The notes below the pieces were generated by a model. It had not been told where the DNA came from. It ran no database searches and was given only the letters and a program-made list of their open reading frames with translations. A program made the translations under genes and the position numbers. Below, one piece after another: positions 1-60,640 of a stretch of 60,640 bases of DNA (positions within the stretch are counted from its first letter, which is position 1; each line of letters begins with the position of its first letter). Source of the stretch: a virus; the IMG/VR virus record IMGVR_UViG_3300036774_000032, positions 1-60,640 of that record; one strand, 5' to 3'.

Positions 1-23
1 AACACTTAAACAAAGACGTTGGA
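1..23. repeat. Terminal direct repeat, left copy (circular contig overlap)
   Basis: The first 23 bases are identical to the last 23 (60618-60640). The minus-strand glycosyltransferase reading frame continues without interruption through this sequence when the two ends are joined. This is best read as the overlap left when a circular genome was linearised during assembly, rather than as a biological terminal repeat. Confidence 0.9.
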
Positions 24-382
24 AGGTCCTTGAGTTCCCAGAAGACGATGTCTCCCGCGTCGTCCGCAAACTTCACCGTGGACTCCAAGGGAAATTTTCG
101 CTCGTAGTAGTTGACCCCGATGATGTCCTTGTCATGGTCAAGGAGTGTTCGGATTGCGGGACCGGGGAACCACATATCCGTGTCGACGAAGACGAGGTGC
201 GAGGATCCGGCACGGATCGCCTCCTCCGTGATCTTCTGCCGGTTATCCTGAATGTACCCCCCCTTCTGAATCATCAGTTGTATCGGATAGGGGAGCGATT
301 GCATGGACGCCCAAAGCGAAGAGACCGTCTCCGTGCAGACCTTATCCCGCGCTGCGATCCCGAGGGTAAGCTGAGTCGTCAT
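1..382 (-). CDS. GT-A fold glycosyltransferase, N-terminal part (continues at 60640-60415)
   Basis: This is the first part of a glycosyltransferase gene that crosses the contig join. It starts with ATG at 382-380 and joins in frame to the stretch ending at 60415, giving about 194 residues. A DxD-type metal and sugar-nucleotide motif (FVDTDMW) lies about residue 70, preceded by the loop of a Rossmann-like GT-A fold. The C-terminal part carries a TEDVWFC motif where such enzymes place their catalytic acid. The start overlaps the stop of the upstream 56-residue gene as ATGA. It resembles the second GT-A protein at 7430-8320 in layout, so the two may be old paralogues. The acceptor is unknown: virion protein glycosylation or host surface sugar modification are both possible. 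Confidence 0.75.
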   Translation of the reverse strand, partial: MTTQLTLGIAARDKVCTETVSSLWASMQSLPYPIQLMIQKGGYIQDNRQKITEEAIRAGSSHLVFVDTDMWFPGPAIRTLLDHDKDIIGVNYYERKFPLESTVKFADDAGDIVFWELKDLPTSLFKC

Positions 383-549
383 GCCCGCATCAACTCCTTG
401 AACCGCGCTATCGCCTGCGCCCGAGTGATCTGCGCGAGGCCGGCTTTCACGCGCAAGACGTTGATCTGTTCCAAGATCATGCCCAAGAGGGTCCGCGTCC
501 TCAGATCGAGCAAGACGCGCTCCTCTGTCCGATAGTCAAGTTTCGCCAT
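379..549 (-). CDS. Small hypothetical protein, 56 aa
   Basis: A 56-residue open frame beginning MAKLDYRTEE is tied to its neighbours by ATGA overlaps at both ends: its start overlaps the stop of the 141-residue gene and its stop overlaps the glycosyltransferase start. It is predicted to be almost wholly helical, charged, with a heptad-like pattern of leucines and isoleucines. There is no recognisable domain and no signal peptide. Translational coupling is the main support for its being real. Confidence 0.6.
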   Translation of the reverse strand: MAKLDYRTEERVLLDLRTRTLLGMILEQINVLRVKAGLAQITRAQAIARFKELMRA

Positions 550-974
550 CAGACCGCCTCCACGGTAATTGGACGCGACCGCAGCGTGGGGTTCACCACG
601 CGCAGGCTGAATCGCTGCGGCGCGTCACTTGTCAGGTCGAGAGTCTCCCCGTGAGCCACAGTCGTCACGGTGTTCCCCGGCTGGACCCAGATGTCCACGG
701 ATGCGGAATGGTCATGACTCACCGCGCAGACGGCCACCCCGTCGGCGGTGAACCGTTGGGGCGTGGCCGTCAACGTGACCAGGGCCTTTTGGACGAGTTG
801 CCCCCCAACGATATGCCATTCGTTTGGCGCTGCGTTCGCTTCATGCCCTGCGGGGAGTTCCAGGACAGATTCGGTTCCTGGATCATAGTTGAGGGCAAGG
901 TCACTGTCCTGCGTGACACAGAGCGCGATCAACCGGTCCGGATCACTGGTCTTCCACTTGACGACGGTCTTCAT
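549..974 (-). CDS. Hypothetical virion-associated protein, 141 aa
   Basis: This starts at the ATG at 974-972, five bases after the stop of the large fibre gene. A longer upstream frame would run into that gene and is not needed. The protein is rich in beta-forming residues, Thr and Val, with alternating hydrophobics and no transmembrane segment. It resembles the small beta-sandwich accessory proteins often found just after tail fibre genes. Its stop overlaps the next start (ATGA). A fibre chaperone or fibre-tip accessory role is possible from position only; no family was recognised. Confidence 0.6.
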   Translation of the reverse strand: MKTVVKWKTSDPDRLIALCVTQDSDLALNYDPGTESVLELPAGHEANAAPNEWHIVGGQLVQKALVTLTATPQRFTADGVAVCAVSHDHSASVDIWVQPGNTVTTVAHGETLDLTSDAPQRFSLRVVNPTLRSRPITVEAV

Positions 975-979
975 GGCGC

Positions 980-3805
980 CTACTTTTTGATGTTCTTCGC
1001 GCTGAACACGAGCGAGCTCCACGTCCACCCCACCGTCGGAATGTTGTCCGGTTGGGCAGTAATCTTGTAGGTCCTGGAGGCCGTACCAGGATTCGTGTCC
1101 ACTGCGAAGATGATCGGATCGTCTCCCGTCGAGTCGCCCCCGCTCGCCCCTCCAGACCCGGCATTGAATGGACTACCCGCCGCCAGGTATGTCGTGATGA
1201 CAGTCTCATAGACATTCGATCCGTCCGCCCGCTTGAGCCGGATCGTGCAATTCGCGTCGTAGGCTCCCCCATAGGCGATCGCCAACCAAAACCGAGCGAT
1301 CAGCTCGGTCCACCCTTCCACACAACTCAGGGTGATGCTGGCAAGATCAACCTCGACCCCATTGGAGGTAAGGGTCCCTCCGGAAATGTTCGTTATCGAC
1401 CCAGCGGCCGTGATGGCGTTGTCCTCGACGTGCCCCGTCGCCACGGCCAACGCCTTGATCCCGTACCCCGTCGCCCCGCCCCCGTCGAAGTCGAACATCA
1501 AATTACCGGAGGAGTCCCAGATCGAGAGTCCGTAGTCAGTCGCGGCCCCTCCAAGTCTTCCAAGGAGAACCCGTCCCTGACCGTTTTCGTCTTGCACGAG
1601 TATGTATTTATATCTCCCATCAAGAACGAATCGGTCACTCCCCAGGTTGATGACTTGCGCCCCGATGGTGCCGGCGGTGATCTTGTTTGCTACGAGTGAT
1701 TTGATATTCGACGTCTCGACTACCTCGGTCCCGATCTGCGCCGTCCCCGTGATGACGGCGTTCACGGTGTCCAGGTGGGCCGCTCTGATCTGTTGGGCGT
1801 ACAGATTGACCGCTGTGAAATTTTGCTGGAGGTCTCCCCGGACCAGCATCGTCCCCGTGGCCCGTAGCGTCAGTGTCGATCCAGAAAACGATCCTTGCTG
1901 GATGTAGATGTACCCCGTTTCTGAATCACTCTCATCGAGCGTCCCCGTCGTCCCGGAAGTCTCGATCCGCTGCCATACACCCGCCGCCAAGGCAACCCAG
2001 GGTGAACCAAACTGGCCATGCGATCCGGTGAGGTTCAGGGCGGCGTTGCACGTCTTATCCGCCTTCACCCAGATGGACAGGCTGTACTTTGTATTCGAGA
2101 CCAGGTGGATGTCCCAACCCAGATCATCGGGCAGAGGCGAGCGAAGTGCCGGGTAAGAGTCTGTAGTCAATCCCGTATACTGGCATTCACAACAATAATC
2201 CGCCGGAAGATCCGACGGCGCGTCGGCAACGGCGGCGATTGCGGCAGAACCTGGAGCCGTGGAGAGGTATCCAAACCACCCGGCAACACTCCCCCCGGCG
2301 CAGACGGGGTTCGGGATCAGGTTCGACCCCCCGATGCTGAACCCCGCGTCTGCGGAGGCGATCGTCAGCGTCGTGGTTGTCCCGCAGGCCACGAAGGCGC
2401 TCCGGTTCCCACTGGTATCCAAAGACTTGAGCCAGTACCAGTAGGCCATCCCGTTCGCCAGGGCGGTATCCGTGAACATGATCCCGGTGCGCGGGACCGT
2501 ACCCACCTTCACGGAAGACGCGGAGGCGTTCGACGTGTACCGGTAGATTTCCGTCTCGCTCAGGTCGAGGTCAGCGGCGGGGGTGAAGACGATGGTGATT
2601 TGCTTGAATCCGGCGGTAAGGCTGACAGCCGTGGGAACCCCAGGCGCGACGTTGTCTTTGGCGGTCGTTGTGGTGACGGTCGTGCAGAAAGAGGATTTGT
2701 TCCCGACCTGATCGAACGCCGCGAGGCGCGCCTCGTACACGATATTGGCGACGACGCCATATTCCCGAACCGAAAGCGTCGCCTTGTCCAGGAGACGCGA
2801 CGTGTAGGGCGTGACCCCTTGCGGACGGAAGTCGAGTTGATACCCGGCCAGGTCGCTATCAGTATTCGCTGCCCAGGAGAGGTCCAGATAGGTGACGGTC
2901 GACCCGTCCGCGTTGACCGTGACTCCCGTGGCTAAGGTCAGGCCGGTCGGCGTGGCCGGCGCCGTCACGTCTGGACTCCCCACGGCGATGTCGGTATCGC
3001 CTTTCCCGCTCACGTAGGACGTGTAGGCCGAGAACGCCCCGGAATCCCGCATCGCCCGCAGGCGGAAGTACCTCGTAACCGTGTCCGTGACCGGGACCGT
3101 GTAGGTCGTTGCCGCCACCCGGTAACTTATGACGTCGTCCGTGAATCCCGTATCGTCGGCCTGCTGGATCTCGTAGGCCCGCACGTCCGCCTCGGGATTC
3201 GCGTTCCAGGAGAGGAGGACTGACAGGTAGCGCGTGGCCGAGGTCAGGCCAGTCGGCGTGCTGGGGGCCGTCTGGTCGGTGTTGATGGGATCGTGCGGAT
3301 CCATGGGGTTTGGCGTGAAGGCCGGGACGTCCGGGCCCTCCGTGAGCATCGCCCCATCGAATCGACACGTCCCGTTGGTGTCATACACCGTCAGGATGGC
3401 GTCGAGCTTCGTGGCCGCGATCGAGCAGGTCTTGTGCACCACCAGGAGCATCCATTCGCCCACGGAGCAGGCGTAGCCGCCATACGTGACGGACACTCCA
3501 TCGTCCAGGCCGATCTTCGCCGTGATCCCGGCATCCTTCCTGACCAGGCACGAGAAGGTATATGTGTGCGATTGAATGTCCGCGATGTTCAGGGTGCTGC
3601 CGAGGACATGCTGCGTCAGGGTGGCGTCGGCGTTCGTCTTGGTGAGAGCCGCGGAGTAGAGGCCATACCGGAAATAGGTGCCATCCTTGGCGACGGAGGC
3701 CCCCGTCCCGCCCAGCACCCAATAATCGGGAACGGAGGTGCTCCAGGTCTCGACAGACCCGTTGCGGAGGAGGTTGACCGTTGCCGTGTTCGCAATTTCA
3801 GTCAT
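980..3805 (-). CDS. Large tail fibre / receptor-binding protein with FN3 repeats
   Basis: This is a 941-residue modular structural protein. Residues 1-165 look like a carbohydrate-binding jelly roll (LRNGSVETW start, typical of CBM4/9-like modules). Three fibronectin type III-like repeats follow, each opening with a Pro-x-x-Pro-x-Gly-Leu pattern and an LSW/ITIVF strand, at about 180-270, 275-385 and 388-480. A second jelly-roll-like segment spans about 495-660. The C-terminal third has Ile-rich, coiled, fibre-like sequence (NKITAGTIGAQV) as seen in host-specificity proteins, then a beta-rich tip. It lies between the tail stabilisation-like gene (its start overlaps that gene's stop) and a small accessory gene. 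A role in glycan binding on the host surface is inferred from the domains. Confidence 0.75.
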   Translation of the reverse strand: MTEIANTATVNLLRNGSVETWSTSVPDYWVLGGTGASVAKDGTYFRYGLYSAALTKTNADATLTQHVLGSTLNIADIQSHTYTFSCLVRKDAGITAKIGLDDGVSVTYGGYACSVGEWMLLVVHKTCSIAATKLDAILTVYDTNGTCRFDGAMLTEGPDVPAFTPNPMDPHDPINTDQTAPSTPTGLTSATRYLSVLLSWNANPEADVRAYEIQQADDTGFTDDVISYRVAATTYTVPVTDTVTRYFRLRAMRDSGAFSAYTSYVSGKGDTDIAVGSPDVTAPATPTGLTLATGVTVNADGSTVTYLDLSWAANTDSDLAGYQLDFRPQGVTPYTSRLLDKATLSVREYGVVANIVYEARLAAFDQVGNKSSFCTTVTTTTAKDNVAPGVPTAVSLTAGFKQITIVFTPAADLDLSETEIYRYTSNASASSVKVGTVPRTGIMFTDTALANGMAYWYWLKSLDTSGNRSAFVACGTTTTLTIASADAGFSIGGSNLIPNPVCAGGSVAGWFGYLSTAPGSAAIAAVADAPSDLPADYCCECQYTGLTTDSYPALRSPLPDDLGWDIHLVSNTKYSLSIWVKADKTCNAALNLTGSHGQFGSPWVALAAGVWQRIETSGTTGTLDESDSETGYIYIQQGSFSGSTLTLRATGTMLVRGDLQQNFTAVNLYAQQIRAAHLDTVNAVITGTAQIGTEVVETSNIKSLVANKITAGTIGAQVINLGSDRFVLDGRYKYILVQDENGQGRVLLGRLGGAATDYGLSIWDSSGNLMFDFDGGGATGYGIKALAVATGHVEDNAITAAGSITNISGGTLTSNGVEVDLASITLSCVEGWTELIARFWLAIAYGGAYDANCTIRLKRADGSNVYETVITTYLAAGSPFNAGSGGASGGDSTGDDPIIFAVDTNPGTASRTYKITAQPDNIPTVGWTWSSLVFSAKNIKK

Positions 3806-5322
3806 TAGCGCCCGCCCGGTCGGAACCAGTAGCGAAACGCCGCGAGGCTCACGTCTTCATCGTCGGTGGAATTCGACCAGCGCACGGCCCAGCGGTATCC
3901 CGTACCCCCAACTCGCTTCACCTGTCGTTGCTGGCTCGCGTCGAATTGAATGGTCTTGTGGATCACACCATCCCGGAAGACTTCCGCTGTGACCGTGGCA
4001 GAGCCATGGGGATTGAAGACCGCCTCGAGGAAGTCGACAGCCTTCTTCCGAGAGGCGAGGGACGAGTCGAGGAAACTGAAATCGGTTTCCACGGTCTTGA
4101 TCTTCCAGGTGTACCCAGATCCGGCATTGCTCCGGTCCTCTTGGTCGAGAAGGTAGACCTTCCCGGCATTGCTTCCCCCCGCCGGCCTGCGGATCGTGTC
4201 ACTCCCGACGTGCAGCCAGAGGCTCGGCAGAGTGTCCCGAGTGGAGTAGGAGAACCGAATCAGGTTCGGATACCCGGTGAAGTCGAACATCAGCCGAAGA
4301 TTGTTGACGGTACTCCCGACGCCAGGAAGGCTGTAGACCGCGAGGCTCTTGTGCTCAAACCAGACGGAGGTCGCCTGATTGAGCCGATTGAGGTTGACGT
4401 TCTGTCGAATCCAGTCCTTGACATTGAGCCGCTCGCTGAGGTCTGACCTCCGAAAGCTCCCGGTGCTCCGGTCCAGGACGGAGACCAGGTGAAAGCCCGC
4501 GTCGGTATCGAGGAGGAGAATATCGCCAACGACGGGAAGTGCCGCATAGGGCGTGTCGGCCGCCCCCATGCCCTCCGCGTCCGTAATCGCCTTGACTTGC
4601 CAGTATTGGGGTCGCGGGTCGCTGTCGTCGAGGTAGAAGATGCCGTTGGGATGCTTGAAGATGTAGAGCAGTTCGCCAAATTCGACCAGTTGGACGCAAT
4701 ACTTTCCCACGCCGGGATAAATCGGGAGGTACTGCGCCTCGGCACACCGGAAGTCTTCGTGGTTCGCTATCCCGCTCGCATAGAGACCGTGGCCCATGAC
4801 CCCCCACATGCGCGCCGCGTGCGGGAGAAGATGCCTGGGCTGCGAGGTCCCGGTCCAGTCGATCGGAGTGACGCTCACCGTGGCCGCTGCAGCGGCGTCT
4901 CCTGATACCACCTGGACGGCATCGACCCCGTTCGCGTAGAAGAGTTTCCGAGCTGCGCCGCTCTCTTCCTCGCCTCCCTGCGCGAACCGCCCCTGCGCCG
5001 TCGTCGAGAGGCCACTGGCGAGGGTGACGCTGTTCAGGTCGCTGCCGACTTCCTTATAGAGACAGCCATCCCCAGCCGCGATGATGGTTCGGCGGACCGA
5101 GTTCGTCGCCGGGAAGTGATACCCTGCCAGGATGGCCGGATCTGCGGAGACTCCGTTGGCATCGAGGAGGACGGTTCCTGGTTCCTTGCGCCAGTCCCCC
5201 TCGCCTAGCGCAACGCCTTCCGCCTCGACGAGGTCAGACGGTTGGAGCTGCGTCACGTTCTGGCGCGAGTTCAGACTGGAGGATCCTGCCCCGATCTCGG
5301 CCCGAACCCCTCGGTACGCCAT
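3805..5322 (-). CDS. Tail stabilisation / hub-like protein (P22 gp10-like position)
   Basis: This 505-residue protein is almost entirely beta-strand, with recurrent blocks such as LLYIFKHPNGIFYLDD, GDILLLDTDAGFHL and LRLMFDF that suggest a propeller-like fold. Podoviruses commonly place such a protein of about 450-550 residues after the head-tail adaptor, for example P22 gp10, which seals packaged DNA and binds the tail hub. Here it follows the adaptor gene with a stop/start overlap and precedes the fibre. There is no signal peptide or membrane segment. The gp10-like name rests on fold impression and order, not on a specific motif. Confidence 0.55.
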   Translation of the reverse strand: MAYRGVRAEIGAGSSSLNSRQNVTQLQPSDLVEAEGVALGEGDWRKEPGTVLLDANGVSADPAILAGYHFPATNSVRRTIIAAGDGCLYKEVGSDLNSVTLASGLSTTAQGRFAQGGEEESGAARKLFYANGVDAVQVVSGDAAAAATVSVTPIDWTGTSQPRHLLPHAARMWGVMGHGLYASGIANHEDFRCAEAQYLPIYPGVGKYCVQLVEFGELLYIFKHPNGIFYLDDSDPRPQYWQVKAITDAEGMGAADTPYAALPVVGDILLLDTDAGFHLVSVLDRSTGSFRRSDLSERLNVKDWIRQNVNLNRLNQATSVWFEHKSLAVYSLPGVGSTVNNLRLMFDFTGYPNLIRFSYSTRDTLPSLWLHVGSDTIRRPAGGSNAGKVYLLDQEDRSNAGSGYTWKIKTVETDFSFLDSSLASRKKAVDFLEAVFNPHGSATVTAEVFRDGVIHKTIQFDASQQRQVKRVGGTGYRWAVRWSNSTDDEDVSLAAFRYWFRPGGR

Positions 5323-6209
5323 TACCGCCTCGCTCCCACGGAGAACTGACTCCGGACGTACAACCCCGGCTTGAGCATCCGTCGCTGTCGGGCCTTCATG
5401 TGCTTCAACTTCTCCGGGCCCGCCGCCGCGAAGGAGGCAAACCGATCGTCGTTCATATCCACCAGCAGCTCTCCGGCCGCGGCATAGACGAGCACCATGC
5501 GGTCCTCGGGAGGCTGGATGATTGGCGTATCGCTGGACACCACCCCGTCGAACGTGAGCGCGCCGGGATGGTAGGTGTAGTCATATTCATAGCGACGGGC
5601 CTCGGTCGGGTAGGGGGCGATCCGGAGAACCCCATCCCCGATGATGGCGCAGTACCGGGCGCTGACTCCGCTACTTGACCGGTACGGGTACTCTGCGTCC
5701 ATGCGGCCCGGGGAAATCAGGTCCATGTCATAACTGCCGTGGCAATCTCGAAGGAACCGACCCGTGTTGACCGGCGCCAGGAAGTCGGATGCGAGGTCGT
5801 ACTCGTCCTGGAAGACGGCATACGTGAGGCCGCTTCCCCCGTCGCCCTGGTACGTCGAGTCGAGGGTGAACCCCGTCTGCCCGGCCGTGTGTGCGATGAT
5901 CCGGCAGACGATCCCATCAGCGTCCGTGCGGATCTTCCGCCCTTCCACGGAGGCCGTCGGGGCGCTGGAGAATGTCCCGGATGCCGAGTCGGTCGTCAAG
6001 GTGACGCTTCCGGTCGTGATCTCTGCGACGGTGTTCAGGACACCCGGAGGCGTTTTTCGCGCGAACAGCCATGGGAAGTCTTCGAGGACGGCGATATACG
6101 ACGTGTTGATGTAGTCCTCAACCTCCGAGCCGAAGTCGGGGCTCACGGCATCGTCGCCAGCGCGAGAGAGGATCAGCGCCTTTAACTCCTCACCGGTCGT
6201 ATAGCCCAT
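5322..6209 (-). CDS. Head-tail adaptor / tail tubular protein A-like
   Basis: This 295-residue protein opens with a helical segment (TTGEELKALILSRAGDD) followed by EDYINTSYIAVLEDFPWLF. That is the arrangement seen in the N-terminal helices of podovirus adaptor proteins (T7 gp11 and P22 gp4 type), which sit under the portal. A beta-rich middle and the segment DEYDLASDFLAPVN also fit this group, where a YxLPxDF-like stretch is common. The C-terminus is basic and helical (KHMKARQRRMLKPG). It overlaps the gene downstream (gp10-like), as expected for a head-completion pair. Confidence 0.65.
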   Translation of the reverse strand: MGYTTGEELKALILSRAGDDAVSPDFGSEVEDYINTSYIAVLEDFPWLFARKTPPGVLNTVAEITTGSVTLTTDSASGTFSSAPTASVEGRKIRTDADGIVCRIIAHTAGQTGFTLDSTYQGDGGSGLTYAVFQDEYDLASDFLAPVNTGRFLRDCHGSYDMDLISPGRMDAEYPYRSSSGVSARYCAIIGDGVLRIAPYPTEARRYEYDYTYHPGALTFDGVVSSDTPIIQPPEDRMVLVYAAAGELLVDMNDDRFASFAAAGPEKLKHMKARQRRMLKPGLYVRSQFSVGARR

Positions 6210-6221
6210 GACGCTCTCCTG

Positions 6222-6884
6222 TCAGTGCTTTCTGTCCCCTTGAATCTCGCGGTGCAAGATGATCTGTCCGTTGATGGCAACCAACCGCTTGTCGATGCGG
6301 TCCATCCAATCGGTCACAAGTTCCCGGAAGACGCTCATCTTCCGCAACTCTTCCGCCTGGGTTTCGATCTTCTGCCGGATGTTCTGCCCCTTGATCGTCA
6401 CCTTTACGTCCGTCAGCGGAACTAAATCCGTCCGGAGAATGTTGGTTGTAACGAGCATCTGACTGTGCAGGAGATACTCGCCGCTGATGATGGCCGGCGC
6501 TTCGATAGGCAGACTGATCGTGTGGCATCCTTTCACACTCGCAATCGGGATAATCAACTGGAGTTCGTAGGCGAAAATCACGTCCTTGTTCGCCCCCTGC
6601 GTGCCTTCCATCCAGCGTCGCAGATACATTCGCTGCGTCGTGTGTGTGAGGCAATATTCGCGGTACGTGTAAAAGAAGTCCCCCGGCTGAACCGATTCGA
6701 GGGGACGCAGATGGTCTCGGTCGATACTCGTACCATCATGCGCCACGGGGGACGCATAGACCTCCCAAAAAGGAACAGGGTCAAACGCAATGAGATAGAC
6801 GATGAAACTGAGGCACGCTGCCATCACGCCGAGCATGGCCCAGAGCGGGAACCAAGGATATTTCCGGAAGAAGTCATTTACCAT
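6222..6884 (-). CDS. Membrane-anchored protein, 220 aa, unknown function
   Basis: One transmembrane helix lies near the N-terminus (residues about 12-34, PLWAMLGVMAACLSFIVYL). It is followed by a long extracytoplasmic beta-rich domain and a charged C-terminal helix. The start overlaps the stop of the upstream 72-residue membrane gene by 11 bases, so the two are probably translated together. The pair resembles a small lysis-like or superinfection-related membrane module placed inside the tail region. No family was recognised, and a spanin-like or envelope role is only a guess. Confidence 0.6.
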   Translation of the reverse strand: MVNDFFRKYPWFPLWAMLGVMAACLSFIVYLIAFDPVPFWEVYASPVAHDGTSIDRDHLRPLESVQPGDFFYTYREYCLTHTTQRMYLRRWMEGTQGANKDVIFAYELQLIIPIASVKGCHTISLPIEAPAIISGEYLLHSQMLVTTNILRTDLVPLTDVKVTIKGQNIRQKIETQAEELRKMSVFRELVTDWMDRIDKRLVAINGQIILHREIQGDRKH

Positions 6885-7092
6885 GGAGCATCACCAGGGC
6901 GACGAGTGCTCCAATAAACCCCGTCAGGATCACCGCCAGCATCCCGTAGACCACGGCTCTCACGGGTTGAAACTCCGCCTTCGGGGTGAAATAGGGATCG
7001 CTCCCGTTGCCAAGTTTTCGTTCCAAATGCTGCAAGCGTTCATCCATCCGTGCAAGTTTCTCTCTCGCTGAATCATCCAGGGGCTGCTCCAT
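6874..7092 (-). CDS. Small coiled-coil plus TM protein, holin/XhlA-like
   Basis: This is a 72-residue protein with a charged amphipathic N-terminal half (ARMDERLQHLERKLG) and a single hydrophobic C-terminal helix (VVYGMLAVILTGFIGALVALVML). The layout matches haemolysin XhlA-type and small holin accessory proteins. It overlaps the next membrane protein gene by 11 bases. A second, larger holin-like gene lies in the lysis cassette at 44753-45283, so this one may have an accessory or unrelated role. Confidence 0.55.
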   Translation of the reverse strand: MEQPLDDSAREKLARMDERLQHLERKLGNGSDPYFTPKAEFQPVRAVVYGMLAVILTGFIGALVALVMLHGK

Positions 7093-7101
7093 GCGAATCG
7101 A

Positions 7102-7455
7102 CTACAGATTATACTTCGACACGCACTTCACGGTCAGGCTCGTGCTCGACCCGCCAACCGTGCAATTCGGCCGGATGTACTTCGGGTTCTCCTGGAGGGT
7201 CTCCCCGAAGTCGCTCGTCTTGCTGAGTTGGTTCCCCTGGCCGTCGGTCAACGGGAAGGCGTCGGACTTGTCCGCGGCGTTCGCCCCCTGGATGATGAGG
7301 GTGGCCCCATTCCAGACCCCATACGCCGTGATGGTCTTGTCCGGGAGGTGCGGCGCGTCCAGCCATCCGCCAGCATCGCCGCTCGTGATGGGCGTCCAGA
7401 TGGCTTCATGGACTCCGCCGAGGGTGTATTCACCGTAGGGATTTACCGTCGCCAT
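7102..7455 (-). CDS. Small structural protein, 117 aa
   Basis: A compact beta-rich protein with no membrane segment. The beginning (NPYGEYTLGGVHEAIW) and the Gly/Asn/Thr-rich composition match small virion decoration or tail-associated proteins. Its start lies 26 bases inside the end of the upstream glycosyltransferase gene. Its last codons contain a TATAAT sequence that might act as a weak promoter for the membrane pair downstream. The function is not known. Confidence 0.5.
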   Translation of the reverse strand: MATVNPYGEYTLGGVHEAIWTPITSGDAGGWLDAPHLPDKTITAYGVWNGATLIIQGANAADKSDAFPLTDGQGNQLSKTSDFGETLQENPKYIRPNCTVGGSSTSLTVKCVSKYNL

Positions 7456-8320
7456 GGGCGCCTCTCCTCTTCGGTTTCGCTTCCAACGGCTTGTGCCGGA
7501 GGGGCAGATGCAGCGGGTACTGCGTGCCGTCCGGCGTGATATGTTTGCAGAAGATGCTCGTGTCCATCAGGAAGGGGTACTTCTTGGCCGCGATCTTCGG
7601 GAAGCCCGCTCGCTTGAGGTATCCACCCTCCATGACGCGATTGCACCATGCCAGGTCTTCGGTCCCGGTGAAGGCCGTCCAGGATTCCTTGACCGGGTCG
7701 AATGTCTGGCCGGCTGGCGTGTCGAATATCTGGGCGATCTTCTTATCATGGCCTGGGGGCAGGTACTTCGGCGCGTCCTTCGTCATTTCCCGCAGGATGG
7801 AGACGTGGATCAGCGTGCAGCCCATCGGGACCCCGTCCACCCAGACCTTCTCGCCGAGCTTCCAGTCGGTAAAGTACCCATTGCCTCGGCCGCGGTAGAG
7901 CAGGGGCTCCGGCGGGTGGGCCTTGGCACAGTACAGGCCAGAAACGACGGGGATCGTCCCGTCAAGCATATACTGGTTGAGCTTCACGAAGGTGGTCGGC
8001 GGGAGAATCACGTCATGGTCGATGAAGAGGAGCCAGTCATACGCCTGGCTCACCGCGGCGTCCACGACGATATTCCTCGCCTCGGCCACGGCGTATCCCA
8101 GCGGCGTGGCCTGGTTGTACCAATAGACGATTTCGCTGTTACTCCAGTTGCACGGGATCGTCTGCCCGTAGCGCGCCATCGCCCACTCGGCCCGGATTAG
8201 GCCGGTCATGGGGACACCGACCATGATGCGATGCTGCGGCTTCTGGTTGGCCTGGAGGAGCAGGCCCATGTACCTCTCGCCCTTCGCTGTTTTCGGCACA
8301 ATGCCGCTCCTTTGTGTCAT
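7430..8320 (-). CDS. GT-A fold glycosyltransferase, 296 aa
   Basis: The start chosen is the ATG at 8320-8318, which overlaps the upstream stop as ATGA; a longer frame exists but runs through the upstream gene. The enzyme shows a DxD-type motif in LLFIDHDVILPP, then the loop DGVPMGCTLIHVSI and the acidic motif GTEDLAWCNRV expected near the acceptor site. It has the same order of motifs as the glycosyltransferase crossing the contig join. It sits in a cluster with a second glycosyltransferase, a CmcI-like enzyme and a methyltransferase, which together look like a glycan synthesis or modification set. The substrate is unknown. Confidence 0.8.
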   Translation of the reverse strand: MTQRSGIVPKTAKGERYMGLLLQANQKPQHRIMVGVPMTGLIRAEWAMARYGQTIPCNWSNSEIVYWYNQATPLGYAVAEARNIVVDAAVSQAYDWLLFIDHDVILPPTTFVKLNQYMLDGTIPVVSGLYCAKAHPPEPLLYRGRGNGYFTDWKLGEKVWVDGVPMGCTLIHVSILREMTKDAPKYLPPGHDKKIAQIFDTPAGQTFDPVKESWTAFTGTEDLAWCNRVMEGGYLKRAGFPKIAAKKYPFLMDTSIFCKHITPDGTQYPLHLPLRHKPLEAKPKRRGAHGDGKSLR

Positions 8321-9003
8321 TGCCACACCGAGTTTGCCAAGACGAGAGGTGAGCCCCACTTCGAGAGAAGGTAGGATGCGGACGGTCGGATTTCGTCCTC
8401 TCTTCCCTCGAAGGATTTTGCCGTCCAGTGGGTGAGGTCCAGATCGGACACGTAAACCGTGCGACCGTGCTTCGCCATCTGCATGCACAGATCCTCAACG
8501 GCCCCGTGCCACCCCGGGATTTGTGGGTCGAAGTCAATGTGCGCTCCGTTGACGATGCACAGAACCGCGTCAAGGATGTTGACCTCCTCCGGCCCTTCGG
8601 AGACTCCAGAGTGAATATCCTGCCCAAGGTTCGGAGAGGCAACGCTTCCGATCTGGTAGATGTCTATTTTCGTTTCAGTTCCCTTGACCTCACTAAATCC
8701 GTACTTGACTCCAAGAGCGCCAAGAGTTCCCCATGGCTTTCCCTGCGCCTCAAGATTCCCTATGGAATCCCGAAACCGTTTGTTGCTATCGCGGGAGAAA
8801 GACACGTCCTGATGGACAAACACTCGAATCCTGTTCGATGCGATGGCCTGCCCTCGCTGGTACGCCTGGGCGATACTCGGCATTCCAGAGAACAGAAGTA
8901 CCTCGTCCCCCTCCACCAGAGACAGGGAATCCAATAATCGTTCCTTGAGCACCTTCGCGTCATTCCAGTGACAGATATACGACACGGGCTCCCTACTCAA
9001 CAC
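8317..9003 (-). CDS. Glycosyltransferase, Glyco_tranf_2_5-like
   Basis: This 228-residue protein has the sequence RVFVHQDVSF, the V-x-HQDV signature of the family 2-like (Glyco_tranf_2_5) group. It later shows the pattern FDPQIPGWHGAVEDLCMQMAKHG, which matches the FDE...H.YD.DLC block of that group. A GTLGALGVKYG loop lies between them. Its start overlaps the stop of the CmcI-like gene by 11 bases and its stop overlaps the next glycosyltransferase start. The role is inferred as adding a sugar in the same pathway as its neighbours. Confidence 0.7.
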   Translation of the reverse strand: MLSREPVSYICHWNDAKVLKERLLDSLSLVEGDEVLLFSGMPSIAQAYQRGQAIASNRIRVFVHQDVSFSRDSNKRFRDSIGNLEAQGKPWGTLGALGVKYGFSEVKGTETKIDIYQIGSVASPNLGQDIHSGVSEGPEEVNILDAVLCIVNGAHIDFDPQIPGWHGAVEDLCMQMAKHGRTVYVSDLDLTHWTAKSFEGREDEIRPSASYLLSKWGSPLVLANSVWQ

Positions 9004-9702
9004 GCTTCAACCATCCTCCCGGATGCCACGAGAGCCCAAATCGCTCTCGGGTGCGATCAATCGCAAACTCCGGATGCTGGGGAAGCCAGGAGGCGATGGC
9101 CTCGGCGGGCCCCTCGCCTTTCCAGTCGTTGAGGTCGAGGAACGCGATGTTCGTGTCCTCAATAATCAGATAACACCCAGGCGTTACCAGGGGCGCGTAG
9201 GCTTCCAGTTCGTCCCGCACATGCTCGGCGTGATGATCCGAGTCGAGGACGACCATGATTTTCTGATACCGTTTCTCCTGGATCCGCTGGGTAATGACCG
9301 TGACGCACTCCGGGTCTTCCGATTGTGCGGTGACGAAAGAGATATGCGAGTGCTGCACCTTCTTAATCTTCTGGCTCACCGCCGGATGGTACTTGTAGAA
9401 CGACTCCAGTCCTTGATTGTCGATCGTGATGATCTCGTAGGGAGTTCCGGAGGCGCTCCACAGTTTATCGAGCATGTGGGCCATGAACAGGGCGCTCCCC
9501 CGCTCCACGTCCCCGTCTCGATGATACAATCCGGCATGGTCTCCCAGATCACTTCCTGCAGCACCCAGGAGTCGATCGGGTTCTTACTGATCGGCACGCC
9601 GCAATAGGTCACGCCGAACAGCCAATTCCCCCGCTTGTAAAACCGCTTGTGATAGGCGATCTCTTCCGCCTGTTCCGGCGTCCAATGCGCTACGTCAGGC
9701 AT
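8993..9702 (-). pseudogene. CmcI-like (cephalosporin hydroxylase / sugar O-methyltransferase family), frameshifted
   Basis: Two overlapping frames together make one protein. The first, from the ATG at 9702, runs to PDCIIETGTWSGG; the second continues as GSALFMAHMLDKLW and holds VVLDSDHHAEHVRDELEAY, a hallmark of the CmcI family. The frames meet at a run of five C on the plus strand (9497-9501); one extra base there would restore a single protein of about 236 residues. The ATG at 9702 has a strong upstream site (GGAAGGAGCTTCT), which decides the start. The family contains SAM-dependent O-methyltransferases acting on sugars or lipids. The break may be a homopolymer sequencing error, a real mutation or, less likely, programmed slippage. 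Confidence 0.7.
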
Positions 9703-9766
9703 AGAAGCTCCTTCCATATTCGTTGCGCCCAGATCGTGCAGGAGATGCACAGGCCCTCCTGCCACA

Positions 9767-10354
9767 TCAGGCACCAGGTTCTCCAGCCCTCTGGCCTTCC
9801 ACAGACGACGCAGGGGGGAGGACCAGCTTGCGGAGGACGATTTCGAGGTTCTGCGTCTCGTTCCATGCGTTCGCCTCAATGGTCCACGGGCTCGGTTTGT
9901 AAATCTGCCAAGCCGGTTCGGTGTACGCGAAATACTTCGCCGTGTTCTCCGTCCATCCCTTCACGAAGGTCGGATCTTGCCGACAGGATGGGCTGCCGGC
10001 GTAGGCGACGGAGAGAATCAGCGCTCCCTTCGGACGGAGCACGCGCCAGCATTCGTTCATCACGGACATCACTTCCCATGGCGGAACCCGCTCGATCCGG
10101 TGGAAGCAAAACACCCGATCGAACACCTCCGCAACGAACGGCCATGGATAATCCGTGATCGCGTGAATAATCCCCTCGCCTTCTCGGGGCGTGTCCCACA
10201 TCGACACCGCCCCCTCTTGCTTGGCAAACACCGGGTTCAAGTCGAGCGTGACAATCCCGTTCGACTCCAAGAGATCCTTCCTGGCGAAGGCGGTCCGTTT
10301 TGGCGCGAGACGGATTCCTTCCGCCACCGTGTTACTAACGTGGTTCTGTCCCAT
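9767..10354 (-). CDS. SAM-dependent methyltransferase-like protein
   Basis: About 195 residues from the ATG at 10354; a TTG three codons upstream lies too close to the AAGGAGG site, so the exact start is uncertain. The fold signals are the acidic loop VTLDLNP, the WPF-AEVFDRVFCFHRIERVPP stretch and NECWRVLRPKGALILSVAY, typical of Methyltransf_11-type enzymes. The usual glycine-rich motif I before the acidic loop is not evident, so the N-terminus may be shortened or divergent. It stands next to the CmcI-like gene and two glycosyltransferases. Confidence 0.6.
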   Translation of the reverse strand: MGQNHVSNTVAEGIRLAPKRTAFARKDLLESNGIVTLDLNPVFAKQEGAVSMWDTPREGEGIIHAITDYPWPFVAEVFDRVFCFHRIERVPPWEVMSVMNECWRVLRPKGALILSVAYAGSPSCRQDPTFVKGWTENTAKYFAYTEPAWQIYKPSPWTIEANAWNETQNLEIVLRKLVLPPASSVEGQRAGEPGA

Positions 10355-10418
10355 CGGCGTCAATCGCCTCCTTGGTGCGTCGGTTCGGAAGGGAACCGGA
10401 CGCTTGTGTCGTGTGGAT

Positions 10419-11123
10419 TCATGCCGGGACCTCGATCCCGTTGGCGCGTAAGGCCTCCTGCAATCGGAGGAGTTGTTGCTGGCACAAGTACCAGCGTCGA
10501 TAGGCGTTCATGTGAATCATTCGGTGTTCTCGCTTGGTCATAACGACCAAGTTTTCCTCTCTGTTGTCATTTGGGACGCCGTTGTCGTGATGTACTTCCT
10601 CACCTACAAGGAGAAAGCGTCCAATCTTTTTCTCGACAATGAGACGGTGAGCCATGACGTAACCGTTTCTCGCTTCCGGGTGCTCTGGAGCATAGATCCC
10701 TACATGACCACCAGTCTCTTTTCGAGTTCCTCCTTGCCAATTACTTGCGTTCTCACCACGTCGAGGACCCAGTTTACGAAGTCCTTCTTTTACGGCCTCA
10801 ATCCGATCGTAGTGCTTCCATCGAAGCCCGTGTCGTCTCACATGATCGGACACATTCCCGCTGCTCGTACCGAGTTCTCGTGCGATGTCAACCATCGTCC
10901 TGGTTTTCAGTTGCTCCTCAAGCCAGTCTCGGTTTTGCAGCAAGGGATATTTGGCCGTGCGCTTCCTGTTCCACGTCCGAGGCTTCCCGGAGAGTCCTAA
11001 CCGCTTCAACGTGTTCGTGAACGTGGTCTCACACACGCCAAGCACTCGCGCTGCCTCCGCCTGTGATACCGACTTACTGAGATACTCTCTTTCGATGTCC
11101 TCTCGCGTCAACCTAGCTGGCAT
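10419..11123 (-). CDS. HNH homing endonuclease with HTH domains
   Basis: This 234-residue protein has two N-terminal helix-turn-helix segments (SQAEAARVLGVCETTF about 20-36, and TMVDIARELGTSSGNVSDH about 76-94) and a C-terminal HNH nuclease. The nuclease core comprises AHRLIVEKKIG, then EEVHHDNGVPNDNREENL (His178-His179, Asn181 and Asn191) and a final KREHRMIH. It is a free-standing mobile nuclease between a methyltransferase gene and a structural gene. It has its own AAGGAGG ribosome site and a good promoter at 11152-11180, unlike the surrounding coupled genes, which fits insertion of a self-contained element. Confidence 0.9.
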   Translation of the reverse strand: MPARLTREDIEREYLSKSVSQAEAARVLGVCETTFTNTLKRLGLSGKPRTWNRKRTAKYPLLQNRDWLEEQLKTRTMVDIARELGTSSGNVSDHVRRHGLRWKHYDRIEAVKEGLRKLGPRRGENASNWQGGTRKETGGHVGIYAPEHPEARNGYVMAHRLIVEKKIGRFLLVGEEVHHDNGVPNDNREENLVVMTKREHRMIHMNAYRRWYLCQQQLLRLQEALRANGIEVPA

Positions 11124-11151
11124 CGCTGTCCTCCTTGTTCGGGTTTAGGAC

Positions 11152-11180
11152 AGTATACGCCAACCTAGTGGACTAATCAA
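11152..11180 (-). promoter_or_regulatory. Sigma70-type promoter of the HNH gene
   Basis: On the minus strand a -35 box TTGATT (11175-11180) is separated by exactly 17 bases from a -10 box TATACT (11152-11157). The HNH start codon follows about 28 bases after the -10 box, with AAGGAGG just before it. It is one of the best matches to the bacterial housekeeping consensus in the window. Confidence 0.6.
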
Positions 11181-11185
11181 GAGGA

Positions 11186-11770
11186 TTATGCAAGTCCACT
11201 GAAAGAGAGCAGCCCAAGCACCTTTGCGATCATGTAACCAATTGTAAACAAAGGCGCTAGAGCAGCGAAGCTAACATCGTAGGTCGCTTGTACGTCCTGA
11301 TTCGTCCCCCACGCGCTCGTGGCGTAGGTCTTCCCACACAGGATCGTCCCGCCCGAGGTCGTGTTGTTGACGAGACCGATGTTCTGGATCGTTACGCCCC
11401 CGGTCAGGTGCGAATCCGAGCTGGCCCAGGTCGCCGTGAAGCGCGCCGTCTTGCTGGCTACGTTCGCCGTAGTGACCGCCACGCGGTTTCTCGACGTGAC
11501 ATGCTGGATCTCGGCGGGCAGGCTCGCAGCCGTCACGTCCGGGTTGGTTCCGGTCCCGAGGCACATGCGCCCGACGGCCTTGGCGGAACCGCCGAGCAGA
11601 GGCGTCACGAGGTAGCCGCTGAACCCGTCGTTGACGACGACGTTCTCCTGCCATCCGGAGTCTCCGGCCTCGCTCCCGTCCTGATTGATGATCTTGACCC
11701 GGAAGAACCCACGGACCTTCGCCTTCTCCTCAAGCACTGACTCCCGCTTTCCCCGCTTAGCCATCGACAT
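11186..11770 (-). CDS. Virion structural protein, 194 aa
   Basis: A basic N-terminus (AKRGKRESVLEEKAK) leads into a beta-rich body with conserved-looking stretches GFFRVKIINQDGSEAGDSGW and TARFTATWASSDSHLTGGVTIQNIGL. This style is common in phage tail or baseplate proteins that build a beta-sandwich. The C-terminal end is hydrophobic (LFTIGYMIAKVLGLLSF) and could bury in an assembly interface. The start is the ATG at 11770, overlapping the upstream 84-residue gene by 14 bases. No family name is claimed. Confidence 0.6.
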   Translation of the reverse strand: MSMAKRGKRESVLEEKAKVRGFFRVKIINQDGSEAGDSGWQENVVVNDGFSGYLVTPLLGGSAKAVGRMCLGTGTNPDVTAASLPAEIQHVTSRNRVAVTTANVASKTARFTATWASSDSHLTGGVTIQNIGLVNNTTSGGTILCGKTYATSAWGTNQDVQATYDVSFAALAPLFTIGYMIAKVLGLLSFSGLA

Positions 11771-12011
11771 GACCCTCCTCGTGACCGATGATCCGGACGG
11801 TGGGGTGATCGGTCACACTCACCCCGTCCCTGGGAATCTGCCGCTCGACATAGCGCAGATCGCTGCACACCTTGGCGAGCTGAGCGGCGATCTGCTCGGC
11901 CAGGTCCACTGGAAAGAGATGGGTTTCGGGCTCGGCATCTTTGTAGAGGAACTGCAGCGCCGCCCGCTCTCCATACGTCCCAACTTCCACTTTCTCGATG
12001 TGCTTCTCCAT
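11757..12011 (-). CDS. Small hypothetical protein, 84 aa
   Basis: The start is the ATG at 12011, two bases after the stop of the repeat protein; the longer open frame upstream is only the out-of-frame shadow of that gene. The sequence (MEKHIEKVEVG, then PVDLAEQIAAQLAKVCSDLRYVERQIP) is a mix of strand and amphipathic helix, hydrophilic, with one Cys. It sits among fibre-like and structural genes and could be a fibre chaperone or assembly factor, but this comes from position only. Confidence 0.55.
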   Translation of the reverse strand: MEKHIEKVEVGTYGERAALQFLYKDAEPETHLFPVDLAEQIAAQLAKVCSDLRYVERQIPRDGVSVTDHPTVRIIGHEEGHVDG

Positions 12012-12013
12012 GG

Positions 12014-13630
12014 TTAGGCCCTCCGGCGGCGCCGCATCAACAGCAGGCCGCCTGTTGGAAACGTGAGCGTCTCGATCACAATGACCGAGTCCGCCACGTC
12101 GATAAAGCGACTCCCCGAAAGCGTATGGTCGATATCTTCCGCCAGGGTGATCGCATCCGTCGCCAGCATCCGCAGGGGTGTGAGGAATCCGGCCGGAGAC
12201 TCCGTGATCGTCACGGCCTCCGTGGTTTGAATCTCGATCATTTTCACTGTCTCCAGCGTCGGCGTATCCGACACGGTAATCGAATCGCTCGCCTCCGGTT
12301 TGAGCGCCGTCAGCAGGGGTGTCACGGTTTCCGTCAGGGTGATCGTATCCTCGACCGCCGGCAAGATCGTGCCGGCATTCAGGACGTTGACGGATGGGAC
12401 ATCGTCCACAGTGATGGCGGTTGTCACCCACACGGACCACCCACCAAAGAATTCGACGGCGGTCTCCGTGATCGTCACGGCTTCAGAGACGAAGAGAGGG
12501 ATGGACAGCGTCGGGGAGATGTTCGCCCCGGTATTCTCGATCAGGTTTACTGTTTCGGTGAGGTTGATATAGGACTTGAATGATACGTGAACGGTTTCCG
12601 TCACGGTCACGTCTTCTCCCGGTCCGATCCAGCTTGGGAAGAGGTCAACGTGATCGGTCGGGAGACTATCCGTGACGGTGATGGCGTCGCTCACACTGGG
12701 GTAGATGGTCCCACGAGTCCCCGCATCGGTCACGGTATCGGTAACGGTGATGGACTCCGAAACTGAGACCTTGAGCACGGGGAGGATAACGGTCGGAGAA
12801 TCGGAGACCGTGATCGCCTCGCTGGCGAGTTTGGTGATGGTCTCAACGGAGGAGAGAGTGAGCGACGAGGATTCTGTGATTGTGATGCTATCGAGCGCGG
12901 TCGGGATCCCCGTGAGAACCACGGTGGGGGTGTCTGTGATGGTAACGGCGCTGCTGACGTTCGGCAGGTCCGCGCCGTAGGTGAGGGTGACGGTTTCCGT
13001 CAGGGTGACGTCCTCGGAGACGGAGGGGGAGGGGGCCGCAAGCACTTCCCCCGTCCCCTGCCACCGTGCAAACCAGTTATAGCCATTAGAATCGTCAAAC
13101 ATCGAAAAGATTCCCGGAGAACCTGCGGCCAGTTCTGCCCCGCCACCCCCGGCGATATTCGTCAATCCTGTCAGGGCGGATCCGTTATGGTAGACCGTTA
13201 GGTTGTGCCCGGTGTCAATCTCCAGTTCGGTTCGCGCTCCGGCGGTCAGGGTGCCATGTGCCGCCGTCGTCAGTTCGGTGGCGATATGGTTGACCACGCG
13301 GCACAGTCGACAGTTCCCGGAGGCAAAGTCCGCCCGATAGTAGGTGGCAGAGTCCGACTGTGCGCGGACGATAAGTCCCGGCCCGTTGCCAACGCCGGTC
13401 GTGTAAAAGATGATGCTGGATTTTTGTGCGGCTCCCCAACCAGACCCAGAATAATAGCGGGCGAATCCGTACCCGTTGCCGATGCTCCCTGCTCCGCTCA
13501 GCCAGTAATACCCTGTCCCAAACGGGCCGTTATAGGGACCATAGAATTTAAGGTCCCCAATCTCGATATCCGCAGGCTTCGTCCAGTTGGCGCTAAATGA
13601 TCCGCTCGCAAAGTCGTCAGAGATTGCCAT
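12014..13630 (-). CDS. Lectin-like plus beta-repeat adhesin, 538 aa
   Basis: Residues 1-200 resemble a concanavalin A-like jelly roll (DDFASGSFSANW start, a pattern seen in secreted glycan-binding domains). Residues about 205-525 are about fifteen degenerate repeats of 18-26 residues with the core S-(E/D)-x-(I/V)-T-(V/I/L)-(T/S)-(E/D)-(T/S). The very end is a short hydrophobic Gly-Leu stretch and five Arg. There is no signal peptide. It lies directly upstream of two other adhesin-like proteins in the same operon. A tail spike or side fibre with an extendable beta-repeat stalk is the favoured reading. Confidence 0.65.
   Translation of the reverse strand: MAISDDFASGSFSANWTKPADIEIGDLKFYGPYNGPFGTGYYWLSGAGSIGNGYGFARYYSGSGWGAAQKSSIIFYTTGVGNGPGLIVRAQSDSATYYRADFASGNCRLCRVVNHIATELTTAAHGTLTAGARTELEIDTGHNLTVYHNGSALTGLTNIAGGGGAELAAGSPGIFSMFDDSNGYNWFARWQGTGEVLAAPSPSVSEDVTLTETVTLTYGADLPNVSSAVTITDTPTVVLTGIPTALDSITITESSSLTLSSVETITKLASEAITVSDSPTVILPVLKVSVSESITVTDTVTDAGTRGTIYPSVSDAITVTDSLPTDHVDLFPSWIGPGEDVTVTETVHVSFKSYINLTETVNLIENTGANISPTLSIPLFVSEAVTITETAVEFFGGWSVWVTTAITVDDVPSVNVLNAGTILPAVEDTITLTETVTPLLTALKPEASDSITVSDTPTLETVKMIEIQTTEAVTITESPAGFLTPLRMLATDAITLAEDIDHTLSGSRFIDVADSVIVIETLTFPTGGLLLMRRRRRA
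12070..13018 (-). repeat. Tandem beta-repeat coding region (about 15 units)
   Basis: This stretch encodes about fifteen consecutive repeat units of the adhesin, each with a core like SEAITVTET or SDSITVSDT. At DNA level the repeats are diverged, with codons differing between units, so they are old rather than a recent tandem expansion. The mirrored plus strand shows the same periodicity. Confidence 0.7.
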
Positions 13631-13644
13631 GCTGTACCCCTACC

Positions 13645-14727
13645 TTACGCTGGGTCCGCGATGTCCTGCGTCGAGATGATGATTTCATCAATCCATTTCT
13701 CATGGATTCCGCAGACTTCCGTGGGGTCGTGCTCGGTCACATAGGTGTTGATCCAGATTTTCCCAAACTCGCCACCCTCAACGGCTGGTTCATCTACACT
13801 CCCATCTGGCGTGCGATAGATGGGATAGGTGCTTCCCGGCCAGCCATCATTCGAGTCGATATGGAGGATGCTTGGGCTGTGCTCCTGCGCCACCCACATG
13901 CGAATGCGCGAGGAGCCGGTATTCCAGGTCCCGATGTTGAAGCAGAGTTTCACAGTCATCCAGGTGTTCGGGATGATGTCGGGGCAGCAGTTATACTTAT
14001 CGTCATTGGCGTCACTTGTCGTATCCAGATACCGCAAACACCGATAGGGGGTTGTCGGATTGTGGGTAAAAACGCGATCATTCCCGACCATGAAGGACAA
14101 ATTCTCGTAGGGCTTATTGTTGTATGGAATGACCTCATATCCACATTGGTAGAAGCATGGACTAAGCCGGGGACGCCAGATACCACCACTCAAGGTGGGA
14201 TACAAGCCTCCGAGAGTCACCACCGCTTCAAGGTCCGAGTGGGACATGGCCGCTACGCCCGGCTTGTCGCCCATCCCCACATAGAGAATCTTCGCAGTGC
14301 TCGTGTACGTTCCATCACCGACATGTTTGTAGGCGCGGAAGGCTTCGTCGCTGAATCGCATGCGAAACTGCACGTAGAAGGTGTCGCCCTCGCCAAACTG
14401 AACGGAGTTATCGGCGGTGAAGCGATAGCCAAGGTCGCCCGTGGGTTTGGTAGAAAAGACGCTCGGACAGGTCCATTTGAGCGAGCCCGTGCCGCTGGAC
14501 TTCACCGCCGTGTCTGCCGAAGCGCGGAGGTAGAAATCGTTGTCGCCATACTGCGAACTTGGATTGGAGTCCGACGCTCCGTAAATCTCCGAGGCGTTGT
14601 TGATGATGTCGGCCATGGTGTTGAACTTGAGGGCTCGGATCACCCCATTCGCGGGATTTGAACGTGCCGCGAAGTCAGCGTCGGCATTCGGGACAGTAAC
14701 CGATTTGAGGAATAGCGCCAACGACAT
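13645..14727 (-). CDS. ConA-like/jelly-roll virion protein with shared N-terminal peptide
   Basis: A 360-residue protein starting at the ATG at 14727, just downstream of the preceding stop. The first ten residues, MSLALFLKSV, are the same as those of the neighbouring gene at 15739. The body looks like a lectin or polysaccharide-lyase-type beta jelly roll: FYVQFRMRFSDEAF, WMTVKLCFNIGTW, RIRMWVAQE and a C-terminal EKWIDEIIIST strand. No enzyme active site could be assigned. A glycan-binding appendage attached to the virion through the common N-terminus is inferred. Confidence 0.65.
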   Translation of the reverse strand: MSLALFLKSVTVPNADADFAARSNPANGVIRALKFNTMADIINNASEIYGASDSNPSSQYGDNDFYLRASADTAVKSSGTGSLKWTCPSVFSTKPTGDLGYRFTADNSVQFGEGDTFYVQFRMRFSDEAFRAYKHVGDGTYTSTAKILYVGMGDKPGVAAMSHSDLEAVVTLGGLYPTLSGGIWRPRLSPCFYQCGYEVIPYNNKPYENLSFMVGNDRVFTHNPTTPYRCLRYLDTTSDANDDKYNCCPDIIPNTWMTVKLCFNIGTWNTGSSRIRMWVAQEHSPSILHIDSNDGWPGSTYPIYRTPDGSVDEPAVEGGEFGKIWINTYVTEHDPTEVCGIHEKWIDEIIISTQDIADPA

Positions 14728-14728
14728 C

Positions 14729-15739
14729 TTAGATTCCTTTGTAGACGAACATTCTTGGAGTGCCGCCATAGTTGTTCGTCACATACAACGTCACGCTATA
14801 GGTGGAGATCGGCGCGGAGAAGTAGCCACTGTAGTTCCCGTCCAACTTCATCGCGGCAAGGAGTTTGCTCGACTTGTCCACGCTTGTCCCTGTCGCTCCA
14901 TCATAGGCATAGAACACATCCCACAATGCCGTGCCGGAGCAGAGGTAGAATAAAAACTTCCCGGTCCCCGGATCAACGCACACCCGCGCCTGATTTGGAC
15001 CGCAACCGATAGCGCAGGGGAGTGTCCCTGGAGCGGCAGGACAGTTTCCAGCACTGTCAAGGATGTAGGCAGTCGTGGTATGATTATTTCCCCCACCCAG
15101 GAGCACCTTCCCCGTTGCAGAGTTGTACTCCGCAATAACGTGATTCTCATTTGTCGCCAAACCAGACGTGATCTGGCTCCATGCCGATCCATTCCATAGA
15201 TGCAAGTAGCCATGATTTAGGTAGAGCAGACCGGACATCTCAGGGTAATACGCGATGGCAGCCGTGTAATTGATGTCAAGATTCGGTGGGTCGGTGATCG
15301 TGCTCCACGTTGCGGTCCCGATGGCGTACTGGCGTAAGGGGCCATACTGCCCCTGCCGATAGTAAATAATCCCCGTGGCGGGATTGACGGCCATACCATC
15401 GTACGCATGGAACACGCCGTTGATTATCCCCCCATACCACGCCTGGTCCGTCAGTTTCACCCAGGCATTCGTGGCATCATCCCAGGACCAAAACGCCTGG
15501 TTTGGGGTCACGTCGGTGGTATGGGAACCCCCAAGGAGATAAAATTTCTTCCCCGTAGAGTCCCACACGCCGCTGTCCGAATATTGCATCAGCGACCCGG
15601 CCCCGAACTTGAAGATGTCCACGGAGAGTCCGGAAAATCCGGTCAACTCCGCGAAGGAGTCGGCGGACATCCCGGCGACAAGTTGGGCGAGAGCGGAGTT
15701 TCCGCCCACTACACTCTTTAAGAATAGAGCGAGGCTCAT
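14729..15739 (-). CDS. Beta-propeller (kelch-like) virion protein with shared N-terminal peptide
   Basis: A 336-residue protein that begins with the same MSLALFLKSV peptide as the next gene. The rest shows repeated blade-like units: VWDSTGKKFYLLGGSH, GMAVNPATGIIYYRQGQ, AIAYYPEMSGLLYLNHG, AEYNSATGKVLLGGGNNH and VCVDPGTGKFLFYL. This pattern matches kelch or galactose-oxidase-like propellers. There is no signal peptide. It is likely part of the adsorption apparatus, with the propeller recognising a receptor; this is inference from fold and operon. Confidence 0.65.
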   Translation of the reverse strand: MSLALFLKSVVGGNSALAQLVAGMSADSFAELTGFSGLSVDIFKFGAGSLMQYSDSGVWDSTGKKFYLLGGSHTTDVTPNQAFWSWDDATNAWVKLTDQAWYGGIINGVFHAYDGMAVNPATGIIYYRQGQYGPLRQYAIGTATWSTITDPPNLDINYTAAIAYYPEMSGLLYLNHGYLHLWNGSAWSQITSGLATNENHVIAEYNSATGKVLLGGGNNHTTTAYILDSAGNCPAAPGTLPCAIGCGPNQARVCVDPGTGKFLFYLCSGTALWDVFYAYDGATGTSVDKSSKLLAAMKLDGNYSGYFSAPISTYSVTLYVTNNYGGTPRMFVYKGI

Positions 15740-15740
15740 A

Positions 15741-15938
15741 CTAACTCCCGATCAGTTTGCCCTGCGCCACGACGGCCACGTCGAGGGATTTCTGGAATTC
15801 GACCGACGACGCCACGTATCCCGGCACAGGGGATGCGACGGTTCCGGCCGGCAACTCCAGTTGAAGGATAACCGGCGCCGTGTCCGGTAACGCTGCCGCG
15901 ACTGCCACCGCCTTGACCTGCCCCCATGTCATTGCCAT
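15741..15938 (-). CDS. Small hypothetical protein, 65 aa
   Basis: The protein (MAMTWGQVKAVAVAAALP...) has an Ala/Val-rich opening helix and a beta-rich tail ending QGKLIGS. It overlaps the end of the upstream 112-residue gene by 10 bases and precedes the propeller gene by one base. Composition and place suggest a minor virion or assembly protein. A second frame over the same bases lacks sensible composition and was set aside. Confidence 0.5.
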   Translation of the reverse strand: MAMTWGQVKAVAVAAALPDTAPVILQLELPAGTVASPVPGYVASSVEFQKSLDVAVVAQGKLIGS

Positions 15939-16267
15939 TGTCGGTCTCCTTTCACTGCGGGTTTCTCGTCTTGGAGTGAATCTACCTGATCGACCAAGGA
16001 AGGCCCCTCGGGAGCCCCACTGACGTTATCCACCTCGACCGTCTTGGCCTTGATGTCCAGTGACCCTCCGAATTCATGATGGGAGAAGCCGGTCACGGTT
16101 CCCTCCACGATGATCCGGGCCGTCTTTCCGAGGCCGAGGGACTGGACGTCTCCCGTCAGGCTGACGGAGGGCCCGTCTTCCCCATCCGCTCCAGGCCAAC
16201 TGATATGGACCGTCGGATCCCCCTTCGGGGCCGTCGGCATCCCAACTCCTGCCTGTACCTTCGCCAT
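15929..16267 (-). CDS. Small structural/accessory protein, 112 aa
   Basis: The start has a clear site (AAAGGAGCACT before ATG). The sequence opens MAKVQAGVGMPTAPKGDPTV and contains a beta-rich block (LGKTARIIVEGTVTGFSHHEF, SLDIKAKTVEVDNV). It looks like a single small beta-barrel or sandwich. It overlaps the 65-residue gene downstream. No known family; a head or tail accessory role is inferred from its place between capsid and fibre genes. Confidence 0.55.
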   Translation of the reverse strand: MAKVQAGVGMPTAPKGDPTVHISWPGADGEDGPSVSLTGDVQSLGLGKTARIIVEGTVTGFSHHEFGGSLDIKAKTVEVDNVSGAPEGPSLVDQVDSLQDEKPAVKGDRQWQ

Positions 16268-16276
16268 AGTGCTCCT

Positions 16277-16681
16277 TTACACGCGCTCGGGTGCCTGCGC
16301 GGATAGTCCTGCGTCCTCCGGTCGGAACTTGATTTCCTTCTTGCCTACCTTCTTGCGCTTCCGGACGTCGGTGATCTTCTCCTTGGGGGCCTTGCCTGAC
16401 GCGACGCGGTCGAGGAATTCCCGAAAGAGCGCCTTGGTCTTGGTGAGGTCCTTGTCGGGATCGTCGAACCACGCCTGCGCGACCTCCTCGGTGATCGGCG
16501 AACCGTCCTGGGTGAAGAAGCTCGTGCCCCGCTGGAAGATTGAGGGCTTGGGGGCCGTGCCCTTCTCAAAGAGCGTCTTCTGCCCTCCCATCATCCCCAT
16601 GACGGGAGGCTTTCCCTGATCGACAAACGCTCGGTCGTAGTCCAACTTCTTTCCGTTGGGCAATACCATCACTGCGCTCAT
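16277..16681 (-). CDS. Hypothetical protein, 134 aa
   Basis: The start chosen is the ATG at 16681, two bases past the stop of the ligase-like gene; the longer open frame overlaps that gene out of phase. The protein is hydrophilic: a Met/Gly-rich patch (PPVMGMMGGQ), then ITEEVAQAWFDDPDKDLTKTKALFREFLDR and a strongly basic segment (VRKRKKVGKKEIKF). The basic tail could contact DNA or an acidic partner. The function is unknown. Confidence 0.5.
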   Translation of the reverse strand: MSAVMVLPNGKKLDYDRAFVDQGKPPVMGMMGGQKTLFEKGTAPKPSIFQRGTSFFTQDGSPITEEVAQAWFDDPDKDLTKTKALFREFLDRVASGKAPKEKITDVRKRKKVGKKEIKFRPEDAGLSAQAPERV

Positions 16682-16683
16682 GG

Positions 16684-17835
16684 CTATCTCCCTGTTGCTT
16701 CCCAGCATGCGACGATGCCGAGAGCAAACAAATTGACCGGCCACGTCCGCCAGGGCATATACCCGAGGGACAGGACGGCCAAGGCGACCAGCGATCCAAA
16801 CAGGCCCGCCTCCAATGGGCTGACCCCACCCGCCACGCGGATGGCCGCTGTGCCAAGATAGCCCAATGCACAGAGGACAGGCAACGGACCGCACTCTAAG
16901 AGCGTTTCAAGCCAATCGTTATGCAACCACATCCAAATGCGTTCTCCTTCTTTCGGTGTCTGAACGCGCATCCCCAACCACCCGCCCAGGCCAATGCCGA
17001 GGCCGTGATTCCTCCGGATCATCCGGGAGGCAACCTCCCAGGCTTCCCAACGGGGATCGTTGACGAGGTGCCGTCGCGCGAAGGGATAGACTGCCAGGGA
17101 CAGCGAACCCATCAGTATTGACGGGAGAGCAAACCCCGCGGTGGTTCCGACCACGAGACAGCCCGCCACGGCTGACGCGGTACACGTCAGACTGTCCGCT
17201 TTGATGAGATGCCACCCAGCCAGAGCAACCCAGATCGCGCCAGCCACCGTCAACCACGGATTGCCGGTCCAGAAGAGGGACACCCCGACCGGAAGTAGGA
17301 TCGTGTTGATCGCCGCGACCTTCCATTCGTTGTGCAGGAAGGCGGTCGGTCGGCGGACCACCTCGCCAATCGGGCCAAAGGCCGCATCCTTCCACACCCA
17401 CCGTTTGATCCCGCGGTACACCTGGAGCATCCCGACGGAGTTGTTGTAGGCGGACAGGACGAGGAGGACACCCAGGAGCGGCCAAACGGTCGTCAGCCAC
17501 ATCGAGGCGGTCAACACGCCCAGGACCACGATCCAGGTGCTCAGCATGACAAGCTGGCCCGAGGCCTGGACAGGATCGGCGAGGGCAATCGTCCACTTCC
17601 GCTCGAGGCTCAGGAGGCTGATCGGGAGGGCGAGCGCGACGGTGAGCAGGAATGCGCCGATCCACGGTGAGGGGGCGAGTGTCGCGCAGACACTCGCCCC
17701 CAGGATGGCCGCCACGATGCCCCGGCTCTGATGATACGTGCAGAACCGGAGTTGGAGGCTCCACAGGACGCAGGCCAGCGCTCCGACGCTCAGGAACGCG
17801 ACTAGAGACCAGGCCGGCGCAAGCAGCGGGACCAT
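16684..17835 (-). CDS. O-antigen ligase/polymerase-like membrane protein
   Basis: A 383-residue polytopic membrane protein with about ten hydrophobic helices. After residue 260 it shows the Wzy_C / O-antigen ligase pattern: a WEVASRMIRRNHGLGIGLGGW stretch, a periplasmic loop, then WLHNDWLE (303-310) and a following helix with Gly. In this family the loop His and the nearby Arg are functionally important. Such enzymes join or polymerise undecaprenyl-linked glycans at the outer face of the inner membrane. Its place inside the structural operon is unusual. With the phage glycosyltransferases and methyltransferases it suggests changing the host surface, for example to block superinfection. Family assignment is from motif and topology. 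Confidence 0.65.
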   Translation of the reverse strand: MVPLLAPAWSLVAFLSVGALACVLWSLQLRFCTYHQSRGIVAAILGASVCATLAPSPWIGAFLLTVALALPISLLSLERKWTIALADPVQASGQLVMLSTWIVVLGVLTASMWLTTVWPLLGVLLVLSAYNNSVGMLQVYRGIKRWVWKDAAFGPIGEVVRRPTAFLHNEWKVAAINTILLPVGVSLFWTGNPWLTVAGAIWVALAGWHLIKADSLTCTASAVAGCLVVGTTAGFALPSILMGSLSLAVYPFARRHLVNDPRWEAWEVASRMIRRNHGLGIGLGGWLGMRVQTPKEGERIWMWLHNDWLETLLECGPLPVLCALGYLGTAAIRVAGGVSPLEAGLFGSLVALAVLSLGYMPWRTWPVNLFALGIVACWEATGR

Positions 17836-17847
17836 GGACGGATGCCC

Positions 17848-18312
17848 CTACCAGCCGAAGACTTCAGCGAGCAGCGTCTGGGCCGCCACCGCGGCGCCCG
17901 TCTTGATCTCCTTCAGGCTGCCGAAGTAGTACGTCCCGGCTTCGGCATCACTCCCGAGTCCGAGGACCATCCCCGTGGTGCCGAGGATGTCGGTGGTGTT
18001 GTTTACTTGAAAGTCGTCGATGGTCGCGCTGCCGGCCGCCGACACGGTCACGCCCGGGATGAATCCCCGGAGCTTGTTGTTCGTCTTGTCGTACTGCCAG
18101 ACGATTCCCGACCCTCCGGGGTCGAAAATCTTCATGTTGAGGTCGCGGACCATCCCGAAATTTCCGATGGCCGGCATCGGGACGCCCCCACTCGGGTAGG
18201 TCAGGGCGCTGTTTCCAAATGCGATGGTTGCCAGGCCACGCCGCTGCCCGGCAATGGCCATATCTTCTCTGTTGCACGTGATGGTGACGTTGGTTGCCGC
18301 AATCGCTGCCAT
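17848..18312 (-). CDS. Minor virion protein, 154 aa
   Basis: The start has AAGGAG eight bases upstream of ATG. The protein is beta-rich with a Gly/Ala/Thr composition (DMAIAGQRRGLATIAFGN, PMPAIGNFGMVRDLNMKIFDPGG, SATIDDFQVNN). It resembles decoration or tail-completion proteins found shortly after the major capsid protein. There is no membrane segment. Three hairpins lie just before its leader. The exact role is unknown. Confidence 0.6.
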   Translation of the reverse strand: MAAIAATNVTITCNREDMAIAGQRRGLATIAFGNSALTYPSGGVPMPAIGNFGMVRDLNMKIFDPGGSGIVWQYDKTNNKLRGFIPGVTVSAAGSATIDDFQVNNTTDILGTTGMVLGLGSDAEAGTYYFGSLKEIKTGAAVAAQTLLAEVFGW

Positions 18313-18348
18313 GTGGTGTTCTCCTTGACCTCGACCTTGACCCTCCCG

Positions 18349-18423
18349 GCGCTTCGCCGATCCCAGGGGCCTGGCTCTCGCCTAGCGAGGTTGGATAGTG
18401 GGGGCCGACCCGTGCCGGCCCCC
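18349..18423 (-). terminator. Three GC-rich hairpins downstream of the LAGLIDADG gene
   Basis: Within 75 bases there are three perfect inverted repeats: an 8-bp stem (GGGGGCCG / CGGCCCCC, 18400-18407 with 18416-18423), a 5-bp stem with loop TAG (18378-18390) and a 5-bp stem with loop AAG or CTT (18349-18361). The first begins four bases beyond the LAGLIDADG stop codon. No run of U follows, so intrinsic termination is uncertain; they may be processing or stabilising elements. Confidence 0.4.
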
Positions 18424-18426
18424 GGG

Positions 18427-18888
18427 TTAAGAAACGTTTTCGAGCTGTGGCCTTCTTACCAACGCGAGGTGTTGTCTCATCGCTTCACGCTGCGCCATTA
18501 CCGGTTCAGGGCGTCTCCGGGTTGACCAACGTCCCTTTTCAAAGGTCTCCCGGAACTTCAGGGCAATCTCCGCTTCTCCTCTTTTTACTTTCAGGTATGG
18601 GAGAAGAAGGGAGATGATCTTTTCTGCCTGTCTTCCACTCCAAACAGCGCAGTAGCACGTCCTGGTTGACATGACCGGCTTCACGACGTTTGGCTTTTTA
18701 AACACCACGATTCGCCCAACGCCGAGCGCAGCCTGAATCCACAAGAGAACGTCTCTGTTGGTATTCACCATGGAGACCTTCAGTTCATACCGCCCAGCCT
18801 TCGGACGACCAGAGGAGGATTTGGTGATGCAGATAGAACCCTCTCCGTCGAAGAAGCCGGCGATATACTGAAGGTCTCCGGTGTCCAC
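18427..18888 (-). CDS. LAGLIDADG homing endonuclease, single motif
   Basis: A 153-residue protein with one LAGLIDADG motif at residues 8-17 (YIAGFFDGEG), followed by a beta-rich DNA-binding core (YELKVSMVNTNRDVLLWIQAALG, CYCAVWSGRQAEKIISLLLPYLKVKR). Single-motif enzymes of this size act as homodimers. The acidic Asp/Glu of the motif are intact. It lies between two structural genes downstream of the capsid gene, two bases after the stop of the upstream gene. A free-standing mobile gene is likely; whether it once sat in an intron cannot be seen. Confidence 0.85.
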   Translation of the reverse strand: MDTGDLQYIAGFFDGEGSICITKSSSGRPKAGRYELKVSMVNTNRDVLLWIQAALGVGRIVVFKKPNVVKPVMSTRTCYCAVWSGRQAEKIISLLLPYLKVKRGEAEIALKFRETFEKGRWSTRRRPEPVMAQREAMRQHLALVRRPQLENVS

Positions 18889-18890
18889 GC

Positions 18891-19337
18891 CTAACTCGAT
18901 TCAACCATATCCGTGCAGTTGTCCACCGTCTCGTCCCGCGGGACGTACCAGACGATGTAGCGGCACGCGCCGCTGGTAGCCCCGGTCGAGACGTTCGGCA
19001 CGATCTGGTCGCCCGGATCCATGTCGTAGTCCTCGCCGGAGACGTTCTTGTAGACGATCTTTCCGACCGCCGTGGTGGTCGGAATGGTGAGCGTCGCCTC
19101 GTCGGCATCGTCGAAGCCGCTCAACCGCCCGCTGTCGGACCCCGTGAGCACGCGCCGGTCGAAGTTGATGACGGCCGGTCCGCTGAGGATCGTGGTTACG
19201 AGCGCCCCGATCCGCGTCACGGTGATGGGCTGGACGATGTCGAAGATGTATCCTGCATCGCCGGTCGCGCTCAGGTCGTCGGCCGTCCAGTCAGGGTCGT
19301 AGACCATGAATCGTTCGTCGTGCTGTGCAACCCCCAT
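18891..19337 (-). CDS. Structural protein next to capsid gene, 148 aa
   Basis: A strong ribosome site (GAGAGGAGGACATTCC) precedes the ATG. The protein is acidic and beta-rich, for example QPITVTRIGALVTTILSGPAV and EATLTIPTTTAVGKIVYK. It resembles small proteins placed straight after the major capsid protein in podoviruses, often decoration or head-closure subunits. There is no signal or membrane segment. The assignment is by position. Confidence 0.6.
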   Translation of the reverse strand: MGVAQHDERFMVYDPDWTADDLSATGDAGYIFDIVQPITVTRIGALVTTILSGPAVINFDRRVLTGSDSGRLSGFDDADEATLTIPTTTAVGKIVYKNVSGEDYDMDPGDQIVPNVSTGATSGACRYIVWYVPRDETVDNCTDMVESS

Positions 19338-19404
19338 GGAATGTCCTCCTCTCTTACGTTCCCTTGCGGTTGACGAAATCCCCTTCAGCGATCAGGAGGA
19401 CCGA

Positions 19405-20361
19405 TCAACCGGTGAAGTACACCACCTTGGCCTCGCCATCGTTGGCCGTGTCGTTGGTCAGGCCAAAGGCGAGAATCCCGTACCAGGCCACGGCGCGCGC
19501 CCGGCCGAAGTCGGCCGCCGCTGCCGCGCGCAGCTCCGGATCCTGTGCCACCGCCATGGCGACGGCATCGTCCCCGAAAAACACGGCCTCGCCGACCACG
19601 CTCGATGTCCCCTCGCTATTCGAGAGGGCCGCGGTGTGATTCGACTCGAAGAAGTCGATGTTCTCGATGGTCCCGATCTTCGAGTTCTCGAAGGCCGAGC
19701 GGTTGGTCTCGGGGATCTGCGACCGCCAGGCGAGAAACTCGGGATCATTCTTCAGACCGCGGGCCGCCTTGGTGCTGATGATGCAGGCGTACCGCTCGCC
19801 GTTGCCACGCCCCGGGATGTGGATGGTGTCGCTCATGTAGTCCCGGATGACCTTCACGTGGTTGACGGTCATGTTCTGGAGTCCCGGGGTGCTCACCGGG
19901 ACGCCGTTGGTGTCCCAGGTGATCCCGGTCAGACTGGTCGGGATGGCCACCAGCTCGGACGCCTTGAAGGCCGCCGCCGCCGCGGTGTCCATGACCAGCT
20001 TCAACTGCCGGCGGAGGGCCTTCTGGATCTTGTCCGCCGGGTCGTAGTGCGCGAGGAGCGCGACCTTCTGGTCAAACTCCACGCCCCGCCCCATCTCTTC
20101 GACCGTGATGGTGACGGTTCCTTGCTGCAACCGGTCGATCGGGACGCGCTCCCCCTCGCGGATGGTCGCGTTCGTCGGCTCGGTCAGGTTCTTGATCGTG
20201 GTGATGGTGATGCTATCGCCTCGTCCGCGCCCGTAGCCCGGCTCGGGGCTCACGAAGCGCATGAAGAGCGCATCCGCGATCGAGGCCTCGCGGATCTTGG
20301 CGCTCAATGCGTGGTTCCGCATGACGCCCGCGCTGAAATCTGCTTCCCACTGGAACGGCAT
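19405..20361 (-). CDS. Major capsid protein, HK97-fold (N4 gp56-like type)
   Basis: A 318-residue protein right after the scaffold-like gene and with a good AAGGAG site. Features seen: an N-terminal arm, a TEPTNATIREGERVPIDRLQQGTVTITVEEMGRGVEF segment reminiscent of the E-loop and early beta strands, a long spine-like helix (ADKIQKALRRQLKLVMDTAAAAAF), and a C-terminal A-domain with NVxFFESNHTA-like and RARAVAWYGILAF strands. This order and length fit HK97-fold capsid proteins of the N4-gp56 kind. Order (portal, scaffold, capsid) strongly supports it. Confidence 0.8.
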   Translation of the reverse strand: MPFQWEADFSAGVMRNHALSAKIREASIADALFMRFVSPEPGYGRGRGDSITITTIKNLTEPTNATIREGERVPIDRLQQGTVTITVEEMGRGVEFDQKVALLAHYDPADKIQKALRRQLKLVMDTAAAAAFKASELVAIPTSLTGITWDTNGVPVSTPGLQNMTVNHVKVIRDYMSDTIHIPGRGNGERYACIISTKAARGLKNDPEFLAWRSQIPETNRSAFENSKIGTIENIDFFESNHTAALSNSEGTSSVVGEAVFFGDDAVAMAVAQDPELRAAAAADFGRARAVAWYGILAFGLTNDTANDGEAKVVYFTG

Positions 20362-20393
20362 CGGTTACACTCCTTCCCGGGGCGCGGCGGGTC

Positions 20394-21368
20394 CTACATG
20401 CCCTGATTGGCCCGCCGGAGTTGCTCGACGAAGGTGAGCGGTTGCCCCCCTCCGCCGGACGCCGGGAGACCGGACCCTCCGGGCAAGACCGCGCCTTGCC
20501 CCTGTGCTAGTGCCTGGTTGGTCTGCGCTGCAGCCGTCGCCTTTCCCAAGATCGGGTCCAGCTCGCCGAGCGCCTTTTCCAGCATGTAGAGCGCCTGATC
20601 GGTCAGATTCCCCGGCTTCGCCTTGACGGCGTCGTCCGCGTAACTCCAGATGAGTTTCAGCGGAACACCCGGGGCGTGCTTCTCAAAGAACCCATCGAGC
20701 GACTTGATCGTCGAGTTCGCCCGTTCGGTCTCCTGCATCCGTCCGGTGACGGTGGAGAAGAGTTGATTCGCCACCTGCGGATTCCCGAGGAGGCTCTCGA
20801 CAGTCGGGATCTGACCCAGGATCAGGTTGGCGACCTCCTGGACGAGTACGGCCGTTGCCTCTTCGTCGCTCCCGGCGCCCGTGTACTTGGCATGGATCTG
20901 CTTCGCCTGGTCGGGCGTGATCGAGAGCGGTTGACGACTAGCCGGCTGCAGTGCTCGAGGGGCCGCCTGCACGGGCGCCTGTGGCGGTTGCGCTTGGGGC
21001 TGGGCCTGCGGCTGTGGAGCGACAGGCTGCGCTTGCTGCGTGACCGGGACGACGCCCAGGTCCCGCAACTGGCGCTCCAGTTCGGCGCGCGCGCTAGTGG
21101 CCGCGTGCATCATGCGCTGCGCGTTGGCGACCCGTTCTTCTGCCTTGGGTGTGACCGGCGTGGCCGAGTCCCCGGCAGGAACCGAGGGGGCGGCGGTCGC
21201 ATCGCCAACAGTGGAAACGGGCGCTTGCTCACCACTCGGGGCAGCACTGTCCGAGGGCGAAGGGGTAACCGGCGCGGCCGAGTCCACGACCGGGGCAGCG
21301 GGGGCTGCCGAGGCCGCGGGGGCGGCAGGTTGCCCGGAGTCTGGGGCGGCAACAATCGGATCTGGCAT
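20394..21368 (-). CDS. Scaffolding-like protein
   Basis: A 324-residue protein starting at the ATG at 21368 with AGGGAG before it. Residues 1-80 are Ala/Pro/Ser-rich and disordered. The middle has a Gln/Pro/Ala-rich stretch and helical segments (EERVANAQRMMHAATSARAELERQLRDL); the C-terminal half is helical with an ending of LPASGGGGQPLTFVEQLRRANQGM type. Helical, low-complexity proteins directly upstream of the capsid gene are usually scaffolds that leave or are degraded during head maturation. A terminator-like hairpin lies just upstream. Confidence 0.65.
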   Translation of the reverse strand: MPDPIVAAPDSGQPAAPAASAAPAAPVVDSAAPVTPSPSDSAAPSGEQAPVSTVGDATAAPSVPAGDSATPVTPKAEERVANAQRMMHAATSARAELERQLRDLGVVPVTQQAQPVAPQPQAQPQAQPPQAPVQAAPRALQPASRQPLSITPDQAKQIHAKYTGAGSDEEATAVLVQEVANLILGQIPTVESLLGNPQVANQLFSTVTGRMQETERANSTIKSLDGFFEKHAPGVPLKLIWSYADDAVKAKPGNLTDQALYMLEKALGELDPILGKATAAAQTNQALAQGQGAVLPGGSGLPASGGGGQPLTFVEQLRRANQGM

Positions 21369-21413
21369 CGGATACTCCCTGCTCCGAGAGTCCTTGCGGG
21401 TCGGAGCGTCGGA

Positions 21414-21462
21414 CAAAAACAAAAAGCGGACCCGGTTCGCCGCAATGGCGTCAGGCCCGCTT
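21414..21462 (-). terminator. Rho-independent terminator upstream of scaffold-capsid genes
   Basis: Read on the minus strand, AGCGGGCC pairs with GGGTCCGCT through an eight or nine base pair stem with one G-U wobble, and an inner CGCC / GGCG stem stacks on it. The stem is followed directly by TTTTTGTTTTTG. The unit lies between the 48-residue gene and the scaffold gene, in a 138-base gap, so it could partly terminate or attenuate transcripts coming from the portal region. Confidence 0.65.
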
Positions 21463-21506
21463 GGGCTTGGTCGTATTCGGTTCAGCGCGTCAATGCGCCG
21501 TGGTGC

Positions 21507-21653
21507 TTACTTCGCCGGAATGATCTCGACCGGCGTCAGGATTCCCTCCTTGATGGTGCCATCGCCCGGGAAGACCAGCGTCAGGACGACGGGCTCGCGT
21601 TTCTCCTGCGCTTCCTTGATCCGTTCGTAGATCGGCTGCGGGATCGCGCCCAT
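21507..21653 (-). CDS. Small hypothetical protein, 48 aa
   Basis: A 48-residue frame beginning MGAIPQPIYERI and ending PVEIIPAK lies in the gap between the 80-residue gene and the scaffold gene. It starts one base after the previous stop. Composition is sensible (a charged helix followed by beta strands TLVFPGDGTI and ILTPVEII), suggesting a real small folded protein. No family is known. Confidence 0.55.
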   Translation of the reverse strand: MGAIPQPIYERIKEAQEKREPVVLTLVFPGDGTIKEGILTPVEIIPAK

Positions 21654-21654
21654 A

Positions 21655-21897
21655 TCAGTTCTCGTTACTGAGGTTCGGATGGTTCATCTGCTTGAACTGA
21701 TCGGGCCACCGGTACTGATTGTGCTCCGGTTGAAAGCTCGGCCCCACTCCCGCTTTGTACGCGCCGCGGTAGTCATAGTAATGCTCGGGATCATCCGGAT
21801 TGGGGTTGATGCCAGTGATCTTCGCCCATTTGGCGTACCAATCCTGAAATGCCTGCTCCTCGTCGGCCTGTTTGAGCTGATCCACCATGGTAGGCAT
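21655..21897 (-). CDS. Small acidic/aromatic hypothetical protein, 80 aa
   Basis: The start ATG overlaps the upstream TAA. The sequence has a helical start (VDQLKQADEEQAFQDWYAKWAKITGI) and a Tyr/Asn/Pro-rich tail (HYYDYRGAYKAG, EHNQYRWPDQFK). Proteins with this DYRGAYKAG-like tail are commonly found beside phage portal genes, but no function is established. It is a likely minor virion or assembly protein. Confidence 0.6.
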   Translation of the reverse strand: MPTMVDQLKQADEEQAFQDWYAKWAKITGINPNPDDPEHYYDYRGAYKAGVGPSFQPEHNQYRWPDQFKQMNHPNLSNEN

Positions 21898-22184
21898 TAG
21901 TCCACCTTCGCCAGCGCCCCATACCGACGCCGCAGCAATCGCTCACTCGCCCGCTTGCCGATGTCGATACGGCCGTCAATGTCGTTCATCAGTTGGCGGA
22001 ACACGTCCAGCACATCCGGCGGGACCTTCTTATTCATCACGGCATCCAGCCACATGGCGAAGTGCCGCTCGATCAAGGGAAGGAATTCGCCCTTGAAGAA
22101 TGGCGACTCGACGAAGGCCTTGAACGCCTCGGCGCGCTCGATCTTTCGGATCTCGGAAAGTTCGTCCTTCGGGGTGTCGGTCAT
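21897..22184 (-). CDS. Hypothetical helical protein, 95 aa
   Basis: A charged, mainly helical protein (EIRKIERAEAFKAFVESPFFKGEFLPLIERH) without membrane segments. Its start overlaps the stop of the DUF6496-like gene (ATGA) and its stop overlaps the next start. It belongs to the tightly packed set between portal and scaffold. The function is not known. Confidence 0.55.
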   Translation of the reverse strand: MTDTPKDELSEIRKIERAEAFKAFVESPFFKGEFLPLIERHFAMWLDAVMNKKVPPDVLDVFRQLMNDIDGRIDIGKRASERLLRRRYGALAKVD

Positions 22185-22354
22185 ACGCGGCCTCGCATCT
22201 TGCGCTTGCGTGGCATCCCAGAAGCCCTATTCGCAATCGCCCAGGCCTGTTTCGGGTCGGTCACGATCGGGCCGCCCTTTCCGGAGTGCAGGGCGTGCGC
22301 CTCGAATTCCCGCATGACTTTGTCTCGGCCCTTCCTTCCACGCATAACGGGCAT
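22181..22354 (-). CDS. DUF6496-like small protein, 57 aa
   Basis: A short basic protein with KVMREFEAHALHSGKGGPIV and PKQAWAIANRAS. This matches the DUF6496 pattern (a VMxEFxxGxLHSG block followed by a QAxAIA block), found in many phages and bacteria with no known function. Both ends overlap neighbours by ATGA. It was identified from the raw bases, and the family match is from memory of the pattern. Confidence 0.65.
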   Translation of the reverse strand: MPVMRGRKGRDKVMREFEAHALHSGKGGPIVTDPKQAWAIANRASGMPRKRKMRGRV

Positions 22355-22608
22355 CAGGGTTTCCCCTGCTTGTCATCTAGGCGGGATGCTGTGATGGCTC
22401 GGCTGCTGTCAGCGTCATCGCCCTGCGTGCTACCCATCCCGCCTGCCGGTGCTGACACTGAGGTCAGCAGGCCATTGAGTCCGTTGTCATGCTTCGAATG
22501 CTGGGTAATTGCATCGCATTTAAGGCATCGCCAACCTGCTGGACGTGCAATCAAACTAGGGACCATTTGCTTACACAAGGGACAAGAAATCAATTCTTCC
22601 ATGGTCAC
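22354..22608 (-). CDS. Zinc-ribbon protein, 84 aa
   Basis: It starts either at GTG 22608, overlapping the portal stop, or at ATG 22602. An N-terminal zinc ribbon is clear: CPLCKQM followed by WRCLKCDAITQH, two C-x2-C knuckles 17-18 residues apart. The rest is polar and disordered (Gly, Ser, Asp). It sits directly after the portal gene in the order of transcription. Zinc ribbons of this size often bind nucleic acid or proteins, but the role here is unknown. Confidence 0.55.
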   Translation of the reverse strand: MTMEELISCPLCKQMVPSLIARPAGWRCLKCDAITQHSKHDNGLNGLLTSVSAPAGGMGSTQGDDADSSRAITASRLDDKQGKP

Positions 22609-24659
22609 GCCCCTGGCGCCGTGCTGAGTTCATTCGGACTTGGCTTCATCTGCCGCATGGTCGGCTTCCCATTGCCCGGAGAGCCGGTCGGTGGTCCCTG
22701 TCTAGGGGCTCCCGGCGTTGGCTTCGGCAGCATGTTCGCCCCCGCCGCCGCCATGGCCGCGATCTCCTGCGGCGAGGCGCCCGCGAGTTCCTCCGCCATC
22801 ATCGGGGGGAGGTCGCCCCGCAGCGAGACGTTCACCTTTGGCGGCTCCTGCTTTCCCGCGAGCATCTTCTGCACCACGGCCGCCGGAACCATCTGCTCTT
22901 CGCTCACCGGGATCTTGTCGCGCACGCCCATGGCGTCGAAGATCGTCGAGAGGACCTCAGCCGGATTCGTGTACCCGGCATAGATTCCCTCGGCCGCCAG
23001 ACTGGCGGCCTGCATCAAGCGCCCGAGCAGATCCGCCTTCTGGAGGGATTGCGTGATGCCGCTAAACGTATAGTTGTACTGCCCGCCGAGTTCCTGCATC
23101 CGGGCTGCTGGTTCCATCATGTTCAAGAGCTGGGAGTATTGCGGCCCCACGACGGCGGCGATGGTCGGGTCGCTCCAGTCGGTCATGTACTGGCTCATAA
23201 AGTCATACGCCAGCTCGAGACAGGCCTTCCCGCCTTCCTCGATGTCGCGCCCCATCCCGTCGAACATGCCCATGCTCTGCCCGGTCCGGATCTGCACCTC
23301 GCCCTTGGTGATCTGGCTCCGCGTGCCCTGCGACCCCATCACGAAGTTATTGACAAAGGCGTTCTGCTCCCAGAGCGTCTGCATGAACTGCATCGCCGCG
23401 AGGACTTCCCCGGTGGACATCTGCCCGATCGCGGCCGGTGAGAGGAGCTGCCCCTCGCCGATCTTGCGCCAGAGCTTGCCAGGGTAGTGCTCGTGGTCGT
23501 CGTCCTCTTCCAGGAGGTTGGTGTTCAACTCGGTTGGCTGGTTGACCTTCCAGTTGAGCCCGTCTGTGAAGAGGTTGAACAGATTCGAGAACAGGACGGC
23601 TAGCGGCGTGACTGCTTGAAGGATGCCCCAGCCCTCGAAGCGCAGTGGATGGCGGATCGGTGAGAATCCGATGAATGGCCACTTCCGCCGGAAGGTCCGC
23701 GGGTCCACGGCCCACAGCGGATTCTCGGTCGGTCCGTAGATCAGGACCTTCCGATCCGCGGCGATCATCAGGGCGTCGGGATAGACGAGGTCGCCATTCT
23801 CGTCGAGGATGTCGCCGTACCACTCGGAGGCGAGGATGGGCTTCCGGAATTCATGGGGCTCCCACGTCTGACCCTTCCGCTGGGCATCGGCTGCGGCCCC
23901 GGATCTGTCGTCGGTCCCACCCGAGGCGCCCGACGCGAGCGCCGTATCGAGGTTCTTATAGACCGTACTCCCGCTCAAGACGGCGCGATCCACGTAATCC
24001 TCGTGGATGAGGTAGCTCCCAGACCACTGCTCGCCCGGGCGGCTGCGGGGATCGCGGTAGATGTTCCAGGGGGGAACGGTCCCGATGTCGAGCGCCGACT
24101 GACGCCGCATCTTGTACTGCGGCACGAGCGTTGGCATCTGTCCGGGGCTCGCCATGAGCTGCACGCTGTCGAGGATCGGCGAGGGCATGGAGGGATAGCG
24201 GAACTTCAGATACATGCTCATGCCCGTCGCCAGGCCGACCTTCATGGCGTCCACGAATTTCGGGATGAAGCCGGACTTGGTGAAGGCAAACAGGAGGACC
24301 GGGTTCCAGATTTTCTCCGCGAGGAGCTTGTCTTTCTGGTCGACGCCGTCGATCTTGGCGAAGTCCGAGTTATTCATCAGGCCGAGCTTCAGGACGTTGC
24401 TCGCCTGCTCGACCGCGCTCCAGGGCGTCGGGATCCAAACGGCCGACTGCCACTCTTCCTTGTCGCCGTAGTCGACCTCGGACTGGTAGTAGCGCCAGGA
24501 CTCGGTCCAGCCGGCGCGGAGCTTCGTCGTCGACCGCTCGCTCTCGTCGCGGTTCGCGTTGAGGAGCCGGATGAGATGCGCCTCGGGCAGGGCCAGGGCT
24601 TTGGCTCGGCCTTCGGCACGGGCCTGGGTGTCGAAACGCAGCTCCTCGGATGATGGCAC
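22605..24659 (-). CDS. Portal protein
   Basis: A 684-residue protein placed between the terminase module and the scaffold/capsid genes. Signals include RAGWTESWRYYQSEVDYGDKEEWQS near the N-terminus, a middle VPPWNIYRDPRSRPGEQWSGSYLIHEDY block, the helix region with HPLRFEGWGILQAVTPLAVLFSNLFNLFTDG and a clip-like segment. The C-terminal 100 residues are Pro/Gly/Ala-rich. Order and this SLSRF-like layout fit P22/podovirus-type portals, dodecamers through which DNA is pumped and ejected. The overlapping stop and start with the next gene support the annotation. Confidence 0.85.
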   Translation of the reverse strand: MPSSEELRFDTQARAEGRAKALALPEAHLIRLLNANRDESERSTTKLRAGWTESWRYYQSEVDYGDKEEWQSAVWIPTPWSAVEQASNVLKLGLMNNSDFAKIDGVDQKDKLLAEKIWNPVLLFAFTKSGFIPKFVDAMKVGLATGMSMYLKFRYPSMPSPILDSVQLMASPGQMPTLVPQYKMRRQSALDIGTVPPWNIYRDPRSRPGEQWSGSYLIHEDYVDRAVLSGSTVYKNLDTALASGASGGTDDRSGAAADAQRKGQTWEPHEFRKPILASEWYGDILDENGDLVYPDALMIAADRKVLIYGPTENPLWAVDPRTFRRKWPFIGFSPIRHPLRFEGWGILQAVTPLAVLFSNLFNLFTDGLNWKVNQPTELNTNLLEEDDDHEHYPGKLWRKIGEGQLLSPAAIGQMSTGEVLAAMQFMQTLWEQNAFVNNFVMGSQGTRSQITKGEVQIRTGQSMGMFDGMGRDIEEGGKACLELAYDFMSQYMTDWSDPTIAAVVGPQYSQLLNMMEPAARMQELGGQYNYTFSGITQSLQKADLLGRLMQAASLAAEGIYAGYTNPAEVLSTIFDAMGVRDKIPVSEEQMVPAAVVQKMLAGKQEPPKVNVSLRGDLPPMMAEELAGASPQEIAAMAAAGANMLPKPTPGAPRQGPPTGSPGNGKPTMRQMKPSPNELSTAPGA

Positions 24660-24660
24660 G

Positions 24661-25026
24661 CTATCCCCTTCCTCTCGTGCGGTTTCTCAACTGAGACAGT
24701 GCTGCCACGTCAAGCGCGCGATTTGTGCGTCCTGGATATTCGACATTTGGCATAGGTGCCGTTGGTTCGGGAGCCATCATCGGCACGGGATATTGCACAT
24801 CAGATGGCCCATAAAATCCTCTGTACCCAGGGCCGGGATCTGTCAGTTCTGGGTTTGGTCTCTGATACCCATACTCGGGAAGGTCCGGCATATCGGGCAC
24901 CGGAAGGACATATCCTCCCTGATACGCCGGTCCAGTTTGCGTTGGATATATACCAAGACTGAGGGCTCGCTGTATGGCGTCCATCAAGTCCTGTTCGGTC
25001 TGCGATGTTCCAACGCCCTGCGGCAC
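24661..25026 (-). CDS. Pro/Tyr-rich hypothetical protein, 121 aa
   Basis: A short helical start (TSQTEQDLMDAIQRALSLG) leads into a Pro/Gly/Tyr-rich disordered middle (PDMPDLPEYGYQRPNPELTD) and a basic end (ALSQLRNRTRGRG). It lies two bases from both neighbours, between the zinc-type gene and the portal. The composition suggests a flexible virion or assembly protein. No family is known. Confidence 0.5.
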   Translation of the reverse strand: MPQGVGTSQTEQDLMDAIQRALSLGIYPTQTGPAYQGGYVLPVPDMPDLPEYGYQRPNPELTDPGPGYRGFYGPSDVQYPVPMMAPEPTAPMPNVEYPGRTNRALDVAALSQLRNRTRGRG

Positions 25027-25027
25027 G

Positions 25028-25321
25028 CTATCCCTCCATCGGCAGCACGCCTCCGACCTTCACCACATGCCACTTCTTCACGCGCGGTGGCGTCCCGAGC
25101 TTCTCCCGCGGGATGAGCGCCGGGGACACGGCAGGGGCGTGAACCTCGCTGTGCCCGAAGATGCGCTCGCCCAGGTCGAACGGGCACGGCTCCGGGTCGA
25201 GGCCGCGGTGGGTCTCATGCCAGATCGTATGTCCCTTCGCTTCGGAGCAGCGGTTGCATCTGAATGCTGTTGGTTTTCTTTTCCCGGACATATTCACGGG
25301 AATCACGCCTTGATAGGCCAT
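25028..25321 (-). CDS. Small Cys-containing protein, 97 aa
   Basis: The protein has a C-x2-C knuckle (RCNRCSEAKGH) near residue 22 and a further Cys-Pro (EPCPFDLGERIFGH), so it may bind zinc. The remainder is basic with LIPREKLGTPPRVKKWHVVKVGGVL. The 13-residue lysine-rich peptide gene lies just upstream. It belongs to the small-gene group between terminase and portal. The function is unknown. Confidence 0.5.
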   Translation of the reverse strand: MAYQGVIPVNMSGKRKPTAFRCNRCSEAKGHTIWHETHRGLDPEPCPFDLGERIFGHSEVHAPAVSPALIPREKLGTPPRVKKWHVVKVGGVLPMEG

Positions 25322-25322
25322 G

Positions 25323-25364
25323 TTATTTCTTCTTCCCTCCGCCCTTCTTGCCCTTGCACGCCAC
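25323..25364 (-). CDS. Possible 13-residue lysine-rich peptide
   Basis: A GTG-started frame, MACKGKKGGGKKK, fills most of the 45-base gap between two real genes. Many phages carry equally short Lys/Gly-rich peptides near portal genes. It is listed with low confidence because a GTG start and 13 codons offer little support. Confidence 0.3.
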   Translation of the reverse strand: MACKGKKGGGKKK

Positions 25365-25366
25365 GG

Positions 25367-25606
25367 CTATCGCCCCCTTCCCTTCCGCCCCTTGGACAGG
25401 ACATTCTCGTAGAACAACTCTTGCGCCAGCGCCTTCTTCCCGAGTTTCCCAGCCCGCGCTGCGCGATGCTTCTTCTTCGGAATCGGCTTATCCTGCGGTG
25501 TGCCGGTGCTCTCGTGGAGTCCTCCCTCCTTGAACCGGATCGGCGGTTGGCCGCGCTTGCCTTGTAGGGTCCGCATGTGCTCGACCATGGTCCGGGGCTT
25601 CGCCAT
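25367..25606 (-). CDS. Small basic protein, 79 aa
   Basis: The ATG at 25606 has a strong GGAGG site and overlaps the stop of the 28-residue gene (TGATG). The sequence (KPRTMVEHMRTLQGKRGQPPIRFKEGG) is highly basic throughout, ending in KGRKGRGR. No Cys or membrane segment. It is probably a nucleic-acid-binding or assembly factor of the packaging module; the family is unknown. Confidence 0.6.
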   Translation of the reverse strand: MAKPRTMVEHMRTLQGKRGQPPIRFKEGGLHESTGTPQDKPIPKKKHRAARAGKLGKKALAQELFYENVLSKGRKGRGR

Positions 25607-25692
25607 CACTTCCTCCGTTTGCTACAGACGTGCGGGTATCTGTCCACCACGTACATTTGGCCGCATTTCGGACATAAGATAACCGCCATCAT
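25606..25692 (-). CDS. Tiny zinc-knuckle protein, 28 aa
   Basis: A 28-residue frame starts at two ATG codons overlapping the terminase stop and ends overlapping the next start. Its sequence includes CPKCGQMYVV and PHVCS, giving a C-x2-C ... C arrangement that could hold a zinc ion. The coupling at both ends supports it being translated. Confidence 0.55.
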   Translation of the reverse strand: MMAVILCPKCGQMYVVDRYPHVCSKRRK

Positions 25693-27125
25693 CCCAACCT
25701 CGGCGCGTAGCCCTTGGCCCGCACCTTGAGCTTCTGATCGAGGGCTCGCGCCTTCGCCGATGCCTGCGCAGTTCGTGGGAATCCCTGCCCGTAGACGGCG
25801 AGTGCCAGGTAGGCCACACAGTTCCCCAGATGGCTATGGCGCCCCTCTTCCCCCGTGTTCACCGGCTTGCCCGTCTTCCCGTAGTGCCAGCCGCCCGAGA
25901 GCGCCGCATGCACCTCGGCACACTCCGGACCCGCGACGACCAGGGCCGCCTCGCCCGAGGAGAGGATGCGCCGCAGATGGGTATTGATCGTGCGCGTCCT
26001 CGGTTCCTCGTCGTTTGTGACGGTGATCCAGCGCCCGGGGAGGATCCGCTGAATGGTCAGGGAGGCTGACTCATTGCGGTCGGACTGGTCGCCCGTCTCC
26101 ATCGTGGGGTCGCCCGTGTGGATCAGCTCGCGGTTCCGCACGCCGTTCCTGACGAGCCACGGAAGGACGATCTCTTTCGCCAGCTCTCCCACGTCCGCGT
26201 TGTCGAGGCGCCGCCCGAGGTGCACGCGAAGCTGTCCTCCGCTCGACATGCTCGCAATCACACAGGCCGGATGGTGCCATCCATCCCAGGAGAGATAGAT
26301 CGGCCCGGGGGCGATCGGGAAGGGTTGATACTTGCGATGCAGCGTTTCCGAGTAGGCCGGCGTGACCGGGTCGCCAAGCGAGAGTTGTCCGGGTTGACCG
26401 GCGATGAGGCGCTTCAAGAGGTCAGGACGGTTCGCCAGGGACGTTGCCCACTGCTCCCGTTGCTCCGGGGAGGCCCCCTCGTCAGTCGGGATGCGGTAGA
26501 GCGCCGTGGAGAGTTTCTGATCGCCGGGCCGATCCTTCAGGACAAACCGGCGCCAGGTCCAGTGCTGCTCGTCCGGGTAGTTCGTCGTCAGCGCCGCGAC
26601 GTTGGCGTGTGTGGGCAAACGCATGGACGTGACCGCGGTCGCCCACGCCGTCTCGCTGAACCCCGCGGACGTGACCAGGCTCGCGGCCGGCGCCGCTTCT
26701 TCTCCCCAGACGCAGTGCGTCTCCATCCGGGCGCGGTCGATGGCCCCCTGATCTTCGAGTCCGAAGAGGCGCAACTGCACGAGGGCCTGCCCGTTGACGA
26801 CCGCATGGGCGATATGCCCGCCATCCGACAGACGCCAGAGCCCTTGCCATCGGTCTTGCTTCAGGGTCTCGATGGTCTTGGCCTTGTGACTCGAGAAGTA
26901 GTCCATCATCCCGGCCCACTTGACCGGGAGGGCGTGGCCGGCTTCGGCATGATGCTGGGCATGGGCGATGGTGGCAATCAGGAGGGACCACGTCTTGCGG
27001 CTGCCACGGGCGCCGAAGCAACAGATTTCTGTGGCATCGCCTCGGGCAACGGCATTGGCGAACGCCCCGCCAACTGGCAGGAGTTCCAGGCGGAGCGCCT
27101 CTTGCTCAATCGTGCCCGTTGCCAT
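25689..27125 (-). CDS. terL: Terminase large subunit
   Basis: A 478-residue packaging ATPase and nuclease. The Walker A-like motif GARGSRKT is at residues 38-45 (a deviant form common in TerL). The Walker B region THCVWGEEAA carries the Glu pair at 142-143. The coupling motif AALTTNYPDEQHW follows near 178-189. The nuclease domain shows acidic sites in YLSWDGWHHPACVIAS (Asp281), HTGDPTMETGD and a C-terminal NCVAYLALAVYG helix. It overlaps the small subunit by 20 bases. This motor fills preformed heads through the portal. Confidence 0.85.
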   Translation of the reverse strand: MATGTIEQEALRLELLPVGGAFANAVARGDATEICCFGARGSRKTWSLLIATIAHAQHHAEAGHALPVKWAGMMDYFSSHKAKTIETLKQDRWQGLWRLSDGGHIAHAVVNGQALVQLRLFGLEDQGAIDRARMETHCVWGEEAAPAASLVTSAGFSETAWATAVTSMRLPTHANVAALTTNYPDEQHWTWRRFVLKDRPGDQKLSTALYRIPTDEGASPEQREQWATSLANRPDLLKRLIAGQPGQLSLGDPVTPAYSETLHRKYQPFPIAPGPIYLSWDGWHHPACVIASMSSGGQLRVHLGRRLDNADVGELAKEIVLPWLVRNGVRNRELIHTGDPTMETGDQSDRNESASLTIQRILPGRWITVTNDEEPRTRTINTHLRRILSSGEAALVVAGPECAEVHAALSGGWHYGKTGKPVNTGEEGRHSHLGNCVAYLALAVYGQGFPRTAQASAKARALDQKLKVRAKGYAPRLG

Positions 27126-27672
27126 TCCCCTCCCCGCGTTCGATGGTCACGATCTGAATGCCGGTCTTCTTGGTCGACTGCGGTCCCTGCGCGAACACGA
27201 TGTTGACGGCGACGGGTCCGTTCCCGACCGACCCGAGGTCATCCTTCGGGTAGGCGTTGAGTAACTTGAGGTTCTGCTCGGCCGCCCACCGCTGCGAGTC
27301 GTTGTCGCGTAGCTCGACGATCTCGGATCCCCGTAGCACTTTCCCGTCGTCATTCATCACCGTCCCGACGGTCACGACCTCCTTCTTCGCGTCGTACATC
27401 TCCCGGATCTTGAGCAGCGGCGGGTCGAGTCCGAGGCCCAGCTCACGCATGCGCCGTGAGATGGCCTGCCCGATGTTGCCATACTTGACACGCTGCTGGA
27501 TCGCATTCGAGTCCGGGTGGAGTCCGACCTCGCGGCAACAGGCCGACAGGCTTTTCTTCCCCTCTGCATACAGCATCGCCAGGCGCATCTCCCTCGGCGT
27601 GAGGTCAATCACCTCGTCGTCGGGCGGGGGCGGGGGAAGGGCCTGTCGCTTGCCGTTCCCGCTCTTAGGCAT
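27106..27672 (-). CDS. terS: Terminase small subunit-like protein
   Basis: A 188-residue protein directly upstream of and overlapping terL. It has a Pro-rich stretch (PPPPPDDEV), then a helix-turn-helix-like region (LTPREMRLAMLYAEGKKSLSACCREVG) and helical segments (RRMRELGLGLDPPLLKIREM). DNA recognition by small terminases starts packaging at a pac or cos site. The C-terminal part is flexible and Gly-rich. The assignment rests on the HTH-like start and strict position. Confidence 0.7.
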   Translation of the reverse strand: MPKSGNGKRQALPPPPPDDEVIDLTPREMRLAMLYAEGKKSLSACCREVGLHPDSNAIQQRVKYGNIGQAISRRMRELGLGLDPPLLKIREMYDAKKEVVTVGTVMNDDGKVLRGSEIVELRDNDSQRWAAEQNLKLLNAYPKDDLGSVGNGPVAVNIVFAQGPQSTKKTGIQIVTIERGEGNGNGHD

Positions 27673-28111
27673 GCGGCACCTCGGCGAGCAACGCCGCGTA
27701 GGCCGTCTTCACGTTTGGGATCCAGTGCTCGTTTAAGTGCGTCGGGTCGTTTGCTACGTTTACGGGCGCGATGCGGGCGCCGAGGAATTCGATGAAGGTG
27801 TCGCTGAAGCGCAGGACGCGGGGATTGAGTTCCCCGGTCCAGGGGTCAACGCCTTCACGCGGCACGAGGACGAAGAGGGGCACCCCCTGAAGGCAAAACT
27901 CGACATAGGCGATGATTCGAGACCGGATCGTCTTCGCCCCGCGCGCCAGGGCTTCCTCGATCGTGGTGCAGTCGGCATACGTGCATTGAATAGCCTTGAT
28001 GAACGTGTGGGGATCGCCGCCTTCGGCATGATACCAGGCTTGCAAGAGCGGCGTCACCGGGTCGAGGTAGTAGTCGCACTGCGCGCGGATGAGGGCGTCG
28101 ATGGGGGTCAT
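27665..28111 (-). CDS. Hypothetical protein upstream of terminase, 148 aa
   Basis: The start is the ATG at 28111, overlapping the stop of a 41-residue membrane peptide gene (ATGA). The protein has YADCTTIEEALARGAKTIRSRIIAYVEFCLQGVPLFVLVPREG and later PTHLNEHWIPNVKTAYAALLAEV. The mixture of strands and helices suggests an enzyme-like alpha/beta fold, but no motif was recognised. It ends eight bases inside the terminase small-subunit gene. Confidence 0.5.
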   Translation of the reverse strand: MTPIDALIRAQCDYYLDPVTPLLQAWYHAEGGDPHTFIKAIQCTYADCTTIEEALARGAKTIRSRIIAYVEFCLQGVPLFVLVPREGVDPWTGELNPRVLRFSDTFIEFLGARIAPVNVANDPTHLNEHWIPNVKTAYAALLAEVPHA

Positions 28112-28233
28112 GGCGCCCCAGCCGTGAGCGCCAGATGTGCGAGAAAGCAAAAGCAGAACATGCCGAGGAGAAGCAGACCGGCAAGGGGGAGAGACCCGAG
28201 GAAGTCGAGCCAGAAGTCCCGCAATTCGCTCAC
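28108..28233 (-). CDS. Small one-TM membrane peptide, 41 aa
   Basis: A GTG-started frame with GTGA and ATGA overlaps at its two ends. The sequence VSELRDFWLDFLGSLPLAG then LLLLGMFCFCFLAHLALTAG gives one strongly hydrophobic helix flanked by charged N-terminal residues. Such peptides are typical holin-like or envelope-active phage products. Function unknown. Confidence 0.55.
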   Translation of the reverse strand: MSELRDFWLDFLGSLPLAGLLLLGMFCFCFLAHLALTAGAP

Positions 28234-28427
28234 TTCATAGCATCCTCACATGCAGGAGAAAAAAGCTGACGGAGCCGCTGAACTTCCGTGTACGCAGCGT
28301 TGATCTCCTCTGCGGTCCAGTAATACCGACGAATCCAGGGCCAGGACCGCAGGAACCGTGGCACAGAGTCCAACCACCACCGTTCTCGATAGTCAAACCA
28401 TTGTCTACTCCGCATTGACACACCCAT
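28230..28427 (-). CDS. Trp/Arg-rich small protein, about 65 aa
   Basis: The protein contains RQWFDYRERWWLDSVPRFLRSWPWIRRYYW and ends in EEINAAYTEVQRLRQLFSPAC. Start codons at 28427 and 28415 are both possible; a perfect TTGACA lies just upstream. The aromatic and basic N-terminal half could associate with membranes or with DNA. It may be the first gene of the packaging transcript. No family. Confidence 0.5.
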   Translation of the reverse strand: MGVSMRSRQWFDYRERWWLDSVPRFLRSWPWIRRYYWTAEEINAAYTEVQRLRQLFSPACEDAMK

Positions 28428-28438
28428 GTGACGGTTGC

Positions 28439-28466
28439 AGAGTAAACCATCGCACCTGACTGTCAA
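28439..28466 (-). promoter_or_regulatory. Candidate promoter for the packaging/structural operon
   Basis: On the minus strand a perfect -35 hexamer TTGACA (28461-28466) stands 16 bases before TACTCT (28439-28444). It lies in a short gap between the zinc-finger gene and the first packaging gene. The -35 is ideal but the -10 is poor (three matches), so sigma70 use is likely yet unproven. Confidence 0.4.
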
Positions 28467-28492
28467 GAAAATTCAAGCATGCTAACGGGATG

Positions 28493-28789
28493 CTACGGGG
28501 GCGGGGGCGCGAGAGGTCGGAGGAACGGCCGGATCTCCGCAACAGTTTTCATGGCCTTGTCGATGCTGAGCCCAGAACGAATCAGCACAGTGATCATGGC
28601 TTTTTCGACATCGGAGGCGTTGAGGATACAGGTATCGCATGGACGGGGACGGTCGGCGATTTGACTGCTCGACACCATCACCGATGCTTGGATAGCATGC
28701 TTCCCGCAACTGTGGTTCCAGAGGGAATGACCGCCGAGGCCTTGCTTGGTGTCAAAGGTTTCTCCGCATTGCTGGCAGGCGTAGGGCAT
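28493..28789 (-). CDS. C2H2-type zinc finger protein, 98 aa
   Basis: Residues 5-26 form a classical C2H2 finger: C-x2-C-x12-H-x4-H (Cys5, Cys8, His21, His26) within CQQCGETFDTKQGLGGH. The QGLGGH end resembles plant-type QALGGH fingers more than bacterial Ros types. A second C-x2-C pair (PCDTC) near residue 51 and a helical C-terminus (EKAMITVLIRSGLSIDKAMKTVAEI) follow, ending in four Pro. It lies between a glycosyltransferase and the packaging promoter. A DNA-binding regulator is one reading. Confidence 0.65.
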   Translation of the reverse strand: MPYACQQCGETFDTKQGLGGHSLWNHSCGKHAIQASVMVSSSQIADRPRPCDTCILNASDVEKAMITVLIRSGLSIDKAMKTVAEIRPFLRPLAPPPP

Positions 28790-28798
28790 GAGGGCCTC

Positions 28799-29776
28799 CT
28801 ATGATTTCGTGAGTAGTTCCTCCCACTGATCTCCCATCGCCTTCGCGCTGAACAGGGTGCGGACGCGGTCGCGGCATCGCGTCCCGTGCCGGATCCGCAA
28901 CTCCCGGCTTCTGAGCAGGGCCTGGACGTACCCGATCATGTACTCGTACTTCCACCGGGGCACGCATCGACCAGGCTCCAGCAGTTCCACATTCCCCGGG
29001 AGGTCGAACGCTACCACCGGAATCCCGTGCGCCATCGCCAGGCCGACCGCGTTACTCATGGCGTCGGCGCGCGAGCAGTGGGCGAGGATGCCGACTTGGG
29101 ACCAGTCGGGGACGTCGGCCGACAGGGCAAGCGGCACGCCGCCATGGGCGAACCGCTGGCACGCGATGTCGACTGCCTTCTCGGGCCGGAGCCGGGCCAC
29201 ATAGTAGGGCGTGCTTGACTGGTATCCGTTCGGCGCGAATTCCGGCCAGCCGTTCGGGATGAGCCGGAGTGACTCAGGGGGCCAGCCCTCGACCTCATAC
29301 GCCGACTCCATCGCCCGGGTGGTGTTGCAGACCATCGCCGTGGTGCGCCATCCCCAGCGAGCAACCCATCGCTGCAACCGAGGCAGGTAGTCGTCATACC
29401 CGCCGAAGCCACGGATCTCCGACCAGACGAAGGACCGCCGGCCATAGAGTTTGACCTTCGTCCCGAGGACCGCAGCCGTGAGGTAGGCATGTGGCGAGCC
29501 CAGGATGCCAACCGCCGCCTCGATCCGGTCCCGATGCAGCCACGCGCGGAGCTGGGCCAGCTTCCACAGACGACGTGCCGGGCCGAGCCGCGGGCCTGGG
29601 TGGAGGATGCGCGTCGGGATCGGCACCCACTGCTGGAGCATGGGGATGCTCTCGGCAGGGTCGGTACAGTACAACGTGACCTCATGCCCTCGAGCGATCA
29701 ACCCTCGCGCCAGGAGGAGTGCCTGGTACTCGGCGCCTCCGGCTTCACGTGAAACAAGACCGAGGGCGATGTTCAT
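28799..29776 (-). CDS. Glycosyltransferase family 4-type
   Basis: A 325-residue enzyme starting at the ATG at 29776 (ATGA overlap with the gene upstream). The N-terminal GGAEYQALLLARGLIARGHEV is the GT-B glycine loop and first helix of family 4/1 enzymes. The C-terminal half has PEKAVDIACQRFA and an MAHGIPVVAFDLPGNVELLEPG donor-site block. Family 4 enzymes are retaining transferases that build lipopolysaccharide and capsule. It is the third or fourth glycosyltransferase in this genome. Confidence 0.75.
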   Translation of the reverse strand: MNIALGLVSREAGGAEYQALLLARGLIARGHEVTLYCTDPAESIPMLQQWVPIPTRILHPGPRLGPARRLWKLAQLRAWLHRDRIEAAVGILGSPHAYLTAAVLGTKVKLYGRRSFVWSEIRGFGGYDDYLPRLQRWVARWGWRTTAMVCNTTRAMESAYEVEGWPPESLRLIPNGWPEFAPNGYQSSTPYYVARLRPEKAVDIACQRFAHGGVPLALSADVPDWSQVGILAHCSRADAMSNAVGLAMAHGIPVVAFDLPGNVELLEPGRCVPRWKYEYMIGYVQALLRSRELRIRHGTRCRDRVRTLFSAKAMGDQWEELLTKS

Positions 29777-30027
29777 TGAAACCACCTCGGCATCCGAAAC
29801 GCCCCCCGCCAGTCGCCCCGTCGCAGCTTCCCGAGGCGTAGGACGACAGCGCAAATGATGTCGGCACATGCCATGATTGCCAGCGCGACCCAGACGACGA
29901 CACTCCCGATCGCCGTCAGGAGGACGCGGTCGACCCAGCCGAATTCGGGCTCAGGGGCCGCCTTCCACGCATGCTGACCGGCACGTCCAGCGCCTTGATG
30001 TCCTCGAAACCCGCGTCGATGAACCAT
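29773..30027 (-). CDS. TM protein overlapping the methyltransferase 3' end, 84 aa
   Basis: The ATG at 30027 has a GAGGTG site six bases upstream, and the frame overlaps the methyltransferase by 112 bases in another phase. One transmembrane helix (LLTAIGSVVVWVALAIMACADIICAVV) is followed by a basic tail (LGKLRRGDWRGAFRMPRWF). The ATGA overlap with the GT4 gene makes it a real link in the chain. Alternatively it could be reached by frameshifting from the methyltransferase as a membrane anchor. Confidence 0.45.
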   Translation of the reverse strand: MVHRRGFRGHQGAGRAGQHAWKAAPEPEFGWVDRVLLTAIGSVVVWVALAIMACADIICAVVLRLGKLRRGDWRGAFRMPRWFQ

Positions 30028-30752
30028 GCGCGCACCTCAGTCTCGGTGTGTCGGTGTTGATACCGCGGGCTGTACCAGTCGAACGTGTCCAGGATCCGCC
30101 ATCGCCAGTTCGGATGCGTCGAGCAGGGCAGGACGCCCCACAAGTAGCGCCCGACCACCGGGATCCTCCGCACGTAGTCCCACGGGCCGGCGATCTGGCA
30201 GATGGCAGCCAGCAGCCACCAGGGCAGGCGCGTCGTCAGCTTCCGGTAGACGTCGCTGACCCGTGTCCACGGGCCCATCTTTGCCGAGTAGACCCAGACG
30301 CAGAGGAGGCCCCCGGGCTTGACGAGCCGGGCGATGGCCTGGAAACTTGCCTCCGAGCTGGGCGTGTGGTGGAGCACCCCGATGCAGTACACGATGTCGA
30401 AGCGCCGTCCGAGGCCGATGCCACTGTACTGCCCGAGGTGAACTTCGTGCAGGTCAGCCTTGTAGACTCGCACATTCTTCCGTGTGGATAAGTTGTGGAA
30501 AGCCTGTTCATTCGCATCTGACGGATCAATACCGACAGCCACTTTCGCTTTCCACCGACTGACCACCTCGAGGAACCTTCCGGCGCCGCAGCCCACGTCA
30601 AGGACGCGCTTGCCGCGGACGTCCTCCGGCGTGAGTCCGGTCTTCGCCTTGAACGTCTCCTCGCTCTCACACTGCCCTACAGTGTCGAGTTGCAGCCGCG
30701 GCCATCGAGCCCATTCCCAGCCGAATGATGACCAATAGTTAGCGGGTTTCAT
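29916..30752 (-). CDS. Class I SAM-dependent methyltransferase, 278 aa
   Basis: Motif I is clear: RVLDVGCGAGRFLEV at about 50-63, then GIDPSDANEQAF and an IVYCIGVLHHTPS motif near 120, as in UbiE/Methyltransf_11 enzymes. The later WRWRILDTFDWYSPRYQHRHTETEV is typical of methyltransferases found in polysaccharide clusters. It neighbours a zinc-ribbon gene and GT4. Substrates may be sugars on host glycans or on the virion; inference only. Confidence 0.8.
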   Translation of the reverse strand: MKPANYWSSFGWEWARWPRLQLDTVGQCESEETFKAKTGLTPEDVRGKRVLDVGCGAGRFLEVVSRWKAKVAVGIDPSDANEQAFHNLSTRKNVRVYKADLHEVHLGQYSGIGLGRRFDIVYCIGVLHHTPSSEASFQAIARLVKPGGLLCVWVYSAKMGPWTRVSDVYRKLTTRLPWWLLAAICQIAGPWDYVRRIPVVGRYLWGVLPCSTHPNWRWRILDTFDWYSPRYQHRHTETEVRAWFIDAGFEDIKALDVPVSMRGRRPLSPNSAGSTASS

Positions 30753-30945
30753 GGTCCCACCCTTGGAAGTTTGCTGGAGTGACTGGTCCTTGGTGGTACG
30801 GGAAGTGTGTTCCGGAGGCGTTGCTGATTCTTTTCACCCACAACCACTGTCCACAATCACACCTGAGCGCCTTCCGGTGCGCTAACCAGTTGTCTTTCCC
30901 GCATTTATCACACTTACAACCTGTCATAACTCGGTACTCATCCAT
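30739..30945 (-). CDS. Zinc-ribbon protein, 68 aa
   Basis: A small protein with CKCDKCGKDNWLAH and LRCDCGQWLWVKR. The pattern fits a rubredoxin-like zinc ribbon with four or more Cys. It overlaps the methyltransferase start by 14 bases. Similar tiny zinc ribbons recur in this genome. The role is unknown. Confidence 0.55.
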   Translation of the reverse strand: MDEYRVMTGCKCDKCGKDNWLAHRKALRCDCGQWLWVKRISNASGTHFPYHQGPVTPANFQGWDHETR

Positions 30946-31028
30946 CCTGACCCCCTTGTCTGGATACCTGTTTCACGTCTGCGGCGGTAGAATCCCCCAT
31001 AGCGCCACGCTGGAGGGCATCCTGGGGG

Positions 31029-31661
31029 CTAATCTGCGTCGGTTTGAGAGTGAACCGACGCGCGCCGGCCCACGACGCACAGGGAGAGAAACCCCTCCCG
31101 GTCTGGAAATGTGCCCCATCCGAATGCCTCGACGACATCGAGACCCGCCGCGTCCACCTCGGCCGTCAGCTCGTCGAGGGGGATGGTCCGCTCGCCCATG
31201 AGTGGCGGGTTGACCTCAAGCAAGAGCGGCGACGGGATGCACACCACGATGACGGGCGCAAGTAACGCGAGCTGCCCGAGCATGAGGAGGCGAGTCGGAA
31301 AGTCTTCGTGCTCGATGACCCCGGAAGAGAACGCGACGTCATGGGGCCCGAGGTCCTCCGCGACCGTTGCCTGACCAAGGGTAATGCCGAATCGACGGCC
31401 TCGGGAGATTCCGACATGGTCTGCCATAGTCCGCATGGCCTCGTCCGGTTCGAGTTCGGTCACGGTATACCCGAGGTCCGAGAGGGACCGCGACGAGAAT
31501 CCGAGGGCGCTCCCGACCTCCAGGAGCCTCGCCGGAGGGGGGCACGTCCGGACGACGGCGTCGTACAGGGGCTTGTGATAGGCCTTGTACTCGGCATAGT
31601 AGGCGTCCGGTGTGGGGTACTTTGCGAGCGCTGCGGTGAACCAGGCGTGCCATGATTTCAT
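31029..31661 (-). CDS. Class I SAM-dependent methyltransferase, 210 aa
   Basis: Motif I appears as RLLEVGSALGFSSRSL (45-60), with the acidic loop VTELEPDEAM and a motif AFSSGVIEHEDFP, typical of Methyltransf_23/11. The protein is full length for that group. It stands in a cluster with another methyltransferase and a GT4 gene, separated by a short gap from the cysteine-rich lipoprotein gene. It probably modifies the same glycan as its neighbours; unproven. Confidence 0.75.
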   Translation of the reverse strand: MKSWHAWFTAALAKYPTPDAYYAEYKAYHKPLYDAVVRTCPPPARLLEVGSALGFSSRSLSDLGYTVTELEPDEAMRTMADHVGISRGRRFGITLGQATVAEDLGPHDVAFSSGVIEHEDFPTRLLMLGQLALLAPVIVVCIPSPLLLEVNPPLMGERTIPLDELTAEVDAAGLDVVEAFGWGTFPDREGFLSLCVVGRRASVHSQTDAD

Positions 31662-31670
31662 GGTGACCCC

Positions 31671-31829
31671 CTAGAAACAGTGTGTTGAACAGGATTGACC
31701 AAAGCAACAAGTCTGGCAAATCACGATGCGCCCGTCTGGGGTGAAGATCGTGGTGGTCGTACAAGACGCGATGGCATCGGCGACGAAGAATCCAAACAGG
31801 AAAATCATCACGATAAAAAATGTCTTCAT
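31671..31829 (-). CDS. Cys-rich small lipoprotein, 52 aa
   Basis: The start is the ATG at 31829 with GGGAGG before it. The signal peptide (MKTFFIVMIFLFGFFVADA) ends in a lipobox IASC, so Cys23 is likely lipidated. The mature 30-residue part has TTTTIFTPDGRIVIC and then a Cys-rich end (QTCCFGQSCSTHCF), six or seven Cys in all. It could be a disulphide-rich surface peptide. Immunity or exclusion factors of phages are often small lipoproteins, but function is not known. Confidence 0.6.
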   Translation of the reverse strand: MKTFFIVMIFLFGFFVADAIASCTTTTIFTPDGRIVICQTCCFGQSCSTHCF

Positions 31830-31876
31830 CTTCGTAACCTCCCGAAAATACTGCGTTTTCCTCATCAATACCTACT

Positions 31877-32314
31877 CTAGAACGGCACCTCGTCTTCCGT
31901 CACAGGTTGAATGCCGGCGGAAGGGCCTGAGTCTCCCGCCGGCCGGTCGCCGTGCCGACCCGACCTCCTTTCGTTGTGAGCGGCGCCGTTACTGAGTATG
32001 GGCAACTTTCCCTTCCCTTGGATCGCGTCCCAAACATCCCTCGGATCATGTTGAAACAGTTCCGCCTTATACCCTCGCTTCTGCCAGGATTCAAACCAGA
32101 TCAGAAACTCCCGCTCATTGTTTGAGAATGCAGCATGGGTTAGGCTAACGTAGTGCCAGTGACAGTATCGAGGGGGTTTCTCCCCGATTTCAGGGCTCAT
32201 GCCTCCATAGAGGCAGCACCGGATCCCGTTCGTACGCCAGCAGCATTGCACGTCATGCCGTAAGTTCCGAGGGGATGCCACATCCACCTCTTCTCCAAAT
32301 CGGTCCTTAGCCAT
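31877..32314 (-). CDS. Cys/His-containing hypothetical protein, 145 aa
   Basis: The start is the ATG at 32314, backed by GGGAGGT upstream. It contains CCWRTNGIRCCLYGG and PPRYCHWHYVSL, a possible zinc site of several Cys and His residues. A disordered polar C-terminus follows. It overlaps the end of the replisome-organizer-like gene by eight bases, which suggests a replication-linked accessory role; not proven. Confidence 0.5.
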   Translation of the reverse strand: MAKDRFGEEVDVASPRNLRHDVQCCWRTNGIRCCLYGGMSPEIGEKPPRYCHWHYVSLTHAAFSNNEREFLIWFESWQKRGYKAELFQHDPRDVWDAIQGKGKLPILSNGAAHNERRSGRHGDRPAGDSGPSAGIQPVTEDEVPF

Positions 32315-33155
32315 CCGAATACCTCCCGTCATGCACCTTGACGCAGTTTTCTACTCCGTCCTTCCCGACACTTAACAGCCAATCGAAATCTGGAGAGAAG
32401 CGTTTGTGCCCGTTCGACGGATCGGCCTTCCCGAGCAGGAATCGGCTTCGCTGGTACTGCGCGAAGGTCTGCGTCCACCAGGACTCGTCAGGAAACAGTT
32501 TCAGGTAAGCCTTGGCTTTTTCGAGTCGCTTGCCAACCAAGGTGGAGACACTCGGCACGTTGTCTGGAGTCTCCCGGTTGTATTTCTCTGCGAGGGATAT
32601 TGGTGAGGGCCACCGCGAAGACGGGTCGGTCGGAAGACCGTCCTGTTGAGGTGGTGGTGGTTCTGAGGTGAGGATAGGTTGAGGTGGTTCTGAGGTGGTT
32701 CTGAGTGTACGGTTTTCAGGATGCCTTCCCCCGACGGTCTTTAGACGGTCGGCAGACCATCTACTATATAGTTGATAACGTTCTGCAAACGCATTCAGGA
32801 TTAAAATAGAGGAGCATGATTCTATGTCAATTTGTACTCCAATCAGGAGTTTATCGTTCTTACTTTGTCGTTTGAGGTATCCGGGGAGGAAAATCCAGGC
32901 CCCATCCCGGACGATCAGGGACCGCGCTGAGAGAGAAATCAGGTACGCCTTGACCCGCTTCACTGGAAGCCTCGACCCCGCAGCGAGTTGCTCGTCAGTC
33001 ACGCGATAGATCCCCGATGGTCTCTGACGTTTATTCGTTGCGAGGAATCCAAAAAAGGCCCGTTCTTCAAATAAGGCTTCCGGTAAACTCGACGTGGCGT
33101 CGAATTTTTCGTCATCCCAAAGTCCGTCTTCGATCGGATGATAACGTGACGGCAT
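32307..33155 (-). CDS. Replisome organizer / replication initiation-like protein
   Basis: The first 110 residues look like a winged-helix domain used in phage replication organizers: PIEDGLWDDEKFDATSS, FFGFLATNKRQRPSGIYRVTDEQLA and a basic RLPVKRVKAYLISL. A Pro/Ser-rich linker (about 145-195) follows and then a C-terminal helical segment with ESWWTQTFAQYQRSRFLLG. The C-terminal pattern WWxxxFxxxxxSxFLxG is common in organizer proteins that recruit host helicase. The linker codes over iteron-like DNA repeats. No phage helicase or polymerase is seen, so recruiting host replication enzymes fits. Confidence 0.65.
   Translation of the reverse strand: MPSRYHPIEDGLWDDEKFDATSSLPEALFEERAFFGFLATNKRQRPSGIYRVTDEQLAAGSRLPVKRVKAYLISLSARSLIVRDGAWIFLPGYLKRQSKNDKLLIGVQIDIESCSSILILNAFAERYQLYSRWSADRLKTVGGRHPENRTLRTTSEPPQPILTSEPPPPQQDGLPTDPSSRWPSPISLAEKYNRETPDNVPSVSTLVGKRLEKAKAYLKLFPDESWWTQTFAQYQRSRFLLGKADPSNGHKRFSPDFDWLLSVGKDGVENCVKVHDGRYSDG
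32646..32880. other. Candidate replication origin: iterons plus AT-rich stretch
   Basis: Three perfect copies of GGTGGTTCTGAG lie at 32656-32667, 32683-32694 and 32694-32705, with further partial TTGAGGTGG units around them. The last two are spaced 11 bases, about one helical turn and not a multiple of three, so they are not simple codon repeats. A markedly AT-rich stretch with ACTATATAGT follows at about 32760-32880. Initiator genes of phages such as lambda carry their origins in the coding sequence in the same manner. Confidence 0.45.
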
Positions 33156-33178
33156 GGTTCACCCCGTCTCACTGCGTA

Positions 33179-33742
33179 TCAGGTGGTGAGCCTCTCTTGC
33201 TCAGTCGCCAGCGCGACCAAGGCTGCGTCCATGCGTTCCTGTTCTGCCAAGGTAAGGCAACACGCGCACTCGCCCTCGGGCGTTTCGTTCGTCCACCGGA
33301 GATGGACGCCGCAGGGCATGAGGGCGGTCAGGCGGGCGATCTCCTTATCCTTCTCCTCGAGAATCTCCTCAAGCTTGAGGCAGGCAGCCGCCGTGAACGG
33401 GGTCGCCTTATGAATGGCCTCGGATTTCAGCCGGGTGATCTCCGCGAGATGTGCGTTCCGTTCCGCCTCCCTTGCGTCTCGCCACAAGACAGCCTGATCT
33501 CGCTCTACAACAAGGTCTGCCTGTGCGTCGTAGTCGCGTTGACGTGCAGCGATGAGCCGGTCGATCTCCTGCTCTGCGGCTTCTCTCCCGTGTTGCGTTT
33601 CCTCCAGCTTCCTTTCCAGTGCGGAGATCTTCTCCGCCTGATCGGGGAGACCAGGACACTCTGCCTGAACGGGAATCGCTCCCCCTGCGCCGTCTGCTCT
33701 CGCTGTAGTGTACCATCCAGGGCACCCGAGGCAATGGATCAT
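33179..33742 (-). CDS. Coiled-coil protein with Cys motifs, 187 aa
   Basis: The ATG at 33742 overlaps the stop of the upstream gene (ATGA). An N-terminal Cys pair (IHCLGCPGWYTTA) is followed by long helical coiled-coil sequence (AEKISALERKLEETQHGREAAEQEIDRLIA and later EEKDKEIARLTALM). Near the C-terminus PEGECACCLTLAEQER adds more Cys. Such proteins of early phage regions are often of unknown function. The zinc site could be made of the two ends. Confidence 0.55.
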   Translation of the reverse strand: MIHCLGCPGWYTTARADGAGGAIPVQAECPGLPDQAEKISALERKLEETQHGREAAEQEIDRLIAARQRDYDAQADLVVERDQAVLWRDAREAERNAHLAEITRLKSEAIHKATPFTAAACLKLEEILEEKDKEIARLTALMPCGVHLRWTNETPEGECACCLTLAEQERMDAALVALATEQERLTT

Positions 33743-34014
33743 GGCGTGTGCCCCTTGTGGCACGGGCATTCACAGCCGACAGGGAAAAACGGGCGACACG
33801 TTCCTGAGCACTCCCCGTGCCTCCGTTCATGGCATTGAATCGAGAGGATCTTCCCACCCTGCGCGGTATTCGCCCCTATTCGGAGTGGGAGATTTCCCCC
33901 GCTGCGTCTCCCGGCGCGATTCCACACTCCCGTCATGGCGTCCGCTCCTTGGTCATCTTTGCAATCGTTTCGTGCGCGGCAAATATGTCCCGACATCGTT
34001 TTCCCGTTGTCCAT
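33739..34014 (-). CDS. Cys-rich small protein, 91 aa
   Basis: An excellent site (GCAGGAGGAACC) precedes the ATG at 34014, which decides the start over a competing frame. The C-terminal third is Cys/His-rich: CHERRHGECSGTCRPFF then VGCECPCHKGH, which could hold one or two zinc ions. The N-terminal part is basic with Arg and Gly. Its stop overlaps the next gene. Unknown function. Confidence 0.55.
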   Translation of the reverse strand: MDNGKTMSGHICRARNDCKDDQGADAMTGVWNRAGRRSGGNLPLRIGANTAQGGKILSIQCHERRHGECSGTCRPFFPVGCECPCHKGHTP

Positions 34015-34039
34015 GGTTCCTCCTGCGTAACATCCGATA

Positions 34040-34144
34040 CTATTTCAGAATGCCAAGCATCAGCAAAATAAGTGCCGCGAGCATTTGTAGAGACAGACAG
34101 ACACCGACTCCGTACCAAAATGCGCGCCATTCATCCCTACTCAT
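34040..34144 (-). CDS. Small one-TM membrane peptide, 34 aa
   Basis: The ATG at 34144 has a near-perfect GCAGGAGG upstream. The peptide MSRDEWRAFWYG then VGVCLSLQMLAALILLMLGI contains one hydrophobic helix with charged N-terminus. It lies alone in a gap between SbcC and the Cys-rich gene. Small membrane peptides with strong sites are commonly expressed in phage early regions. Confidence 0.6.
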   Translation of the reverse strand: MSRDEWRAFWYGVGVCLSLQMLAALILLMLGILK

Positions 34145-34343
34145 ACTCTCCTCCTGCGGTCGGGGCGAGGCTACTCACGGGCTAAGCCCCTTAACTGCTG
34201 ACCGGCATTGAGACCTTTCGACAAATAAGCCTCGCTCGTCATGCAGCACCCGTTTCCACCAACTACACCCTCGCCCCGCCCCGCCCGCATTGTCGCCCGT
34301 GGCCGGATTCCGCATCCGGACGCTTGCAGCCGCACGGGCGATC
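34145..34343. other. Short gap without a confident gene
   Basis: Between the SbcC stop and the 34-residue peptide lie about 200 bases with two weak overlapping minus-strand frames (up to about 46 codons, starts at 34315 and near 34242). Neither has a ribosome site or a recognisable pattern, and no hairpin with a U-run was seen. Confidence 0.4.
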
Positions 34344-36602
34344 CTACCCAACCAACACCGCGGTCGAATCCTGGGGGCCGCCGGCCACGTCGATCCGACT
34401 TTCAAAAACATCTTTGAGCCCTTCGACGTGGGAGATTACCCAGAGCAACTTAAACTCGGACTGGATGGATCTCAGCGCCGCGATGATTCCATCTAAACAC
34501 TCGACAGATTGAGTCCCCCACCCTTCATCGATGACTAGGGATTCTATCGACGCCCCCGCTTTCCGTGCCTGCAGCTTGGCCAGCGCTACCCGGATCGCCA
34601 AATCAATCTGGAACTGTTGTCCCCCGCTGTACGCTTCATACTCCCGCTCGCCAACTTGATCCGTGATGATGATGTCAAGTCCGTCGGCCAGCGTGTCGCG
34701 GGATCTGATCTCCCGCTGCGTCCGGAGCTGGAGCCGCATTCCGTTCGGACTGATCCTGGCGAGCAGGCTATTCGCCTCGTGCTCGATCGCCGGGATGGCC
34801 TCGTTTTCGAGGATCATTAGGGGCGCCTGGCGGTAAAACTGCTCCAGGGCGACCATGAGCGTGTGCCGGCTGCGGATCCTGGCCGCCTCCCCTTGCGCGG
34901 CCGCGCCCTCTTCCGCCAGTTTCTCTAGGACGGCGAGCTGGGCGTCTGCCGTGGCGATCGCCTGGACGGCCGCGCGCTCGGCTTGCTGATTGGCTGAGAG
35001 ACTCTTGGATTGGCGGGACAGTTCAGACTGGAGGGCTATGATCTTCGCCTCGTCTTCCCGGATGGCCGCGGCGAGCTTCGGCTCCTCGGCCAGGCTTTCG
35101 ACCAGGATGGAGATTGCTACATCATGGTCCTGAATCTCACCACTGATTCCCGGCAGATCCGCCTCGGCGTGGGAGAGTTCGGGGAGGAGAGCGGTCCATT
35201 TGGCGAGGTCCTGGAGGGCCTGCTCACCCTGGTCAACCTTGAGCCGACACGACGCAACTTCGACCCCAAGAAGCCGGAGTCTCCTGTCCACGTCCTCGGT
35301 GGGGATCTCGGGCTGCAAGTGTGGACGCTTCCAGGCTTTCAACTGGTCGCGTTTGTTGCAGAGGGCGCCGACCTGGGCGTCACTCTCCAGAGCGTCTTTC
35401 AGGAGGGGACATTCGGCCGACAGTGACACATACTCGTCTCCCTCTCCTGTGGGCCAACGGAGAAACCGAGTACACGGAACCGTATCCTTGACTGCCGCGC
35501 GCTTCTGATGCCCCGCGATCAGGGGGTCGAGCCCCTTCGCCTCGATCGTGATCCGCTGCTCCTCCTGGAGGATGGCCGCGTTTGCCTTCTGGGCCGCCAG
35601 GTTGACCGTGACGAGGCGATCCCTCTCCGCCCTTGCCTTGGATATGTCCTGGTCGAGGATCGTCAATTCTTGCCGGGTGTCTGCCAGCACGCGGGTGGTT
35701 TCCGTGGCCTGCGCTGCTTTGGATTCGATCTCGGCGCTCCGGGAGAGGATCTGGGTCAGGCGGTCGGCCTTTTCCTGCTTCTCGTTCCGGGACTTCTGGC
35801 GAGACGCGAGGGTGGCTTTGTCAGTGGCGAACGCCGCGAGGGTTTTGCGTGCCTGGGGGATGGCGGACTCGAGGGTGGCGAGTTTTCGCTCGGTCTCTTG
35901 GCGGTCCTTCGTGAGGGATTCTAGGCTCAGACGTACATCGTGCAGTTGTACCACGGCGTCAATCTTTCGCTGTTTGATCTCGTCCTGTGTCTCCAGCGCC
36001 GTAGCCGCGGCAACGGCCCGGGCTTCGAGCATTTGGGCATGCTGGTCAAGACTCCGGGCCTCCCGCCCCGCGGCTTCCCGCCATTCCTGGTAGACTGACA
36101 GGCCGAGGAGGTCGGAGAGCACGGCGATGCGGTCGGAGACGGGAGCGTGAGTGAAGCGCGCCGAATCCCCCTGCAAGGAAAACGGTCCTGATATAAGCAC
36201 CTCGTAGGGGAGCCCAACCGTTCGCTCGATGGCGGATTCGCTTTCCTGGATTGACTTGCCCGTCAGTGGGGTCCAGGCTCCGTCACCATTCAAACAAGTG
36301 AACTGTAAATCAGACTTGGGTCGCGCGTTCTTTATACTGATCGTGCGACGGACGCGGTACGTAGTGCCTCGGGATTGCCACTCGACGAGCCCCCACGCAG
36401 TATCACGCCCAATCTTCACAAACCCGTTCGCGCGGCGACTGCGCGATCGCCAGTAGAGTGTCCAGGTGACACAGTCTACGAGACTACTCTTACCGGCCCC
36501 GGTTGCTCCGGTGGCGATTACCCCGCCGTGTACACCAGAGAGGTCTAGGTCAAAGTCACTGAAGGAGCGGAAGTTATGGCCGGCGACGCGCACAATGCGC
36601 AT
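34344..36602 (-). CDS. sbcC: SbcC/Rad50-like nuclease subunit
   Basis: A 752-residue ATPase from the ATG at 36602. Walker A is GATGAGKS (32-39), Q-loop-like SGPFSLQGDSARF follows, a long coiled coil fills about 170-620, and the C-terminus has the signature YSGGQQFQIDL and Walker B LVIDEGWGTQS. The usual zinc-hook CxxC is replaced by AECPLL with a lone Cys about 27 residues before it (VPCTRF). With SbcD it would form a nuclease that processes DNA ends and hairpins, as in T4 gp46/47 and T5. Two genes, a VRR-NUC and an HNH, lie between it and SbcD. Confidence 0.9.
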   Translation of the reverse strand: MRIVRVAGHNFRSFSDFDLDLSGVHGGVIATGATGAGKSSLVDCVTWTLYWRSRSRRANGFVKIGRDTAWGLVEWQSRGTTYRVRRTISIKNARPKSDLQFTCLNGDGAWTPLTGKSIQESESAIERTVGLPYEVLISGPFSLQGDSARFTHAPVSDRIAVLSDLLGLSVYQEWREAAGREARSLDQHAQMLEARAVAAATALETQDEIKQRKIDAVVQLHDVRLSLESLTKDRQETERKLATLESAIPQARKTLAAFATDKATLASRQKSRNEKQEKADRLTQILSRSAEIESKAAQATETTRVLADTRQELTILDQDISKARAERDRLVTVNLAAQKANAAILQEEQRITIEAKGLDPLIAGHQKRAAVKDTVPCTRFLRWPTGEGDEYVSLSAECPLLKDALESDAQVGALCNKRDQLKAWKRPHLQPEIPTEDVDRRLRLLGVEVASCRLKVDQGEQALQDLAKWTALLPELSHAEADLPGISGEIQDHDVAISILVESLAEEPKLAAAIREDEAKIIALQSELSRQSKSLSANQQAERAAVQAIATADAQLAVLEKLAEEGAAAQGEAARIRSRHTLMVALEQFYRQAPLMILENEAIPAIEHEANSLLARISPNGMRLQLRTQREIRSRDTLADGLDIIITDQVGEREYEAYSGGQQFQIDLAIRVALAKLQARKAGASIESLVIDEGWGTQSVECLDGIIAALRSIQSEFKLLWVISHVEGLKDVFESRIDVAGGPQDSTAVLVG

Positions 36603-37219
36603 GGTGTTTTCCTCCAGTTCTTTCCGTTCACGATTGCCCACACGTTCGCTTGAGTTATAGAGTACCGAGCGGCAAGTTGGCGTTGAGTAATTCCTCCAGA
36701 CAAGTATAGGGTGCGAATTTCTTCCGCCTGGATTTCCGTGATCTTCGCCTTCCAGTGCTGTTCTCCCCTACGGCGTGTTGCAGGAACGGTCTTTGCTCCA
36801 GTAGCCTGACGCCCTTTTCGGAAGCAATCTCTGTTGTTGTCTTCTGCTGTGCCAAGAAACAGATGCGCGGGATTTACACAAGCTGGGGTATCGCACTTAT
36901 GGAGAACGCACAGTGTTCGGTCAAATTCACCATGCTCTAGAAAATACGCCACACGTGGCGCCCGACCGAGACCGCGCCACCGAGCCCTTCCGTATCCTCT
37001 CCTGTCCACGGCTCCTGTCCAAATCCAACAGGACTCCGTGAGATTAACCTGAGACCAGAATCGCGCCTTAAACTTCTCGAATTCCGCCTCTTCCGCTGAC
37101 GCGATCAGAACCGTCTCTCCCCTAAATGTTCGGCAATAATGCTGGTTGCATAACCCCTTCGCTTTCATTTCCAATTTGCATCCGGGGACACGGCAGGCGC
37201 GGTCTTCTATTCGTCGCAT
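36545..37219 (-). CDS. HNH homing endonuclease with C-terminal HTH
   Basis: A 224-residue mobile nuclease. The N-terminus has a Cys knuckle (ACRVPGC ... GLCNQHYCR). The HNH core spans CVLHKCDTPACVNPAHLFLGT, with His107, Asn116 and His119 as likely active residues. The C-terminal HTH is EIRTLYLSGGITQRQLAARYS. The end of this gene overlaps the SbcC start by 58 bases, which is how homing genes often settle beside a conserved target. Its HTH resembles that of the HNH gene at 38771-39453. Confidence 0.85.
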   Translation of the reverse strand: MRRIEDRACRVPGCKLEMKAKGLCNQHYCRTFRGETVLIASAEEAEFEKFKARFWSQVNLTESCWIWTGAVDRRGYGRARWRGLGRAPRVAYFLEHGEFDRTLCVLHKCDTPACVNPAHLFLGTAEDNNRDCFRKGRQATGAKTVPATRRRGEQHWKAKITEIQAEEIRTLYLSGGITQRQLAARYSITQANVWAIVNGKNWRKTPCALCASPAITSAPSVTLT

Positions 37220-37228
37220 CGTGATCCT

Positions 37229-37603
37229 CTACACTAGGAGCCGTCGAGGAAGTCCAAACTCCGCGAGTTGTTCATCTGCCTCTTGTACCGAAGACACCCG
37301 AAGGGTGATGGCGCCATCCCCTTTCGCGCGACTCAGCCACTCCCTCTGCTGCTGGTCCCGCTTGGGATTCGTCCTGGCGCCCATCTTTTTTACTTCGCAT
37401 TCCAGATGTCTTCCTGTTCCGATCTGCCATCCCGTGAGGTCTGCGGCACCGGGCTCGGAAAACCGCACGAACTGCAGACTCGCGTTATACGCCCCGCCGA
37501 CGTTTCGACGCTGGACTCGGAAACCGCGAAGCTCAAGGTAACTCTTCACGGCGCGTACGATCTCCGTCTCGCTGATGGCGGGGAGGCGCTGGAGCTTGGT
37601 CAT
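37229..37603 (-). CDS. VRR-NUC domain nuclease, 124 aa
   Basis: The ATG at 37603 overlaps the SbcD stop (ATGA); the longer frame upstream is the shadow of SbcD. The core has EPGAADLTGW, HLECEVKKMGARTNPKRDQQQREW and later GAITLRVSSV, matching the D-ExK-Q pattern of VRR-NUC (PD-(D/E)xK) enzymes. Phage members are thought to resolve DNA junctions or trim replication intermediates. It is linked to SbcC and SbcD in a recombination cluster. Confidence 0.8.
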   Translation of the reverse strand: MTKLQRLPAISETEIVRAVKSYLELRGFRVQRRNVGGAYNASLQFVRFSEPGAADLTGWQIGTGRHLECEVKKMGARTNPKRDQQQREWLSRAKGDGAITLRVSSVQEADEQLAEFGLPRRLLV

Positions 37604-38760
37604 TTCCCAGCAATCTCCGCATGTAGAGCCGTCAGCTCCCCCAGGTCCTCGGTCCTCGAATTCGCCGCGTGCCACTCCGCGAGTGCTCTGGTCGGCGTGA
37701 TGTCCCCTTTCATCTCCTCGGCCCGGGCCCGGGTGGTGCGGGTGATCTCCAGTTGCTCGGTGAAGGTGGGAATCTCCCGCCACTTCGCCAGGGTCGGCTG
37801 GAGGGCGTCGTGCTCTTCCTGGCTCAGTTCGCCCTTGACGCGAAGAATCGGCACGCGGTTGTAGTCGAGACCGTTCGGCCAGTATTCTTCTGACTCGACA
37901 GTGTCGCGGATCTCCTCTGGCGTTAAAGTTATGAACCTCCTCGCTGGCATCGGGAAGTCGGTCTTGGAGAAGGTTTCACCGTCCAGCTCTACGCACGCCC
38001 AGGAGGGCTCATTTCCCTCTTCCCCGTGGTTGAGCCTGTCCAGACTCCCAGAGTAGTACGCCCGCGGCCCCACCTGTTGCGCCGCATGGAAGTCGCCCAA
38101 CGCCACGTACTCCCACCCCTCCAGGTCCTCGGCCGTCAAACTGATATGCTCCTGGCCTGCGAGCATGTTCTCGTTCATCTTCGCGCCGACGATCGGGAGG
38201 TGCGCCACGAGGACGGACGGAAGGTGCGGATCGCATTGCGCGCGCAATCCGCGGACGATGGCGCGGAGCTTCTCACTGACCAGGGCGTTGACTCCTTCGG
38301 GGGAGAGACCCTGATACTCGTCCCGGGCGAGGAGGCTGGACTTTGACGGGAAGGGAAGGGCGGCAATCTCCAGATCAGGCCAGTGAATCACGGTCGGACT
38401 CTCCAGGTACGAGACGTTCACGATCTCCGCGAGGATCGCCACGGGAGACGGGGCTCCACTTACCGGCATGTCATGGTTGCCGTGGATGAGGACGACAAGC
38501 ATCATCTCCTTCGCCAGTCTCCGGATCTCCTCCTGCGCGAAGACGATCTCCGCCGGCCCGGGCTTCGGCGTGTCGAAGATGTCCCCCGCGATGATGGCGA
38601 CCTCGCATTCCTGTGCGATGGCGCCGTCCACGAAGGCCTTGACGACGCGCTGCTGATCCTTCCAACGAATGTTGACTCCGTTCTCGTCCCGCACGATCTT
38701 CCCGGCGCAGGCGGCGTTGGATGATAGGTGCCAATCGGCTGTGTGGCAAATCCTTACCAT
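37600..38760 (-). CDS. sbcD: SbcD/Mre11-like metallophosphoesterase
   Basis: A 386-residue protein with the conserved phosphoesterase blocks: HTADWHLS at the N-terminus, IIAGDIFDTPKP near 57, IHGNHDMP at about 94, VLVAHLPIVG, and GDFHAAQQVG as the last block (a GDxH variant of GxH). These ligate two metals for exo- and endonuclease activity. It pairs with the SbcC-like ATPase encoded after the VRR-NUC and HNH genes. Likely roles are DNA-end processing during recombination or host DNA takeover. Confidence 0.9.
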   Translation of the reverse strand: MVRICHTADWHLSSNAACAGKIVRDENGVNIRWKDQQRVVKAFVDGAIAQECEVAIIAGDIFDTPKPGPAEIVFAQEEIRRLAKEMMLVVLIHGNHDMPVSGAPSPVAILAEIVNVSYLESPTVIHWPDLEIAALPFPSKSSLLARDEYQGLSPEGVNALVSEKLRAIVRGLRAQCDPHLPSVLVAHLPIVGAKMNENMLAGQEHISLTAEDLEGWEYVALGDFHAAQQVGPRAYYSGSLDRLNHGEEGNEPSWACVELDGETFSKTDFPMPARRFITLTPEEIRDTVESEEYWPNGLDYNRVPILRVKGELSQEEHDALQPTLAKWREIPTFTEQLEITRTTRARAEEMKGDITPTRALAEWHAANSRTEDLGELTALHAEIAGK

Positions 38761-38770
38761 GATCTTCTCC

Positions 38771-39453
38771 CTACATCACAGACGCATAAGATATGCGTTT
38801 TATGATCCGGTTGATCGCTGCCTGGCTGGTTGAGTACTCTCTAGCGAGTAGGCGTTGACTAATTCCACCTTCGGCGTATCGAGCACGGATGTCGGACACC
38901 TTCTCATCAGATAACTTGCAGACTGCACGCCTTAGGGTCCCGTCTTCCCACATCTTTCGCGCGTGAATACGGACGTGGTTTCCGTTTCCAATGACGGTGA
39001 CTAGATTCTCGATGCGATTGTCGAGCTTATTTCCGTTGGCATGATGAACATGCACGTCACGCCTGAGAAATAGTTTTCCGTCAACAGTCTGTAGGAGTGG
39101 GGATGCTGGATCAGTTTTTCTGAGGTGTTCCTAATGACAAGTCGGTGTGTTCTCACGCGATTCGTCGCCATTGCAAACGGATGGCCGTGACAAACGCGAA
39201 CCAAATAGCCGCCCATCAAATGTTCACCGCCATTCCAGTTCGGGTTCCCCGATCCGCGAGAATTGTGCCCGTGAATAAAGCGTGGGATCTTCGAGGTCGG
39301 CCTACGCATAAACCGTGTAATAGTTATGACGTTCCCGCATCCACACCCACAGAAATGTTTCCCTTGATGACTCGCCAGCCAGCGGTCCAGCGATGCTCTC
39401 TTTCTCTCTACTATCCGAGTTAGGTTCTCGTGTTTCTTGTCCTGCACTTTCAT
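38771..39453 (-). pseudogene. HNH homing endonuclease, frameshifted into two frames
   Basis: The N-terminal frame (from 39453) has GYLVRVCHGHPFAMA and RVRTHRLVIRNTSEKLIQHP. The C-terminal frame gives LLQTVDGKLFLRRDVHVHHANG and DNRIENLVTVIGNGNH, the rest of a standard HNH core. One missing base at a run of four G on the plus strand (39099-39102) would connect them. The C-terminal HTH, VSDIRARYAEGGISQRLLAREYS, resembles the HNH gene at 36545-37219. An error in a homopolymer or a real decay mutation are both possible. Confidence 0.75.
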
Positions 39454-39455
39454 GG

Positions 39456-39641
39456 CTATTTCGCCTTCGCTGCGACCGGGAATTTCGCGTCCAGTTCGGC
39501 GTACATCGTGGCGGCCTTATCGAACGCTCCCTCGACGCTCTCGGCGTAGCACTTGACGGCGATCGACACACCCCCGCTGGCGTTGCGGTTGATCTCCACC
39601 GAATGCGGGGCAACGTTGCGGATCAACTGAATCTCAGGCAT
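39456..39641 (-). CDS. Small conserved-looking protein, 61 aa
   Basis: A good site (TAAGGAGGTTCATC) precedes the ATG. The protein (PEIQLIRNVAPHSVEINRNASGG, then KCYAESVEGAFDKAATMYAELDAKF) has a beta start and a helical end. It lies directly upstream of the frameshifted HNH gene. No family is known. The mixture suggests a small folded early protein. Confidence 0.55.
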   Translation of the reverse strand: MPEIQLIRNVAPHSVEINRNASGGVSIAVKCYAESVEGAFDKAATMYAELDAKFPVAAKAK

Positions 39642-39735
39642 GATGAACCTCCTTATGAGTGCGGCGCCCGTTCCCCACCCCGGCTAGGGTACAAGGGCTG
39701 CATGGGCCTACGCACACCGGGCAGGCCCTTCAGCG

Positions 39736-40476
39736 TTACCCGATGATCGGGACCTGGATCTTCCCCGTCAGGAAGGCCTTGATGGCCTGAACCGCTTCCA
39801 GCTTCCACGCGCCGCCGTCCGCCTGGAACAGCGCGAGCTGGGGCTTCTCTCCATCCCTCGCCACCCGCAGTCGAAGCGCGAAGAGGCTCGCGGGCTGCTC
39901 CACCTCTCGGAACGTGCGAAACGGGCGGAGCGTAACCGGATTGGGAACCTTGGTCATGCCGACGAGGACCACCCCGCCCGCGACCTTCACCTGTTGAGAC
40001 ACCCCATTGTCCACGGTCTCTCGAACGTCGTTCTCCCGGATGCTGGCGACCAACGTCAGTAGGTCCTTCCGTTGCTCCGTCGGGAGGAATCCCGTCTGGA
40101 GTCCCACGGTGAACCGGTCCGCGTCCAGGTACTCATTGAACAGAAACGGGGCGGCCCCGACCAGATCCGTGCTGGCCACGAGAAAGACGAGTCGACGAAA
40201 CTGTTTGTCCTCCTCCTCTACCCGCGCCACCAGTTTCACCGTGCCATGATCAACGATGTGAACAAAAAAATGGTCAGGTGTGAGGGCGTCCACATCTGCG
40301 GCCAGGTAATCGACGAGTCCCGTCAGGGTGCCGATATTCAGCGGCTCAACTTCCGACTGCTTTGGGGTCGCATCCCTCCATTTGTCTGGGCAGAGGAGGC
40401 GGCGCCTCCCCTCCACGTCGACAATGCAGGGCTTGGCCGACTGGAGCACAATCTCCGATACAAACGTCCCGTCCAT
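39736..40476 (-). CDS. Conserved phage early protein, 246 aa
   Basis: ATG at 40476 is favoured, with AAGGAG eight bases upstream; a GTG at 40479 is an alternative. The stretches LTGLVDYLAADVDALTPDHFFVHIV, VGLQTGFLPTEQRKDLLTLVASI, DNGVSQQVKVAGGV and VPNPVTLRPFRTFREVEQP match a family seen in many Firmicutes-type and other phages beside recombination genes, where it is called hypothetical. The function is not established. It follows the replication-terminator-like gene with overlapping stop and start. Confidence 0.65.
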   Translation of the reverse strand: MDGTFVSEIVLQSAKPCIVDVEGRRRLLCPDKWRDATPKQSEVEPLNIGTLTGLVDYLAADVDALTPDHFFVHIVDHGTVKLVARVEEEDKQFRRLVFLVASTDLVGAAPFLFNEYLDADRFTVGLQTGFLPTEQRKDLLTLVASIRENDVRETVDNGVSQQVKVAGGVVLVGMTKVPNPVTLRPFRTFREVEQPASLFALRLRVARDGEKPQLALFQADGGAWKLEAVQAIKAFLTGKIQVPIIG

Positions 40477-40832
40477 CACGGTTGCTCCTTCGTCGCCACT
40501 CCGGCCGTCCGGAGCAGGCTGTTGGCGGTGGGAAAGATGTCCATTTGCTTCGGGGCTTCCACCGCGATATTCAACCCATCCTGCTTGCCCAGGTAGACGC
40601 CTACGGCCAATCCGCGGACGCCGGCCAGCTTCGTGGCACAGGTGACTTCGATCTTGCCGACGCGCCGCTCCTCGTCTGCGTTGACGGCAAACTTGAGGAT
40701 GATCTCCCGTTTCGCCTTGGCGTCGGTGTTCGGGTCCTGGACGTTGTCCAGCACCTTGGCGAGGGCGTCGATAAAGAGTTCATCGGCCGCGCCATCGGCC
40801 AGGGTGCTGAGTGTAACTTGCCGTGCTTCCAT
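40476..40832 (-). CDS. Phage 'replication terminator' family protein, 118 aa
   Basis: A strong site (GAAGGGAGGTGATTGC) precedes the ATG. The sequence LADGAADELFIDALAKVLDNVQDPNTDAKAKREI with later CATKLAGVRGLAVGVYLG fits the family that is often labelled replication terminator protein in phages. The beta-rich second half is typical. It is linked by overlap to the conserved protein downstream. Name taken from the family pattern; biochemical role is unclear. Confidence 0.6.
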   Translation of the reverse strand: MEARQVTLSTLADGAADELFIDALAKVLDNVQDPNTDAKAKREIILKFAVNADEERRVGKIEVTCATKLAGVRGLAVGVYLGKQDGLNIAVEAPKQMDIFPTANSLLRTAGVATKEQP

Positions 40833-40867
40833 GCAATCACCTCCCTTCGTTCTGGTTGAGTCGTTCC

Positions 40868-41959
40868 CTACTTATCCCACGGCAGCCCGGCCTGCTCGGG
40901 TTCCCGATCCGGCATCTTCATGAGGTGCGTGGCGAAGCCCTTGCGTTCCTCCCGGGAGAACTGTGTCTGGGCCTTCTTTAGATTCCGTGGATCGTACTGC
41001 TTGCGGACCATGAGGCGCCCGAGCACTTCGAGCTGGATCCTCAATGCCTCTGCCTTGGCCTCCGGAGTCCCGGCTGCGGCCTCGGCTTCGTAGGCGCTCT
41101 GGAAGCGCATCTCCTCGTCGTCGGGCTCAGGGTCGGGGTTCGGCGAGGGATCCGCCGCGGGGGCGCTGTCTCCATTCGTCGGCCCGGCCTGGGCGTCAAC
41201 AACGTCCTCTTCGGGGGCCGGCGGGAGGGCGGGGGGAAGCGTCGCGCTGACCGCCGGGGCGCCGTACAGCTCCGACAGGTGGCCCGTCGCCTCGCACAAC
41301 ATGAATTTCTTTACCTCTGGATCCGAGTAGTCCGGCGTGAACTGCACGCGGGGAAGGACAAAGGGCCGGGCGATCTCCTCGGCACTGTACTGGCTCCGGA
41401 GCGCCAGGGCTGACCGGATGGCCCGGTTCATCGCCCCAGACTGCGCGCGGGCCAGCTTATGCTTGCGGAATTGAATCATCTCTTTCGTGACGGTGTCTTC
41501 GATCCACTTGGAACGGGCCGGTTCCTGCTGCGGGCACTTGTCTCGCTTCGGCAGGGTGTCGCGCAGTTCATCCTCGATGGCGACGAGGTCGACCTCTTTT
41601 TCTCCAATGATCGTCCTCCAGGCTCCGGACAAGTCCTTGATCCGGCCGACCGCCTTGTAGCGGACGATGTTCGGATCTCGGCCGTCGTCCACCCGGCCGC
41701 AGAGTTCCGGAAGCCAGGTAATGCTCGCCGCTTGGCTGATCCGGTCGAGGGCCACTTTGCTCAACCCGAACTTCCCGCCCGGCAGCTTGTAGCAGTCGCC
41801 GGCATCCGGGTTGGGATTGATGTTGACGACCGATAGCTGCGGCGTGTGGTAGGGCGGGATTGTCCCAAGCTCCCGCGGCGCCAGGACGTTGAACTTCCGC
41901 GACTCGAATTGCTGCACGTCATGTTTCCACTGATCGGGGATTGCCAATGCAGTCGTCAT
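40868..41959 (-). CDS. Candidate single-strand annealing / recombination protein, 363 aa
   Basis: The N-terminal half is folded (FGLSKVALDRISQAASITW, YKAVGRIKDLSGAWRTIIGEKEVDL), and a later RKHKLARAQSGAMNRAIRSALALRSQYSAEEIARPFVLP resembles the end of RecT/annealase-like proteins, where related residues lie in a basic helix. The last 110 residues are Pro/Glu-rich and disordered. It is placed with SbcCD, VRR-NUC and the replication-terminator family, the usual company of phage recombinases. The identification is tentative. Confidence 0.4.
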   Translation of the reverse strand: MTTALAIPDQWKHDVQQFESRKFNVLAPRELGTIPPYHTPQLSVVNINPNPDAGDCYKLPGGKFGLSKVALDRISQAASITWLPELCGRVDDGRDPNIVRYKAVGRIKDLSGAWRTIIGEKEVDLVAIEDELRDTLPKRDKCPQQEPARSKWIEDTVTKEMIQFRKHKLARAQSGAMNRAIRSALALRSQYSAEEIARPFVLPRVQFTPDYSDPEVKKFMLCEATGHLSELYGAPAVSATLPPALPPAPEEDVVDAQAGPTNGDSAPAADPSPNPDPEPDDEEMRFQSAYEAEAAAGTPEAKAEALRIQLEVLGRLMVRKQYDPRNLKKAQTQFSREERKGFATHLMKMPDREPEQAGLPWDK

Positions 41960-42111
41960 GGTCGACCCTCCTCCTCTTCCAACTTTGCGTTGACGCGGAT
42001 AATAACCTTCGTCGTCTTGGGCGGCAGGTCTGCGCTAAGTCCTCCATTCGTGGCGCTCAGGCGCACGTCGCGCTCGTCGAGAGTCAGCACTGTGATGTTC
42101 TCGATTTTCAC
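41956..42111 (-). CDS. Small beta protein, 51 aa, GTG start
   Basis: The start is taken as GTG at 42111, with AAAGGAGG just before it and a GTGA overlap with the upstream gene; longer readings run through the zinc-ribbon gene. The product (MKIENITVLTLDERDVRLSA, PPKTTKVIIRVNAKLEEEE) is a small beta-rich protein with an acidic tail. Its stop overlaps the annealing-like gene. No function is known. Confidence 0.55.
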   Translation of the reverse strand: MKIENITVLTLDERDVRLSATNGGLSADLPPKTTKVIIRVNAKLEEEEGRP

Positions 42112-42284
42112 GATGCCTCCTTTAAATTCCTTTTCTTCTCGCATTTCGGACAGAGGGAAAGACACTTCCGAGTCTGAGGGGATGGTCTGAGAAATGTTCG
42201 ACCGCATTGACAGACTCGCCTGCGGTTCTTCCACATATTACGAAGACCTTGGGAGGTTCTTTCTTGATGATAATTCCCCATCAT
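42108..42284 (-). CDS. Zinc-ribbon protein, 58 aa
   Basis: A frame from the double ATG at 42284 overlaps both neighbours (ATGA and GTGA). The Cys pattern is RRVCQCGRTFL ... KCLSLCPKCEKKRN, two knuckles with basic surroundings, typical of nucleic-acid-binding zinc ribbons. The whole protein is strongly basic. No family name. Confidence 0.6.
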   Translation of the reverse strand: MMGNYHQERTSQGLRNMWKNRRRVCQCGRTFLRPSPQTRKCLSLCPKCEKKRNLKEAS

Positions 42285-42613
42285 CGCACCCTCCAGACCC
42301 GCCCCCCGCCGCGTTCGTCTCCGGTTAATTCGATATGGCCGGCGACAGCCCAGGACTTCACGCGCTTGTTAAATTCCGAGTTCCAGTAGTCCGCAGAGTA
42401 TCCCGCGATCAGGTGAACCCGTTGAGCCGCTTCCTTGCAGGTCAATTCACCCGACTGGAGAAGGACGTTGAGAAACTCTCCGAGCGAGCTATCGTCCCCC
42501 CGGTGTACGATCTTCTTCGCAGCCCGCTTCGAGGTCGCGGGATCATCCGTCCTCGCCAACAAGCGCGCCTGGACGGTGGACGCCTCTCGTCCTCCGGATC
42601 CCGGAGCGAACAT
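42281..42613 (-). CDS. Winged-helix-like protein, 110 aa
   Basis: The ATG at 42613 is the most plausible start; upstream frame overlaps a small membrane gene. The body reads ARTDDPATSKRAAKKIVHRG, LGEFLNVLLQSGELTCKEAAQRV, and VKSWAVAGHIELTGDERGG, a pattern of DNA-binding winged-helix proteins often found in phage early regions ('ARxTDPxTS' type). It overlaps the zinc-ribbon gene. A regulatory or replication-related role is inferred. Confidence 0.55.
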   Translation of the reverse strand: MFAPGSGGREASTVQARLLARTDDPATSKRAAKKIVHRGDDSSLGEFLNVLLQSGELTCKEAAQRVHLIAGYSADYWNSEFNKRVKSWAVAGHIELTGDERGGGRVWRVR

Positions 42614-42623
42614 CCCGAGCTGA

Positions 42624-42704
42624 CTACCCACCCCACACCACCGCGGCCACCAGAATCGCCCACAACATCGACAGGAACCAGGCAAATCTAAAAATCTCAG
42701 CCAT
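42624..42704 (-). CDS. Tiny TM peptide, 26 aa
   Basis: From the ATG at 42704 (AAAGGAG upstream), MAEIFRFAWFLSMLWAI then LVAAVVWGG is one hydrophobic helix. It overlaps the upstream gene by eight bases. Expression is supported mainly by the ribosome site and composition. Function unknown. Confidence 0.45.
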   Translation of the reverse strand: MAEIFRFAWFLSMLWAILVAAVVWGG

Positions 42705-42951
42705 GTAACCGCTCCTTTGGATCGTGCCCTTGCACCTCCACCAGTACCGTCCCATCTCCCTTGATCCACGCGCACCCATTCGCCTTATGAACGTGCTGCA
42801 GAAACTCCGGATCGGTCATCATGCGTTTGTACGTTGAGCCGTTTCTCCAGACCGGGAAGGACCGGGAATTGACGAAGAGGTGGAGTCGGTCGGATTCGGC
42901 GGGAGAGAAGACTCCATCGGTGGCCATGCGGGGGCGGGGGTTATCGCGCAT
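42697..42951 (-). CDS. Hypothetical protein, 84 aa
   Basis: Starts at ATG 42951 or GTG 42954, both overlapping the upstream stop. The protein (DGVFSPAESDRLHLFVNSRSF, TYKRMMTDPEFLQHVHKANGCAWIKGDGTVLVEV) is mixed alpha/beta without Cys pairs or membrane segments. No family was recognised. Confidence 0.5.
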   Translation of the reverse strand: MRDNPRPRMATDGVFSPAESDRLHLFVNSRSFPVWRNGSTYKRMMTDPEFLQHVHKANGCAWIKGDGTVLVEVQGHDPKERLHG

Positions 42952-43610
42952 CACGGCCTCCCCTGAAAAAATAAGGAATCCACCATCTCGACCAAGTGTT
43001 TTCGTTGCGCTTCCACTTCCGCGGCCCCTGCGTCACCTGCGGCCCGTTCAGCGGCCCTTGCGGCGTCCCTTGCGTCCCTTGCGGAGCCTGCGGCGGCCAT
43101 TGCGGCGTCCCATGCGGACCATGCGGCCCGTTCGGCGGCCCTTGCGGCCCTTGCGGCGCCCCCTCCTTCCAATGCGGCGGCCCTTGCGGCCCTTGAGGCG
43201 ACTCTTGCGGCGTCGCCTGCGGCGTCACATGCGGCGGCCTGGAGACTAGGATTTCCCGTCTCCAAATACTGCTTGACTACTGCTGGGCAATCCCACAAAT
43301 GAATGACGCGGAGAGCGCACCATCGCGCGAACACTTGCAGCATCTCCGTTGCATCTGCCCGTTGTACAATGCGCCGTCGAGTGCCGATGCTCTTATCGTC
43401 AATACTCTTGACAGGTCCATCCAGGTCAACGAGGCAGAGAGTATTCCCAGGCGCATATCGTAGAGCGTCGAAGGGATGGACGGATGCGTGCAGTCCTCTC
43501 TCGCACATGATGATGGGGAGTTCCCCGTCGTACTCCAGCCATTCACCATCCAGGGGGATGGGTTTACCGTTGCGGAGCGTGGCTCCGCAAAAATGATAGG
43601 ATCGGATCAT
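42951..43610 (-). CDS. DUF7666-like protein with Ala-rich repeat tail
   Basis: The start ATG at 43610 overlaps an upstream small gene by one base. Residues 1-130 carry the pattern GKPIPLDGEWLEYDGELPIIMCERGLHASVHPFDALRYAPGN that marks DUF7666-like phage proteins, including LCLVDLDG and DKSIGTRRRIV. The C-terminal 90 residues are an Ala-rich tandem of units such as AARAAERAAW and DAARAAERAAGDA, predicted to be helical and possibly fibrous. The function is unknown. Confidence 0.6.
   Translation of the reverse strand: MIRSYHFCGATLRNGKPIPLDGEWLEYDGELPIIMCERGLHASVHPFDALRYAPGNTLCLVDLDGPVKSIDDKSIGTRRRIVQRADATEMLQVFARWCALRVIHLWDCPAVVKQYLETGNPSLQAAACDAAGDAARVASRAARAAALEGGGAARAARAAERAAWSAWDAAMAAAGSARDARDAARAAERAAGDAGAAEVEAQRKHLVEMVDSLFFQGRP
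43010..43225 (-). repeat. Ala-codon tandem repeat tract
   Basis: On the minus strand GCN-rich units of about 12-15 bases repeat through this part of the DUF7666-like gene, coding for AxxAxxA patterns. On the plus strand the same DNA reads as CCTTGCGGC-type units. It is unstable-looking, low-complexity sequence and a likely hot spot for length change. Confidence 0.6.
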
Positions 43611-43708
43611 CACTCCCTCCCACTCGCCAGCGCAGACAGGAACCCCAGTCCCAGGGTGAACCCTACCGCCATGCCGAGCAGCATCCAGGCAAACCAGTTG
43701 GCACACAT
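43610..43708 (-). CDS. Tiny TM peptide, 32 aa
   Basis: The frame MCANWFAWMLLGMAVGFTLG followed by LGFLSALASGRE has one clear helix, and its stop overlaps the start of the DUF7666-like gene (TGATG). The ribosome site is weak (GGGGGA), and it overlaps the end of the 60-residue gene by 46 bases in another phase. One or both may be expressed. Confidence 0.4.
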   Translation of the reverse strand: MCANWFAWMLLGMAVGFTLGLGFLSALASGRE

Positions 43709-43845
43709 GGGAATCCCCCTTCCGCAGATTCCGTCCACGCAAACGCGCCGACCGTCTTGCACAACTCCTCATAGTCCCGGCGCTCGTAGCCGTCTGGGAT
43801 CGTGCGCTCTTCCACTTCGCTGCCGTGCCATAGGAGGACCTGCAT
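43663..43845 (-). CDS. Small hypothetical protein, 60 aa
   Basis: A GAGGT site lies before the ATG. The protein MQVLLWHGSEVEERTIPDGY is acidic and continues YEELCKTVGAFAWTESAEGGF with four Cys overall. Composition looks natural. It overlaps a possible membrane peptide gene at its end. The function is unknown. Confidence 0.45.
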   Translation of the reverse strand: MQVLLWHGSEVEERTIPDGYERRDYEELCKTVGAFAWTESAEGGFPCVPTGLPGCCSAWR

Positions 43846-43853
43846 CTCAACCT

Positions 43854-44180
43854 CTATTGAACGTGATAGAACCGCTCGGCCCGATCAACTGAGTCTTCGC
43901 GGGCAAGTTCCTCTAAACCTCGATCAACCCGGCAGGAATCGCAAACCTCTCCAAACTGATTCGGGCGCTCACAGTCTGGGCAGCAATGCACGGAGTCGTC
44001 GATCTCGGGCTCCTGCACTTCGGGTTCGGGGTTCTCAATGGACTCAATGGCGGCGTCGATAAGGTCGATTGACCCGGCGAGTCCGTCCGGGACAGTCGCA
44101 TACTTCCGGCACATTCCCCTGTAGGCCCTGGCGTAAAATGCCCCGTCTTTTAGGGCGGAGAAGATAAGGTCCTTGTCCAT
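43854..44180 (-). CDS. Zinc-binding acidic protein, 108 aa
   Basis: GGAGGTG seven bases before ATG 44180 supports the start. The middle is helical and acidic (LIDAAIESIENPEPEVQEPEIDD). The Cys block HCCPDCERPNQFGEVCDSC gives two C-x2-C knuckles for one zinc. It is the second gene after the HTH regulator in the early transcript. No family is known. Confidence 0.6.
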   Translation of the reverse strand: MDKDLIFSALKDGAFYARAYRGMCRKYATVPDGLAGSIDLIDAAIESIENPEPEVQEPEIDDSVHCCPDCERPNQFGEVCDSCRVDRGLEELAREDSVDRAERFYHVQ

Positions 44181-44193
44181 CACGCCACCTCCG

Positions 44194-44391
44194 TTAATTC
44201 GTTCCCGGAAGACTTAGATTCAGGGTGCGTGCGATACGTTCTTGGAGTTTGAGATATTTCCGGTCGCCTGAAAGCAACTGGAACAAATGGACGGGATTCT
44301 CGCCGAGGTCAAGCGCAAACCGAGAGAGGGTAATGTTGCGGGCTTTGATCGCCTTCCGGATTTCCTGCGCGAATTGCTGTTGCGTTTTCAT
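44194..44391 (-). CDS. Cro/CI-like HTH DNA-binding protein, 65 aa
   Basis: The protein has an HTH_3-like helical repeat: KTQQQFAQEIRKAIKARNITLSRFALDLGENPVHLFQLLSGDRKYLKLQERIARTLN in short pieces such as NITLSRFALDLGE and LFQLLSGDRKYL. It is the first gene of the early block. No Shine-Dalgarno site precedes its ATG; the -10 box is only ten bases upstream, so the message may be leaderless, as for lambda cI from PRM. It probably represses its own promoter and perhaps the late block. Confidence 0.75.
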   Translation of the reverse strand: MKTQQQFAQEIRKAIKARNITLSRFALDLGENPVHLFQLLSGDRKYLKLQERIARTLNLSLPGTN

Positions 44392-44394
44392 ACT

Positions 44395-44450
44395 GAGAAA
44401 GGTATTACACAGGGCAAGTTACGTCAAGCCCTTTCTGGTATTACATTGAA
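44395..44450 (-). promoter_or_regulatory. Early promoter with operator-like repeats
   Basis: Minus-strand TTGACG is followed after 14 bases by TAATAC, ten bases before the HTH ATG; spacing is short for an ideal promoter, but the position fits a leaderless start. The sequence GGTATTACA (plus strand) occurs at 44401-44409 and again at 44437-44445, 36 bases apart, each beside an AGAAA or TTTCT element. Such direct repeats could be operators for the 65-residue HTH protein. Confidence 0.5.
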
Positions 44451-44499
44451 AATAGACGGCACACCAAATGCAGGAGGGGGTACTCCGTCTCACACTCTT

Positions 44500-44531
44500 T
44501 CGGCAGTCCGCTTAGAGTTTCGGACTGCCGA
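44500..44531 (-). terminator. Perfect 11-bp hairpin ending the lysis operon
   Basis: TCGGCAGTCCG (44500-44510) is an exact inverted repeat of CGGACTGCCGA (44521-44531) with a ten-base loop. The hairpin lies at the end of the 27-residue gene and before the early promoter, in the only sizeable gap between the two transcription blocks. A clear U-run is missing, so termination could be bidirectional and weak, or factor-assisted. Confidence 0.5.
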
Positions 44532-44595
44532 TCGTGAGGACCGAGAAGACACACACAATCACGGCCACGAGACACCAGCCGAGGAAGACGATCAT
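44512..44595 (-). CDS. Tiny TM peptide of lysis cassette, 27 aa
   Basis: MIVFLGWCLVAVIVCVFSVL followed by TIGSPKL is one hydrophobic helix, and the ATG overlaps the stop of the upstream gene (ATGA). It is the last gene before the terminator. Small hydrophobic peptides at this place in phages commonly help membrane lesion formation; this is inference. Confidence 0.5.
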   Translation of the reverse strand: MIVFLGWCLVAVIVCVFSVLTIGSPKL

Positions 44596-44753
44596 CGGAT
44601 CCGGCAGCCGCCCGTCGTCGCCATCGGCAGCAACTCCCGCTCCGCCATGATCCGGGCCTGCTCGCAGTCGTTCCAGGTCGAGAAGGATTCCTTGGATTCG
44701 ATCGGAGCGGAGGCCCCGAGAAAGATGATTGAGAACACGAACGCGGCGATCAT
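44592..44753 (-). CDS. Small exported protein of lysis cassette, 53 aa
   Basis: A signal-like helix (MIAAFVFSIIFLGASA) ends in an AxA-type cleavage site. The mature part (PIESKESFSTWNDCEQARIM ... GGCRIR) has two Cys. Both gene ends overlap neighbours as ATGA. It could be an outer component of a spanin pair, but no lipobox is present. The role is inferred from order. Confidence 0.5.
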   Translation of the reverse strand: MIAAFVFSIIFLGASAPIESKESFSTWNDCEQARIMAERELLPMATTGGCRIR

Positions 44754-45283
44754 CAGCGCATCTCCTCGATCATTTTGATCAGTCGATCGACTGGTGAGTC
44801 TGGTGAAACCGTCACTCCTGCCTTCGGAGCCGTCAATGTCTGTGGCAGCGTCCCGATACACGTCGCCAGATCCGGGGGAGTCGCTCCGTAGACGGCGATA
44901 ATCGCGGCCTTTGCGGCCACGTCAGCGTAAGGTGTCGCCGTGCCGCGGAACGTGGCGACTGAGCAGCCGGCCGCGTTTTGCAATTTCATCACTTCGATGT
45001 ATTGCGCGGCGGACATGGCCGGCGCGGTCGGGAGCTGCATCATCCCGCATCCCGTCAAACCGATAACCCCAAGGGTGAAGACCATGATCGCCAGCGGTTT
45101 TGCGGCTTTGCTGTAGCCTCCCATCCGACCGATGGCGAAACACGCCGCCGCGATGAGCAGTGTCCACCACTCCTGGCGATTCGTTGGAAGCTTCGCGCCT
45201 GTCTGCCCCAAGTAGAGGATGCACCCAACGAGGAACCCAAACCCCGTTGTGACTGGCTCACTGCCGACAATCTTCTGATACAT
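44753..45283 (-). CDS. Holin-like protein with internal lipobox
   Basis: A 176-residue protein starting at ATG 45283. Two hydrophobic helices (about 11-31 and 41-57, with WWTLLIAAACFAIGRMGG) are holin-like. A third segment (PLAIMVFTLGVIG) ends in LTGC, a lipobox, at about 75-79. The rest is an exported, Ala-rich domain with helices. This layout looks like a fused holin and lipoprotein. It directly follows the papain-like peptidase gene. Confidence 0.6.
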   Translation of the reverse strand: MYQKIVGSEPVTTGFGFLVGCILYLGQTGAKLPTNRQEWWTLLIAAACFAIGRMGGYSKAAKPLAIMVFTLGVIGLTGCGMMQLPTAPAMSAAQYIEVMKLQNAAGCSVATFRGTATPYADVAAKAAIIAVYGATPPDLATCIGTLPQTLTAPKAGVTVSPDSPVDRLIKMIEEMR

Positions 45284-45294
45284 GGTCTGCTCCT

Positions 45295-45951
45295 TTACGC
45301 GCCGCCGCGTCGAATGGGAATGCATGCCTCGCCCTGGTGCGCAAGCAGGTATGCCATGTCTTTCCGGCTAACAAAGCAATCCCCCGCCTTCCCCCACGAT
45401 GGCCCCCACGAGTTCGCCAGGCGATAGAATCCGCTCTTGACGTTGAATCCGTTGCAGAGGATCGCATGGCCGCCGGCCACGGCGCCCGTCGGATTCACGA
45501 TCCCGTTCAGGTCGGGCGTCATCATGTCCTGATACCAGTTGATGCCGAGGACGGCGGGCCCGTGCCAGCCCACAGCGAGACACAAATCACGTTCCGAGAA
45601 GGCCCACCGAAATTCCGGATACCACCCCAGCTCCGCTGCCGCCTTGATGCCCGCCAAAACACTCGTCCCGTCGTAGTTGTGGCCCGGCCACTGGTCGAGG
45701 TCCTGGGCGCGCCGGTAAATCTTGTCCGCCGTGGAGGGCGTGACGTTGGGCACCTTCACCGGACGCGCACTTCCCTCCTGAGCGATGGAGTAGCCGACAC
45801 ACCGCGGGGTGGCGCCTTGGTCGAGCCGCACGCCGCAGGCCCAGGTATAGGACCGTGGGACCGTGCCCTTGGGAATCAGCGTGCGGATCGGGTAGGCCCG
45901 ACTGCGCTCGTCGAATTCAATGCGTCGGCCGAACATGATTGGCTTTTTCAT
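45295..45951 (-). CDS. Papain-family (C1) cysteine peptidase, candidate lysis enzyme
   Basis: A 218-residue protein with the full papain-type site: Gln45 and Cys51 in DQGATPRCVGYS, His162 in GGHAILCNGF, and Asn180 in LANSWGPSWG. The ribosome site AGAGGAGATTCCCC supports the ATG at 45951. There is no signal peptide or cell-wall-binding domain visible. It occupies the place of an endolysin, just before the holin-like gene. Papain folds are known in some phage tail or lysis peptidases, so it may cleave peptidoglycan cross-links or host proteins. Confidence 0.75.
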   Translation of the reverse strand: MKKPIMFGRRIEFDERSRAYPIRTLIPKGTVPRSYTWACGVRLDQGATPRCVGYSIAQEGSARPVKVPNVTPSTADKIYRRAQDLDQWPGHNYDGTSVLAGIKAAAELGWYPEFRWAFSERDLCLAVGWHGPAVLGINWYQDMMTPDLNGIVNPTGAVAGGHAILCNGFNVKSGFYRLANSWGPSWGKAGDCFVSRKDMAYLLAHQGEACIPIRRGGA

Positions 45952-46141
45952 TGGGGAATCTCCTCTGGTTCGGTTGTTGGATTAGGAGCAGATCGGAGCA
46001 GATTGTGCAGAACGGGAGGCAGTCCTGCGGACAGTAACTCTCCACCGGGCAGAATGGCACCAGGGCCGCCTCCATCTCCACAACCTGCAACGGATCGAGG
46101 ATGGTTGCTTTTCGCTCAGAACGAGGTAGAATAGCAGTCAT
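45917..46141 (-). CDS. Cys-rich small protein, 74 aa
   Basis: The ATG at 46141 has a strong AAGGGAGG site. The product (MTAILPRSERKATILDPLQV) has a Cys cluster, FCPVESYCPQDCLPFCTIC, which could bind zinc, and a basic end. It overlaps the peptidase gene by 35 bases. A plus-strand frame starts from the same CATG. The minus-strand frame is preferred because of its site and the strand of all neighbours. Confidence 0.5.
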   Translation of the reverse strand: MTAILPRSERKATILDPLQVVEMEAALVPFCPVESYCPQDCLPFCTICSDLLLIQQPNQRRFPNEKANHVRPTH

Positions 46142-46343
46142 GGCACGCCTCCCTTCTCCCCGCCGACCCCCGCCGTTCCCCTTTGTCTGGGTGCCTCCGG
46201 AGACTGCGGTCCGCCCGGCCCGCACGGTCCGGATCCGCACAGCGGTCTGGGTGCTCCTCATCGCGGCCCTCCTTGCCTGGTGGGCGTGGCCCATGGAACC
46301 GGATCGCACATTCGATACCGTCGACATCTCCGAGTGGGAGTAA
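46140..46343 (+). CDS. Possible plus-strand membrane protein, 67 aa
   Basis: This would be the only plus-strand gene. It exactly fills the 200-base gap between the polyvalent gene stop and the lysis operon. It has a proline-rich N-terminus, one strongly hydrophobic helix (TAVWVLLIAALLAWWAW) and an acidic tail. The ribosome site is poorly spaced (GAGGT about 13 bases upstream), so it may be a chance open frame. Confidence 0.3.
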   Translation: MARLPSPRRPPPFPFVWVPPETAVRPARTVRIRTAVWVLLIAALLAWWAWPMEPDRTFDTVDISEWE

Positions 46344-49300
46344 TCACTTCCGACCCCGCATCTGCCGCGGGGGCGTCTCCCGTTCCCCGATAAACCGCAA
46401 GACATCGGTCGCCAATTTGATCTTCGCCTCTTGGACCGTGTCGATCTTCTGCTGGCGCTCCTCGGGCGTGAGGTTCGGCGCATTCCGGATACTGTTCTGC
46501 TGCTGGCCCAGTTTGCTCATCTCCCGGGCCGCGTTCTCGAGCGACTTGGCCCGCTGCGCCTCCGGTCGGTTCTCTTGGATGTAGGCTGGCACCTCGCCCG
46601 CGCGTCCCGCTTCCTTGCTCATCTTCTTCGCGGTTCCCATGACTTCCCTCGACTTGGTCAGCGCATCGTAGAAGTCATTGATCGCCTGCGACTGGCCGGA
46701 GGGCGTGCGAGCGACGAAGCCGCCGACGATGGGCAGGTCAGCCGCCCCCTTGGCCGTCTTTGGACTCACGGATCCGCCGAGGGCTTCAAGGGCAACGTCC
46801 GAGAGCTTCACCAGTTCCCGGCCGAGTCCTCCTGTCATGCCTTCGACGAGGTGTTGTGTCTTCAACGGCGAGGCGAGCTGGCCGAGGAGCGGGACATCTC
46901 GCACGCCGCGAAGCATCCTGGAGGTCTTCTTATACGTTTCCGGCGTGTAGGCCGTGTACTGCTCCTCCGGCGCGAGCTTCTCCAGGAAGTCGGGGACAAT
47001 CGTCCGGTCGCGGAAGCTGTCATAGTTCGCGGCGTTCTCCCACAGCGGCACGATCCCCGAGACGCGGAAGGGGATGCTGAACCCCTGCGCGATCGACTTC
47101 CCGATCCGGTTCAGGGCCTCGGGGTGCTTGCTGGCCATCTTATCGAGCAGGATCTCGGCCAGCGTCCCAAACACCTGACCCCAAACGAACGGCTTCGGGA
47201 GAGGCACGATATAGTGGGTCCGCTCGTAGTCGGCGCGCTCCTTGGGCGACATCTTCTCCCAGGTCGCCGTGTCGATGGTTCCGTTGATCGGGATATTCCA
47301 GAAGTACACCCGTTCCCAATCTGGCAGGTCGCGGATGCGCGGGTCGTCCTTCGTCATGTACCAGAGGGCGGTAGAGATCGCCGTAATAACCATACCGCGG
47401 AGCAAGGTCTTGATTGGCCGGTCTTTCCAGGTCCGGAAGAACTTCCCGACAGCATTCACACCCGGGGCGAAGAACGGGACGGCCTGATTCACCACACTGG
47501 CGATCCGTCCCTGCTTGCGGAAGTCGAGCGTGGCCTCGGCGCCGCCCATGATCCCGGCCTGCTCCATCGCGCCCCGCGGGCTCATCCCTTCGGAGAGTGC
47601 CGATTCCCGGGCCCGCTCGAACTGTCCAAGGCGGGTCGCTTCCTCTCCGACGTGGGCGATGTAGTTCACGGTCGCCAGCGGATGTCGGGCCGCGAACAGA
47701 ATGCGCTTGGCGACGGTGGGATGCTTCATCAACTCGGCCATCGCCATGCGAACGGCGTCCTCGTTCATCGTGGCGTAGAGTCCGCCCTGCGCTCCGCCGG
47801 AGGCCAGGTAGCGCTTATACTCCGGTCCGCGCCGCATGACCTCCCTGATCGCCCAGGCCGTATCCGTGGGACGGTAGCCTCCGACCGACTGAACGAAGGC
47901 ATCCCACTGGTCGCGGAAGAGGTTATTGACGATCCACTTCGGGTTGGTCGTCACGCCGTACCGGAGCAGCGCCGTGAACGGCTTGAACATCGCGGCCAGG
48001 AAGTCCTTGGGCAATTCGCCGAGGGCGTTCAGGTACTCGTACACGTCGGGGTGGACGCGGAGGTACATCCGCTTGCCGTCGATCCAGGTGGCGACGGTGT
48101 TCGGGCCGGATTCCTTAACCTGCTCAAAGAGCATCCCCTTGCCCTCGGATTGCTGCTCGATGGCATAGAGCCGCCTGACGATCTCATTGCGCCACACGTC
48201 TCGAATGGCCTCACCCGTCCTCCGATAGATCACTTCCAACGGAGAGAGGATGTCCTCTGGTGATCCGCGATACCGCTTCAGTCGTTGCGGGGGCGCCGTG
48301 AGCTGTCGACCACGCCCGCGCAAATAGGGGAAGCCAGTCACGTCCTTAACCTTCTCGATCGGCGCGAAGTGCGGCCACGCTCCCGTGATGGCCTCATACG
48401 TTTCGGCGCTCATCAGCCCGGCGTCTCGTCGATACTGCTGGATCGCATCTTGGAAATCGTAGAGTCGCTCTGCGGCGTCGGCGAACGTTGGATACTTTGC
48501 TTCGGCTTCCCGGATCGCCTCACGCACCACCGCGGCCGTCACGCCGGATTTGCTTTCCCGGTCCGCAATCTCCTTGGTCTTTTGCATTTGCTCAAGGGCG
48601 GCCATGGCGGACGCGGCTTCATCTGCGGGGACTTCCTCCCCAGCCTGGCGCTTCGCCATGATGTCGTCGATGATTCCCTGGAGGACCCGCGCGGCCTTAT
48701 CGGCGTGCTTGAAGACGTCGTCGAGGCGACGTGCGGCCAGATAGCCGTCGAAGGCGGCAAGGTCTTGGTGGACGGGCTTCAGGATCTCCAAGAGCCCGGG
48801 CCCGGTCCGCTCGGCATCGGTTCCGTAGACGAGCGGCCCGTCCTGTAGGACGGTATCTACTACCGCGTCGACGTGGCGGAACATCCGAGCTGCGATGTAG
48901 GCCGACTGATCGGGCGACAGCTCGCGTCCCTCGACCATGGCCTGCTCGATGTCCCGGGCGATGATGTCCCGGTCTTCCCAATTCGCTACGAGTTTCCGCC
49001 AACGATCTTTCAGGGAGATCCGCGGAGCCTCGGCCCCAGAGGGGGCAATCCTTGAGAGCACCTTGGCAAGAGCGGGTTGCTCACGCCACATCTGGAGCCG
49101 ATTGCGCGCCGCCCCCATCGCGTCGAGGACGTCTGGCTCATACCGCCGCATGGCAGCCTCGAACGGCTCTAGGAAACCAGGAACCTTCTGCTCCAGGAGG
49201 TCGGGATTCTCAACGTACAGTCTGGAGAATTCCGCCAGCCCCTCGGCCAGATACCCGGACGCAGGCTTTCCGCGCCCGCGGTAGAGGTCGCGTCCCATCC

Positions 49301-52300
49301 CTTCTAGCTTCGCTTGCGCCTCGGTCGGTATAGACAGCCTCGGAATGACGGGGTCGAGGAGCTTCTTCTGAATCAAATGCCCGATCTCGTGGGCCAGGGC
49401 CTCCACGTCCGTCATGTTCTGGAGGCGGAAGACCTCCGGACGTCGGATGAAGGCTCCTCGGAGACTTCGCCGCGGCGTTCCCTGCCGAACCACCCGAGTC
49501 GACTCCTCGAGGCCACGGATGATGTCTGTCCGCTTGACGATGTCTGCCTCGTCGGCTGGGGAGGGCGAGCGGAAATTCGGCTGGGACGGGTCGGGCTGGC
49601 CCTGTGGCATGCCCTCGATTTCCGGGGCTGCGGCGGTCCCGCGCTCGACCGTCTGCTGCTTCGCGGGGAATCGTTGCAGGAACCGCCCCATGTTCTCGGG
49701 TTTGACGTGGAAGAAGTTGCCAGCGGGGGAGTAGGACGCGCCAGCCGGGGTGAGCTGGTCCCGGTCCGCCATCCGCGCGCCGTCGACCGTGATGAGTCCG
49801 TCGCGACGCTTGCGGAGGACATAGCCGCCCTTCCCTTCCAAGGGAATACGGTCTCCGGCGTTGAGGGCTTCAAGGACGGCCTCGGGCGTGTCGAGATTCT
49901 TGGTGATCGTCTTCCCGAACCGCTGGGCGATCGGGGAGATGGCGCCGTGGCGGATCTCCAGGCCGGAGATTTGCTCATTGGGCGATTGGAACGTCACGTA
50001 GCGGCGGACAGGAGCCGTTATGTTCGGATTCGACGATTGCGGAAGGTATGGCGCGATCTGCGTCATGTGGGGCGTGATAATGCCCTGGAGAATCCCGAAC
50101 TGCTGCCCGTGATCGTCCTTCACCTCGAACAACGTGAGGTCCGACCGCAGATCGGTTGTCCGAAGGACGTTCCCGCGGTAAGTCTTTGTCCGTTGCGCTG
50201 CCGAGGTCTCCCGCTCATCTTCCTCCTGGGCGGCGATGGCCTGCTCACGGTTGGCCCAGAAAGTGTCAAACGCTTGGTTGGCTGCGTCGGGGTGCATAAA
50301 CTGGAGGTCGAGCAGGAAGTCCCGCAACTCCGCGGCCTGCGGGATACTGCGCGTGTTCATTTCCGGATGATTCGGGTCGCGGAACTTTGACGAGAGGAAC
50401 TGTTCTTGAATCTCGACAGGTAAATCACGGTAGGCCACGCGCATGGCGTAGGTGTCCAGCGATCCCCCAAGTTCGAAGTCTGCCAGCTTGTCGTTGCTGG
50501 CAGATTCGGCCGATCCTTTGGAGAGCGCCCCCAGGTTCCGCATGCGGTTGGCGATCGTGGCGAGGAATTTCCGCTCACCGGAGAGCCCGGTCGAGAGGGC
50601 CGTGATCTTCGGCCCGGAGAGTTGACCCGATCGGTCGACGCGCCCCATCTCCTGCTTGAACGTCGTCGCGCTCCACTCGTAGTCGGTCTCGATGAAGTTG
50701 CGCCTCCCCTCGGCGCCCCCCGGGGTGCGGGTGACGTGGTGCAGGCTGATTCCGGTCTTGCCTGCGCCAGAGATGAAGGCGACCTTGCGCTTTCCCTCCT
50801 GGAATTCGCGGATCATCCGCTCGCGGTTTTTTGCCAGTACGTCTCCGGTGACAAGCGCCACGTTCTCTCGGCCGAACGCATCCAGTACCTTCTCGACCGG
50901 GCTCGGCACCGTCCGGATCTGCTCCCATTTCTCCAGGAGCTCGGCACGGGCCACCAAGGCTTCGGGGATTTCCTCGTCAACGACGATCTCGCCGGTGTCC
51001 GAATCCACCTCTCGCAGGCGGTCGTTGATCTGGTTGATCGCGGCCGGGATCGGCCCCTCCTGGAGTTTTCCCTCCTTCGTATTGATAACCGAAATCACCG
51101 GCTGCTCGCCGCGCGCCAGGGACGCCTTCGCCTCTGCGATGGCGTGATCGAGCCGGTAGTCGAACATCCGGCGCTTGGCTTCCATCTGGAAGAACGACCG
51201 CGGGCCGAAGCCTCGGATGGTCTTGTCGAAGGGGGCGAATTTCGACCAGGCCTGTGAAATGTCACGGATGAGGTTGGAAACCTGCTCGTATTCCTGGATC
51301 TGCTCTGGGTTGAGGAGGTTCGTCTGGACGTCGAATTCAACACCGGATCGCCAGAGGTCGACCGAGTCGTATTTCCCTTTCATCGCCAGTTCGCGCATAA
51401 TCTGCTCTTGCTCGGCTGGCGTGATGAAACTGGTGAACACGTCCCGGCGGGCGCGGCGACCTCCCCGACCTGGCTGCTGTGCGGTGACGCCAATCTCTCC
51501 GGAGTCGGAGCCCATCGACGGAACCTCTGGCGTCACCGTCCCGCCTAGTTCCTCGATCTTGCCGGTCAGAGCGCTAATCGCCTGCTCGTAGCGGTCGACC
51601 TGAGTCTCTCGACTGATGTAGGGGGCTCCGGGGTCAGAGAACCCGCGCCGGCTGAATTCCCAGATCGCGTCTTCTCCCCATCCCGCCTTCTTCGCTACCT
51701 CTTCAAAGCGGGTCTGGAGTCGTTTGAATTCTTCGGCCAGTTGCGCCGGGCTCGTGGCGCTCTCGACGGCCTGCCCGGTGACGCGCGCCTTGTAGTCAGC
51801 AAACCCACCCGGCGCCCACTCCCGCAGGCCGATCAGGGCCTCGAGGTCGTCGAAGTCCACGGCAGGCGTGGCAGTCAGGTAGAGGAATTTCCCCTTGCGG
51901 TCGAGGATCTGCCGTTGGATAGCGAGCCAGTTCTTCCCCACGCTGGAATCGTCGATGTTCTTGTAGAGATGGGCCTCATCCCCGACGACCGCATCAGGGC
52001 CAAGTCGCTGGATGGCGTCAGTGAAGGCGGAGAGGTTGTAGCGGTCGATGATGTATACGGACTTATCGACGACCGGAAGGGGTTGGATCTCGCGCCCGGG
52101 CTTCGCCTTGGAATCGGCGTACCGACTCACGTCGATGATTTCATACGGCCAGGGTCCGCCGACATAATCGTTCAACTGCTGCTTCACGTCCTCGATATTG
52201 ACTCGACCTGCGGTCACGTAGAGAATCCGGTTCGCCTGGCCGGTCTCCAGCCATTCCCCCATGACGCCCGCTGCGATACGGGTCTTCCCGACGCCCACGT

Positions 52301-55300
52301 CCGCGGCGCTCAGGAAACCGTGTCCCTGTTCATTCGCCTGGAGTGCCGGGACGATGCCGTAGTCCCATTGCTGGTCAGAGATGGATTTGCGGGCGGCGGC
52401 GGCCGGCAGGAGTTTCCCTTTGGGGTTGTACGTGAGTTCTGGCAGTCGGGCCCCAGCGAGGGACCGCGTCTTGACGATCAGTCGAGGGTGGGGGGAGTTT
52501 CCAGGGCTAGAGCGGAGTGGAGCAGGCGTAAAGATTCCACTACGTCGTGCGGCGTCAAACTCGGACTGGTCTGCGTAGCTGTACCGGAGGTCTTCCCCCG
52601 TCCGAGTGAGAGCAGGTTCCCCAACTCGTGCTTCAGGGTGTCGTACCGTTCCCGCTCCGACAGGATGTGATGGTCCTCCGGATGTTCCCGGGGCCACCAC
52701 ACCGGCACCAGGCTCTCCTGGTCGAAGTCCAGGAGTCCGTTCACCGCCAGTTCCTGCGCCTCCGGTTTCAGGCTGCCGTCCGGGTTCGCCAGGAGCGACA
52801 GGGCCGAGTGTGCTGGGCCGTGGGGCAGGGGCTTCTGGTCTCGGATGGGCGGGGCGTCCGGGGGCCGGTCGGACGGCAGGGACGGCCGCGGGGCGTTCGT
52901 GCGGGACGGCTCCGCCGACACGGGAGTGCGTTCCTCCACCGCTGAGCGGCTCGAGTGCGGCGGCGTACTCCTCCCACGAAGCTGGCGTCGCGCGGATCGG
53001 TTCAGGCGCATCGGGAATCCCCCCTTTATCCACCACGAGGATGACCGATTCTACATCCGTCCCCCTAGTAATATAGGCCCCAGGAGGCGATTTGACAAGG
53101 GCTCGTAATGTGAACCCTTCCCCGGGGGTCTTTTCAAAGCCGCGCTCGACTCCGCCTTGCAGGAACTTCAAAAACGGCGCGTCTTTAAGAATGGTCGTCG
53201 GCATGACGGAGACGATTCGTCCATTCGCAGGCAATTCCCGCATTTCCTTGGTGGTGAATCGCTCGGACCAGTCGACCGGCGTTCCCCAGGTCTGCGGGAT
53301 CGGCTTCCCGTACTTGCCCGTGGTGTATTTGCCCCATGGAGGATTCATCGTGACGACAGTCCCGGTACTGCCCACGCGCAGGGCGTCCTCCTGAGTCACG
53401 TCGTACCCTTGCAATCGGAGGGCTTCCGCGCGCCGGGGGTCAATCTCGTTGGCCTTGATCGGCGTGCCAGGAGGCAACGGCGCGAGGAGGTTTCCGGTTC
53501 CCGCCGTGGGTTCTGTCACGATGTCGCCGGGTTGCAGGTCGAGGGCATAGGCGGCGGCCACGCTGATCGGGAGTGGCGTTGAGAATTGCTGGCGTTGGCT
53601 GACTTCGATGGTGCGGAGTCGATTCGGGATCAGGCTCTCAATACGCTCTGCCTCGCCGATCCTCACACCGAGGGAGGACTCCCGTGGCAGAGAATCGAGG
53701 GCATTCTTCGCCTTCTTATTCAGCGCCACCTCGACCGCATCGAAAATGTCGTCCACGGCGGCTGGGTCTTGGCCGAGGCGTGCGGTGTCCTCGCCGAGTG
53801 TGGCGGCGGCCCGGGCGCGGAGTTCCCTTCCGTCCCTGGCGAAGTTGCGATTGGCGAGGTCCGTCTCGAACGACGCGACGAGTTTCTTCAGGCGGTCGGC
53901 GTGCTCGTAGGGAGATGGCCCCTCCGTTGTCAAGGGGGATTTGGCGATCAAATCTAAGTGATCCTGTATAACTTTCGGTGCATCCCACTCCTCAATCGTT
54001 TTTAGGGCCTCGGAATCTTCTCGGTCCCCACGATAGAATTCCGTCGGTCGACTACCTTCCCGAAACTGGAAGAGGATTCGGGTCAACTCGGCCATTGCCC
54101 GACGTGGTTCTCTCCCATGGAGGGATGTAATCGCTTCTTGGACGTTCTTCGGGACCTCCTCCCAGAGTTTCTCTTGTGCCTTCCAATAATCTCCTGGGGT
54201 GACATTGGCGTCTCGCCTGTGGATGATCTCCTCTTCCAATGCACTCTCTACCCATTTCGGACCATCCCCGCCCTTCGTGGTGATTTCGTCAGATAGTGAT
54301 TTCAGAGACTCCCTATCGTAAAAAATCTCTCGGGTATTCGGATTAACACCAAGCCCGTATCTTAGGGGCGGTTCAGATTTCGGCCATTCGCTAAAGATTC
54401 CCTTGTGTTCCTCTGTGAACCTGTCGATGATCTCATCGGTCTCGGTTCCGATTTCCTCCGCCGGTTTCTCCGCTGCCCGTCCTGGCAGGGGGCGGGGGGA
54501 GGGGGATTCTTCCTTCGTCCCAAATTGCGCGATTTCCTCCTGCGTCAGAAACTCCGTCCGCCCGTCCTTGTAAAGCAGCTCCGGGCCGAGAATGCCTTTG
54601 CCGAATCCCTGGCGGCCAGGAATGAGGCGAACCGGCTGCGTCAGTCGCATCCCACGCTCGAAGATGACCCGCGCCCCGTTCGCGTCCACGTAGACCGTTG
54701 ACCCATTTGGATTCGTGCCGAATTTCGTCAGGCCTGGGCGGTCGGGCTCTGGGGCCGGGGCTGGTGCGGCTTCCGCCTTCTCCTTGAATCCCATCCCCGC
54801 CAACCGGTCCACAATCCCCTTCAGTGCCCCTACTGACAGCCGATTCATCGGCGGCGGATCAGGCCGATTGCCGGTGACGTAGGAGAGCCATTCCGTTGCG
54901 TACTCTCGGAGGGGCAGGCTCGTAATCGACCGGATATAGGTCGTCGCGTTCGTGATCGCGGGGACCTTGTCGGCTTCAGTGAATCCGCCAGGAGGGGCGT
55001 TCTCCATGGGGGAGGGCTTCGGGGTCGTCCCCGGCTTTCCCCATCCCCCTGCCGACTCGACGTGCGCCAAGACGGCCTCGTCGGAATACTGCTGACCAGT
55101 GGATGCTTCCAGGTCAGATCGCAGGCGCTCGAATTGTTCTCCGCCGGGCTGGATCGGGGAGGGTTTCGGCTTCCTTCCTCGCAAGGTCCTCGGCGGCTTC
55201 ACCGGTTCCGGCCTCGGCCGTCCCACGCCCTGCGGATGCAGTTCGGTCTCGCCTTGCCACTTCGCCAACGTATCCCGCAGCAGATCGGCCTCGGCGGAAA

Positions 55301-57551
55301 TGTCCTCCTTGACCGCCTGATCCGCTGGCCCCATCTCGCGCTGATACTGCTCGGCGCTGGAAAGAAGATCCTGAGCCCGGGCGACGAGGTCGGTGGTGTC
55401 GGTGTCCTCCTCGTCGATGTTGAAACCGCTCTTGAGGTTGTATTCGATCTTCGGGGTCGTCTCGCGGATCTGCGTAGCGAGGAGATTTCCCTCTTCCGCA
55501 GTCGGCGGGATCAGCGGGGCCTGTTCGCCACGAGGGACCAAGACCCGGTCGATGTCATCGACGGTGACGGGGGCTGGGGCCTGACGCTCCGCAACAACCT
55601 CCTGCGCCCTCGCCTCCGCTCCCGCGGGCGGCGTAACCTGTACCGTCCCCCCTTCCGGTTTCACCTTCTCCGCCGCTGCCGTGACGGCCGGCGGGACCGG
55701 GGTCGGGCTGACGACGGTCTGGATCTCCTGGCCGGCAGGCCCCCGCGTCTCGACCAGGGTGGCCGGTTCTCCTGGCTTTGGCTTCTCCTTCACGCCATAC
55801 CCGAGGATCTCTCCCGCCTTCCCACTCTCCACTGCGTCCTGGATCTGCTCCGGCGTCTCCTTGACCTGCGCGGGATCGTAGACCACGGTCCCTTGCGAGG
55901 TCTGGACCGTCTGCATCGTCGGCGGGACCAGGACGGCGGGCTTCTTCCCTTCCGCAAGCGCCTCGGTCTGCGCGACAATGGTCTCGGGTCGCTCCGGGAC
56001 GGTGGCAGGGGAGGTAGGTTTGGCCTCTACCGGGGGCGTGGCTAGGGTGGTGGCCGGTGGAGCCTCGGGTTGAACCTGGGGCGCTGTGGGGGCTCTGGTA
56101 GGGGCGGCTCCAGCCTTCTCAGGAATAGCCTGGAGAGATGGAGGAATTCCCCCGCCAAGCCTAACCTCCTGTGGAAGGTCTGCCTCGCTTATCCCGAAAC
56201 TGGCGAGTGTTCGCTCATACCCTACCCTCGCCGCCTCCCGTTCCGCTGGCGTCGCGGCGCGCTCGGCGTTGGATTTCAGTTTATCGAGGAGCGAAAGTAG
56301 CTGTTGAGCTTCTGGTGTTTGCCACGCCGGAGGGACCGTTGGCTGAGGAGCGTTCTTCTCAATCGTCTCTCTGAATTTCCGGGCCATCCGGATCGCGCCA
56401 GCTTCCGGCCCTGCCATTAGCGGGGCTGTCGCAATGGCAATCTTTCCCAACTCTTCGGCCGTGTTAGCACTGATCGCCCCGGATTGGATAAGCGCATTGG
56501 TCAACGCTGTGAATGGGACGGAGAACGGGAGGGCAGCCAATTCTCCGAGACGGGTTCCGATTTCCTTGGTCCCGCCCTGCGATGCGGGGGCGAACGCCTG
56601 AGTGACCGGAGCTTTGGCTCCGAGGACTGCACCCGCTGCGAATCTTTGGAGCGGTGCTCCTTCTGCCTGGAGCTGTTCGAGTCGCTGTCCTCCGGCCTCA
56701 TATTCTGTGCCTTCCGGTCCAAGGGTAGGAAGGGTTGTAACCTCAGTTGGTCCTGGCGGAGTTGTCTCGAATTTGGAGAGCAGTCTTCTTACGCTTTGCT
56801 CTCTCGTCATTGGCATACGCCCAGAGATGTCAGGGAGTGTGCGTTGGATTGGTGGTGGAGGCATCGTTGGGAGGTTAAGAGTATCCGAAGTTGGAACAAC
56901 CGGCGTCACCATCGGCGCAGGCACCACGACCGGCGCAGGCGTTCTCCCCGGCATCGCTCTAGTAACGATCGCCTCGTTGGCGCGATTCTCCAGGCTCGGC
57001 GGGAGATCGCCCCCCGGGCCCTCCAGACTGATCGGCGGCGGGGCAGGCTGCGGCAGTGGCATGGACATCACGGCGTCGATGTCGTCGACCGTGACGCCCT
57101 TCCGGCCATTCCCGTTGCCCTTCCCGGTGACTTTCTTGACGTAGGCCTGGGTCTCGGGGTAGGGAGGGATCCCGCCATACTGCCCGACGGCGCCCTCGCC
57201 AGCGTTGTAGGCTGCGGCCACGAGTTCAGGGTTGTCCGGGTAAAGTCCCGTCAGGTATTTGAGGTGCTTGGTCCCGGCCGTGAGGTTTTCCAGGGGATTG
57301 AACGGGTCCTTGACCCCATACTGCGCGGCCGTCTTCGGCATGAGCTGCATGAGCCCCTGCGCGCCCTTGGGAGACACGGCCTGGGGGTCGTAATTCGATT
57401 CCGCCTGGACGACGGACCGGACGAGGTTCGGGTCGACCCCGTGGGTCGCGGCGACCTCGTCGATCAGGGCGTCAATATCGGGAGAGGAGCCTCCGGCCTT
57501 CCGGGTCGGCGTGCCGAGAAGACTGTCGATGTCCTGAACGGTGACGGGCAT
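46344..57551 (-). CDS. Giant polyvalent virion protein (3735 aa): transglycosylase, DarB-like MTase-helicase, peptidase, LPD38-like
   Basis: Parts in order: residues 25-145 a lytic transglycosylase domain (Glu51 in VVQAESNYDP, then GLMQLMP and AAYNAGEG); 150-1300 a mostly disordered Pro-rich linker; 1320-1520 an N6-adenine methyltransferase (EPTAGTGN and NPPW at 1403-1406); 1700-2330 a Strawberry-notch/SNF2-like helicase (GVGKT at 1753-1757, DEAH at 1858-1861, MGRVDRSGQ near 2304); a metallopeptidase motif HEIGH at 2721-2725; coiled coil to about 3030; then an LPD38-like region to the end. The MTase-helicase order equals that of P1 DarB, an injected antirestriction factor. Such giant multi-domain proteins are thought to be packaged and delivered with the DNA. 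The VTVxDID peptide recurs at residues 3, 153 and 662. Confidence 0.85.
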   Translation of the reverse strand: MPVTVQDIDSLLGTPTRKAGGSSPDIDALIDEVAATHGVDPNLVRSVVQAESNYDPQAVSPKGAQGLMQLMPKTAAQYGVKDPFNPLENLTAGTKHLKYLTGLYPDNPELVAAAYNAGEGAVGQYGGIPPYPETQAYVKKVTGKGNGNGRKGVTVDDIDAVMSMPLPQPAPPPISLEGPGGDLPPSLENRANEAIVTRAMPGRTPAPVVVPAPMVTPVVPTSDTLNLPTMPPPPIQRTLPDISGRMPMTREQSVRRLLSKFETTPPGPTEVTTLPTLGPEGTEYEAGGQRLEQLQAEGAPLQRFAAGAVLGAKAPVTQAFAPASQGGTKEIGTRLGELAALPFSVPFTALTNALIQSGAISANTAEELGKIAIATAPLMAGPEAGAIRMARKFRETIEKNAPQPTVPPAWQTPEAQQLLSLLDKLKSNAERAATPAEREAARVGYERTLASFGISEADLPQEVRLGGGIPPSLQAIPEKAGAAPTRAPTAPQVQPEAPPATTLATPPVEAKPTSPATVPERPETIVAQTEALAEGKKPAVLVPPTMQTVQTSQGTVVYDPAQVKETPEQIQDAVESGKAGEILGYGVKEKPKPGEPATLVETRGPAGQEIQTVVSPTPVPPAVTAAAEKVKPEGGTVQVTPPAGAEARAQEVVAERQAPAPVTVDDIDRVLVPRGEQAPLIPPTAEEGNLLATQIRETTPKIEYNLKSGFNIDEEDTDTTDLVARAQDLLSSAEQYQREMGPADQAVKEDISAEADLLRDTLAKWQGETELHPQGVGRPRPEPVKPPRTLRGRKPKPSPIQPGGEQFERLRSDLEASTGQQYSDEAVLAHVESAGGWGKPGTTPKPSPMENAPPGGFTEADKVPAITNATTYIRSITSLPLREYATEWLSYVTGNRPDPPPMNRLSVGALKGIVDRLAGMGFKEKAEAAPAPAPEPDRPGLTKFGTNPNGSTVYVDANGARVIFERGMRLTQPVRLIPGRQGFGKGILGPELLYKDGRTEFLTQEEIAQFGTKEESPSPRPLPGRAAEKPAEEIGTETDEIIDRFTEEHKGIFSEWPKSEPPLRYGLGVNPNTREIFYDRESLKSLSDEITTKGGDGPKWVESALEEEIIHRRDANVTPGDYWKAQEKLWEEVPKNVQEAITSLHGREPRRAMAELTRILFQFREGSRPTEFYRGDREDSEALKTIEEWDAPKVIQDHLDLIAKSPLTTEGPSPYEHADRLKKLVASFETDLANRNFARDGRELRARAAATLGEDTARLGQDPAAVDDIFDAVEVALNKKAKNALDSLPRESSLGVRIGEAERIESLIPNRLRTIEVSQRQQFSTPLPISVAAAYALDLQPGDIVTEPTAGTGNLLAPLPPGTPIKANEIDPRRAEALRLQGYDVTQEDALRVGSTGTVVTMNPPWGKYTTGKYGKPIPQTWGTPVDWSERFTTKEMRELPANGRIVSVMPTTILKDAPFLKFLQGGVERGFEKTPGEGFTLRALVKSPPGAYITRGTDVESVILVVDKGGIPDAPEPIRATPASWEEYAAALEPLSGGGTHSRVGGAVPHERPAAVPAVRPAPGRPAHPRPEAPAPRPSTLGPVAPGEPGRQPETGGAGTGGERTPGLRPGEPGAGVVAPGTSGGPSHPVGAGTVRHPEARVGEPALTRTGEDLRYSYADQSEFDAARRSGIFTPAPLRSSPGNSPHPRLIVKTRSLAGARLPELTYNPKGKLLPAAAARKSISDQQWDYGIVPALQANEQGHGFLSAADVGVGKTRIAAGVMGEWLETGQANRILYVTAGRVNIEDVKQQLNDYVGGPWPYEIIDVSRYADSKAKPGREIQPLPVVDKSVYIIDRYNLSAFTDAIQRLGPDAVVGDEAHLYKNIDDSSVGKNWLAIQRQILDRKGKFLYLTATPAVDFDDLEALIGLREWAPGGFADYKARVTGQAVESATSPAQLAEEFKRLQTRFEEVAKKAGWGEDAIWEFSRRGFSDPGAPYISRETQVDRYEQAISALTGKIEELGGTVTPEVPSMGSDSGEIGVTAQQPGRGGRRARRDVFTSFITPAEQEQIMRELAMKGKYDSVDLWRSGVEFDVQTNLLNPEQIQEYEQVSNLIRDISQAWSKFAPFDKTIRGFGPRSFFQMEAKRRMFDYRLDHAIAEAKASLARGEQPVISVINTKEGKLQEGPIPAAINQINDRLREVDSDTGEIVVDEEIPEALVARAELLEKWEQIRTVPSPVEKVLDAFGRENVALVTGDVLAKNRERMIREFQEGKRKVAFISGAGKTGISLHHVTRTPGGAEGRRNFIETDYEWSATTFKQEMGRVDRSGQLSGPKITALSTGLSGERKFLATIANRMRNLGALSKGSAESASNDKLADFELGGSLDTYAMRVAYRDLPVEIQEQFLSSKFRDPNHPEMNTRSIPQAAELRDFLLDLQFMHPDAANQAFDTFWANREQAIAAQEEDERETSAAQRTKTYRGNVLRTTDLRSDLTLFEVKDDHGQQFGILQGIITPHMTQIAPYLPQSSNPNITAPVRRYVTFQSPNEQISGLEIRHGAISPIAQRFGKTITKNLDTPEAVLEALNAGDRIPLEGKGGYVLRKRRDGLITVDGARMADRDQLTPAGASYSPAGNFFHVKPENMGRFLQRFPAKQQTVERGTAAAPEIEGMPQGQPDPSQPNFRSPSPADEADIVKRTDIIRGLEESTRVVRQGTPRRSLRGAFIRRPEVFRLQNMTDVEALAHEIGHLIQKKLLDPVIPRLSIPTEAQAKLEGMGRDLYRGRGKPASGYLAEGLAEFSRLYVENPDLLEQKVPGFLEPFEAAMRRYEPDVLDAMGAARNRLQMWREQPALAKVLSRIAPSGAEAPRISLKDRWRKLVANWEDRDIIARDIEQAMVEGRELSPDQSAYIAARMFRHVDAVVDTVLQDGPLVYGTDAERTGPGLLEILKPVHQDLAAFDGYLAARRLDDVFKHADKAARVLQGIIDDIMAKRQAGEEVPADEAASAMAALEQMQKTKEIADRESKSGVTAAVVREAIREAEAKYPTFADAAERLYDFQDAIQQYRRDAGLMSAETYEAITGAWPHFAPIEKVKDVTGFPYLRGRGRQLTAPPQRLKRYRGSPEDILSPLEVIYRRTGEAIRDVWRNEIVRRLYAIEQQSEGKGMLFEQVKESGPNTVATWIDGKRMYLRVHPDVYEYLNALGELPKDFLAAMFKPFTALLRYGVTTNPKWIVNNLFRDQWDAFVQSVGGYRPTDTAWAIREVMRRGPEYKRYLASGGAQGGLYATMNEDAVRMAMAELMKHPTVAKRILFAARHPLATVNYIAHVGEEATRLGQFERARESALSEGMSPRGAMEQAGIMGGAEATLDFRKQGRIASVVNQAVPFFAPGVNAVGKFFRTWKDRPIKTLLRGMVITAISTALWYMTKDDPRIRDLPDWERVYFWNIPINGTIDTATWEKMSPKERADYERTHYIVPLPKPFVWGQVFGTLAEILLDKMASKHPEALNRIGKSIAQGFSIPFRVSGIVPLWENAANYDSFRDRTIVPDFLEKLAPEEQYTAYTPETYKKTSRMLRGVRDVPLLGQLASPLKTQHLVEGMTGGLGRELVKLSDVALEALGGSVSPKTAKGAADLPIVGGFVARTPSGQSQAINDFYDALTKSREVMGTAKKMSKEAGRAGEVPAYIQENRPEAQRAKSLENAAREMSKLGQQQNSIRNAPNLTPEERQQKIDTVQEAKIKLATDVLRFIGERETPPRQMRGRK

Positions 57552-57552
57552 G

Positions 57553-58938
57553 TCACTCCCCGCGGTTGACGGTGTCCGCTACGCGCTGGCGTTCGCCTGG
57601 GTTGAGTTGCTGCCACGTCTTGTTCGGATAGAGCTTTGCCACGGCGGTCAGATAGCGCTGCCGCTGCTGCTCTGCGGTCGCCGGATCAACGGCTGCAGGC
57701 TGGACGCTTGCCGTCTGCTGGGGCCGTCCAGCTCCTACGTCTCCGGAGGTGTCGCGTCCTGGCATCGGGCGATTGCCCTTCCGGTTCAGGTAATCCGTGA
57801 GGGTCTTGATCGTCCCCTGGATGCTCTTGATCTCCGAATGGTAGAAATCCTTGTCCTCCGGCGTGATGTTCGGGTCGAAACTGGAAAGCTTCTGCTCGTA
57901 ACTGGTCAGCATTGGCCGCAGGGTGTTGATGTGAAGGCGGACCTCCTTCACCGGGACTTCCTTTCCGGCGTCGATCGCGTCGATGATGTTCCCGGCGTTC
58001 TGGACGGCACGCATGTTGTCCCGTCGCATGATCGCCATATCTTCATCGGCCTGTTGCTTCGCAGTCTTTGGCTCAGACGGATTCGTGAAACTCGGCTGGG
58101 TCGCGCCCGGTGGGATGTACGACGCGCCTTTGCCGACCACATGGCCTGTCTGCGGCGTCTGCCTCTCCGGGCGAACGGATTTGCTGAATTTGTCGTACAC
58201 GCCCACCCAATGCTTCCCGCCAGTCGGGTTCTCCTTGATTGCCCCGCCGAGCGCATCGAGGAGAGATACCTCTGGCGAGTTTCCTGCCTCTAATCCGGTT
58301 CGATACCACTTCGCCATGCTCCCGAGGACCTTCCCGGAGTCGTCCGGAGCCTCGGTGAACATCTTGAATACGGCTTTTGTCATATCGTCAGCCATGCCAA
58401 GATTTCCCCGAGTAGCTATTCCAAGAGCCTTGACTGAGAAGGCCCGAGCCTCCTCCGGTGTCATCGCTGGCTTGGCTGTAGCGAAGAGGTTGCCAAGCTC
58501 CTGAAGTCCTGACTTCTGGAGGTTCTCCGATTCCACCGCCTGCGGGGTCCGGAGCCCCAACGCCCCGAAGACCTGGGGACGGTGTTGGACAACGCGGGCG
58601 AGCACGTCCGCGGGAACGGATTGGGATAACTCCGGAAGGGTCTGCGGGGCACGCATCTGTTTCAGGTCGAGGAGATTCTGCCCGGCGAGGTCGGACACGT
58701 CAGTCGGTTCGACTGGCGTCTGTGTCCCCTGGAGAACCGGGACGTTGCCTCCTTGGCTCGCCCGCAGCACGGCGGAGATGTCGTTCGGGAGGGCCTGCTC
58801 CTCCGAGAGTTGCTGCTGTAGGCGCTGCCGTTGGAGGGCCCGGATGGCGGATTCCTCTTGAAAGGCTTTCTGTTGGAGCACCCGCTGGGCCGATTGATTA
58901 TACGCATTCCAAAATGCCGCCCCCGCATCCCCTGGCAT
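57553..58938 (-). CDS. Internal/ejection-type virion protein, 461 aa
   Basis: A Gln-rich helical N-terminus (MPGDAGAAFWNAYNQSAQ, later LQRQRLQQQLSEEQ) leads into helical and Pro-rich regions typical of podovirus ejection proteins. It ends with WQQLNPGERQRVADTVNRGE. The opening PGDAGxxFWxxYN motif is also found in the 107-residue protein upstream. Its stop is one base from the polyvalent protein start, suggesting co-expression and co-packaging. No enzyme motif was found. Confidence 0.6.
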   Translation of the reverse strand: MPGDAGAAFWNAYNQSAQRVLQQKAFQEESAIRALQRQRLQQQLSEEQALPNDISAVLRASQGGNVPVLQGTQTPVEPTDVSDLAGQNLLDLKQMRAPQTLPELSQSVPADVLARVVQHRPQVFGALGLRTPQAVESENLQKSGLQELGNLFATAKPAMTPEEARAFSVKALGIATRGNLGMADDMTKAVFKMFTEAPDDSGKVLGSMAKWYRTGLEAGNSPEVSLLDALGGAIKENPTGGKHWVGVYDKFSKSVRPERQTPQTGHVVGKGASYIPPGATQPSFTNPSEPKTAKQQADEDMAIMRRDNMRAVQNAGNIIDAIDAGKEVPVKEVRLHINTLRPMLTSYEQKLSSFDPNITPEDKDFYHSEIKSIQGTIKTLTDYLNRKGNRPMPGRDTSGDVGAGRPQQTASVQPAAVDPATAEQQRQRYLTAVAKLYPNKTWQQLNPGERQRVADTVNRGE

Positions 58939-58959
58939 GGAGCCACCCCTTTCCGAAGA

Positions 58960-59283
58960 TTAGTACGTGACGACGCTCCCGCCCGAACCGAACATCGTGC
59001 CGAGGTTTTCTCCTCCGCCAGCCCCGGTCCGTTTCAGGGCCGCGGTATTGTAGGAATCCCAAAACGATTTCCCGGCGTCTCCAGGAGAGCGAGTCGCTCC
59101 GTAGGGAAGTCCACCCTGCGAAGGAATCGGCCCAAGCCCTGCGCGTATCTGGGCTAATTGGTTGGCCTGCATCTGCTCCTGTTCCGCCTGTTGCTGTTGC
59201 TGTGCCTGCTCTTGGGCGGCTTGCTGTTGTCGCTGTGCCAAGATCGCAGCCAGGAAGGGATTCATGTCTTGTGGCACGTTCAT
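58960..59283 (-). CDS. Gln-rich internal virion protein, 107 aa
   Basis: A short protein with an Ala/Gln-rich helix (MNPFLAAILAQRQQQAAQEQ) followed by PSQGGLPYGATRSPGDAGKS and FWDSYNTAA. The PGDAGxxFWxxYN motif matches the N-terminus of the next protein. The Gly-rich tail ends GSGGSVVTY. It is a probable internal head or ejection-related component; position and composition are the evidence. Confidence 0.55.
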   Translation of the reverse strand: MNVPQDMNPFLAAILAQRQQQAAQEQAQQQQQAEQEQMQANQLAQIRAGLGPIPSQGGLPYGATRSPGDAGKSFWDSYNTAALKRTGAGGGENLGTMFGSGGSVVTY

Positions 59284-59292
59284 TCTCCTCTC

Positions 59293-60009
59293 TTACATTC
59301 CGCCCAGGCCAGACATTCCGCTCTGCGACGCGAACATCACGCCTTCGTGGAGCTGCTGGCGGAACGCCATGTCGTTGATGTTCTTCATCTGGGCATTCTG
59401 CATCGCAGCCAGATTTTGCGCGTTGTAGACCTGGGCGTTCTGGTTCCGGTAGTTCCCGAGGAGGTCCGTCACCTGGTTCGGCGTTTGAATATCGTTCTGT
59501 TTGAGCGTCTGGGGCACCCAGGAGAGAGGATTCATGGCATAGCCCTGCTGTTCTCCGGCCGTGATCTCTCCGCGGGCTGCCGAGTAGCGCAACTCCTCCG
59601 CCCGTTTCTTGTACTCCGCGAGGGCCTGCTGGCCAGGCGTCGAGTTTTCCCAGCCCGGACCAAGCTGCCGTTGCAGGTTCGCCCGGAGGGTGGACTCCTG
59701 CTCGGTCAGGGACCGCTCCAGCCCCGGATCGACGGGCAATTCTCCGGCGAGCGCCTTCTTGTACCGATCGAGGTACGCCAGGTTCATGTCCTGGGTAGAC
59801 TTCGCCATGTTGGCGACGTAGTCGGCATACGGCTGGCCGGTCAGTTCCTCGAATTTTTTCCGACCGGCCGCTTCGTCTGCCGCGTTTTGTTTGTTGATGG
59901 CGAGGTTCTGTTGAGCCAACTCCAGTTGCGTCTTGTCCAGGTCTTGCTGGGTCTGGCTCTCCGCTGGATACTGCGGTGTGTCGACCTTGGGCGCTTGCCA
60001 GAGACACAT
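59293..60009 (-). CDS. Internal/ejection-type virion protein, 238 aa
   Basis: The protein opens MCLWQAPKVDTPQYPAESQT and is otherwise largely helical and Gln/Asn/Ala-rich (DKTQLELAQQNLAINKQNAADEAAG; NQNAQVYNAQNLAAMQNAQMKNINDMA). The N-terminal Met-Cys and short Pro-rich tract recall small internal proteins of podoviruses. It follows the GNAT-like gene and begins the block of ejection-type genes. Confidence 0.55.
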   Translation of the reverse strand: MCLWQAPKVDTPQYPAESQTQQDLDKTQLELAQQNLAINKQNAADEAAGRKKFEELTGQPYADYVANMAKSTQDMNLAYLDRYKKALAGELPVDPGLERSLTEQESTLRANLQRQLGPGWENSTPGQQALAEYKKRAEELRYSAARGEITAGEQQGYAMNPLSWVPQTLKQNDIQTPNQVTDLLGNYRNQNAQVYNAQNLAAMQNAQMKNINDMAFRQQLHEGVMFASQSGMSGLGGM

Positions 60010-60019
60010 GATGTCCTCC

Positions 60020-60418
60020 CTAGAAGTCCTTCACCCACCAGGACCGGCCATCCGCCATCTTGTAGGGGCGGAATCCCCAGAATCGGGCGTACCGGATCAT
60101 TTCGGGCCGCTTGGCCTGCCGTTCGTCAGAGATGGTAAAGAGCGCCTGTGGAATCCCCTGTGCCCGACAAAGAGTTGCCCACGCCTCTCCCACCGCCAGG
60201 AACCGTTTACCCCGTGCCTGCCCTGGCACCATGAATACATGCTCTAGAAGGGCATAGGACCGTCCGTCCTGATCCACCCGGCGCCCGAGGAAGGCGCCGA
60301 TCGGGTTCCCGGCGTCGTCCCGCGTGACCGCCAGGAGGTCGGCCGTCCAATCGCACGGCTCGTCGAGGGGGGCGAGTCGCAGGAGGTCCTCTACGATGGA
60401 GCGCTCGTCGGTTGTCAA
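60020..60418 (-). CDS. GNAT-like acetyltransferase, 132 aa
   Basis: The start is TTG at 60418, overlapping the stop of the glycosyltransferase as TTGA; ATG starts further upstream would lie inside that gene. The core LLEHVFMVPGQARGKRFLAVGEAW matches motif A of GNAT folds (V-x-P-xx-R-G-x-x-x-x-L), and later ERQAKRPEMIRYARFWGF resembles motif B. The acetyl-CoA-binding loop is slightly divergent (RGKRF). It lies between surface-sugar and ejection genes; target unknown. Confidence 0.55.
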   Translation of the reverse strand: MTTDERSIVEDLLRLAPLDEPCDWTADLLAVTRDDAGNPIGAFLGRRVDQDGRSYALLEHVFMVPGQARGKRFLAVGEAWATLCRAQGIPQALFTISDERQAKRPEMIRYARFWGFRPYKMADGRSWWVKDF

Positions 60419-60640
60419 TAGTAGGCGTACTCCCCAATGTGCTTCACAGGGATGGTCGGATCGCACCAGACCTCGATTCCACGCCGCCACGCCTGGCGAC
60501 AAAACCAGACATCCTCCGTCATGATGTGGCCTCGAACTTCGTCAAGGCCGAACCACGGTGGCTCAATCCTCTCGAAGACGCTGGTCTTAATGACCATCAG
60601 GCCGGTCCCCACGGAGAAACACTTAAACAAAGACGTTGGA
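60415..60640 (-). CDS. GT-A fold glycosyltransferase, C-terminal part (continues from 1-382)
   Basis: The end of the gene that starts at position 382. The stretch FSVGTGLMVIKTSVFERI is the acceptor-side strand, and MTEDVWFCRQAWRRGIEVWCD holds the acidic Glu-Asp expected near the active site. The stop TGA at 60415-60417 overlaps the TTG of the GNAT-like gene. Seen alone it looks like a truncated gene; joined to 1-382 it is complete. Confidence 0.75.
   Translation of the reverse strand, partial: PTSLFKCFSVGTGLMVIKTSVFERIEPPWFGLDEVRGHIMTEDVWFCRQAWRRGIEVWCDPTIPVKHIGEYAYY
60618..60640. repeat. Terminal direct repeat, right copy
   Basis: Identical to bases 1-23. Removing one copy gives a 60,617-bp circle. 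Confidence 0.9.

Follow-up and report, generated by a model that had tools for sequence, protein, structure and literature searches.

In the KP34 viruses of Klebsiella, the second receptor-binding proteins are dissimilar except for an N-terminal heptapeptide (MALxxLV), for which docking to an anchor protein was proposed as a model from sequence (Latka et al. 2019, PMC6872550). The tailspikes of K1E, K1-5 and SP6 carry N-terminal peptides of 7 and 11 residues (Leiman et al. 2007, as cited in PMC6872550), and the two proteins of K1-5 begin with different peptides. In Menlow, genes 050 and 052 encode tail spikes of one phage whose related N-termini show graded similarity over approximately 70 residues. 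Of the contacts described for SU10, the N-termini of the long fibres cover the adaptor, and residues 3–6 of the short fibres touch the nozzle protein (PMC9509320). The internal proteins of T4 are a diverse set with only a conserved targeting sequence in common (PMC3012670).

Here we describe two neighbouring genes of a 60.6-kb virus record (hereafter the window, the whole stretch of 60,640 nucleotides that was analysed). Judged by its portal, adaptor and major capsid protein sequences, the source of the window is an uncultured SU10-like podovirus, a short-tailed phage. The first-pass annotation had pointed to two consecutive genes with the same first ten residues, and we confirmed both the open frames and the starts: gene A reads MSLALFLKSVVGGNS from position 15739 and gene B reads MSLALFLKSVTVPNA from the ATG at 14727, both beginning with MSLALFLKSV (hereafter the tag; Table 1). 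The alignment of A with B covers residues 1–15 and nothing past residue 15, and identity ends abruptly after residue 10, N14 excepted. Since the open frame of gene B reaches back to a further in-frame ATG at 14769 (14 codons before 14727 and within gene A), the start had to be chosen; we prefer 14727, which is closely preceded by AAGGA and falls one base past the stop codon of gene A, the same spacing that separates gene A from the stop of the gene preceding it. The tag is thus probably the true N-terminus of both proteins as read from sequence, for gene B on the strength of this start context.

Table 1. Features of the window discussed in the text, with the evidence for each.
Feature	Position	Strand	Basis
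MSLALFLKSV tag of gene A	15710..15739	-	ORF start and codon comparison
MSLALFLKSV tag of gene B	14698..14727	-	ORF start and codon comparison
Gene A, 336 aa, possibly a kelch-type propeller	14729..15739	-	ORF; Kelch_6 E 0.12, below cut-off; weak internal repeats
Gene B, 360 aa from preferred start, fold unconfirmed	13645..14727	-	ORF; without Pfam match; upstream context
SU10-type portal	22605..24659	-	PF23899, 48.2 bits (cut-off 30)
SU10-type adaptor, candidate docking partner	5322..6209	-	PF24175, 27.9 bits (just over cut-off 27)
Major capsid protein	19405..20361	-	phrog_1357, E 4.2e-11
Tail-fibre-like protein, within insertion	11186..11770	-	phrog_4176 tail fiber protein, E 2.9e-08
Variable insertion with A, B, tail-fibre-like and sugar-transfer genes	6222..17835 (limits approximate)	-	Widened gap between major capsid protein and adaptor genes

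Comparison of all same-strand start pairs that the window offers between different open frames (823,091 pairs) revealed that A and B are the sole pair sharing more than 7 of 10 residues, the next best being 7/10, and composition predicts only about 1e-6 pairs matching at 9/9 among the 410 minus-strand ATG starts. None of the 1,299,490 start pairs from 80 loci of relatives shares at least 8 of 10 residues. A start pair of L012, seen at 8/10 in a smaller comparison set that was run alongside the window scan, was taken as chance. The codons also bear out the earlier claim of seven differences among the nine codons that follow Met (2/9 identical; 17 of 30 bases identical over the tag), with both serines encoded by AGY in gene A and by TCG in gene B. 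With this genome's codon usage, independent choice would give 3.3 identical codons, compared to the 2 observed, and 19.4 identical bases in codons 2–10, compared to the 14 of 27 observed (P 0.012 for a value so low). These counts, at or below the independent-draw expectation, indicate that the peptide has stayed unchanged while the DNA of the tag is saturated with change, supporting the proposal that selection acts on the peptide and not on the DNA: the codons are at least as different as independent draws would make them, and yet no residue differs. That the low base identity reflects avoidance of a direct repeat is speculation. That both genes begin one base after the previous stop could be read in favour of a signal in the DNA or RNA where genes begin, but base identity under the independent-draw expectation means that the tag has conserved nothing at either nucleic-acid level, and the composition estimate speaks against coincidence; we therefore regard both versions of this explanation as refuted by the counts.

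The tag is hydrophobic (mean hydrophobicity 0.47), and its helical amphipathicity lies within the permutation range (P 0.145). Hydrophobicity is what one would expect of a membrane or export signal, by which the two proteins would be displayed by the infected cell; we consider such a role very improbable, given the lysine at position 8 and a hydrophobic stretch shorter than an ordinary secretion signal requires. The codon of Leu5 is of a different interest: it is CTA in both genes, and CTA makes up 3% of Leu codons, a hint that the N-termini of A and B share common descent. Together with the abrupt end of identity after residue 10, this rare codon speaks for a tag that is the N-terminal remnant of an ancestral gene of which the rest was replaced, kept for the folding or trimer formation of each protein itself rather than for attachment to a shared site. 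On the other hand, it would be surprising if two unrelated bodies depended on exactly the same ten residues to fold, and we judge a remnant kept for such internal reasons to be unlikely, albeit the least unlikely of the alternatives considered here.

The bodies of the two proteins gave little to classify. A jelly roll and a propeller had been assigned to this pair, and neither fold was confirmed: gene A matches only Kelch_6, at a sub-threshold E value of 0.12, no Pfam family matched gene B, and single-sequence structure models of A and B (pLDDT 36.6 and 30.5, respectively, thus below 40) are unusable for fold assignment. Internal repeats of gene A beat shuffled sequences in summed score (P 0.005), while its best single pair does not stand out (P 0.27), and those of gene B are not above shuffles. 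The label of putative adhesin for A and B comes from position and general look, with no domain behind it.

We then searched for homologues and for other carriers of the tag. Neither A nor B had a credible homologue in IMG/VR, GTDB genomes, phage records, plasmids or PDB sequences, the IMG/VR and GTDB scans relying on exact 8-residue words, which distant relatives may escape; a PDB sequence (6blj_A, E 0.68) was dismissed as noise. Likewise, the first 60 residues of A had no credible relative in IMG/VR, nor did the first 40 residues of A or of B in phage records, and gene A had no credible match in the whole records of 14 relatives. By tblastn with 15 window genes, A and B were present in 0 of the 80 relatives' loci, which were kept out of 157 capsid-gene relatives and many of which are fragments. 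The search for this N-terminus elsewhere, suggested along with the original observation, gave nothing to support wider conservation: the exact back-translated pattern occurs in 0 IMG/VR stretches, and a relaxed pattern in 14, of which 12 have readings that stop before 100 aa and the other two (L008 and L010) are one and the same sequence with a long unrelated frame, all judged to be chance. The peptide string MSLALFLKSV did not occur in the literature searched. The weak point of the case is therefore that conservation of the tag rests on the single A/B pair, with no second genome carrying the tag and no homologue of either gene.

The gap between the genes for the major capsid protein and the adaptor is 13.2 kb in the window, compared to 1.6–2.8 kb in 12 of 12 relatives in which both genes were matched (from the first 16 relatives), and A and B sit in the resulting insertion of approximately 10 kb. 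Besides A and B, the insertion contains the tail-fibre-like gene, which has no relative in IMG/VR and only weak partial matches in phage records (10 records), a gene for a 538-aa protein (12014–13630, minus strand) that by eye has many ITVTDTVT-like repeats and is without a relative in phage records, and glycosyltransferase and methyltransferase genes (7430–10363, minus strand), possibly for virion glycosylation. Also in the structural block, a membrane-type protein (16684–17835, minus strand) matches the Wzy_C O-antigen ligase family below the cut-off, and two homing endonucleases recognized by eye lie between structural genes, one HNH-type (10419–11123, minus strand; matching two relatives' loci) and one LAGLIDADG-type (18427–18888, minus strand). 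Elsewhere on the minus strand, a 3735-aa protein (46344–57551) with a transglycosylase-like start, internal methyltransferase and helicase family matches and a C-terminal phrog_9854 match resembles a giant ejected protein with several enzyme activities, and 34344–36641 and 37600–38760 encode SbcC-like and SbcD-like nuclease subunits.

The main functional rival to docking on the particle is a head-targeting signal of the T4 capsid targeting type, which would send unrelated cargo into the prohead. A and B are not far from the capsid gene, and they resemble the T4 internal proteins in having diverse bodies with only a conserved sequence in common. However, the destination of the T4 sequence is the scaffolding core within the head, whereas A and B occur in a tail-fibre-like neighbourhood, with the tail-fibre-like gene in an insertion adjoining the adaptor, and beta-rich, adhesin-like bodies would be odd for internal proteins. 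The T4-type targeting sequence is removed by the prohead protease, and no peptidase family was matched by the 9 window proteins scanned. Taken together, we consider head targeting a rather unlikely role for the tag.

We favour virion docking on account of the location in a structural block with an SU10-type portal and adaptor, together with the KP34 and K1E/K1-5/SP6 precedents, and the insertion that A and B share with a tail-fibre-like gene supports the same reading. Thus MSLALFLKSV is probably, with reasonable though not high confidence, an N-terminal docking peptide that serves the same type of site on the particle for two unrelated, probably surface-binding proteins. The docking tag of the first-pass annotation in this way stands as the best explanation, while incorporation into virions, the partner and the adhesin roles stay at the level of proposals. 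The tag would plug the unrelated bodies of A and B, both presumed to be incorporated into virions, into one type of site, for which the likeliest partner would be the adaptor or a different tail protein, and might bind as a short amphipathic helix with L3, F6, L7 and V10 on one face. One sharply bounded decapeptide on two proteins suggests one type of site, possibly with mixed occupancy. A more tentative extension, which we offer with some doubt, is that two unrelated adhesins with the same plug compete for equivalent sites on a symmetric component of the tail or capsid, so that each particle would be a mosaic with a mixture of receptor binders and a ten-residue tag would be enough to add new adhesins. 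If docking is true, ten residues are all that unrelated adhesins need to occupy one site, which would be a very small unit of exchange for the host-recognition proteins of phages. An identical tag in one genome would then also lend itself to a simple search for virion-surface proteins that lack annotation, by a common N-terminus on unrelated bodies with diverged codons.

Compared to the KP34 and K1-5 systems, A and B share with them an N-terminal peptide of roughly 7–11 residues (10/10 identical, in a single pair) on otherwise dissimilar bodies, and the window contains two candidate anchors, the PF24175 adaptor and the tail-fibre-like protein. In the literature searched, which leaves most subscription journals outside its coverage, we found no precedent for an identical tag on two unrelated proteins of one genome. 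Like the KP34 heptapeptide, the tag is short, hydrophobic and at the very N-terminus of proteins that are otherwise dissimilar; unlike it, the tag is found in adjacent genes of one genome instead of across different phages, and its ten residues are strictly identical. By analogy with K1E, K1-5 and SP6, in which short N-terminal peptides are proposed to hold two receptor-binding proteins of different activity on one virion, A and B may be held in a similar way, with the difference that the two proteins of K1-5 do not begin with the same peptide. The same start-pair scan of the K1-5, SP6 and Menlow stretches reached a maximum of 7/10, indicating that the docking peptides known in these phages have a different shape from the tag of A and B, and the long graded region of the Menlow-group spikes stands against a sharp, identical decapeptide here. 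Our best guess is that the mechanism is one already proposed for other phages and that the arrangement in this genome is unusual.

Follow-up and report, generated by a model that had tools for sequence, protein, structure and literature searches.

A divergent polyvalent protein with a Strawberry-notch helicase, probably carried in the virion of a short-tailed phage

Judged from its sequence, the 3735-residue product of a single gene in the window (the whole stretch of 60,640 nucleotides that was analysed, IMG/VR record IMGVR_UViG_3300036774_000032) is a polyvalent protein and a divergent member of a class that has already been described in other short-tailed phages. It joins a lytic transglycosylase (SLT), an N6-adenine DNA methyltransferase, a Strawberry-notch helicase, a zincin metallopeptidase and a C-terminal region with LPD38 (Table 1). 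Such a combination of several unrelated activities in one chain is the mark of the polyvalent proteins as defined by Iyer et al. 2017, who described a methylase-helicase dyad, zincin and lysozyme domains and LPDs as their parts (PMC5512222). We consider it probable, from these domains and from the known relatives, that the protein is a DarB-like ejection protein, carried in the virion, that opens the wall and protects the entering DNA. What is new here is the presence of a Strawberry-notch helicase in such a setting, together with the high sequence divergence; the protein extends the DarB/Bcep22-like giants by a divergent member of Strawberry-notch type and is not of a new kind.

Table 1. Features of the giant gene, its product and the surrounding genes (positions in the window).
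Feature	Residues	Position	Strand	Evidence or remark
Giant polyvalent protein gene	3735 aa	46344..57551	minus	ORF, translation and coding signal
Repeat copy 1, VTVQDIDSLL	3-12	57516..57545	minus	
Lytic transglycosylase (SLT)	29-127	57171..57467	minus	Pfam SLT, 2.3e-25
Repeat copy 2, VTVDDIDAVM	153-162	57066..57095	minus	
Repeat copy 3, VTVDDIDRVL	662-671	55539..55568	minus	
N6-adenine DNA methyltransferase	1301-1509	53025..53651	minus	PHROGs, profile, AlphaFold model
Helicase, N-terminal ATPase half	1687-1919	51795..52493	minus	Pfam AAA_34, 1.3e-9
Helicase, C-terminal half	2248-2443	50223..50810	minus	Pfam Helicase_C_4, 3.7e-24
Zincin metallopeptidase	about 2690-2830	49062..49484	minus	36-sequence alignment, relatives, predicted structure
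Long helical C-terminal region	3000-3724	46380..48554	minus	contains Pfam LPD38 (3404-3608), 1.4e-25
Papain-like cysteine peptidase		45295-45951	minus	phrog_16701; just downstream of giant
Gln-rich protein upstream of giant	461 aa	57553..58938	minus	probable accompanying ejection protein, by position only
Gln-rich protein upstream of giant	107 aa	58960-59283	minus	
Protein upstream of giant	238 aa	59293..60009	minus	homologues upstream of giant gene in L030 and L032
Portal, SU10-type		22605-24659	same as giant	
Adaptor, SU10-type		5322-6209	same as giant	
Tail-region proteins		980-5322	same as giant	

The gene is one open reading frame of 3735 codons with an ATG start, covers 18.5% of the record and has a strong third-position GC content (0.75); the other frames of the same strand contain 81-93 stops over this stretch and the translation of the plus strand contains many. 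The first-pass annotation had described one uninterrupted gene of nearly a fifth of the genome, and this description stands, with the addition of the strand, which it had omitted and which the search for open reading frames gives as minus. The unusual length of the frame, and the fact that the best matches vary by segment, might point to an assembly or fusion artefact in which separate genes were joined. We rejected this explanation, to which we give a negligible chance, on account of the intact frame without internal stop, the strong coding signal and the closed ORFs of 3100-4667 residues with the same module logic that we found in independent phages.

A domain search of the translation (Pfam, PHROGs, profiles) identified all modules that had been named in the first reading, and the motifs on which that reading was based were all found at the residues given there (Glu51, NPPW at 1403, GVGKT at 1753, DEAH at 1858 and HEIGH at 2721). 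The matches to Pfam (SLT, both helicase halves and LPD38) were all above the curated cut-offs, and the catalytic motifs of all four enzymes proved intact in a motif check. The overall identity to any known protein was low, with roughly 20-30% in conserved stretches, and a nucleotide search found no close relatives in phages.

Besides the catalytic glutamate, the SLT domain has the motifs GLMQLMP and AAYNAGEGAV, and its matches in the PDB are to T7 gp16 and to SLT70 of E. coli. The methyltransferase has the motifs STP, EPTAGTGN and NPPW and is an EcoKI/TaqI-like gamma-class enzyme with TP and NPP motifs, as in the DarB dyad. Methyltransferase-type PHROGs families match at residues 1301-1509 and 1320-1408, a profile built from the giant and 14 viral relatives matches TaqI and the M subunits of EcoKI and EcoR124II in the PDB (about 1e-13 to 1e-15), and an AlphaFold model of this part (pLDDT 75.8) has fold matches to M subunits of type I systems (best 5e-11) and to TaqI. 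Searches of PDB sequences by phmmer with single methylase-helicase segments gave no match, and profiles did better. LPD36, which usually precedes a DarB methylase, gave no Pfam match in residues 900-1300.

In the helicase, the N-terminal half contains, besides GVGKT and DEAH, the motif TATP, and the C-terminal half contains QEMGRVDRSGQ as motif VI. Thus the segments 1320-1520 and 1700-2330 do match methyltransferase and helicase families, and both the DarB-like methylase and the Strawberry-notch helicase that had been proposed were identified, but the helicase (Pfam AAA_34/Helicase_C_4) is not of the usual DarB type. Strawberry-notch versions are found in a few instances among polyvalent proteins (PMC5512222). 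The closest similarity of the helicase-methylase part of the giant is to proteins of plasmids: at 1e-5 this region matched 666 plasmid but only 3 phage records, and pattern scans of viral and genome contigs found no relatives of the segment.

The zinc-peptidase motif also belongs to a real domain. An HExxH motif occurred by chance in 3.4% of shuffles, but residues 2690-2930 match, in BLAST and in alignments, the same region of proteins of the Vibrio phages VvAW1 and vB_ValP_FGH, the Shewanella phage X14 and the Thalassomonas phage BA3. In an alignment of 36 divergent viral proteins the residues H2721, E2722, H2725, E2770, G2771, A2773, E2774, F2775 and R2777 were invariant, so that HEIGH (2721-2725) is accompanied by a second motif, EGLAEF (2770-2775). 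The predicted structure (pLDDT 78.5) shows three strands, then the HExxH helix and then the EGxAEF helix; hence the HExxH, a zinc-binding Glu further along on another helix and a predicted three-stranded sheet are all present, and on these sequence features the HExxH is that of a real zincin (HExxH + EGxAEF). The predicted fold agrees with the polyvalent MPTases described by Iyer et al. 2017 as three strands and two active-site helices (PMC5512222).

The C-terminal region matches phrog_9854 (1.8e-56), has homologues in phages and gave 83 fold matches in BFVD, many of which were named large polyvalent proteins. A phmmer search of PDB sequences with C-terminal segments gave no match and a fold search of the PDB with the whole core gave no significant match, which leaves LPD38 without a solved relative at that level. 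As an alignment of the C-terminus alone was too divergent for scanning, the zincin alignment served as bait, and it found 60 loci in IMG/VR. The LPD38 region, the linkage to which was no part of this selection, was also present in 56 of the 59 viral ORFs with the zincin of the giant, and in these usually begins some 130-190 residues beyond the zincin domain. The modules upstream vary: we found a methylase in 16 of the zincin-bearing ORFs, SLT in L033, L054 and L066, a Strawberry-notch helicase in L041, L058 and L066, and in many zincin-LPD38 ORFs no recognised domain. Over the 60 viral loci, the zincin and LPD38 look, from their sequences, like a constant C-terminal chassis with a swappable N-terminal cargo, and the window protein, given the variable modules before the zincin, represents one way of combining modules from a common stock. 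This pattern makes it testable how phages load and release a multi-enzyme cargo.

Comparison with published proteins showed that the statement, made from the sequence alone, that no described protein has exactly this combination was incorrect. In BcepIL02 gp70 and BcepMigl gp69, profiles detect all modules in the same order (SLT, an NPPF methylase, helicase, HExxH and LPD38), and in the Bcep22-like JC1 gp69 a lytic transglycosylase-like domain (80-192), a methylase (1537-1783), a helicase (to 2868) and LPD38 (4195-4401) have been described (PMC9144972). The Bcep22-like giants (Bcep22 gp75, BcepIL02 gp70, BcepMigl gp69 and JC1 gp69; 4515-4667 aa for three of them) have the module order of the window giant, but their helicase is of the ordinary SNF2/HepA type, the context of their HExxH does not match our zincin profile, and pairwise BLAST finds similarity to the window giant in the SLT domain only, the rest being found by profile. 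Because its helicase, though working alike, is of a different subfamily, we class the giant among the polyvalent proteins rather than as a Bcep22-type member in the strict sense.

Other known proteins share part of the arrangement. In the 3640-aa DarB-like protein of VvAW1, a methylase and a helicase are likewise followed by a homologous zincin (HExxH + EGFAEF) and then by LPD38, but we found no SLT in it, its helicase is SNF2-related and its identity to the window giant is 21% over the shared C-terminus. The 3764-aa DarB-like protein of Serratia phage Parlo, for which transglycosylase, helicase, methyltransferase and acyltransferase domains have been published (PMC6606913), is close in length and similarly combines an N-terminal SLT, a helicase and a methylase in one chain; it differs in that the methylase follows the helicase, LPD39 replaces LPD38 and a GNAT domain is present. 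P1 DarB, a virion protein that protects entering DNA, the role that we propose for the window giant, shares the methylase-helicase pair, but its helicase is of another branch, it is part of the multi-protein Dar system, and the profiles used found no SLT, zincin or LPD38 in it. Among the IMG/VR loci, L058 and L066 each lack one of the five modules: both have the Strawberry-notch helicase, the zincin and LPD38, the former with the methylase and the latter with SLT.

The genomic setting is that of a late virion gene. As its ends form a direct repeat of 23 bp, the record is probably a circularised assembly, in which portal and adaptor are followed by the tail genes and then, across the record ends, by three small genes and the giant. 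Phage-type polyvalent proteins are likewise encoded near late virion genes. Similarly, the LPD38 giant of L032 is preceded by homologues of the 505-aa tail-region protein of the window and of the 238-aa protein, with their order conserved, and in HTVC034P and the related podovirus MW202898 the LPD38 gene comes after that of internal virion protein B and before that of the tail fibre. The 238-aa protein has only a weak match to an unnamed PHROG, and we detected no homologues of the 107-aa and 461-aa proteins, the latter also being without a PHROG match. The 107-aa protein and the adjacent 461-aa protein share a short motif, which lies in a segment of the former (SPGDAGKSFWDSYN) and at the start of the latter (MPGDAGAAFWNAYN). 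We discounted two neighbouring ORFs (58898-60007 and 45917-46483), which are probably out-of-frame shadows.

The best reading of the giant is that it belongs with DarB-like ejection proteins such as Bcep22 gp75, BcepIL02 gp70 and JC1 gp69 and is ejected to open the wall and to protect the DNA. The phage is uncultivated; packaging and ejection are suggested by the relatives, as JC1 gp69 was detected with 51 unique peptides by mass spectrometry of CsCl-purified virions (PMC9144972), and wall cutting, DNA protection and self-processing by what is known of the family. The zincin-LPD38 C-terminus would probably hold the protein in the head or the ejection apparatus, and on infection it would leave together with the DNA or before it. 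The transglycosylase at the N-terminus could then nick the peptidoglycan and so let the DNA through, and in the cytoplasm the adenine methyltransferase may modify or cover the entering phage DNA against restriction, aided by the Strawberry-notch motor tracking along the DNA. Before or after injection, the zincin might cut the chain into working pieces.

That the giant is instead a cytoplasmic, non-virion protein made late, e.g. a self-methylating or replication enzyme, is very unlikely in our view: phage replication modules often contain methylases and helicases, but the N-terminal domain is of a peptidoglycan-cutting type, LPD38 is phage-specific and known only from phage-type polyvalent proteins (PMC5512222), and the gene has a late position and a homologue that is present in JC1 virions. 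Within the ejection reading, the methylase-helicase part could be a DNA-entry motor or a chromatin remodeller that pulls in the incoming genome or strips proteins from it, methylation being secondary. The helicase is indeed a Strawberry-notch SWI2/SNF2-type ATPase, the giant gene of VvAW1 lies near a gene noted as phage DNA transfer protein, and L066, in which we detected the transglycosylase, the helicase, the zincin and LPD38 but no methylase, shows that the motor can be present without one. Nevertheless, in vB_ValP_FGH and X14 we detected a methylase but no helicase, so that the methylase is also kept alone, and the relative whose function has been studied, P1 DarB, gives protection from type I restriction (PMC5512222), for which methylation is the proposed mechanism; we regard the entry-motor role as possible but doubtful. 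The same holds, at about the same tentative level, for the idea that the zincin acts on host proteins after ejection. The best matches of its profile in the PDB, weak as they are (E 0.011-0.17), are secreted zinc endopeptidases that cut other proteins, but its place about 260-310 residues before the LPD38 region, with the variable cargo upstream, is that expected of a processing enzyme, and self-processing is favoured by Iyer et al., who consider P1 DdrB probably self-cleaved, although N4 vRNAP is packaged whole (PMC5512222).

We also found that the motif VTVxDIDxxL/M occurs three times in the giant (expected number 2e-5), with two copies flanking the transglycosylase. Repeats of other short motifs within the first 120 residues were present in 20 of 57 giants, whereas the figures were 1 of 57 in a core control and 15 of 167 among the other large ORFs at these loci (Fisher p about 1e-5); the copies of the window giant itself are too widely spaced to count in this test. 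In P1 DarB, the first 30 residues contain a sequence that targets the protein to the capsid (PMC9024508), which makes packaging tags a fair guess. We tentatively suggest, while thinking it rather less than even, that the phage-specific repeats are virion-targeting or docking tags, which would let varied cargo load on the zincin-LPD38 chassis. Alternatively, the repeats could result from slippage in disordered tails, against which the wide spacing and the synonymous differences of the copies in the window giant argue mildly. In one phage lineage, L033 (9290-9961) and L054 (8306-8923), a gene some 1-2 kb downstream of that for the giant encodes a small protein with an apparent signal peptide and a repeated GFTPLE, the motif that is also repeated in the giants of these phages; if the repeats are tags, this protein might compete for their docking partner.

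Several other genes on the minus strand of the window deserve mention. The papain-like peptidase encoded next to the giant might be another processing enzyme or have a part in lysis. At 16684-17835 we found an O-antigen ligase-like gene (Wzy_C, below cut-off) and at 28799-29869 one for a family 4 glycosyltransferase; both are possibly surface-altering. Finally, at 34344-38760 an HNH endonuclease gene lies between the genes for SbcC-like and SbcD-like nuclease subunits.
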